The translations under genes and the position numbers were made by a program. Positions 1 to 22,451 of a stretch of DNA of 22,451 nt are shown here, piece after piece (position 1 is the first letter of the stretch; every line of letters begins with the position of its first letter). Under the pieces are notes generated by a model. That model searched no databases, was not told the origin of the DNA, and worked only from the letters and a program-made list of their open reading frames with translations. The stretch is from IMG/VR virus record IMGVR_UViG_3300007345_003804, positions 1 through 22,451 of that record; one strand, 5' to 3'. The stretch comes from a virus.

Positions 1-1
1 A

Positions 2-370
2 GCATTATACAGGTCTCCAGCATTTGTCAAAGGTATTATCGATAGAATCGGAGTACCACAAAAATTGGCAATGACCGACTATGAAGGTAGAAGAGAAGCT
101 ATGCTGCCAGAACAATGCGTAGCAGAGGAGTTCGAAGTTGGTGAAAAGATTTGGGCAATAAAACAGAACTATCCAGCGTTAGTGCAAAGAGAGCTTCAGC
201 CCGAAAAAGTAGAGGAGCGAGGCTACAAGGTATATCTAGTATATACAATTGAAGCACAACAAGAGGACTTAGAAAAAACGTACTTCCCACACTTAAGTTT
301 TGCAGGTAAGAACCATGCATTAGCAGCTTATGATATGGGCAGTCTAAGACATTTACAAGAGTATATGTAA
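2..370 (+). CDS. Unknown protein, C-terminal part (5' end outside window)
   Basis: The frame is open from base 2 to the TAA at 370, so the first in-frame ATG (65) is probably internal and the gene begins before the window. About 122 residues are visible. They are mixed alpha/beta in character, without membrane segment or signal peptide, and end in a short helical stretch (LRHLQEYM). I do not recognise the family. It is followed after 13 nt by a small membrane-protein gene on the same strand, so it is probably the end of an upstream operon. Confidence 0.7.
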   Translation, partial: ALYRSPAFVKGIIDRIGVPQKLAMTDYEGRREAMLPEQCVAEEFEVGEKIWAIKQNYPALVQRELQPEKVEERGYKVYLVYTIEAQQEDLEKTYFPHLSFAGKNHALAAYDMGSLRHLQEYM

Positions 371-383
371 AAAGGAAAAACAA

Positions 384-650
384 ATGGATGCAATTCAATG
401 GCTTATTGCATTTTATCTCGCAGCTTGGGCATTGATGTTTTTAAGAACATTCCCAGCAAGTATGAGAACAATAAAAGAAGTAGCACCTAACTCAATAGTA
501 TATAAGTACCGAGTTATTGGTGGAATTGCGTATGCGCTAATGTTATTTATAGCGTGTATACCATTGTTTAAAATATTGATTGATGATGATGCTAAAGAAA
601 GATTTATTATATCTTTTACAGCAGGGATTTTAGGAGATAAAAATGCATAG
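384..650 (+). CDS. Small two-TM membrane protein
   Basis: This 88-residue protein has two hydrophobic segments, about residues 5-20 and 45-66, joined by a basic loop, with a charged DDDAKERF patch after the second. It probably sits in the host inner membrane with both ends on the same side. A purine-rich AAAGGAAAAA stretch precedes the ATG. Its last 8 nt overlap the start of the next gene, which suggests translational coupling. No family is recognised. It is too short for a transporter; lysis or superinfection functions are possible, but nothing here shows them. Confidence 0.75.
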   Translation: MDAIQWLIAFYLAAWALMFLRTFPASMRTIKEVAPNSIVYKYRVIGGIAYALMLFIACIPLFKILIDDDAKERFIISFTAGILGDKNA

Positions 651-855
651 AGGAAACCCATATTATGAAGCATTGATAGCTAAATATCAAGCTGAAATAT
701 TAGAAGCAAAGGCAGTACTAAAAACATATTTTACCAGCTCAGTTGGTATAGGAGAACATTCAGACTTAATTCAAGAGTTTGATAAACAATTAGGCAAACT
801 TGCCGAAGCACAAGATAAATTAAGCTCTCTTAAGGATTTAATCAAAAATGCATGA
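643..855 (+). CDS. Small helical hypothetical protein
   Basis: The 70-residue product is strongly helical, with two amphipathic stretches (about 6-30 and 41-68) split by a short SSVGIGEHS linker, as in a helical hairpin or coiled coil. There is no membrane segment. It starts 8 nt inside the preceding gene, with TAGGAG about 7 nt upstream as ribosome site, and itself overlaps the next gene by 8 nt at a nearly identical junction (ATGCATAG here, ATGCATGA downstream). Function unknown. Size and composition suggest a structural or protein-binding role. Confidence 0.7.
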   Translation: MHRGNPYYEALIAKYQAEILEAKAVLKTYFTSSVGIGEHSDLIQEFDKQLGKLAEAQDKLSSLKDLIKNA

Positions 856-1024
856 TATACAACAATGTACTCAAAAACTAATAGCATTATTAGATGCTGT
901 CGAAAGAATAGATAGATTTAATAAAGAAACATTGCCTTATAAACTAGATAATGCAAAAGAATTAGCTAGAGAATTAAAACAAGAATATAAGGTGAATAAA
1001 ATTGATATTAACAACAACAAATAA
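848..1024 (+). CDS. Small helical hypothetical protein (58 aa)
   Basis: ATG at 848 opens a 58-codon frame to the TAA at 1022-1024. The product begins MHDIQQCTQKLIALLDAVER and continues with a Lys/Glu-rich helix, so it is predicted to be wholly helical. It overlaps the upstream gene by 8 nt in the same manner as the gene before it, and both small proteins begin Met-His, which makes translation likely. The downstream frame starts inside its last codons. Function unknown. Confidence 0.6.
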   Translation: MHDIQQCTQKLIALLDAVERIDRFNKETLPYKLDNAKELARELKQEYKVNKIDINNNK

Positions 1025-1349
1025 TAAGACCATTGGTGTCACAAGAAATCCATATGAGAGAGTAGTATCTCTATATATGCTAAGTTTAGATTACATTGGT
1101 TTAGATAAATGGATTGATAAGCATAAACCAATAATGCAAACAGAACAATTTGCAAGCTGCGATTACTTAATAAGATTTGAAAACTGGGAACAGGAACTAT
1201 TAGATTTAGAAGTAGAAGTGATAGATAAATCAGAAGTAGAGAAGTCAATAGAAATGTACGATTGGAAAGGATGGTATACATTAAATACTCGTAGTCATGT
1301 TGCTGAGCTGTATCACAATGATATTATTACCTACGGGTATAGCTATTAA
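1002..1349 (+). CDS. Truncated sulfotransferase-like protein
   Basis: The protein resembles the C-terminal half of phage sulfotransferase-family proteins. It has the 3'-phosphate-binding signature TRNPYERVVSLY (residues 14-25) and ends in the typical ELYHNDIITYGYSY tail, where family members finish with a Tyr/Phe-rich strand. The 5'-phosphosulfate loop (IPKTGG type) that should precede this is absent: residues 1-13 are too short and end directly in TIGVTRNP. The chosen start is TTG at 1002 with AAGGTG 7 nt upstream; no in-frame ATG precedes it. At 115 residues it is well below the 180-220 of the two intact relatives at 14507 and 15066. It may be a decayed paralogue, a partner subunit, or a non-catalytic PAPS-fold protein. 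Confidence 0.6.
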   Translation: MILTTTNNKTIGVTRNPYERVVSLYMLSLDYIGLDKWIDKHKPIMQTEQFASCDYLIRFENWEQELLDLEVEVIDKSEVEKSIEMYDWKGWYTLNTRSHVAELYHNDIITYGYSY

Positions 1350-1350
1350 A

Positions 1351-1391
1351 AAATAGTTCTTGACTCATGCCCAAACTTCTTGTATAATATA
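1351..1391 (+). promoter_or_regulatory. Promoter P1 (sigma70-type, shared 41-bp module)
   Basis: The -35 box TTGACT lies at 1360-1365 and the -10 box TATAAT at 1383-1388, with an exact 17-bp spacer. The upstream AAATAGTTC and the downstream ATA match three other promoters in the window (2566, 6951, 11373). Predicted +1 is near 1395, leaving a leader of about 18 nt that contains AAGGA (1400-1404) before the ATG at 1413. Confidence 0.9.
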
Positions 1392-1412
1392 TTTATATTA
1401 AGGAAATAAGCA

Positions 1413-1883
1413 ATGAGTGACAGGTTTTACCAACAAATGCTAGATACCACAGGTTGGTGTCCAGGGTATCGTAATACTCATACTCTTGCCGAATACACTA
1501 AAAACTACACATTAAAAAGGAAAAGAACTATGGCGTGGACAGACGAAGCTAAAGCTCAGGCAGTAGAGATGTATACTGCAGAAGAACCAACTCCAGAAAA
1601 CAGTATGGAAGTTGTTAAGATGATTGCTGAAGAATTAGGCGAGAGCCCAAATGGTGTCAGAATGATTCTTACTAAAGCAGGAGTATATGTAAAGAAAACT
1701 CCAGCTGTTAAGTCAAGCAGTGGTGGAACTGGTGGTGGCAGAGTAAATGTTGCCGCAGCTCAAGACGAACTGACTAAAGCGATTAGTGACATGGGCGAAG
1801 AAGCCGATGCAGCTATCATAAGCAAGCTCACAGGGAAAGCTGCTATGTATTTCGCTACTCTAATTAATAAACTAAACGATTAA
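1413..1883 (+). CDS. HTH DNA-binding protein, probable phage transcription regulator
   Basis: This 156-residue protein has three parts: a 39-residue N-terminal piece (MSDRFYQQMLDTTGW...), a helix-turn-helix unit at about 42-92 (WTDEAKAQ, then MIAEELGESPNGVRMILTKAG), and a Gly/Ser linker (SSSGGTGGGR) leading to an Ala-rich helical tail. The HTH unit matches the repeats of the protein at 7778 in layout: an aromatic-(S/T)-(D/E) entry, an IAEE helix, then a recognition helix ending in Gly. It is the first gene after P1 and is followed directly by a terminator, so it is probably a strongly expressed single-gene unit. ATG 1413 has AAGGA 8 nt upstream; ATG 1530 (M40) also has AAGGA at the same distance and could give a short form. 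The regulatory role is inferred. Confidence 0.75.
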   Translation: MSDRFYQQMLDTTGWCPGYRNTHTLAEYTKNYTLKRKRTMAWTDEAKAQAVEMYTAEEPTPENSMEVVKMIAEELGESPNGVRMILTKAGVYVKKTPAVKSSSGGTGGGRVNVAAAQDELTKAISDMGEEADAAIISKLTGKAAMYFATLINKLND

Positions 1884-1895
1884 TTACCCCTGAAA

Positions 1896-1927
1896 ACATG
1901 GGGAGGGCAACCTCCCTGTGTATTTTT
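1896..1927 (+). terminator. Rho-independent terminator after the HTH gene
   Basis: GGGAGG (1901-1906) pairs with CCTCCC (1911-1916) around a GCAA tetraloop. ACA (1896-1898) can pair with TGT (1917-1919), and TATTTTTG follows. An alternative pairing, CCCC 1887-1890 with GGGG 1900-1903, competes for the 5' arm. It lies 13-44 nt after the stop codon at 1883. Confidence 0.85.
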
Positions 1928-2003
1928 GTACCTTTAATAAAGACCTTGTAACATATAACCATTGATGGGACGCTAATAGATATTAACCACCCACAAGGAA
2001 CAG

Positions 2004-2276
2004 ATGAAGAAAGATGACTTTATTAAAAAAGTTACCACTGCAGGTGATGCAATAGTAACATATCGAAGTCAAAATAGTCGCAGATTGAAATATAATGTTT
2101 GCACTATGGATTTTGATAATAAGTATATACAATCAAAAAAGAATCGAGCAAAACCTAATCAAAAACAAGTTCTATTGTTTTGCTGGGATACCGACTCTTA
2201 CAGACTGTTAGCTCCAGATAATGTGACTTCTATCGTGCCTTTAGCAAAGATACTGAGAAATGATAGAACTACATGA
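2004..2276 (+). CDS. Small beta-barrel protein, WYL_2/DUF2693-like
   Basis: This 90-residue protein ends with a pattern typical of small Sm/SH3-like barrels of the WYL_2 (DUF2693) type: a hydrophobic strand, a CWDTDSYRLL strand, then an exit strand (DNVTSIVPL). In the family this is the V(F)DVE..W..(F)..DSI region. A basic loop (SKKNRAKPNQK, about 49-58) might contact nucleic acid. AAGGAACAG sits just before the ATG. No promoter is visible after the terminator upstream, so transcription may come from readthrough. It overlaps the next gene by 17 nt. The fold is inferred from the pattern and the function is unknown. A second protein with the same pattern is encoded at 19120. Confidence 0.6.
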   Translation: MKKDDFIKKVTTAGDAIVTYRSQNSRRLKYNVCTMDFDNKYIQSKKNRAKPNQKQVLLFCWDTDSYRLLAPDNVTSIVPLAKILRNDRTT

Positions 2277-2565
2277 AGCCCCAGCAGTGTATGAAAAATG
2301 TATACACTATAACGAAGAAAAAAGTGAGAAAGTATATGTAATGGTAAATACTTTTCGTGAAACGGAATATTTACACATACGAAAATACTATCAAGACTTT
2401 GATGAAACATGGAAGCCTACAAGGGATGGCATTGCGCTACCTATAGATTTCGATAATACTAGAGAGCTTTTTGATTCATTAGTGGAGATTCTTTCTATAT
2501 CCGAAGTCAAAGGAGTTTTAGAAACTCATTTTAAAGAAACAATAGATAAAATCTATCAACCTTAA
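2260..2565 (+). CDS. PC4/p15-like ssDNA-binding transcriptional coactivator
   Basis: Residues about 31-75 match the PC4 (p15) core: TEYLHIRKYYQDFDETWKPTRDGIALPIDFDNTRELFDSL was compared piece by piece with the family pattern (v)dIReyy.d..g...PtrkGIsL....w..L. The IRKYY strand, the PTRDGIAL strand and the following amphipathic helix are all in place. PC4 domains form dimers that bind single-stranded DNA and, in some systems, affect transcription. The 101 residues add a short acidic N-terminus and a helical C-terminus. The gene starts within the previous one (17-nt overlap) and ends 1 nt before promoter module P2. A role in phage replication or transcription is inferred. Confidence 0.75.
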   Translation: MIELHEAPAVYEKCIHYNEEKSEKVYVMVNTFRETEYLHIRKYYQDFDETWKPTRDGIALPIDFDNTRELFDSLVEILSISEVKGVLETHFKETIDKIYQP

Positions 2566-2606
2566 AAATAGTTCTTGACAAAACCTCAAATATTCTGTAT
2601 AATATA
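2566..2606 (+). promoter_or_regulatory. Promoter P2 (shared 41-bp module, leaderless start)
   Basis: TTGACA at 2575-2580 and TATAAT at 2598-2603 are perfect consensus boxes with a 17-bp spacer, flanked by the same AAATAGTTC and ATA as P1. Only six bases separate the -10 box from the ATG at 2610, so transcription should begin at or next to the A of the start codon. That leaves no room for a ribosome binding site. Confidence 0.92.
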
Positions 2607-2609
2607 CAT

Positions 2610-3548
2610 ATGAATAAAACAGAATACCTAGAGTTGTGTAATCAAAAGTACGCTGAGGGCAATCCAATATTGCCTGATGATGTGTATGATAGACTTGTAG
2701 AGAATACTGAACTTGAAAATAAAGTTGGGTATGATTCTAGTGAAGAAAGATTCCAACACCCCTTCCCAATGTATTCATTACAAAAAGTCTTTGTCGGAAA
2801 AGATAAAGAACCAGATTGGGATTCCAAAGAACCACACATAATGACTGCCAAGTTGGACGGTGCCGCCGTGTCTATAACTTATATAGAAGGTGTACTGACA
2901 CAGGCGTTGACTCGTGGTGATGGAAAAGCAGGGCTAGATATTACAGATAAAATTAAGACTTTAGTGCCAAATAAAATATGGAGCAAAGGACTGAAACAGA
3001 TTACTGGAGAAGTTGTTGCACCAAAAGAAATACCAAATGCTAGAAATTATGCAAGTGGTGCTTTGAATCTAAAGGACTTAAAAGAGTTTGAATCTCGTGA
3101 TATAACTTTTATAGCTTACGGAATCCAACCAGCAATATGTGCTAGTTGGACTGAAGATATGGCTATGATAAAAGACATGGGATTCTTAACTGTCACACAT
3201 AGTGATTATAGCCAGTATCCTCAGGATGGTAAAGTTGTAAGGGTCGACTCTAATATATATTTTAAAACATTAGGCCACACTTCACACCACCCAAGAGGAG
3301 CCTTCGCTCTAAAAACTAGACAGGCAGGAGTAGTTACTCGATTACTTGATGTTGAATGGAATGTCGGTAAGTCTGGTGCTGTCTCACCTGTTGCAATCTT
3401 AGAGCCGTGTGTGATTGGCGAAGCTACTATTAGTAGAGCAACTCTACATAATATTGGTTACATAGAAGCGTTAAACCTAGAAATAGGTTGTAATGTAGAA
3501 GTTATTAGAAGTGGGGAAATAATACCTCGCGTTGTAAAAAGAGTATGA
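2610..3548 (+). CDS. ligA: NAD+-dependent DNA ligase, catalytic N-terminal half
   Basis: This protein corresponds to domain Ia, the adenylation domain and the OB fold of bacterial LigA. Visible landmarks are PDDVYDR (22-28, domain Ia), motif I AKLDG with nucleophile K81, TRGDG (101-105), GEV with E134, NARNYASGALN (143-153), DGKVVRV (206-212, motif IV region), FALK with K235 (motif V), and an OB fold ending EIIPRVVKRV (303-312). LigA normally continues into a Zn finger, HhH repeats and BRCT. Here the frame stops right after the OB fold, and that remainder is encoded at 7017. Motif IV has Arg (R211) where E. coli LigA has Lys. The Tyr-His pair of domain Ia reads Lys-Tyr (13-14). It should seal NAD+-dependent nicks, probably with the other half. 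Confidence 0.93.
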   Translation: MNKTEYLELCNQKYAEGNPILPDDVYDRLVENTELENKVGYDSSEERFQHPFPMYSLQKVFVGKDKEPDWDSKEPHIMTAKLDGAAVSITYIEGVLTQALTRGDGKAGLDITDKIKTLVPNKIWSKGLKQITGEVVAPKEIPNARNYASGALNLKDLKEFESRDITFIAYGIQPAICASWTEDMAMIKDMGFLTVTHSDYSQYPQDGKVVRVDSNIYFKTLGHTSHHPRGAFALKTRQAGVVTRLLDVEWNVGKSGAVSPVAILEPCVIGEATISRATLHNIGYIEALNLEIGCNVEVIRSGEIIPRVVKRV

Positions 3549-3838
3549 AGTATGCAAAAGAAGAGCTGGAAAACAGCAACAGGATATTTAAAAGTGCTAC
3601 ACCAAAACTTACCCTTGATTGGTATGTTAAGTGGACTGCTAGTGTTATCCTTCTTGCAGCTATGGTTATTAGGTCAACAGGAATATCGAACACTGCTGAT
3701 ACAATATTATCTTTCTTTGGGTGTTTAGGTTGGTTATTTGTTGCTTTTATCTGGAAAGATAGAGCCTTAATTATTCTAAATGCTATTGCTTGTTTTATAT
3801 TATTAACAGGACTTTTAACTAAATTATTTACTGTCTAA
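3545..3838 (+). CDS. Small three-TM membrane protein (DUF6552-like)
   Basis: This 97-residue protein has a charged N-terminus (about 1-25) and three hydrophobic segments near 29-45, 53-69 and 74-95, with the motif WKDRALIILNA between the last two. The pattern LDWYVKWTAS...GWLFVAFIWKDRALI resembles the small DUF6552 membrane proteins I recall from marine phages and bacteria; this was not checked. It starts with an ATGA overlap on the ligase stop codon, so the two are translationally coupled and share promoter P2. Function unknown. Confidence 0.75.
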   Translation: MKYAKEELENSNRIFKSATPKLTLDWYVKWTASVILLAAMVIRSTGISNTADTILSFFGCLGWLFVAFIWKDRALIILNAIACFILLTGLLTKLFTV

Positions 3839-4224
3839 TGGCAGGAGGTATATACAACGAAACGTATTTTCGCAACTACCCTGAAGAAAAAGACAGGGAT
3901 GGAATACTATATGGCATAGTACTGGTTAATATGAAAACATGGGAACGAGAAACTATAAAAGTCGGCATCGCAAAAGGAAGAACATTCAAAGACGCCGTTC
4001 GAAGGGGGCGTGGATTCACCAACTACGATATTCGGATTCAGCGTTTGTGGAGCGGGACGATATACGATTGTTGGAGATTCGAGCAGAAGCTACACAACCA
4101 GTTTCAGAAAGATAGACATAAAACACAACACAAGTTTGGTGGACACACGGAATGTTTCAGCATGGAGTCTAAAATATTAGAGGCATTTCCAAAAAAGAAT
4201 GAAGAATATGATAGCAATAATTGA
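3838..4224 (+). CDS. GIY-YIG / T5orf172-like nuclease-fold protein
   Basis: The 128 residues fit the GIY-YIG superfamily: GILYGIVLV (22-30, first strand with Tyr25), IKVGIAKGR (40-48, second strand and Arg48), WRFEQKLHNQF (79-89, helix with Glu82), and GHTECFSM (102-109), which is the characteristic tail of T5orf172 and MUG113-type members. In the family the Tyr, Arg and Glu form a metal-dependent phosphodiester-cleaving site. It starts within the preceding stop codon (TAATG). It lies between the two ligase halves, where a homing-type nuclease could have helped insert a cassette, but free-standing members of this family often have unknown roles. Codon choice looks richer in G+C (GGGGGCGTGG, GAGCGGGACG) than the flanking genes. 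Confidence 0.7.
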   Translation: MAGGIYNETYFRNYPEEKDRDGILYGIVLVNMKTWERETIKVGIAKGRTFKDAVRRGRGFTNYDIRIQRLWSGTIYDCWRFEQKLHNQFQKDRHKTQHKFGGHTECFSMESKILEAFPKKNEEYDSNN

Positions 4225-4738
4225 AAACTTTTATACTAAGGAAGAATGTGATTCACTCAGAAATCACCCCGATAATGAATGGATAGCCGCAAGTTCCAGA
4301 AGCTTAGATGGAAAAGTCACAACTGGTGGGTACAGAAATGCAGACATAACTTATCGTTTACCTGTGAAAAGAAAGGAAGTCGTAGAAGCATTTAAAACTT
4401 TCAATAAACAACATTATAACTTACACTTGAATGGACACATTGAAGCAGCTATCAATAGATATGGAGTTGGACAATATTTTAAATTACACTATGATATGAT
4501 ATTGGACGATACTTTATATGACAAGAAAAGAGAATGTAGAAAAATCTCTGCAGCTATTCAGCTGTCAGACCCCAGCGAGTACGAAGGTGGTAGACTAATT
4601 GTAAAAGGATATTCAACACCTGTTGGACAAGGAACAATGATTTTATTCCACTCGCTATCATCACACGAAGTCACCCCAATTACAAAAGGAATGAGATACA
4701 GTCAAAATATATTTGCCTACGGAAAGTTTGAATTATGA
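4199..4738 (+). CDS. 2OG-Fe(II) oxygenase (prolyl 4-hydroxylase-like)
   Basis: This is a 179-residue double-stranded beta-helix dioxygenase. The iron ligands are seen as HYD (H97, D99) in YFKLHYDMILDD and the distal H156 in SLSSHEVTPITKG. R166 in GMRYS should bind the 2-oxoglutarate carboxylate, and the C-terminal FAYGKFEL strand fits. EYEGGRLIV (128-136) is the usual strand between the two ligand sets. The family hydroxylates peptides, amino acids or small molecules using O2 and 2OG. The start could be ATG 4199 or ATG 4208 (MIAIIENFY); neither has a strong SD. It overlaps the previous gene and is ATGA-coupled to the carbamoyltransferase, which suggests action on a shared substrate. The substrate is unknown. 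Confidence 0.88.
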   Translation: MKNMIAIIENFYTKEECDSLRNHPDNEWIAASSRSLDGKVTTGGYRNADITYRLPVKRKEVVEAFKTFNKQHYNLHLNGHIEAAINRYGVGQYFKLHYDMILDDTLYDKKRECRKISAAIQLSDPSEYEGGRLIVKGYSTPVGQGTMILFHSLSSHEVTPITKGMRYSQNIFAYGKFEL

Positions 4739-6072
4739 AGTTTATAGGAATTAGTGAAGGCTTCCATGATGCAGCGATAGCTGTGGTAGATGAGTATAAT
4801 CAATTACAATTTGCAACCCAAGCCGAAAGATATACAAGAGTTAAAAATGATAGATGGTTGCCCGATAACTTGGTACAAAAAGAGAAAGGAGACCAAGTTA
4901 TTTATTATGAAAACACAGAGTTTAAAAAAGCAAGACGAGAGCATTATGGTCAGTCTCGAATCGAGCTAAAAAGAGATTACGATATTAAAACAATCTTTCA
5001 TCACGAAAGTCACATGGCGGCAGGTTATTATACTGCTCCATTTACTGAGGATGTTGTATGTGTAGTTATAGACGCAGTAGGCGAGTATGACACAGCAACT
5101 ATATGGAAAGATGGAAAAAAGATATGGAGTAAACAATACCCTTGGTCTTTGGGAATGTTTTATAGTGCTATTACGAAAAGAATAGGACTAAAACCAAATG
5201 AAGATGAGTATATAACAATGGGTATGGCGGCATATGGTGATGCAGAAATAGATATGTCAGAAGAAGTACAGTCTGATTGTAGTCATGGATTTCCTTTAAC
5301 AAAATGGTTTTGGAAACACCCATACGATATAGCCGCAAGTGCGCAGTATACAATAGAACAAGAAATACTAAAAATTATGCGTGAAGCAAGAAAGCATGGC
5401 TCTAAGCTAGTATATGGTGGTGGGGTTGCCTTAAACTGTGTAGCAAATAGTAAGATTCGTCCTATGTTTGATGATATGTGGATATTTCCTAATCCAGGCG
5501 ATGCAGGAAGCGCGCTTGGTTGTATATTAGCACACACAAAGAAACGATTAGAGTATCCTCACACTTTTTGGGGAGAAAACATTTTTAGAGACTTAGAGGT
5601 TAATAAAATAGTAAAGAAACTTGTATACAAAAGAGTATGTGGAGTAGCAAATGGACAAGCAGAGTTTGGTCCAAGAGCTTTGGGTAATAGGTCTTTACTA
5701 GCAGACGTTAGAACTGATGTAAAAGATACTGTAAATGATATAAAACGAAGACAAAAGTTTAGACCATTTGCACCAGCAATACTAGAGGAGTTCTATGACG
5801 AATACTTTGAAGGATATGCAAATGAATATATGCAGTTTGTATCTAAGGCAAAACACGACTACACTAGCGTAACTCATGTAGATGGAACAGCAAGAGTACA
5901 AGTAGTAAAGAATGATGGAAGTAATCTTAGAGAAATACTAGAATATTATTATGAAGTAACTAAAGTTCCTATGTTACTTAATACAAGTTTGAATATAAAA
6001 GGACAACCTATTGTGAACACTTGGGAAGATGCAAAACAATTTGAAACAAAATATGGAGTAAATGTACTATGA
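4735..6072 (+). CDS. Carbamoyltransferase, NodU/TobZ/HypF-like
   Basis: The N-terminal ASKHA/Kae1-like domain begins FIGISEGFHDAAIAVV and holds HHESHMAA with the metal-binding HxxxH (H89, H93), the acidic VIDAVGEYD (111-119) and MGMAAYGD. The VYGGGVALNCVANSKI stretch (226-241) and PNPGDAGSALG are conserved in the family. The C-terminal domain has QAEFGPRALGNRSLLAD (309-324) and FRPFAPAI. NodU-type enzymes make carbamoyl-adenylate from carbamoyl phosphate and ATP and transfer the carbamoyl group to a hydroxyl. At 445 residues it is shorter than the usual 550-600, with short linkers, but all signature blocks are present. It is ATGA-coupled on both sides, to the oxygenase and the SGNH-like gene. 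An O-carbamoylated sugar or nucleoside product is inferred. Confidence 0.92.
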   Translation: MKFIGISEGFHDAAIAVVDEYNQLQFATQAERYTRVKNDRWLPDNLVQKEKGDQVIYYENTEFKKARREHYGQSRIELKRDYDIKTIFHHESHMAAGYYTAPFTEDVVCVVIDAVGEYDTATIWKDGKKIWSKQYPWSLGMFYSAITKRIGLKPNEDEYITMGMAAYGDAEIDMSEEVQSDCSHGFPLTKWFWKHPYDIAASAQYTIEQEILKIMREARKHGSKLVYGGGVALNCVANSKIRPMFDDMWIFPNPGDAGSALGCILAHTKKRLEYPHTFWGENIFRDLEVNKIVKKLVYKRVCGVANGQAEFGPRALGNRSLLADVRTDVKDTVNDIKRRQKFRPFAPAILEEFYDEYFEGYANEYMQFVSKAKHDYTSVTHVDGTARVQVVKNDGSNLREILEYYYEVTKVPMLLNTSLNIKGQPIVNTWEDAKQFETKYGVNVL

Positions 6073-6836
6073 TATATTGGAATGGATGTAGTTTTGTTAG
6101 AGGAATGGAAGTTGGAAAGAAGAAGCATAAGTTTGCTTGGTCTGTTTCAGAAGAGTTTAATCAAGAGTGTATAAATCATGCAAAGGTTGGAGGAAGTAAT
6201 GATAGAATATGGAGGACAACTATAAATGATGTGCCTCAGTTCTTTCAACCTGCCCTTGTAGTAATTATGTGGACTGGAATTAATAGAATGGAGTATTTAG
6301 AGTGGGCACCCCTTAAGTCCCATGAGTTTATATGGAGAGCAGCTAATTGGGCAAACTTTAACTGGAATCCTAAAACTGGATTTATAGATAAAAAGAATAG
6401 TTATATAACTAAAAATCCTGTACCAGGTGTTGTTAAGAAATCTTTACAGGATTATATGGTGAATGTAAGAAATATGCCATTTAATTTAATATATAACTTA
6501 CATTATATGTATACAACTAATATTTACTTAAAGTCATTAGGAATTAATGTTTTGAATTATACTATGTCGAATACTCCCTATCTACATTTACCAGAGTACT
6601 TAGAACGTACATTTAGAGAGGGAGCAAACTTTGTATGGGAGACTCCCCAAATAGATAAAAAAGAATGGTTTAAAAGGTTACCTTTCCTAAAAGAAGAAGG
6701 TATGTATGATATGTGTAAAAAGGCGGGAGTACCCTTTGGAGAAAAAGACCATCCGTTAGAAGAAGGACATGCACTAATGCATGATAGAATAGTAAAGGAT
6801 ATAAGGAAACATGGATTTAATAAAGAGTTTAATTAA
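6069..6836 (+). CDS. SGNH-hydrolase-like protein
   Basis: The start MIYWNGCSFVRG has the block I pattern of SGNH proteins (GxS, S8). GGSNDRIWR (41-49) resembles block II, with Gly and Asn for the oxyanion hole. VVIMWTGINRMEYL (64-77) takes the place of the block III strand. DHPLEEGHALMHDRI near the end (227-241) resembles block V, with D227, H228 and H234. These features suggest an esterase or acyltransferase fold of 255 residues, without signal peptide. It is ATGA-coupled to the carbamoyltransferase, and such pairs often decorate glycans. A 34-codon gene starts inside its last 26 nt. The fold call is moderately sure; catalytic activity is unproven. Confidence 0.72.
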   Translation: MIYWNGCSFVRGMEVGKKKHKFAWSVSEEFNQECINHAKVGGSNDRIWRTTINDVPQFFQPALVVIMWTGINRMEYLEWAPLKSHEFIWRAANWANFNWNPKTGFIDKKNSYITKNPVPGVVKKSLQDYMVNVRNMPFNLIYNLHYMYTTNIYLKSLGINVLNYTMSNTPYLHLPEYLERTFREGANFVWETPQIDKKEWFKRLPFLKEEGMYDMCKKAGVPFGEKDHPLEEGHALMHDRIVKDIRKHGFNKEFN

Positions 6837-6915
6837 AAAGATTCAAGCAGTTTGGTTTCACTGGAAACATAGAAATGATTATGTAGAAGATACCCACATT
6901 TACGAGGACGATTAA
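6811..6915 (+). CDS. Very small protein (34 aa)
   Basis: ATG 6811 opens 34 codons to the TAA at 6913-6915. AAGGAA lies 3-8 nt upstream. The peptide has a basic amphipathic N-terminal helix (MDLIKSLIKKIQAVWFHWKH) and an acidic C-terminus (YVEDTHIYEDD). It could attach to a membrane surface. It overlaps the SGNH-like gene by 26 nt and is the last gene of the P2 unit. The good ribosome site supports it as real. Function unknown. Confidence 0.5.
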   Translation: MDLIKSLIKKIQAVWFHWKHRNDYVEDTHIYEDD

Positions 6916-6950
6916 AAAATTGATTCACGCTTATAAGTCAAGCATCCGAA

Positions 6951-6991
6951 AAAAAGTTCTTGACAGATGCTTAAACTTTTTGTATAATATA
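6951..6991 (+). promoter_or_regulatory. Promoter P3 (shared 41-bp module)
   Basis: TTGACA (6960-6965) and TATAAT (6983-6988) are separated by 17 bp, and the AGTTC upstream and ATA downstream are the same as in the other copies. Predicted +1 near 6995 gives a leader of about 22 nt with AGGAGAGAG (7001-7009) before the GTG at 7017. It is the only copy with A in place of T in the AAATAGTTC block. Confidence 0.92.
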
Positions 6992-7016
6992 TGTATATTT
7001 AGGAGAGAGAAGCTAA

Positions 7017-7775
7017 GTGAATGTGATTATAGCACCAACCAACTGCCCTTGTTGTGATAGTGAATTAGAATTGGTCAATGAGCAATTATTTTGCCGTAAC
7101 CAATACTGTTCTGCACAATGGAGCAAGAAGTTGGAAAGCTTTGCTTCTACTCTTAAAATAAAAGGTCTTGGACCAGCGACTCTAGTTAAGTTGCAAGTCC
7201 AAGACTACCCAGAACTTTATGAACTTACTGTAGATGAAATACAGCAAAGATTAGGAAGTATTAAGTTAGCTGAGAAACTTTATGACGAATTGCAAAAGTC
7301 TAAAAGTAGTAAGTTGGTCGATATAATACCAGCTTTCTCAATACCACTTATTGGTCGGTCGGCTTCTCAAAAATTATGCGATAGAATATCTCACATCGAA
7401 GATATTAGCGAGAACAGTTGTACTGAGGCAGGTATCGGACCAAAAGCATCAGCTAGCTTATTACAGTGGTTAGACACTGAGTTTTATCCTAACAAATACA
7501 TTGACAACCTTCCCTTCAATTGGAACAACAAGATTAAAGAAAAGAAAGAGGTCACAGGCGTCGTTTGTATATCAGGTAAGTTAAAAAGCTACCCAACAAA
7601 AGCACATGCTACCTTGGTATTAGAAAAGTCTGGGTATGTTGTAAAATCAAGTCTGACAAAAGACTGCACTCATCTTATAAATGAGAGTGGACTAGAATCA
7701 GCAAAAACAAAGACAGCTCGTGACCGAGGTGTTGTAATAATAACCAATTTAAAAAAATTAATAAAGGAAAATTAA
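7017..7775 (+). CDS. ligB: NAD+-dependent DNA ligase, Zn/HhH/BRCT C-terminal half
   Basis: This 252-residue protein is the piece missing from the ligase at 2610. It begins within 9 residues of a four-Cys zinc finger (C10, C13, C26, C31), continues through SFASTLKIKGLGPATLVKLQ and further helix-hairpin-helix units (about 40-160), and ends in a BRCT domain (180-250; SGKLKSYPTKAHATLVLEKSGYVVKSS and the TH(L)I strand). In LigA these domains grip the nicked duplex. The cut relative to intact LigA lies just between OB fold and zinc finger, with no domain lost. GTG 7017 is preferred over GTG 7023 because AGGAG lies 11 nt upstream. It is first in the P3 unit, 2 nt before the HTH-repeat gene. Symbol follows the T5-type subunit A/B naming and is tentative. 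Confidence 0.9.
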   Translation: MNVIIAPTNCPCCDSELELVNEQLFCRNQYCSAQWSKKLESFASTLKIKGLGPATLVKLQVQDYPELYELTVDEIQQRLGSIKLAEKLYDELQKSKSSKLVDIIPAFSIPLIGRSASQKLCDRISHIEDISENSCTEAGIGPKASASLLQWLDTEFYPNKYIDNLPFNWNNKIKEKKEVTGVVCISGKLKSYPTKAHATLVLEKSGYVVKSSLTKDCTHLINESGLESAKTKTARDRGVVIITNLKKLIKEN

Positions 7776-7777
7776 AA

Positions 7778-8494
7778 ATGGCATTACCAAAATGGACAGA
7801 CGAAAGAACACAAGCTTTAGTGGACTTTGTCGGTGGAGAAACCCCTATATCTCAAGCAACTGTTGCTTCAGCAGCAGAAGAATTAGAGACTTCAGTAAGA
7901 AGTGTCTCTTCTAAGCTAAGAAAAATGGGACACGAAGTTGAATTAGCATCAGCTTCACAAAGCAAATCTTTTTCAGATGAGCAAGAAGCAACGTTACAAA
8001 ACTTTGTAACAGATAACTCAGGTGGCTACACTTATGCAGAAATCGCTTCTAACTTTGAAGGTGGAGCATTTAGTGCAAAATCAATTCAAGGTAAAATCTT
8101 ATCTATGCAGTTAACAGAACATGTTAAACCTGCACCTAAAGTTGAAACTGTAAAAACTTACAGCGAAGACGAAGAAAGCCAGTTCGTTTCATTAGTAAAC
8201 GACGGAGCTTTTATTGAGGACATCGCAGAAGCTATGGGCAGAAGCGTAAACTCAATCAGAGGAAAAGCATTATCACTACTTAGAGCTGGTGAAATCAACG
8301 CTATTCCTAAGCAGAAAGAAACTAAAGGCTCAAGCAAAGCTGATCCTTTAGATGGTCTTAATATAGTAGATATGTCAGTAGAAGATATCGCATCTGAAAT
8401 TGGCAAAACAGTAAGAGGTGTTAAAACTATGCTTACTAGAAGAGGTCTACAGTGCTCAGACTATAACGGAGCTGCTAAAAAAGAAATAGGCTAA
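7778..8494 (+). CDS. Protein with four tandem HTH repeats, probable DNA-binding regulator
   Basis: I see four related units at about 5-56, 64-117, 127-175 and 190-228. The first three open with an aromatic-(S/T)-(D/E)-(D/E) motif (KWTDER, SFSDEQ, TYSEDEE) followed by a helix. Each unit carries a helix-turn-helix ending in a recognition helix such as TSVRSVSSKLRKMG, FSAKSIQGKILSM, RSVNSIRGKALSL and KTVRGVKTMLTRRG. The unit matches the single HTH of the protein at 1413. Repeated Myb/HTH-type modules usually bind DNA cooperatively, so a genome-organising or transcription-control role is inferred. AAAGGAAAAT precedes the ATG, and a strong terminator follows 15 nt after the stop. It shares P3 with the ligase half. 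Confidence 0.75.
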   Translation: MALPKWTDERTQALVDFVGGETPISQATVASAAEELETSVRSVSSKLRKMGHEVELASASQSKSFSDEQEATLQNFVTDNSGGYTYAEIASNFEGGAFSAKSIQGKILSMQLTEHVKPAPKVETVKTYSEDEESQFVSLVNDGAFIEDIAEAMGRSVNSIRGKALSLLRAGEINAIPKQKETKGSSKADPLDGLNIVDMSVEDIASEIGKTVRGVKTMLTRRGLQCSDYNGAAKKEIG

Positions 8495-8508
8495 TACCTA
8501 TTCATCTC

Positions 8509-8545
8509 AGGCGAGCTTCCCTTATGGGTTGCCTCGCCTTTTTTA
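8509..8545 (+). terminator. Rho-independent terminator after HTH-repeat gene
   Basis: AGGCGAG (8509-8515) pairs with CTCGCCT (8533-8539), with an inner CCC (8519-8521) / GGG (8526-8528) pairing around TTAT. Six T residues follow (8539-8544). It ends the P3 unit. No copy of the promoter module is visible between it and the helicase gene at 8576, so some readthrough or an unrecognised promoter is needed. Confidence 0.92.
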
Positions 8546-8575
8546 TAATTTAATCTTTGTTTTGGGAGAGACAAT

Positions 8576-9934
8576 TTGACTTTAGAAAGTGCATTACTTA
8601 AGCAAATCATTGCTAATGGAGACTTTGAGACTTGGAACAGTCTTAAAGAGCATTACTTACCTGAGGGTGAGTACCGTAAGCTATGGAAAATCTTAGACAA
8701 GCACGTTCATAAGTATCAAGCACTCCCAACATTTGAAGATTTAAAACTCGAAGTTCGTTCAAGAGAACTTCAAGAAAAAGTCTATGCAATAGAAACTGTA
8801 GAAACAGACGTTCCTTCTATTATATTATTAGACTATCTAAAAAACCAGTTTACGCAAAACGAAATATTATCCCGAATCGAAGACTATGTAGATAAACATA
8901 TTGCTATTGGCGATGCTCGTGAAAACATTGACTTACTCCAAGAAATTGTAGTACAAGTCGAAGACCGAGTTGAAACCAGTGATGAAGCAGAAAGTATGGA
9001 TTCTATAGAACTGTTCGATAATGCAGAGGATTTATCTAAGTTTTTGCCGCTCGGTCTCAATCAAGAATACGACCTGGACTACACATTCTCTCCCAAAGAC
9101 TTGGTAGTTATTGGTGGTAATCGTGGTGGAGGTAAGTCATTTACTTGTTGTAATATTGCTACCGCTGCCCAAGCAAAAGGTAAATCTGTTTTGTATTTCA
9201 CTATTGAAATGGACACAAGACAGATTCTACAAAGAATTGCCGCTATTTCCACAGGTGTGCCTACTAATCGTATAAAAACTAAGAATCTTGCTCCAATGGA
9301 GTGGGAGAAAGTTGCGACTTGGTGGGCAGACCGATTTGAAGGTGGAGATGAATGTCTTAATGAGTACAAGGAACATCAAGATTTTGATAAGTTCCACTAT
9401 CAACTTACTAGAAATAAGTTGGCAGAAAAGCCTCAAATAGATGTACATTATGACCCCTCGCTTACACTAGCTAAAATAATAAGTGTAGTGAGACAGAAAC
9501 AAGCGCAATTACCTGACCTTGGAATAGTGATAGTAGATTACCTAAACCAGATTAGACGCCATAACGCACCAAACCGTTCAGGACAATACGATTGGACCGA
9601 GCAAATCGAGATCTCAAAAGGTCTCAAATCTCTCGCACAAGAGAGCAAAGTTCTAGTTCTCTCCGCTTTCCAGACTAATGAGAAAGGAGAGGCAAGATTC
9701 TCAAAAGGAATCTTGGATGCTGTTGACGCTGCTTACAGCATACAGCATTGGGGAGACGCAGAGCCTTGTATTAAGTTAAAATGTGATAAGATGAGAAACG
9801 GAAAAGCGGAGCCATTCGTTTCAGAAATGAATTGGGACACACTAAAAATCGGCCCGCACACTGCTCTAGACCCAGATGAAAAAGCTGAGTTAAAAGAAAC
9901 AATGACAACAGGAGAAGATACATATGATATTTAA
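8576..9934 (+). CDS. Replicative DNA helicase, DnaB/gp41-type
   Basis: The 452-residue protein has an N-terminal helical domain (about 1-130) of the DnaB N-domain kind and a RecA-like motor domain. Walker A is GGNRGGGKSFT (180-190) and Walker B is LGIVIVDYLNQI (315-326, D321). An SAFQTNEKG segment (363-371) and SGQYDWTEQIEISKGLKSLA (335-354) match the DnaB H3/H4 region. It would unwind the fork 5'-3' as a hexamer and partner the primase encoded at 11421. The start is TTG 8576 with GGGAG 8-12 nt upstream; no better ATG gives the N-domain. It overlaps the next gene by 11 nt. Confidence 0.93.
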   Translation: MTLESALLKQIIANGDFETWNSLKEHYLPEGEYRKLWKILDKHVHKYQALPTFEDLKLEVRSRELQEKVYAIETVETDVPSIILLDYLKNQFTQNEILSRIEDYVDKHIAIGDARENIDLLQEIVVQVEDRVETSDEAESMDSIELFDNAEDLSKFLPLGLNQEYDLDYTFSPKDLVVIGGNRGGGKSFTCCNIATAAQAKGKSVLYFTIEMDTRQILQRIAAISTGVPTNRIKTKNLAPMEWEKVATWWADRFEGGDECLNEYKEHQDFDKFHYQLTRNKLAEKPQIDVHYDPSLTLAKIISVVRQKQAQLPDLGIVIVDYLNQIRRHNAPNRSGQYDWTEQIEISKGLKSLAQESKVLVLSAFQTNEKGEARFSKGILDAVDAAYSIQHWGDAEPCIKLKCDKMRNGKAEPFVSEMNWDTLKIGPHTALDPDEKAELKETMTTGEDTYDI

Positions 9935-10637
9935 TCCTAACTGGGCACCTAATAGGATGCTAGTATTTCAAACAAACATACTAGATAAAGGTATGAAAGA
10001 AGTACGAAACTTTGAATACCCTCTTGTATCTACTAGAGCATGGATTCAAGGACAGCAAGGAAGAATAGACATAAGATTATATCACTTTATCAGAGATGTA
10101 TTAGATAAAGGATTTGTAAATCCTATACAAGTATGGACAGATGGAAACTATATAACAGTACCTTATGGAATGAATAGGCTATGGTTGTGGAAGTTATTTC
10201 CTGAGATTAATCTAGATTGTCTAGTTATTGTACCAGGTGTACACGAAACAAGATTTATAAAGAATAAGTTTGACAAGATTACAGAGTTAACACCAAATAA
10301 AAAAGGTGGAAACAATAAAATCGACATGAAGTTTGATAGAAGATTACCCCCACTAAAATATGTAAAGTGTGGGAATCTATATGAACTTGGAGTTGATAAT
10401 GAGAAATTGATTTTTAAAATACCACTTGAAAACCCAGAGTGGGATAAAGAATGGAAACAACTACAAAAAGAAAAAGGCTTTACGTTGTGGATGGGTAATG
10501 AAAGATTTTATTCTATAGGGAAGCCTGTGGAAGATTATGATGTAACTGATGTTAGAGGAATATATCAGTTATTCTATAAGTGCTTTTTTGATAGAAATAA
10601 AACATGGGACAAAGTATGGTACAAAAGAAAACAGTAA
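9924..10637 (+). CDS. ParB/sulfiredoxin-fold-like protein
   Basis: A region at about 45-95 (LYHFIRDVLDKGFVNPIQV, then ITVPYGMNRLWLWKLF) follows the ParB/Srx-fold pattern: a helix ending in G, the PI-x-V strand, then a Gly-x-x-Arg-Leu helix. The rest of the 237 residues is not recognised: a Lys-rich segment (about 115-145) and a Trp/Phe-rich C-terminus. It starts inside the helicase gene by 11 nt without an SD. A second protein with the same pattern is encoded at 10902. In phages such folds occur in nucleases, in nucleotide-processing enzymes and in ParB-like regulators, so no specific activity is claimed. Confidence 0.55.
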   Translation: MIFNPNWAPNRMLVFQTNILDKGMKEVRNFEYPLVSTRAWIQGQQGRIDIRLYHFIRDVLDKGFVNPIQVWTDGNYITVPYGMNRLWLWKLFPEINLDCLVIVPGVHETRFIKNKFDKITELTPNKKGGNNKIDMKFDRRLPPLKYVKCGNLYELGVDNEKLIFKIPLENPEWDKEWKQLQKEKGFTLWMGNERFYSIGKPVEDYDVTDVRGIYQLFYKCFFDRNKTWDKVWYKRKQ

Positions 10638-10759
10638 AGAATGAATATTTATGGATGCTTAACCCTATTTCAGAAAGAAGTAGAAAAATAAGAAAACAAG
10701 GACAAAAGGAAGACGCTAGGAGGGCAGGAGTATGGTTTTATATACAGAAAAACAATTAG
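10616..10759 (+). CDS. Small basic protein (47 aa), tentative
   Basis: ATG 10616 opens 47 codons to the TAG at 10757-10759. The product is highly basic (MVQKKTVKNEY, then ERSRKIRKQGQKEDARRAG), with a short aromatic end. It starts 22 nt inside the preceding gene and overlaps the next one (10732) by 28 nt. GGGA 6-10 nt upstream is only a weak ribosome site. Composition suggests nucleic-acid binding if it is made. Without it, about 90 nt between genes would be unused in an otherwise tightly packed region. Confidence 0.4.
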   Translation: MVQKKTVKNEYLWMLNPISERSRKIRKQGQKEDARRAGVWFYIQKNN

Positions 10760-10902
10760 AAGAAGCATGGCATTGTCATTGTGCAGAAATTGCATATATG
10801 AATCAGGAAAGCGAACGTATAAATCTACCTATGCCTACTTTGGAAGATTTTAGACTTATGTACGAAGAAACAATAGAAGATATACACAATGGTAATATAT
10901 AA
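10732..10902 (+). CDS. Small hypothetical protein (56 aa)
   Basis: A perfect AGGAGG (10718-10723) stands 8 nt before ATG 10732, the best ribosome site in the window, and the frame runs 56 codons to a TAA that overlaps the next ATG (TAATG). The product is acidic: MVLYTEKQLEEAWHCHCAEI, then a PTLEDFRLMYEETIEDI helix. Proteins with the pattern (Y)LTE.QL..A...H......PTLEDFR are, as I recall, common small hypotheticals in marine phages. Function unknown. Confidence 0.7.
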   Translation: MVLYTEKQLEEAWHCHCAEIAYMNQESERINLPMPTLEDFRLMYEETIEDIHNGNI

Positions 10903-11378
10903 TGGCAGATGATAGAGTAAGTAGAGAAACAGCAGAGCTAGTGCCTTTGCCTCCGCATACATGGTATGTAAGAACAATAGGATGGTTGTTAGAACAAGAT
11001 AAAGTCAAAGAAAATATAAAAAATGTTCCACCAAACGAACCGCTAAAAGAAGCACTAAGAAAAGAAGGAGTACGTTCTCCCCTTCTCTGTATGCCTAACT
11101 GGTACCCTATTGCAGGAAGTCAAAGACTAAGAGTTCTTAGTGAATTACCTGAATTATGGGAACAAGAAGTTAGAGTATGTAGGTTTGATAAAGAATGGTG
11201 GCTAATTTATTACCTATGGGGAGACAAAGAGTTTAGAGATAAAGCTGTTGCTGTTTGGTTTCAAATGGCAGAGTTAGTATGGAAGTCTATGTATTATGAG
11301 GACGACCCAAAGTTTAGAGAGTATGAAAGGCTAGGTGACGAACTACCATGGAAGCACAAGAAGAATATCCTAAAATAG
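10902..11378 (+). CDS. ParB-like nuclease/partition-fold protein
   Basis: The 158 residues hold a clear ParB-type core: EPLKEALRKEGVRSPLLCM (about 46-64) followed by WYPIAGSQRLRVLSEL (67-82), corresponding to l.esI...G...Pl.v and the (v/i)aGerRl.a helix of ParB/Srx-fold proteins. The remainder is acidic and Trp-rich (WYLIYYLWGDKEF-like segment). No HTH domain follows, so it is not a complete ParB. It starts in the previous stop codon (TAATG), and its stop lies inside promoter module P4. Together with the gene at 9924 it forms a pair of similar folds between helicase and primase. Role unknown. Confidence 0.6.
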   Translation: MADDRVSRETAELVPLPPHTWYVRTIGWLLEQDKVKENIKNVPPNEPLKEALRKEGVRSPLLCMPNWYPIAGSQRLRVLSELPELWEQEVRVCRFDKEWWLIYYLWGDKEFRDKAVAVWFQMAELVWKSMYYEDDPKFREYERLGDELPWKHKKNILK

Positions 11379-11413
11379 TTCTTGACACACAACCGAAAAT
11401 CGGTTATAATATA
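11373..11413 (+). promoter_or_regulatory. Promoter P4 (shared 41-bp module with spacer palindrome)
   Basis: TTGACA (11382-11387) and TATAAT (11405-11410) are 17 bp apart, with AAATAGTTC upstream and ATA downstream as in P1 and P2. The primase ATG (11421) is only 10 bases after the -10 box, so the mRNA leader should be about 3-5 nt. The 5' part of the module overlaps the stop codon of the preceding gene (11376-11378). Confidence 0.92.
11391..11405. promoter_or_regulatory. Palindrome in P4 spacer, candidate operator
   Basis: AACCGA, AAA, TCGGTT form a perfect 6-bp inverted repeat placed between the -35 and -10 boxes, just touching the first T of the -10. Bases of the other three promoter spacers do not form such a repeat. 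A dimeric repressor bound here would block polymerase; this is inferred from position only. Confidence 0.5.
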
Positions 11414-11420
11414 TACAATA

Positions 11421-12260
11421 ATGACGGCAGAAGAACTTTTACAACAGAAACACATTGAATACCACATCTCGGGAAAGGATGCGAAGATTCATTGTCTAAA
11501 TCCTGAGCATGATGATAGTAACCCTTCAATGCGCGTCGATAGAATTACAGGGATATTTCACTGTTTTTCCTGTGGTTTCAAAGGAAACCTATTTACATAT
11601 TATGGTGCACCAGCTTCTCCATTAGAAGTTAGAGCGCACAGAATCAAAGAAAGAATACAAAAAGTCAGGTCAGAAACCGTTGGTATATCACTCCCAAAAG
11701 ATAGACTAGCATGGAAAGGTGGCGGTTTTCGTAATATAAGCGAAGATACCTTAGCCATATGGGATGCTTTTACTTGGAATGTTCCCAAGTTTGAGAACCG
11801 CATCATCTTCCCTATTCGTGACATCACAGGAAAAACAGTTGCACTTATCGGCAGAGCAATAAATGATATAGGAATAAATAAGTACTATATCTATCCCAAT
11901 GGGGCAGAAATGCCCTTTTGCCCTGCAAAAGTAAAACCTTTTCAAAACAGAGTTATATTGGTGGAGGGTATCTTTGATGCTCTTAACCTTTGGGACAAAG
12001 GTCTCAAAAATACAGTGTGCACATTTGGTACACAACAAGTGAATTGGGTCAAACTAAGTCTACTAAAGCTACAAGGCGTTCAAGGTTTAGATATTATGTT
12101 TGACGGGGATGAGGCGGGTAGACAAGCTGCTGAACAAGCAAAAAGTTTAGCAGAACAATTAGAAATGAGTGCTAGAGTAGTAAAACTAAGAGATAATATA
12201 GACCCTGGCAATTTAACAAAAGCAGAAATAGAAAGATTAAAGGAAAAATTATATGGCTAA
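11421..12260 (+). CDS. DNA primase, DnaG-type (CHC2 zinc finger plus TOPRIM)
   Basis: Numbered from ATG 11421, the 279-residue protein has a zinc-binding domain with C25, H30, C48 and C51 (CLNPEHDDSNPSM, then FHCFSCGFKGN) and a TOPRIM domain with ILVEGIFDAL (179-188, E182) and MFDGDEAGR (226-234, D228, D230). It lays RNA primers for the fork and would work with the DnaB-type helicase. It is short relative to DnaG (about 580) and lacks the C-terminal helicase-binding domain, as in other phage primases. The frame could be extended upstream to a TTG at 11382, but that codon is the P4 -35 box, so ATG 11421 is right. It overlaps the polymerase gene by 8 nt. Confidence 0.93.
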   Translation: MTAEELLQQKHIEYHISGKDAKIHCLNPEHDDSNPSMRVDRITGIFHCFSCGFKGNLFTYYGAPASPLEVRAHRIKERIQKVRSETVGISLPKDRLAWKGGGFRNISEDTLAIWDAFTWNVPKFENRIIFPIRDITGKTVALIGRAINDIGINKYYIYPNGAEMPFCPAKVKPFQNRVILVEGIFDALNLWDKGLKNTVCTFGTQQVNWVKLSLLKLQGVQGLDIMFDGDEAGRQAAEQAKSLAEQLEMSARVVKLRDNIDPGNLTKAEIERLKEKLYG

Positions 12261-14517
12261 CGTAGCAATAATAGAAAAAACAATGACAAGTACTAATTAT
12301 GATAAGTACTTTGATTTTGACTATGACAGGTATGCCCTGTGTTCAGATAGTTCAAAACAGAAAATATTAAAAAGAGATGTTGATATTGAAATCGATATCG
12401 ACTCGTACGATTGGCTCATTCTAGTAGGTTCAGAGCCTTTCAAAAACTTTACAAGAAAGACATCAATAACAGAGTACAATGGAAAAATTGTTGATGATAA
12501 GTTTTTAGGTTTAATTAACCCTGCTATGATAAAGTTCAGACCAGAAGCAAAGAAGTCGTTCGAGGAAGCAATTGAGAGTATATCGGGGTACATAAGCGGA
12601 GATTTAAAACAAATGACGCTAGGCGAAAACCAAGTATATGGTATACAAGAGAGTGAAGAACTGCATAAGTATTTGCAAGAAGCGTTAGACCACCCAAACA
12701 ATTACATAGCACTTGACTCTGAGACATCAGCATTATATTGCCGTGATGGTTATATGCTTGGTTTCTCTATGTCATACAAAAAAGAACATGGTGTCTATGT
12801 AGACACAGAATGTATAGATGATAAAGCAGAACAAATGATGCAAGAATTATTTGATAAGAAACGAGTTGTATTTCATAACAGTAAGTTTGATTTACAATGG
12901 TTTGAGTATCATTTCAACTTTAAGTTCCCAAACTTTGAAGACACAATGCTAATGCACTATATGTTTGACGAAAACCCAGGAACACATGGACTAAAACAAC
13001 TAGCCATGAATCATACTCCATACGGAGACTATGAGGCAGAACTTGATAACTATATACAAGAGTACAAGAAGAAAACAGGAATATTAAAAGCAGACTTTAG
13101 TTATTCTATGATTCCATTTGAAACAATGAAATACTATGCTGCAATGGATGCCGTAGTTACCTTCTTGTTATTTGAAAAGTTTGAAGCAGCAATATTGAAA
13201 AATGATAAATTATACTGGGTATATAAAAATCTTCTTATTGAAGGAGTAAGATTCCTTAAAGATGTAGAATCTAACGGTGTTCCTTTTGACCTTGCTCGAC
13301 TAGAGTTTGGACAGAAAAGGATGCAGGAAGATATTGATGTAGCTGTAGCTGCTCTTGAATCCTTCCCTGAGGTTAGAGCATATCAAAAAGCCAAAGGAGG
13401 TATGTTTAATCCAAATAGTACAGTACAACTTCGTGAGTTACTATTTGATTACATAGGCTTAGCCCCAACGGGTAAGAAAACGGGTACGGGTGCTCATAGC
13501 ACAGACGCAGAAGTTCTTGGGCAACTTGCCGAAGAACACGAAGTACCTAAACACATTTTAGAAATCAGACAAAAGGTTAAAATTAAGAATACATATCTTG
13601 ATAAAATTATACCGAATCTCGATAGAGATGGCAGACTGCGCACTGGTTTCAACCTTCACGGTACTACATCAGGCCGACTATCTAGTAGTGGTAAACTAAA
13701 TATGCAACAGCTTCCGCGAGACAATCCCACAGTTAAGGGTTGTATCAAGGCAAAGGCGGGTCATAAAATAGTTGCCATGGACTTAACTACTGCAGAAGTA
13801 TATTGTGCAGCTGTGCTAGCAAATGATAAAGGTCTGATGAATGTGTTTAAGTCTGGAGGAAACTTCCATAGTACAATTGCTAAGCAAGTATTCAAACTTC
13901 CATGTGAAGTTGAAGAAGTCGCAGAACTCTACGGAGACAAACGACAACAAGCTAAAGCTGTTACATTTGGTATTATGTATGGAGCAGGCCCGAAAAAGAT
14001 TAGTGAACAAGTTACTAAAGATAGTGGTAGTGAGTTTACTATGCAAGACGCTCAATTGGTTATCAAAGACTACTTTGAAGCGTTCCCCAAACTGCGAGAG
14101 TGGTTAAATAATATGCAGAAGTTTATTCAAGCTAATGGTTTTATTTATTCTCATTTCGGAAGAAAGAGAAGATTACCAAATGTCTTTTCACAAGACAAGG
14201 GAATCGCTGCTCACGAAGTTAGGTCAGGAGTAAATGCACTAGTACAGTCTGTATCATCCGACATCAATCTGCTTGGTGCCATCGATACTCAGAAGTATAT
14301 TCGCAAGACTGGTATGAAAGCAAAGATCTTTGCTCTAGTGCATGACTCCATTTTAGCAGAAGTGCCCGAAGATGAAGTAGAACTATATAGTAAGAAACTG
14401 AAAGAGTTTATTCAAAAAGATAGAGGACTGTCAATACCTGGCGCTCCAGTTGGTTGTGACTTTGATGTTGCAGATGACTACTCTCTTGGCAAGTTTGAAA
14501 AACTATATGGAATATAA
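12253..14517 (+). CDS. DNA polymerase I, family A, with 3'-5' exonuclease
   Basis: The 754 residues include an N-terminal extension (1-140, no 5' nuclease), a DEDD-type 3'-5' exonuclease (D155 and E157 in ALDSETS, then VFHNSKFDLQWF and KYYAAMDAVV) and a polymerase domain. Motif A is VAMDLTTAEVY with D510. Motif B is KRQQAKAVTFGIMYG with R564 and F572. Motif C is LVHDSIL with D698. The position equal to E. coli Phe762 is Phe, and the Tyr766 equivalent is present. Motif A differs from the usual DYSQIE: Ser and Ile are replaced by Thr and Ala. It is the replicative phage polymerase, cotranscribed with primase from P4, and overlaps the next gene by 11 nt. Confidence 0.96.
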   Translation: MANVAIIEKTMTSTNYDKYFDFDYDRYALCSDSSKQKILKRDVDIEIDIDSYDWLILVGSEPFKNFTRKTSITEYNGKIVDDKFLGLINPAMIKFRPEAKKSFEEAIESISGYISGDLKQMTLGENQVYGIQESEELHKYLQEALDHPNNYIALDSETSALYCRDGYMLGFSMSYKKEHGVYVDTECIDDKAEQMMQELFDKKRVVFHNSKFDLQWFEYHFNFKFPNFEDTMLMHYMFDENPGTHGLKQLAMNHTPYGDYEAELDNYIQEYKKKTGILKADFSYSMIPFETMKYYAAMDAVVTFLLFEKFEAAILKNDKLYWVYKNLLIEGVRFLKDVESNGVPFDLARLEFGQKRMQEDIDVAVAALESFPEVRAYQKAKGGMFNPNSTVQLRELLFDYIGLAPTGKKTGTGAHSTDAEVLGQLAEEHEVPKHILEIRQKVKIKNTYLDKIIPNLDRDGRLRTGFNLHGTTSGRLSSSGKLNMQQLPRDNPTVKGCIKAKAGHKIVAMDLTTAEVYCAAVLANDKGLMNVFKSGGNFHSTIAKQVFKLPCEVEEVAELYGDKRQQAKAVTFGIMYGAGPKKISEQVTKDSGSEFTMQDAQLVIKDYFEAFPKLREWLNNMQKFIQANGFIYSHFGRKRRLPNVFSQDKGIAAHEVRSGVNALVQSVSSDINLLGAIDTQKYIRKTGMKAKIFALVHDSILAEVPEDEVELYSKKLKEFIQKDRGLSIPGAPVGCDFDVADDYSLGKFEKLYGI

Positions 14518-15076
14518 TAAACTAGAGCAACGTAAAGAAGCATTAGCAGGTAAAATAGTTGGAGATTTTGTATTTATACATATTCCAAAGACTGGTGGTA
14601 GAAGTATAACACAAAACTGTTTTCATAATCAGTTTGGTCTGTGTGCAGATTGGTACAAATATAGAGGGTATAACAAGTTTATAACTCAAGTAAGAAACCC
14701 TTATGATAGATGGGAAAGTATGTATTGGCACTTAAAAAGACACAAAGAGTTTGACTATGATTTTAATAACTGGACTTTAAAAACAATAATAGTACAGTCT
14801 CAAGGATTTGTAAACATGAATAAGCCTTTTAAAACAGATAAGTATGAATTAAAATCTTTATATCAAGTAATGGGTAAACCTATGTGGTTTTGGATTGATA
14901 GAGAAGTTGAAGTTCATAAATTAGAAGAAGGAACTATTTGGAAACGACTAGGCATAGAAGAAAGAAAAAGAAATGTAGGTAAAAATAGAAAAGAAGTAAT
15001 CTGGTCTGACGAAGCACAGAGTATATTTACTAAATACTTTGAAAGAGATTTTAAAGAGTTCGGATATGATATTTGA
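14507..15076 (+). CDS. Sulfotransferase-family protein A
   Basis: Numbered from ATG 14507 (189 residues), FVFIHIPKTGGRSI (21-34) is the 5'-phosphosulfate loop with K28, and FITQVRNPYDRWESMYW (58-74) is the 3'-phosphate site with R63. The tail ends ERDFKEFGYDI as in the family. These enzymes move sulfate from PAPS to a hydroxyl or amine on sugars, lipids or peptides. A longer in-frame extension exists upstream but lies wholly within the polymerase gene; the 11-nt overlap start matches the following junctions. It is the first of two tandem members with distinct acceptor-side sequences, so they probably act on different positions or substrates. Confidence 0.85.
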   Translation: MEYNKLEQRKEALAGKIVGDFVFIHIPKTGGRSITQNCFHNQFGLCADWYKYRGYNKFITQVRNPYDRWESMYWHLKRHKEFDYDFNNWTLKTIIVQSQGFVNMNKPFKTDKYELKSLYQVMGKPMWFWIDREVEVHKLEEGTIWKRLGIEERKRNVGKNRKEVIWSDEAQSIFTKYFERDFKEFGYDI

Positions 15077-15704
15077 AGATGATAAGATAATATTTATACA
15101 TATACCCAAGTGTGGAGGTAGCTCTGTAACTAGAGCTTATAGGCGATACCGCTTACCTAAAGATAAGAAAATGGCAATGAAAACTTGGTCGCCTGGTTTA
15201 AAATCAGTTTCAAAATGGAAAACAAATGAGGCATTTTGGGTAGAAGTAACTAATATGCACGCTACTTATGATAGATATAAACCTTTCTATCCTGACTATC
15301 AATATATAACTCAAATTAGATACCCTATGGCAAGATGGGAAAGTGTTTATAAGCACTTGTGTAAGCTGGAACTAGTAAATACGGAGTTCTCAGAGTGGAC
15401 AGAAAGAGCTTCTCAATACTTACCAAAAGGTCAGTTTTGGAGACTGTTTGATAATATAGATATATACCTAGATAGAACTCATGCCCATAATAGTGAAATA
15501 GAGATTTTGTTTTTACCTCAATGGACTTGGATAAGAGAAGAAGTAAAAGTATTTAAACTAGAAGAAGAAACTATATGGAAGTGGTTGAATCTTCCTAAAA
15601 GAGTAGATAATGTATCTCCTATACAAGAGTGTATATGGTCAGAGAAAGCAGAAAACTTTGTAAAAGAGTGGTGGAGAAAAGATTTTGAATATTATGAAAA
15701 ATAA
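15066..15704 (+). CDS. Sulfotransferase-family protein B
   Basis: The 212-residue protein begins IFEDDKIIFIHIPKCGGSSV, the 5'-phosphosulfate loop (14-19), and has ITQIRYPMARWESVYKHL (81-98) with R85 as the 3'-phosphate site. Its end, WWRKDFEYYEK, is shortened compared with its neighbour. ATG 15066 is chosen over an in-frame TTG at 15039 because it gives the 11-nt overlap found repeatedly here and puts the P-loop-like strand at the usual distance. The inserts (KDKKMAMKTWSPGLKS and FDNIDIYLDRTHAHN) differ from protein A, which suggests a different acceptor. Loop residue Cys replaces Thr in PKCGG, which is common in the family. Confidence 0.85.
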   Translation: MIFEDDKIIFIHIPKCGGSSVTRAYRRYRLPKDKKMAMKTWSPGLKSVSKWKTNEAFWVEVTNMHATYDRYKPFYPDYQYITQIRYPMARWESVYKHLCKLELVNTEFSEWTERASQYLPKGQFWRLFDNIDIYLDRTHAHNSEIEILFLPQWTWIREEVKVFKLEEETIWKWLNLPKRVDNVSPIQECIWSEKAENFVKEWWRKDFEYYEK

Positions 15705-16365
15705 AGATACTGTAGTATGCGTAAGTGGTGGCACTGAATCTACTGCTGCTTTATTGTATGCAGTAAATAAAGGTATGAAAGTTGTAGGTCTACACTTAGC
15801 AGATAAGTCAGACCCTAAGAAAATATTTGAAGCATCTAAACAAGCTGCTGAAAAACAATGTGAGTTACTAGGAGTTCCTTTAGTTACAACTGTATGTGAT
15901 ATTCCTAAAGATAATCCAGGACTCTTTGCTGTATATCAGTATCAATCAGCTATATTACAACTCATAAAAGGAAACAAGATGAGAATAAAAAATATAGTAT
16001 GGGGTTCTAGTGCAGAAGATAGTTTTAGACAAAGAGTACAATTAAGATATCCTAACAGAATACTAGCAGTAGATGCCGAAGATGTTTTAGAAGTTACACA
16101 AGTATCTTTAAACTCAGTTATGAATCTACCTGTCAATATATTTCCTTTTGAGTGGATGACAAAAGCAGAAATAATATCATTACTTGTAAGAAGTAACAAA
16201 GAGTTATATGATTTAATATTTACTTGTAATAATCCTACAGATGATTTAAAAACGTGTGGTAGATGTAAAAAGTGTGCCGAAAGATGGTTTTCAGAACAAA
16301 CAGCTAAACAAGCTAAACTAAGAGTACAGGAGAGTGTTAATTATGTCAATAGTTACGATAGTTAA
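15694..16365 (+). CDS. PP-loop ATPase, QueC-like (ATP-pyrophosphatase)
   Basis: Numbered from ATG 15694 (223 residues), VCVSGGTESTAALL (8-21) is the PP-loop that binds ATP, and VWGSSAEDSFRQ (102-113) is the second conserved block. The C-terminus has four cysteines, C178, C188, C191 and C194 (CGRCKKCAER), the zinc site of QueC and its relatives. QueC makes preQ0 from carboxydeazaguanine, but this family also includes other amide- and thio-forming enzymes. In the loop Glu stands where most have Asp (SGGxDS). No QueD, QueE, FolE or DpdA gene is in the window, so a deazapurine role is open. It overlaps the previous gene by 11 nt and the next by 23 nt. Confidence 0.8.
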   Translation: MKNKDTVVCVSGGTESTAALLYAVNKGMKVVGLHLADKSDPKKIFEASKQAAEKQCELLGVPLVTTVCDIPKDNPGLFAVYQYQSAILQLIKGNKMRIKNIVWGSSAEDSFRQRVQLRYPNRILAVDAEDVLEVTQVSLNSVMNLPVNIFPFEWMTKAEIISLLVRSNKELYDLIFTCNNPTDDLKTCGRCKKCAERWFSEQTAKQAKLRVQESVNYVNSYDS

Positions 16366-16834
16366 ACCTTATGAAGAATTAACAACTGATGAACTTTATA
16401 GAGTCATACAGTTGAGAATACAAGGATTTATAGTAAGAAATGGGACTTGTTATCAAGACCTAGAAGCACATTATGATAAAAATCAATATTATATGATGTC
16501 ATATGATACAGTTCTAGGCATAGAGCCACAACTAATGGTAGGCGTAAATGCTTTGTGCACAAATAAAGTATTTACAGGAGATGATGGTACAGAGTATCGT
16601 TATCCCGCATTTCGTAGACAAGCATGGGAAGATGCTTACAAAGGGGGCGCATCAACTTATGACCTAGAAACAGGGCGTGAGTTTTGCAAAAATAATTTAG
16701 GCAGTCCTAACATGATGTTAGAGATTACATATGAGAAAGGCAGACAAGTCTTTCTCGACTTTGGATGTAGAGAAATAGGAACTAATATTGACCCAGCGGG
16801 TAGAAAAAATTGGGTGTTTGTTTATGAATCTTAA
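16343..16834 (+). CDS. GNAT-family N-acetyltransferase-like protein (ElaA-like start)
   Basis: The N-terminal stretch ELTTDELYRVIQLRIQGFIVRNGTCYQDLEAHYDK resembles the ElaA pattern (l.elY.ilqLR..vFvvEq.c.Y.d.D), and VFLDFGCREIGTNIDPAGR near the C-terminus resembles the GNAT (F)Y..FGF.eig strand-turn. The pantetheine-binding Q/RxxGxG/A loop is not clear, so catalytic competence is uncertain. Length is 163 residues. ATG 16343 has AGGAG 10 nt upstream and is preferred over the GTG at 16334, which overlaps that site. Acylation of an amine on the pathway product is possible but not shown. Confidence 0.55.
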   Translation: MSIVTIVKPYEELTTDELYRVIQLRIQGFIVRNGTCYQDLEAHYDKNQYYMMSYDTVLGIEPQLMVGVNALCTNKVFTGDDGTEYRYPAFRRQAWEDAYKGGASTYDLETGREFCKNNLGSPNMMLEITYEKGRQVFLDFGCREIGTNIDPAGRKNWVFVYES

Positions 16835-17030
16835 AGAAAAAATACAGATTAGACTAGACAAAATAGAGATGCTTATGAACAAGGATTTTCATTTGAAGAA
16901 TCCTGACGAAGTATACGATCAAACACTAGATGTTAGTAAGTTTTGGTCAATATTATCAGAAGAAGATAGAGATTTTATTCAAGGAGTACAATCATCTATT
17001 GAAGAGGGCTGGTCTTGGAAAGACAAGTGA
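16824..17030 (+). CDS. Small helical hypothetical protein (68 aa)
   Basis: ATG 16824 overlaps the previous stop by 11 nt. The 68 residues are predicted helical: MNLKEKIQIRLDKIEMLMNK, then VYDQTLDVSKFWSILSEEDRDFIQGVQSSIEEGW. From memory this LKEKI...IEML pattern with a FWS.LSEEDRDFI motif is a conserved marine-phage hypothetical, but no function is known. It is followed by a 7-nt gap to the next gene. Confidence 0.6.
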   Translation: MNLKEKIQIRLDKIEMLMNKDFHLKNPDEVYDQTLDVSKFWSILSEEDRDFIQGVQSSIEEGWSWKDK

Positions 17031-17037
17031 AGAGGAT

Positions 17038-17544
17038 ATGAGATTAGACAAACTATGGAAAACAATACGTTATCCGATTGATAAAGAGTATTGGGTAAAA
17101 GAAATTAGAGAAGGCAAAAACTTTCAATGGGAAGTAGACCTAAATAATTACGCAAACGCTGATAGTAATATATGGCATACAGACGTTACCCAAAGGTATT
17201 TAGATGCAATAGCACAATATAAAGTTCCTTTTTCTAAAAAGATGCATTGTAGACTTTTCTTTGTAAAAATTATGGCGGAAGACTTTTATGCTAAATATCC
17301 TGTATTGGGTCAGACTGGAATCCTTTGGAATATTACGGGTATAAATAAAGAATCTAGACATAAAATAGTAGGCTCAAACAATGAAGGGAGTGTTGCACTA
17401 GAGGTAAAGACTGCTAAACCACTATTAGTAGATATGAATAGTTTAAAAACTATAACAGATGTACAAAGACGAGATTTAGTATTAATTTTTGATGAACCTT
17501 TTGATAAAGTATTAGAGAGCTGGGATGAGTATAACAAGTTATAA
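17038..17544 (+). CDS. Cupin/2OG-oxygenase-fold-like protein 1
   Basis: The 168-residue protein from ATG 17038 has a C-terminal part similar in strand order to the next gene: LWNITGI, a middle insertion, KPLLVDMNSLKTITD, then QRRDLVLIFDEPFDKVLESW, as in the last strands of 2OG-Fe(II) beta-helices (the (R)-x-ils(i/l).f pattern). An IWHTDVTQ motif appears early (about 51-58), but its position does not match the usual HxD slot, and no distal His is evident. It is therefore probably a double-stranded beta-helix protein that may have lost metal binding. It overlaps the next gene by 20 nt. Confidence 0.45.
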   Translation: MRLDKLWKTIRYPIDKEYWVKEIREGKNFQWEVDLNNYANADSNIWHTDVTQRYLDAIAQYKVPFSKKMHCRLFFVKIMAEDFYAKYPVLGQTGILWNITGINKESRHKIVGSNNEGSVALEVKTAKPLLVDMNSLKTITDVQRRDLVLIFDEPFDKVLESWDEYNKL

Positions 17545-17920
17545 TTATAAATGGAAGCAATATAAACATCACGGTAAAGAAACTATAGAGGGATATACTT
17601 TTACTAGAATACCTCCAGTTCAGTTTAACGGTAGATGGAACATGAAAATAATAAAGTTAAATGAAACTATACCTTGGCATACTGACTGGGACACTAAATG
17701 TGCTATAAATTACTTACTAAATGATGATTTAGAAAGTGCAGGGCATATTGAAATAGGAGAAAAAGCCGAAAAGTTTCAGTATAGAATGGCAGTTATTGAT
17801 ACTACTAAAAGACATAGAGCTGTAGTGTATGATAAACCAAGAAAAATATTAAAGATAAGTATTTTTGATGAAACTTATGAGGAAATATGCAAAAAATTAG
17901 ATTCCCTATTTACGTCATAA
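17525..17920 (+). CDS. Putative 2OG-Fe(II) / aspartyl-hydroxylase-like oxygenase
   Basis: In the 131 residues the sequence IPWHTDWDTKCAINYLL (49-65) gives H52-x-D54 followed by an N-(Y/F)-L strand, and DTTKRHRAVVYDKPRKILKISIF (92-114) gives the distal H97 and a 2OG-binding R106. This is the minimal ligand set of the double-stranded beta-helix oxygenases, in a short form. It probably hydroxylates a side chain or a small molecule. It starts inside the previous gene and overlaps the next by 34 nt. The two tandem genes might form a heterodimer. Confidence 0.68.
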   Translation: MSITSYNYKWKQYKHHGKETIEGYTFTRIPPVQFNGRWNMKIIKLNETIPWHTDWDTKCAINYLLNDDLESAGHIEIGEKAEKFQYRMAVIDTTKRHRAVVYDKPRKILKISIFDETYEEICKKLDSLFTS

Positions 17921-18357
17921 ATGAAGAGCCAGAAGAAATAGATGGACTGGTTATTATTGGTGACCAAGTAGTAGATGATAAAAATATGGATGGTAGTAGT
18001 ATAGGAATAAGAAGGCTGCAAACACCAATGAAAAGTATATATCCTTTGCGTTATCAAATAGATGACGAAGTAGGAATGATGAAGCATAGGGGAAAGCATT
18101 TTATAGATACCAATGGAGTTTATTGGTATGATGAAAAAACAACAACAGCTCAATTAAAATATCTTAAAATAAGAAAAGTTGAGAAGAAAGATATTGCATC
18201 AGTAATTTGGTTAAAGGATTGTCCTTTTCCATTTATTGAGAGTAGACCACCAATAGCGGGGTCTAGTTGGGCAGGAGTATTGTATAAACAAGGTATTCCA
18301 TGGAAAATATGGGAATATTGCGAGGATAAAAAGAAAGACACATGGAGGAAAATCTAA
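17887..18357 (+). CDS. Hypothetical protein (156 aa)
   Basis: I do not recognise this protein. It has an N-terminal strand-rich part (IRFPIYVINEEPEEIDGLVII), a basic middle (LKYLKIRKVEKKD) and a C-terminal part with SSWAGVLYKQGIPWKIWEYC. The early strands and a short HRGKHFIDTNG loop make a compact beta-rich fold likely. There is no membrane segment or signal peptide. It lies between an oxygenase-like and a radical SAM gene, so it may be part of the same pathway. The 34-nt overlap with the preceding gene is the largest in the operon. Confidence 0.65.
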   Translation: MQKIRFPIYVINEEPEEIDGLVIIGDQVVDDKNMDGSSIGIRRLQTPMKSIYPLRYQIDDEVGMMKHRGKHFIDTNGVYWYDEKTTTAQLKYLKIRKVEKKDIASVIWLKDCPFPFIESRPPIAGSSWAGVLYKQGIPWKIWEYCEDKKKDTWRKI

Positions 18358-18361
18358 AAGC

Positions 18362-19138
18362 ATGGCGCAAGCTCTCTGGTTAATTAATATAGATGTAACA
18401 GGACTCTGTAATAAGACTTGTAATTATTGCCCAAGGTCTAAAGGATATCCAAATATTAATGAACATATGCCTTATGAAGTATTTGATAACTTTATTACTT
18501 ATTTAGATAAAATTAAGTATAATGGTTGGATATGTTGGAGTGGTAGAGGAGAAAATAGTTTACACCCTCGTGCAGAAGATATGATAAACAGACTGCATAC
18601 TCCTTGGAGACTGTATAAAACTAGAATATTAACTAATGGGTATAAGTTTGATAAAAGAAAACACTGGTTTGCATTATTTGATAAAGCAGTAATAAATACT
18701 TATGAAAGTGAAGAAGAAATGGAAAGAAGAAAAGCAATACTTCCAGCAAAAGAACATAGGTATTGGGATCAAACTGTTGAACCCGAAGAATGGGAAGTAA
18801 CTCCTTTGCAAGTTCAGAATAGAAATGACATATATAATAATGTTATAGCAAGTGATAAAACTTTAAAAGAGCCGTGTATTTTACCCATGACTAAAGCGTG
18901 GATACATTGGACAGGAGATATAAGTCTGTGCAGTAATGATTGGACAGATACAAATATTTTTGGAAATATTAAAGAAGATAACTTCTTTGAAGTCTGGAAT
19001 AATCATCCAGTACTAAATGAAATGAGACAAGAGCTCATAAAGGGGAATAGATATAAATATACTGTCTGTTCTATATGTAATAGAACACACAACAAGTATG
19101 ACAAAAGAAGGTATAAAAAATGGATATCGAGAAACTAA
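18362..19138 (+). CDS. Radical SAM enzyme with SPASM-like C-terminal cysteines
   Basis: The 258-residue protein starts with the CxxxCxxC 4Fe-4S site C16, C20, C23 (GLCNKTCNYCPRS), and SGRGENSLHP (60-69) occupies the SAM-binding GGEP position. The C-terminus holds C172 (EPCILP), C190 (ISLCSND), then C236 and C239 (VCSICNR), with the IFGNIKEDNFFEVWNN segment that is standard in SPASM/Twitch auxiliary-cluster domains. Such enzymes start with a 5'-deoxyadenosyl radical and modify peptides, sugars or alcohols. The GGEP glutamate is kept as part of RGEN. GGAGG lies 14 nt upstream. The substrate is unknown. Confidence 0.88.
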   Translation: MAQALWLINIDVTGLCNKTCNYCPRSKGYPNINEHMPYEVFDNFITYLDKIKYNGWICWSGRGENSLHPRAEDMINRLHTPWRLYKTRILTNGYKFDKRKHWFALFDKAVINTYESEEEMERRKAILPAKEHRYWDQTVEPEEWEVTPLQVQNRNDIYNNVIASDKTLKEPCILPMTKAWIHWTGDISLCSNDWTDTNIFGNIKEDNFFEVWNNHPVLNEMRQELIKGNRYKYTVCSICNRTHNKYDKRRYKKWISRN

Positions 19139-19356
19139 AACAAAAACTAGAAAAGCACATAGTATTAATTACATTTCAAAGTTTGAAATCTAATAACGTA
19201 TATGACAGAGAGTATACTCTTTCTGACTTGCACTGTGATATACCCATTCATATAAGGAAACAGAATGGGGATAAACTTATATGCTATGATGTGGAGTTTC
19301 AAAAGTGGGAAGATTTAGAAATAGATACAATTATGGGGTATAAAGTAGTAGACTAA
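19120..19356 (+). CDS. WYL_2/DUF2693-like small barrel protein
   Basis: The 78 residues follow the DUF2693 layout: LEKHIVLITFQSLKSNN (first strands), REYTLSDL, then DKLICYDVEFQKWEDLEIDTI, the typical V.Dve...W..f..DsI ending. It is probably a small Sm/SH3-like barrel. It starts 19 nt inside the radical SAM gene, and its stop overlaps the next ATG (TAATG). The likely relative at 2004 shares the end pattern only. A nucleic-acid-binding role is possible but unproven. Confidence 0.65.
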   Translation: MDIEKLKQKLEKHIVLITFQSLKSNNVYDREYTLSDLHCDIPIHIRKQNGDKLICYDVEFQKWEDLEIDTIMGYKVVD

Positions 19357-20864
19357 TGTGTGGATTTGTAGTAACAACTGATATAGATAATATACAGAAC
19401 ATGACAGAAAGACAGGCTTTCCGAGGCCCTGACGGGTGTAGATATGCTAGAAATAAGGATATTGCTATGGGTCACGCTTTGCTTGATATAAGAGGAGTAC
19501 AAGGATGGCAACCAATACAAACAAAAAATAATAATATGTTTGTATTTAATGGTGAAGCATATGATTCTAATGTTGATAATGATACGCTATTTTTAGCAAA
19601 TGGATTTGAAACATATGGACTGAGATTTTTATCTTCTACTGATTGGCATGGCTCATTCGTACATTATAATACGGAAACAAGAGAGCTTACCGCAGTAAGA
19701 GACCATTTTGGTGCTAAACCTTTATGGATATATAAAAAGGGCGAAGATATTACTATTTCTACAAGTTTGAAAAGTTTTACTAAAAAGAAATATAATCACT
19801 CTCATACTCAACAGTACAAGAGGTCAAGACAATGGTTTAAAAGAGAGTCACCATATAAAGATATTATAAAGGTAATGCCTGGAGAAATATTTAAGTATAA
19901 TTTTGCTACAAAAAAACTAATGAAGTCAAAAAACTTATGGGATATTCATTTAATGCAAACATTTTATCCGCAAGTTCCTAAAGATTTTGAAGAAAGATTA
20001 GTAAATAATATTAGAAAACTTGCACAAAGTAAACAAAAAACAGGATTATTTTTAAGTGGTGGATTAGATAGTACAATGGTTTTATCTGTAGTTAAAGATA
20101 TGGATATAGACTTAGAAGTATTTACTTGTGCATATGGTCAAGAAAAAACTGAGTTTGACTTTCAAGGTATGAGAGACGAATCTAAAATGGCAATACAAAC
20201 TTGCAAAGAATGGAATATACCTATTAATGTAGTAACTCTGCCTTATAATTATGTAGAACACTACGGTAGAATGTGGATGAATAATACTCATTTTGCATGG
20301 TCAGACCATAACAGAAGAGCTCCTCGATATGCCTTATGTCAGGCTGCTAAAGCTAAAGGATGTAAGGTTATACTTACAGGAGATAGTGCAGATGAGATGT
20401 TTGGTGGTTATACACATCATGATAAAAGATTAGACAAAAGTTATACAGATATGTCTATAAAAATTAATCCAGACATACCAAAATGTTATGGAGATGACTT
20501 TATAAATAATTCTTTATTTATAGATATGTTTTGTACTTCCGAACAAAATATATTAGCAACAGACCAAACTTGTGGAATGTTTGGCTTAGAGTCAAGACCT
20601 GTATTTCTTGGACAAAACTTTGTAAAATATGTATTTGCTATCGCTGGTAAATGGAAACTAGCACACAATGAAAAGTTTGGAAAACATTGGATGATTCAAA
20701 AATATCTTCTAAGAGAAGTTTGTGGACATAGATTGCCCGCTCATGTAAGAAATAGAAACTCAAAAATTGGATGGTCTAGTCCTTGGAATAATAATGTACC
20801 TAAATATAGTAATCCTTGGGTAGAACAAGATATATCACATATGCAGGAAATAGAAAAAGAATGA
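19356..20864 (+). CDS. Asparagine synthase-type glutamine amidotransferase
   Basis: The mature N-terminal Cys2 nucleophile follows Met1 (MCGFVVTT), with RGPDG (23-27), FNGEAYD and a GSFVHYN strand forming the class II glutaminase domain. The synthase domain has GLFLSGGLDST with the PP-loop at 234-239, and LTGDSADEMFGGYTHH further on. At 502 residues it is slightly shorter than AsnB (554). It would activate a carboxyl with ATP and amidate it using ammonia from glutamine. In phage and glycan operons such enzymes often make amides other than asparagine. It is coupled to a WYL_2-like gene upstream and a cytidylyltransferase downstream. Confidence 0.92.
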   Translation: MCGFVVTTDIDNIQNMTERQAFRGPDGCRYARNKDIAMGHALLDIRGVQGWQPIQTKNNNMFVFNGEAYDSNVDNDTLFLANGFETYGLRFLSSTDWHGSFVHYNTETRELTAVRDHFGAKPLWIYKKGEDITISTSLKSFTKKKYNHSHTQQYKRSRQWFKRESPYKDIIKVMPGEIFKYNFATKKLMKSKNLWDIHLMQTFYPQVPKDFEERLVNNIRKLAQSKQKTGLFLSGGLDSTMVLSVVKDMDIDLEVFTCAYGQEKTEFDFQGMRDESKMAIQTCKEWNIPINVVTLPYNYVEHYGRMWMNNTHFAWSDHNRRAPRYALCQAAKAKGCKVILTGDSADEMFGGYTHHDKRLDKSYTDMSIKINPDIPKCYGDDFINNSLFIDMFCTSEQNILATDQTCGMFGLESRPVFLGQNFVKYVFAIAGKWKLAHNEKFGKHWMIQKYLLREVCGHRLPAHVRNRNSKIGWSSPWNNNVPKYSNPWVEQDISHMQEIEKE

Positions 20865-21262
20865 TAGGATTTACTTGTGGAGCATTTGATTTGCTACACG
20901 CAGGACATATTGTAATGCTCAAAGAAGCGAAAGCTAATTGTGATTACTTAATAGTTGGGTTGCAGACTGACCCAAGCATTGATAGACAAGAGAAAAATCA
21001 ACCTGTACAATCAGTCTATGAAAGATTTACACAATTAAGTGCGGTAAAGTATATAGATGAAATAATACCGTATGACACAGAACAAAGTTTAATCGACCTG
21101 TTACTATCAACTAAAATAGATGTTAGATTTGTAGGTGACGATTATAGAGAAAAATATTTTACAGGACAAGAACTAGATATACCTGTACATTACACAAATA
21201 GAAAACACTCTTTTTCTAGTAGAGGTTTAAGGAATAGGGTAAATGAAAGCAGTTCTAAGTAA
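20861..21262 (+). CDS. Cytidylyltransferase-like nucleotidyltransferase (TagD/RfaE type)
   Basis: Numbered from ATG 20861, GFTCGAFDLLHAGHIVMLKEA (3-23) has the HxGH motif (H13, H16) of the nucleotidyltransferase superfamily, and KHSFSSRGLRNRV near the end corresponds to the ISTT/SSS-xx-(R/K) nucleotide site. VGLQTDPSIDRQEKNQP is the usual middle strand. In 133 residues it fits glycerol-3-phosphate or sugar-phosphate cytidylyltransferases, which load a phosphate group onto CTP (or ATP). It is ATGA-coupled to the amidotransferase and overlaps the SF2 helicase by 20 nt. It suggests the pathway needs a CDP- or ADP-activated donor. Confidence 0.85.
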   Translation: MIGFTCGAFDLLHAGHIVMLKEAKANCDYLIVGLQTDPSIDRQEKNQPVQSVYERFTQLSAVKYIDEIIPYDTEQSLIDLLLSTKIDVRFVGDDYREKYFTGQELDIPVHYTNRKHSFSSRGLRNRVNESSSK

Positions 21263-22451
21263 CAGAATATATTTAGAAGTAAATACAGAAACGCATAATA
21301 AAATCGAAAAGGAGTTGACTTATACACTAGCCCCTCGCATGCCGTCAGACCCACCTATCGTATTCAAAACAATACGATTTATTCGCGAGGGGTTGGTTTC
21401 TATACCTATCGGAAGAGAGGATTTAATCCCATCCGATTACGAGATAATCGATAAGCGTGTAACATCGCCAGTCGAACATGAAAAGTTTAAGTTTGAATTA
21501 CGACCAAGCCAGAAACGAGTACATGACGAGGTAAATGACAATGCTATAATTAACGCATGGGTAAGTTGGGGAAAGACATTTACAGGTTTAGCTATCGCAG
21601 CGAAGCTTGGTCAGAAAACATTAGTTGTTACCCACACAACTAACTTAAGAAATCAGTGGGAAAAAGAAGTACAAAAATGCTTTGGAATTGAACCAGGCAG
21701 GATAGGTAGTGGAGACTTCAAAATTGATGCTCCTATCGTGGTCGGGAATATTCAGAGTTTATACAGAAAAATGGACGACATAAAACAAGTTTTTGGAACT
21801 GTGATTTTAGATGAAATGCATCACGTTAGTAGTCCAACTTTTACACGAATAGTAGACGAAATGCCTGCTCGTTATAAGGTTGGTTTGACAGGAACATTGG
21901 AACGAAAAGATGGACGTCATGTGGTGTTTAGAGATTACTTTGGAAACAATGTATTTAAACCACCAAAAGAAAACTATCTTATACCTAGGATTGATATTGT
22001 TCAGTCTGATATAAGATTTTTAGATGGCGCTTATACTCCTTGGGCAGAACGCATAAATCATTTGGCAACAAATGAAGAATATGTCCATAGTGTGAGTATG
22101 ATTGCTGCAAAATATGCTGCAGAAGGACATAAGGTATTAGTAGTATCAGATAGAGTCGCTTTTTTAAAAGCGTGTGCTATACTTTGTGGAGATAAAGCAG
22201 TACATATAACAGGAGATATGGGTTTTGAAGAAAGAGAAGATACTATGAATATGATTAAAAAAGATAAGAATATTCTATTTGGTACACAGTCAATTTTTTC
22301 GGAAGGCATATCATTAAATGAATTGAGTTGTTTAGTATTAGGTACACCAATAAATAATGAGCCTTTACTCACGCAGCTTATTGGTAGAGTAATACGAGAT
22401 AAAAAAGGTAAACAACAACCTGTTGTTATCGATATTCATCTCAAAGGAAAG
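21243..22451 (+). CDS. SF2 DNA/RNA helicase, UvsW/XPB-like (3' end outside window)
   Basis: From ATG 21243 the frame is open for 403 codons to the window end. An N-terminal domain of about 90 residues (LTYTLAPRMPSDPP, then IPIGREDLIPSDYEI) precedes the motor. Walker A is AWVSWGKTFTG (K111), fitting the (A/G)x4GK(S/T) pattern. The DEMHH box has D190 and E191. TGTLERKDG and GTQSIFSEGISLNEL plus QLIGRVIRD are motifs III, V and VI. T4 UvsW and XPB-like proteins remodel forks and recombination intermediates, so a similar role in phage replication is inferred. A long RNA hairpin lies in its first 160 nt. Confidence 0.9.
   Translation, partial: MKAVLSNRIYLEVNTETHNKIEKELTYTLAPRMPSDPPIVFKTIRFIREGLVSIPIGREDLIPSDYEIIDKRVTSPVEHEKFKFELRPSQKRVHDEVNDNAIINAWVSWGKTFTGLAIAAKLGQKTLVVTHTTNLRNQWEKEVQKCFGIEPGRIGSGDFKIDAPIVVGNIQSLYRKMDDIKQVFGTVILDEMHHVSSPTFTRIVDEMPARYKVGLTGTLERKDGRHVVFRDYFGNNVFKPPKENYLIPRIDIVQSDIRFLDGAYTPWAERINHLATNEEYVHSVSMIAAKYAAEGHKVLVVSDRVAFLKACAILCGDKAVHITGDMGFEEREDTMNMIKKDKNILFGTQSIFSEGISLNELSCLVLGTPINNEPLLTQLIGRVIRDKKGKQQPVVIDIHLKGK
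21326..21397 (+). repeat. Nested inverted repeats inside the SF2 helicase gene
   Basis: CCCCTCGC (21331-21338) is the exact reverse complement of GCGAGGGG (21385-21392). The pairing extends outward by five more pairs if two G-U pairs are allowed (21326-21330 with 21393-21397). Within the 46-nt interior, ATCGTATT (21357-21364) and AATACGAT (21371-21378) form a perfect 8-bp hairpin with a 6-nt loop. The result is a two-tier stem in the mRNA, starting about 83 nt after the start codon. No T-run follows, so it is not an intrinsic terminator. Confidence 0.8.

Follow-up and report, generated by a model that had tools for sequence, protein, structure and literature searches.

Predicted T5-type two-subunit NAD+-dependent DNA ligase encoded by widely separated genes in a marine phage lineage

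Organization of the ligase locus

The sequence under study is a window of 22,451 nt from virus record IMGVR_UViG_3300007345_003804, and the genes and promoters listed in this section lie on its plus strand. A D3-like DNA-binding protein (1413–1883; identified by phrog_1725 and T5 gene order) is encoded downstream of a consensus promoter (TTGACT-17-TATAAT, 1360–1388). The next gene, ligN (2610–3548), encodes a short domain Ia together with the adenylation and OB domains of an NAD+-dependent DNA ligase, corresponding to T5 ligA, and is preceded by a consensus promoter of its own (TTGACA-17-TATAAT, 2575–2603). The zinc finger, HhH and BRCT domains, corresponding to T5 ligB, are encoded by ligC (7017–7775), again behind a consensus promoter (TTGACA-17-TATAAT, 6960–6988). 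Genes for a D5-like transcription regulator (7778–8494; phrog_323), a DnaB-like replicative helicase (8576–9934), a DNA primase (11421–12260) and a family A DNA polymerase (12253–14517) follow. The order of D3-like gene, LigN, LigC, D5-like gene, helicase, primase and polymerase A is that of the T5 replication module.

The gap between ligN and ligC (3549–7016) spans 3468 nt and holds five genes, encoding a DUF6552 membrane protein (3545–3838), whose start overlaps the ligN stop, a T5orf172 (GIY-YIG-like) protein (3838–4224), a 2OG-Fe(II) oxygenase (4199–4738), a NodU-type carbamoyltransferase (4735–6072) and a DUF6071-like protein (6069–6836). A 34-codon ORF (6811–6915), here termed the microprotein gene, overlaps the 3′ end of the last of these. 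The first-pass annotation had described this gap, with its five genes and 34-codon gene, and had assigned each ligase half its own start, stop and promoter; both descriptions are confirmed, and the coordinates are correct. A 45-residue ORF (6920–7057) runs across the LigC promoter and start in a different frame and was not accepted as a gene.

The same layout is present in further contigs at 98–100% identity (L003, L004/L084, L005/L085), which excludes an assembly error as its source. A megablast search of the window against phages returned a sole match of 60 bp, inside the carbamoyltransferase gene. No tRNA was found in the window, and hence no hint of the host.

Domains and conserved residues of LigN and LigC

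LigN comprises 312 residues and matches Pfam families PF01653 (adenylation, 1.1e-26) and PF03120 (OB, 1.7e-23); it also matches PHROG ligase family phrog_3359 (3e-102). The OB match stops at residue 311 of 312, in agreement with the earlier proposal that the gene at 2610 ends just past the OB fold. LigC, the product of a separate gene with its own GTG start codon, comprises 252 residues and matches PHROG ligase family phrog_3498 (6.2e-58); these two families thus represent one ligase half each. Its first 31 residues hold four zinc-finger cysteines, so that the gene at 7017 does begin just before the zinc finger, as had been proposed.

The catalytic residues Lys115, Asp117, Gly118, Arg136, Glu173, Arg200, Asp285 and Lys314 (E. 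coli numbering throughout) are kept, as are Tyr22, Tyr35 and Asp36 of domain Ia, and Asp32 save for a few Asn. Glu113 and Arg208 are substituted throughout the split ligase family, and His23 is replaced by Ala in the subclade of the window. The latter change was considered as a sign of lost NAD+ use, a reading that was rejected, given that Acinetobacter LigA and other ligases have Tyr at this position.

One-piece LigA proteins (E. coli LigA, PDB entry 2owo; phrog_3869) have the same domain order as the two halves joined, and the same core catalytic residues. In contrast to the split family, they consist of a single chain in which Ia is fuller, the adenylation domain is longer and an OB-Zn linker is present. 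All split ligases examined have a shortened Ia, lack a stretch of the adenylation domain and have lost most of the OB-Zn linker. Measured against E. coli LigA, the claim that no domain is missing thus stands for the domain order, which is complete, but not for the domains themselves: Ia is reduced, and part of the adenylation domain is gone. AlphaFold modeling gave a good model for LigC (mean pLDDT 87) and one for LigN whose Ia and OB regions are poor (mean pLDDT 65); because of this low confidence, the assignment of the Ia and OB folds of LigN rests on sequence.

Comparison with known two-subunit ligases

Coliphage T5 (ligA/ligB, T5.116/T5.117, AY543070) and its Demerecviridae relatives encode these two proteins as well, divided at the same position, and share with the window the neighboring D3, D5, D6 helicase, primase and polymerase genes. 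LigN and LigC are 44% and 36% identical, respectively, to their T5 counterparts. The closest solved homologs are the ligase chains of Providencia phage PR1. PDB entries 9hu3 and 9i5i (released 2026), compared here by entry title and sequence, are entitled "PR1 phage heterodimeric DNA ligase in complex with 21-mer nicked DNA"; the LigN match falls on chain A (E 1.5e-61) and the LigC match on chain B (5e-33), with identities of approximately 40% and 36%. Over the aligned stretch, chain A and the Providencia phage PR1 protein have the same sequence. The split of this ligase is old and already known, and a two-chain structure has been solved for a cultured relative of T5.

Judged from sequence, LigN and LigC almost certainly constitute a working two-subunit enzyme of T5 type, and the pair is very probably a T5-lineage heterodimeric NAD+ ligase. 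By analogy with the PR1 structure and with the biochemistry of LigA enzymes in general, the two proteins would be active and would associate as a heterodimer. LigN would bind NAD+, provide the active-site lysine and be adenylated by NAD+, and LigC would supply the DNA-clamping zinc finger, HhH and BRCT domains; together they would close around nicks and seal them as the DNA is replicated. In Haloferax, an NAD+ ligase truncated to lack the Zn-HhH-BRCT part was adenylated but did not ligate, and an attempt at reconstitution from two pieces failed in that system, as expression of the C-terminal piece was unsuccessful (PMC1684257).

A different division of labor can be envisaged, in which only LigN still works as an adenylating enzyme and LigC has taken up another role, such as DNA binding or regulation. 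The matches of LigC to the Pfam HhH and BRCT models are weak and fall below the cut-offs, and its gene has its own promoter and adjoins that of the regulator D5. However, across the 35 rows of the LigC alignment the zinc-finger cysteines do not vary, nor do many positions of HhH and BRCT, and the match to chain B is to one half of a solved heterodimer. Such a drift is considered very unlikely.

A single origin of the split

A ligase tree with 27 split and 10 one-piece members places every split enzyme on the same side of a branch with 100/100 support, within which the cultured Demerecviridae and the marine clade that includes the window form sister groups. The split arose once, in an ancestor common to the cultured T5-like phages and the marine clade. 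The identity of the nearest one-piece phage ligase is unsure, because the one-piece phage ligases have long branches. Together with the shared halves and neighbors, the tree upholds the suggestion that this is a two-subunit ligase like that of T5.

Searches of IMG/VR yielded 81 loci with both halves, many of them near-copies or repeat entries of the same contig, and in none of the 81 are the halves fused. The T5-type two-protein ligase is thus common among uncultured marine phages. Nor was a fused LigN-LigC gene found nested within the split clade. Each of ten relatives, represented by contigs of 46–105 kb, has one adenylation domain and one LigC; no second ligase was found in these contigs, and the ATP-type ligase domain PF01068 is likewise absent from them. 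An intact LigA elsewhere in a related genome, which had been named as an observation that would speak against a split enzyme, was therefore not encountered in these ten relatives. The distances of LigN and LigC, taken pair by pair, are correlated (r 0.94 across all pairs and 0.78 within the marine clade), for which co-inheritance by itself accounts.

The annotation had further proposed that a cassette carrying the GIY-YIG-like gene was inserted into an intact ligA and split it. The T5orf172 gene does sit in the interval of every marine locus. In T5, Klebsiella phage Kpn02 and PR1, however, the halves are separated by gaps of only 202, 199 and 192 nt that lack T5orf172, and the single origin of the split ligases predates both clades. 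The split also falls exactly between domains, with promoters in between, and T5orf172 is constant within the marine clade, unlike a mobile gene, so that the pattern of a homing endonuclease is not seen. An origin by such an insertion is most improbable, and the question may be regarded as settled: the split is ancestral, not the product of a cassette.

Rejoining of the halves in RNA or protein, by an intron or an intein, would restore a one-piece ligase. Interrupted ligase genes do exist, as in the huge-phage record LR756500, where the LigA frame is broken by an endonuclease-like ORF. In the window, by contrast, an Rfam search gave no match to an intron or any other RNA family, and LigN and LigC each have a stop, a start and a promoter; the PR1 enzyme, moreover, is present as two chains in the PDB. 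Splicing is accordingly held to be next to impossible, and separate LigN and LigC subunits are retained as the preferred reading.

The ligN–ligC interval as a cargo site

The gaps of ten cultured relatives measure 192 (PR1), 199 (Kpn02), 202 (T5), 443, 467, 769, 801, 922, 1135 and 1374 nt and hold zero to three genes, among them a DprA-like gene in Vibrio phages. In the 81 IMG/VR loci the gap is 1507–5865 nt. The wide separation by other genes that was first noted in the window is thus a property of the marine clade (1.5–5.9 kb), and the 3468 nt of the window depart from the usual spacing of 0.2–1.4 kb, although spacing is not a defining feature of the enzyme.

The T5orf172 gene is present in 81/81 marine loci, always within the LigN–LigC interval, at 54–93% identity, and a carbamoyltransferase gene is found in the gaps of all lineages but one (L112/L113). 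Other families vary between loci and include DUF6552, 2OG oxygenase, radical SAM/SPASM, QueC-like PP-loop and cytidylyltransferase proteins, among others. Five gap families of relatives recur in the window past the polymerase gene (15685–21262, 31–74% identity). Given this variation and recurrence, the interval serves the marine clade as a cargo site, and cargo is common to two sites. New in this marine lineage is only that the ligase genes are separated by cargo of varying content and by a conserved mini-protein of 34 residues. Relative to T5 and its cultured relatives, the T5orf172/carbamoyltransferase cargo, the microprotein and the predicted leaderless LigN promoter are seen in the marine clade only. 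Three lesser features look new: the microprotein, the predicted leaderless LigN mRNA, and the cargo shared with the second site past the polymerase gene.

In the marine clade, cargo came to occupy the stretch from ligN to the ligC promoter: the genes lie behind ligN, where in the window stop and start overlap, while the ligC promoter, its leader and the microprotein gene remained attached to ligC. The cargo is probably cotranscribed with ligN. With cargo behind ligN and a promoter that stays with ligC, both subunits would remain expressed whatever cargo is inserted.

The interval had also been described as a modification cassette. The known DNA carbamoyltransferase, of a 5-hydroxymethylcytosine system, is accompanied by a thymidylate synthase homolog (PMC8670742), and no member of PF00303 (thymidylate synthase/hydroxymethylase family) is found in the 46–105 kb, possibly incomplete contigs of the ten relatives. 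The designation is not supported in the sense of DNA modification, nor is a role of the carbamoyltransferase in making 5-carbamoyloxymethylcytosine.

A conserved microprotein upstream of ligC

The 34-codon ORF is a real gene. It is conserved as a protein with an ATG start in 116 loci, with lengths of 34–51 residues, and lies mostly 99–105 nt upstream of LigC. The N-terminal part of the protein is basic, an (E)DT(H/Y)(I/V)YE motif is conserved, and pN/pS is 0.31 in frame as compared with 1.32 and 1.68 in the other two frames. A separate scan of viral contigs added 78 new loci, in 77 of which LigC lies 103–113 nt downstream of the microprotein match; in the remaining one the contig stops short of LigC. 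The gene is single-copy in ten relatives. A PHROG search with the microprotein gave no match at a meaningful score.

A possible role with the ligase is suggested by no more than the fixed position of the gene. The peptide could be a third ligase part that replaces the lost OB-Zn linker or tunes assembly, and its restriction to the marine clade, its single copy approximately 100 nt before LigC in the 116 loci, its presence in all 77 further loci with room for LigC, and its in-frame constraint would fit such a part. Against this, the motif was not found in the ligase-gene intervals of the ten cultured relatives, the two-chain ligase of PR1, one of these ten, is seen on DNA without it, and position alone does not establish a partnership. 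A third part is regarded as unlikely, with a small chance of being correct, and the two-subunit enzyme remains the preferred reading.

Promoters and a predicted leaderless ligN message

A repeat search places copies of a 41-bp promoter sequence at 1349, 2564 and 6949, within which a promoter scan of the window finds TTGAC(A/T)-17-TATAAT at 1360, 2575 and 6960; the same consensus also precedes the primase gene. The two ligase promoters had been described as twins, a view at odds with the third copy at the D3-like gene and the fourth consensus promoter at the primase gene. Nor are separate promoters unusual, as had been thought. The T5 record, in which ligA and ligB are 202 nt apart, has one promoter annotated upstream of D3, one upstream of ligA and two (P-K28b and P-K28a) between ligA and ligB. 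Because promoters are annotated there for both genes, separate subunit promoters are part of the inherited T5 plan.

The LigC promoter is perfect or one base off in 56 of 65 distinct upstream regions and lies 20–35 nt from the start codon, with a Shine-Dalgarno sequence present in the window. Of 45 distinct regions upstream of ligN in the marine clade, 44 have exactly 6 nt between the end of the −10 box and the ATG, as in the window, and the other has 7 nt; a second scan found 6 nt in 50 of 51 regions. The six bases after the −10 box occur in 13 forms and the spacers in 35 forms, counts that pool the LigN promoter with those of other marine-clade genes. From this spacing, the ligN mRNA is predicted to be leaderless: if transcription starts at the seventh base past the −10 box, its first nucleotide would be the A of the start codon. 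The 6-nt geometry is absent at ligA in the ten cultured relatives.

There is a slight chance that the marine ligase works with a third protein of 34–51 residues and a leaderless ligN, the supply of its halves being set separately. If so, the microprotein would be a candidate ligase partner, and the promoter–ATG spacing would make ligN a case of a phage replication enzyme whose leaderless expression is conserved. The 6-nt geometry is also found before two other, unrelated genes of the marine clade.

The region from the promoter of LigN, the N-terminal subunit of the split NAD+ ligase, to its ATG (positions 2575-2609, + strand) shares its geometry with about 50 related upstream regions, in which the end of the -10 box is exactly 6 nt upstream of the ATG; this spacing is conserved, and the intervening bases are variable. 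From the spacing, the ligN mRNA is predicted to be leaderless. Within domain Ia, LigN residue 15, which adjoins the conserved Tyr22 (E. coli numbering), is Ala in the window's subclade, and the corresponding position (E. coli H23) is His, Tyr, or Phe in the other NAD+ ligases compared. The 6-nt -10-to-ATG spacing also precedes two unrelated genes of the marine clade (IMG/VR relatives of the window).

A conserved, single-copy microprotein gene (6811-6915, + strand; 34-51 residues across 116 related loci) is positioned approximately 100 nt upstream of LigC, the C-terminal subunit, in the marine clade only. Its product has a conserved (E)DT(H/Y)(I/V)YE motif and matches no known family.

In the huge phage LR756500.1, the LigA reading frame (2980-6092) is broken inside the adenylation domain by a 337-residue endonuclease-like ORF. 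This interruption is possibly an intron, and has no Rfam match.

A second cargo site (15039-21262, + strand) lies behind the DNA polymerase gene and contains sulfotransferase-like, QueC-like, radical SAM/SPASM, asparagine-synthase-like, and cytidylyltransferase-like genes; five of the families at this site are also present in the LigN-LigC interval of relatives.

Follow-up and report, generated by a model that had tools for sequence, protein, structure and literature searches.

Gene content at two accessory sites

The window, by which we mean the whole stretch of 22,451 nucleotides analysed here, covers about 22 kb of the genome of a T5-like marine phage that has not been cultured. The fragment displays the backbone features of this group (Demerecviridae), a split NAD ligase and the order pol, phrog_4386 gene, D10, and has two fixed insertion sites for accessory enzymes, ligA/ligB and pol/D10, one of which also holds a GIY-YIG gene. 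Pantoea phage AAS21, whose pol is about 46% identical to that of the window, shares the order ligA, ligB, putative transcription factor, helicase, primase, pol, phrog_4386 gene, D10-type helicase, SSB and recombination endonucleases, but carries a single gene at each of the sites used here for accessory enzymes. The accessory island is placed in the replication module, not adjoining tail genes, and has a GC content of 32%, compared to 37-39% for pol and DnaB. Every gene named in the initial annotation lies where it was placed there, mostly with overlapping ends:

4199..4738, + strand: 2OG-Fe(II) oxygenase at the ligA/ligB site (PF13640, 1.4e-12)
4735..6072, + strand: NodU/TobZ-type O-carbamoyltransferase (PF16861, 1.7e-45; PF02543, 2.1e-36)
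6069..6836, + strand: DUF6071 gene paired with the carbamoyltransferase (PF19547, 2.7e-8), called SGNH in the initial annotation
14507..15076, + strand: ST1, sulfotransferase-like (phrog_3347, 1.2e-5; about 30% identical to ST2)
15039..15704, + strand: ST2, Sulfotransfer_2-type sulfotransferase (PF03567, 2.3e-5, exceeding the curated cut-off)
15685..16365, + strand: QueC-like PP-loop ATPase (PF06508, 2.4e-11)
16334..16834, + strand: GNAT-fold protein with ElaA-like N-terminus (PDB 1xeb, 1.5e-6; 5z6n, 4.8e-4)
16824..17030, + strand: g27, small gene (family of 14 loci, about 67 aa)
17038..17544, + strand: g28, lineage-specific, without HxD...H triad
17525..17920, + strand: g29, 2OG-oxygenase-like, with HxD...H motif
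17887..18357, + strand: g30, T5-family backbone gene between pol and D10 (phrog_4386, 1.4e-5)
18362..19138, + strand: radical SAM/SPASM enzyme with CxxxCxxC (PF13186, 1.1e-9; PF04055, 2.1e-6)
19120..19356, + strand: g32, small conserved protein, weakly WYL_2/SH3-like (PF10902, 0.041)
19356..20864, + strand: AsnB-type glutamine amidotransferase (PF00733, Asn_synthase, 1.7e-33; PDB 1ct9, 4.8e-24)
20861..21262, + strand: HxGH cytidylyltransferase of the ethanolamine-phosphate / glycerol-3-phosphate type (PDB 3elb, 3.2e-24; 1coz, 6.4e-19)

Most functions proposed in the initial annotation were borne out. Both sulfotransferases stand: the signature of a PAPS-dependent enzyme, Pfam Sulfotransfer_2 membership together with PAPS-binding motifs, was found in ST2 through Pfam, with PKCGGSS and RYPMARW as its motifs, while ST1 is assigned from phrog_3347, its homology to ST2 and two motifs read from the sequence, a 5'-PSB-type loop PKTGGRS and a 3'-PB-type RNPYDRW. 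A further sulfotransferase-like ORF, at 1002-1349, was not taken for an active enzyme, as the 5'-PSB loop is missing from it. The oxygenase and carbamoyltransferase at 4199-6072 were likewise confirmed by their profiles, the latter reaching 119 bits where the NodU cut-off stands at 1000. Known members of the Sulfotransfer_2 and NodU-type carbamoyltransferase families act mostly on sugars. Profiles also support the QueC-like ATPase, the radical SAM/SPASM enzyme, the asparagine-synthase type and the cytidylyltransferase; AsnB combines a GATase_7 domain bearing Cys2 with an SGGLDST motif, its catalytic residues being invariant, and the cytidylyltransferase carries HAGH and a CTP_transf_like match of 8.3e-16.

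The QueC-like protein departs markedly from its family. Canonical QueC is marked by an SGGxDS pyrophosphate loop and the motifs YxQxHxxE, VPxRN and YPDC (PMC13329287). With the PF06508 family (canonical QueC, Cap9, QatC) the phage protein shares the PP-loop fold, a conserved P..x..K[SA]E stretch and the zinc-binding Cys4, C(x)8CxxCxxC, in which C181, C191, C194 and C197 are invariant and only the first spacer varies in length. However, its loop reads SGGTES (xGGxE[S/C/T] in place of SGGxDS), with an invariant Glu at that position in 17 relatives, and the three 7-deazaguanine substrate motifs are absent from 17/17 sequences aligned with E. coli QueC. On these motifs a canonical QueC or a Cap9/QatC type is excluded; the score is 29 bits, compared to a curated 150 for NCBIfam TIGR00364, and within the searches made this remodelled branch was met solely in the present phage clade. 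The GNAT assignment holds on the ElaA-family profile (1.5e-6) and the predicted fold (AlphaFold pLDDT 83; Foldseek E of about 1e-7 to GNATs), and an RxxGxG/A acetyl-CoA loop was not visible in an alignment of 12 relatives. The radical-SAM protein scores far under every NCBIfam cut-off it matches.

Where the initial annotation had seen two cupin/2OG-oxygenase-like genes, one holds up: H52, D54 and H97 of g29 are invariant in 15 relatives, and the protein gave no Pfam or PDB match, whereas g28 lacks the triad. Alignment of g28 with g29 is weak; g28 is possibly a degenerate relative, and was rejected as a second active oxygenase. Its start is probably at 17038, not 16930; that of g27, chosen from the length in relatives, is probably at 16824. 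In some relatives g29 is replaced by families f23 or f38, in which no HxD...H was seen and which we do not count as 2OG oxygenases. The small gene g32 was found in 59 loci. The gene g30 must be reclassified, as it falls into one family with gp30 of Pantoea phage AAS21 (2.2e-63), at the same position. On its phrog_4386 membership and the T5-like gene at this place it was rejected as a pathway enzyme, and it probably stands outside the accessory pathway; its predicted fold is weak (pLDDT 70).

Conservation and cassette exchange among relatives

In 7 near-identical contigs the reading frames are preserved, and most genes recur in tens of more distant relatives. Measured against the relative L021, the island genes have dN/dS values under 0.5, the exceptions being QueC (0.79, from 4 changes only) and g28 (2.4, with 26 nonsynonymous and 3 synonymous changes). 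Coherent co-occurrence in relatives had been set beforehand as the test of a pathway, and it was observed in the 15 relatives' contigs that span both sites: AsnB is present in 15/15 and the pair of carbamoyltransferase and DUF6071 gene in 14/15. The GNAT, QueC-like and radical-SAM genes move between the two sites as linked cassettes, and on the pol tree their linkage outlasts 5 or more shifts of the cassette from one site to the other. Genes are thus not gained and lost individually at random, because the core is retained and the accessory genes travel as linked cassettes. The co-presence of QueC and GNAT amounts to a single phylogenetically independent contrast and, being one pair only, is not significant.

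The core is common to the relatives, which exchange the putative decorating enzymes. Divergence is much quicker in AsnB, the SGNH slot and QueC than in the backbone; at 85-95% pol identity, AsnB is 61% and the SGNH slot 53% identical, compared to 88% for D10, a pattern that may be likened to that of variable surface-glycan loci. In several relatives an APS-kinase-like fusion, a methyltransferase or an epimerase is found in addition, the APS-kinase/nucleotidyltransferase fusion occurring in several that also carry a sulfotransferase. Given these additions and the location of glycosyltransferases outside the window, completeness of the pathway is not supported. Searching genome contigs with the GNAT protein for a bacterial source cluster returned ElaA-like N-termini only. 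An anti-phage-defence function was set aside after PADLOC yielded weak QueC, viperin-like and methyltransferase matches.

Glycosyltransferases and a threonine-rich tail-end protein

That no glycosyltransferase is visible, as initially remarked, applies to the window and not beyond it. In the window's own species, a glycosyltransferase-like gene lies directly 3' of D10, just past the window, and contigs carry a GT29 sialyltransferase-family gene (2.6e-11) and GT8-like genes. Relatives have a GT32 gene (PF03407, 4e-7) within the homologous island, between g32 and AsnB. A threonine-rich protein (35-39% Thr, 886-1525 aa) occupies the tail-fibre position in 5/5 long contigs, and its gene stands opposite GT29, 1.94-2.04 kb apart, in 71/71 testable loci, compared to 0/78 pol-region loci (959 kb). 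Its repeats have a 6-residue periodicity, a pattern that would also fit a beta-solenoid fibre bearing no glycans. This locus is unlinked to the island, and since every relative examined has both, co-occurrence cannot tie one to the other. Literature searches for tail proteins rich in threonine, and for T5-like phages from the sea, yielded nothing direct.

A possible glycan pathway and its alternatives

The best explanation, which we hold tentatively at a little short of even confidence, is that the island and the carbamoyltransferase block form a phage-encoded pathway that builds and decorates a sugar-like, possibly CDP-linked, group. It draws on the gene identities, their conservation, the cassette linkage and the neighbourhood of the threonine-rich gene; from these we infer the order of steps, substrates, product and acceptor. 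The cytidylyltransferase would activate a phospho-alcohol or phospho-sugar, the AsnB-type enzyme would amidate a carboxylate at the expense of glutamine, and the radical-SAM, QueC-like and GNAT proteins may jointly handle a second amide or acyl substituent; hydroxylation by the 2OG oxygenase(s), O-carbamoylation by the NodU-type enzyme and O-sulfation by the Sulfotransfer_2 enzymes would complete a product transferred by the glycosyltransferases outside the window. Telling against this reading are the island's place in the replication module, the lone QueC/GNAT contrast and the lack of a recognisable sugar kinase, aminotransferase or nucleotide-sugar dehydratase among the window's genes, so that precursors would be host-supplied. 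The sulfated, carbamoylated and amidated sugar-like group would probably be destined for the virion tail, less likely for the host surface, with the phage's own threonine-rich protein beside GT29 as the likeliest acceptor and a host-surface glycan as the second. A bolder and rather unlikely proposal is that the QueC-like, GNAT-fold and radical-SAM proteins constitute a new unit, in which some carboxylate, not that of 7-deazaguanine, would be activated by this branch of PF06508; together with the GNAT it would fit the sulfated, carbamoylated glycan of a mucin-like phage tail protein with an unusual amide or acyl substituent.

A single oligosaccharide is O-carbamoylated and sulfated, with accompanying sulfate activation, in rhizobial Nod-factor decoration (NodU, NodH, NodPQ); here, in contrast, no chitin-synthase-like NodC was seen, and the carbamoyltransferase falls far below the NodU cut-off. 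A closer parallel in phages is the sugar/amino-acid tailoring cluster of cyanophages such as S-SSM6a (Iyer et al. 2021, PMC7824862), which joins carbamoyltransferases with 2OG and cupin-like (DSBH) enzymes, and is predicted to decorate capsular polysaccharide or to make a metabolite. The window shares its carbamoyltransferase and 2OG/DSBH-type enzymes, among them g29 by motif, and glycosyltransferases, a further mark expected of this type, occur here as GT29, GT8-like and PF03407 genes outside our window. The present set differs in belonging to a T5-like phage, in its AsnB, QueC-like, GNAT, radical-SAM and sulfotransferase genes, in the lack of a visible halogenase and in its division over two replication-module sites; it can be counted as a novel version of the clusters for glycans or metabolites that have been predicted for cyanophages.

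This kinship also speaks for a different target, the host surface polysaccharide (LPS or capsule), which the pathway would remodel so as to block superinfection or alter adsorption, leaving the virion untouched. The rapid turnover of AsnB and the SGNH slot and an early-module position that would permit action well ahead of lysis accord with this, but inspection of the genes listed for the 104-kb relative G015 revealed no recognisable flippase, polymerase or O-antigen ligase, and we regard such remodelling as somewhat unlikely. Radical SAM/SPASM, AsnB, QueC-like and GNAT enzymes are known in peptide and natural-product pathways. Production of a diffusible small molecule or modified peptide during infection, the metabolite option raised for the cyanophage cluster (PMC7824862), is nevertheless improbable: sulfotransferases and glycosyltransferases favour sugars, the radical-SAM protein falls far short of each NCBIfam cut-off that it matches, no exporter was recognised, and a peptide in particular is disfavoured because a precursor is lacking.

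Quite improbable, too, is a large group built on a phage DNA base, despite the position among replication genes, the use of QueC for 7-deazaguanine DNA in other phages and a phage carbamoyltransferase that acts on 5-hydroxymethylcytosine (PMC8670742). That enzyme is of the same NodU/TobZ type, but DNA-acting carbamoyltransferases co-occur with thymidylate synthase while others are flanked by glycosyltransferases (PMC8670742), and here glycosyltransferases are present and the thymidylate-synthase family (PF00303) was found in 0/12 relatives' contigs of up to 105 kb, with positive controls. GTP cyclohydrolase I (FolE, PF01227) and above-cut-off PTPS/QueD (PF01242) were each found in 0/8 contigs of up to 105 kb, which may be incomplete and whose hosts could supply the enzymes; Tet_JBP dioxygenase was found in 0/12, as in the control genomes, which also gave no match. 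DNA-base modification is thus disfavoured because the ThyA, FolE and QueD families were not found and the QueC motifs are lost. An opportunistic gathering, at two insertion hot spots, of metabolic genes that have nothing to do with one another, as the fixed sites, the GIY-YIG gene, the lower GC and the lone QueC/GNAT contrast might suggest, is very improbable given a core kept across the clade, cassettes that outlast relocation and purifying selection on nearly all genes. Among the products initially considered, a glycan fits best.

If the glycan pathway proposed here is real, a T5-like lineage from the sea, so far uncultured, produces a heavily decorated glycan of its own for the virion or the host, and trades the enzymes in cassettes rather as bacteria trade O-antigen genes. 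It would offer a concrete acceptor to test, give the QueC family a role outside 7-deazaguanine chemistry, and help to explain the abundance of 2OG oxygenases, carbamoyltransferases and sulfotransferases without assigned roles in marine phages.

A T5-like backbone with two accessory sites

The backbone of the window is T5-like, with a split NAD ligase (2610-3548 and 7017-7775), a DnaB helicase, a primase, PolA and a D10-type SF2 helicase; the 22,451-base IMG/VR window contains no tRNA genes, and its nearest cultured polymerase matches, at about 46% identity, are T5-like phages. The gene order matches that of Pantoea phage AAS21 (Demerecviridae), in which pol and D10 are separated by a single 165-aa gene and ligA and ligB likewise by one gene, while phages of the window's clade hold accessory enzymes at exactly these two positions. 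Since g30 (17887-18357, +) belongs to phrog_4386, the family of AAS21 gp30, and lies at the equivalent position, we assign it to the backbone and reject it as a gene of the accessory island. The ligA/ligB gap (3545-7016), bordered by a GIY-YIG (T5orf172) gene, is an insertion site, filled in relatives by cassettes of differing content. A short ORF at 1002-1349 is sulfotransferase-like by a 3'-PB-type motif only; its counterpart is likewise short in the relatives' contigs G015 and G004, so this is not decay peculiar to the window contig.

Enzyme families of the island

Profile searches upheld the enzyme assignments made for the island in the initial annotation; none of the scanned proteins reached an NCBIfam equivalog cut-off. 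The second sulfotransferase (15039-15704) exceeds the Sulfotransfer_2 cut-off, and the first (14507-15076) is identified by a phrog_3347 match and by homology to the second. The QueC-like gene falls in PF06508 (2.4e-11), and the radical-SAM gene (g31) carries a SPASM domain. In AsnB the glutaminase Cys2 is present and the synthetase motifs are intact. The nearest matches of the cytidylyltransferase are the enzymes for ethanolamine-phosphate and glycerol-3-phosphate. Profile search and predicted fold both place the GNAT-like gene with ElaA-type GNATs; no acetyl-CoA loop is recognisable in the relatives' alignment. Two genes had been taken for cupin/2OG-oxygenase-like proteins; HxD...H is kept in g29 and absent from g28. 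Against the relatives' locus L021, g28 has 26 nonsynonymous and 3 synonymous changes and is the sole gene with dN/dS well above 1, which is suggestive, not conclusive, of possible diversifying selection, unlike its neighbours. Translation probably starts at 16824 in g27 and at 17038 in g28.

Canonical QueC is defined by SGGxDS, YxQxHxxE, VPxRN, YPDC and zinc cysteines (Biochem J 2026, PMC13329287), and recognition of the 7-deazaguanine base is ascribed to a Tyr/Asp pair (Nat Commun 2026, PMC13279940). In an alignment of 17 phage QueC-like sequences the cysteines are kept, YxQxHxxE, VPxRN and YPDC are absent, and the loop Asp is Glu; given these motif losses and the Asp-to-Glu change, the substrate is likely to differ from 7-deazaguanine. 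By family, the protein would carry out ATP-dependent carboxylate activation.

Directly upstream of g29 and g30, several relatives encode a fusion protein that joins an APS-kinase-like domain to an HxGH-type nucleotidyltransferase domain; a sulfotransferase gene accompanies it in nearly all its loci (short loci cannot be judged). The fusion protein may provide PAPS, or it may activate a different alcohol.

Fusion gene in the relatives' island
L032:4102-4866 and 13 other loci: APS-kinase-like/nucleotidyltransferase fusion (phrog_10255)

Regarding DNA modification, neither thymidylate synthase, GTP cyclohydrolase I nor above-cut-off QueD families were found in long relatives, and a TET/JBP search, run without a positive control, gave 0 matches in relatives. 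In the 5hmC carbamoyltransferase study, DNA-acting enzymes co-occurred with thymidylate synthase, while other carbamoyltransferases were flanked by glycosyltransferases (PMC8670742).

Distribution and movement of the cassettes

We mapped 80 polymerase relatives and compared the 15 contigs spanning ligA to D10, which include three near-identical pairs; the close relatives are all metagenomic contigs, some of them incomplete. AsnB is present in all 15, carbamoyltransferase and its partner gene in 14, the cytidylyltransferase in 11 and the sulfotransferase family in 10; four of the contigs without that family carry an ST46 gene, sulfotransferase-like by motif only, with no Pfam match. The QueC-like and GNAT genes occur together in 11 spanning contigs and are both missing from 4, and radical SAM is confined to contigs with both. 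Their co-occurrence is coherent, though not statistically independent, because the pol tree offers only one independent contrast for QueC with GNAT. Some lineages have this GNAT-rSAM-QueC cassette between ligA and ligB, and the window's lineage has it between pol and D10, a distribution that requires five changes of site on the pol tree. Our searches recovered the QueC-like family, and homologues covering the whole GNAT gene, from this phage clade only.

At 85-95% polymerase identity, mean identity is 88% for D10 and 85% for LigB, compared with 73% for carbamoyltransferase, 61% for AsnB and 53% for the SGNH slot (6069-6836); the island has 32% GC, against 37-39% for pol and DnaB. These values fit a scenario in which decorating enzymes are exchanged or diverge fast.

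Glycosyltransferases and a candidate acceptor

The initial annotation saw no glycosyltransferase because the window stops too early. In 99%-identical same-species contigs, the gene after D10 is glycosyltransferase-like (phrog_1574; phrog_34859 glycosyltransferase, 2.4e-4); its Pfam evidence is limited to a marginal match to Anp1. Further genes are of the GT29 sialyltransferase family (2.6e-11) and GT8-like (6.6e-5). Several relatives carry a PF03407 glycosyltransferase within the island. A second radical-SAM-like gene, 27% identical to g31, lies beside the GT29/GT8-like genes of G004 (locus L102, contig 28092-29012, -).

In 5/5 long contigs a Thr-rich protein (886-1525 aa; 35-39% Thr, 9-13% Ser; 38-102 N-X-S/T sites) adjoins GT29 on the opposite strand.

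Thr-rich tail-end proteins in relatives
L013:7063-10131 (-)
L102:1711-4902
G015 contig 37950-40610 (L272/L273)
Also in G007 and G014

It lies 1.94-2.04 kb from GT29 in 71/71 testable GT29 loci, versus 0/78 pol-region loci. It closes the tail operon, at the position taken in AAS21 by the tail fibres, which are not Thr-rich there. We regard this tail protein as a candidate acceptor and nothing firmer; its 6-residue periodicity also allows a purely structural explanation.

Identities read by eye, such as the G015 gene list, are leads, not tests. They include, at about 77,766-84,074 of the G015 contig (L274-L275), a curli-like set (CsgG-like, curlin-repeat, FecR-like, CHASE2-like) and IscU/IscA-like Fe-S scaffold genes.

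We infer the substrates, step order and product of the pathway from enzyme families. The nearest described system is a cyanophage cluster of carbamoyltransferases, 2OG enzymes and cupin-like enzymes, for which capsule decoration or synthesis of a metabolite is predicted (PMC7824862). The window's gene set is a variation on this type of cluster in a different phage family, and its newest element is the QueC-like/GNAT/radical-SAM unit.
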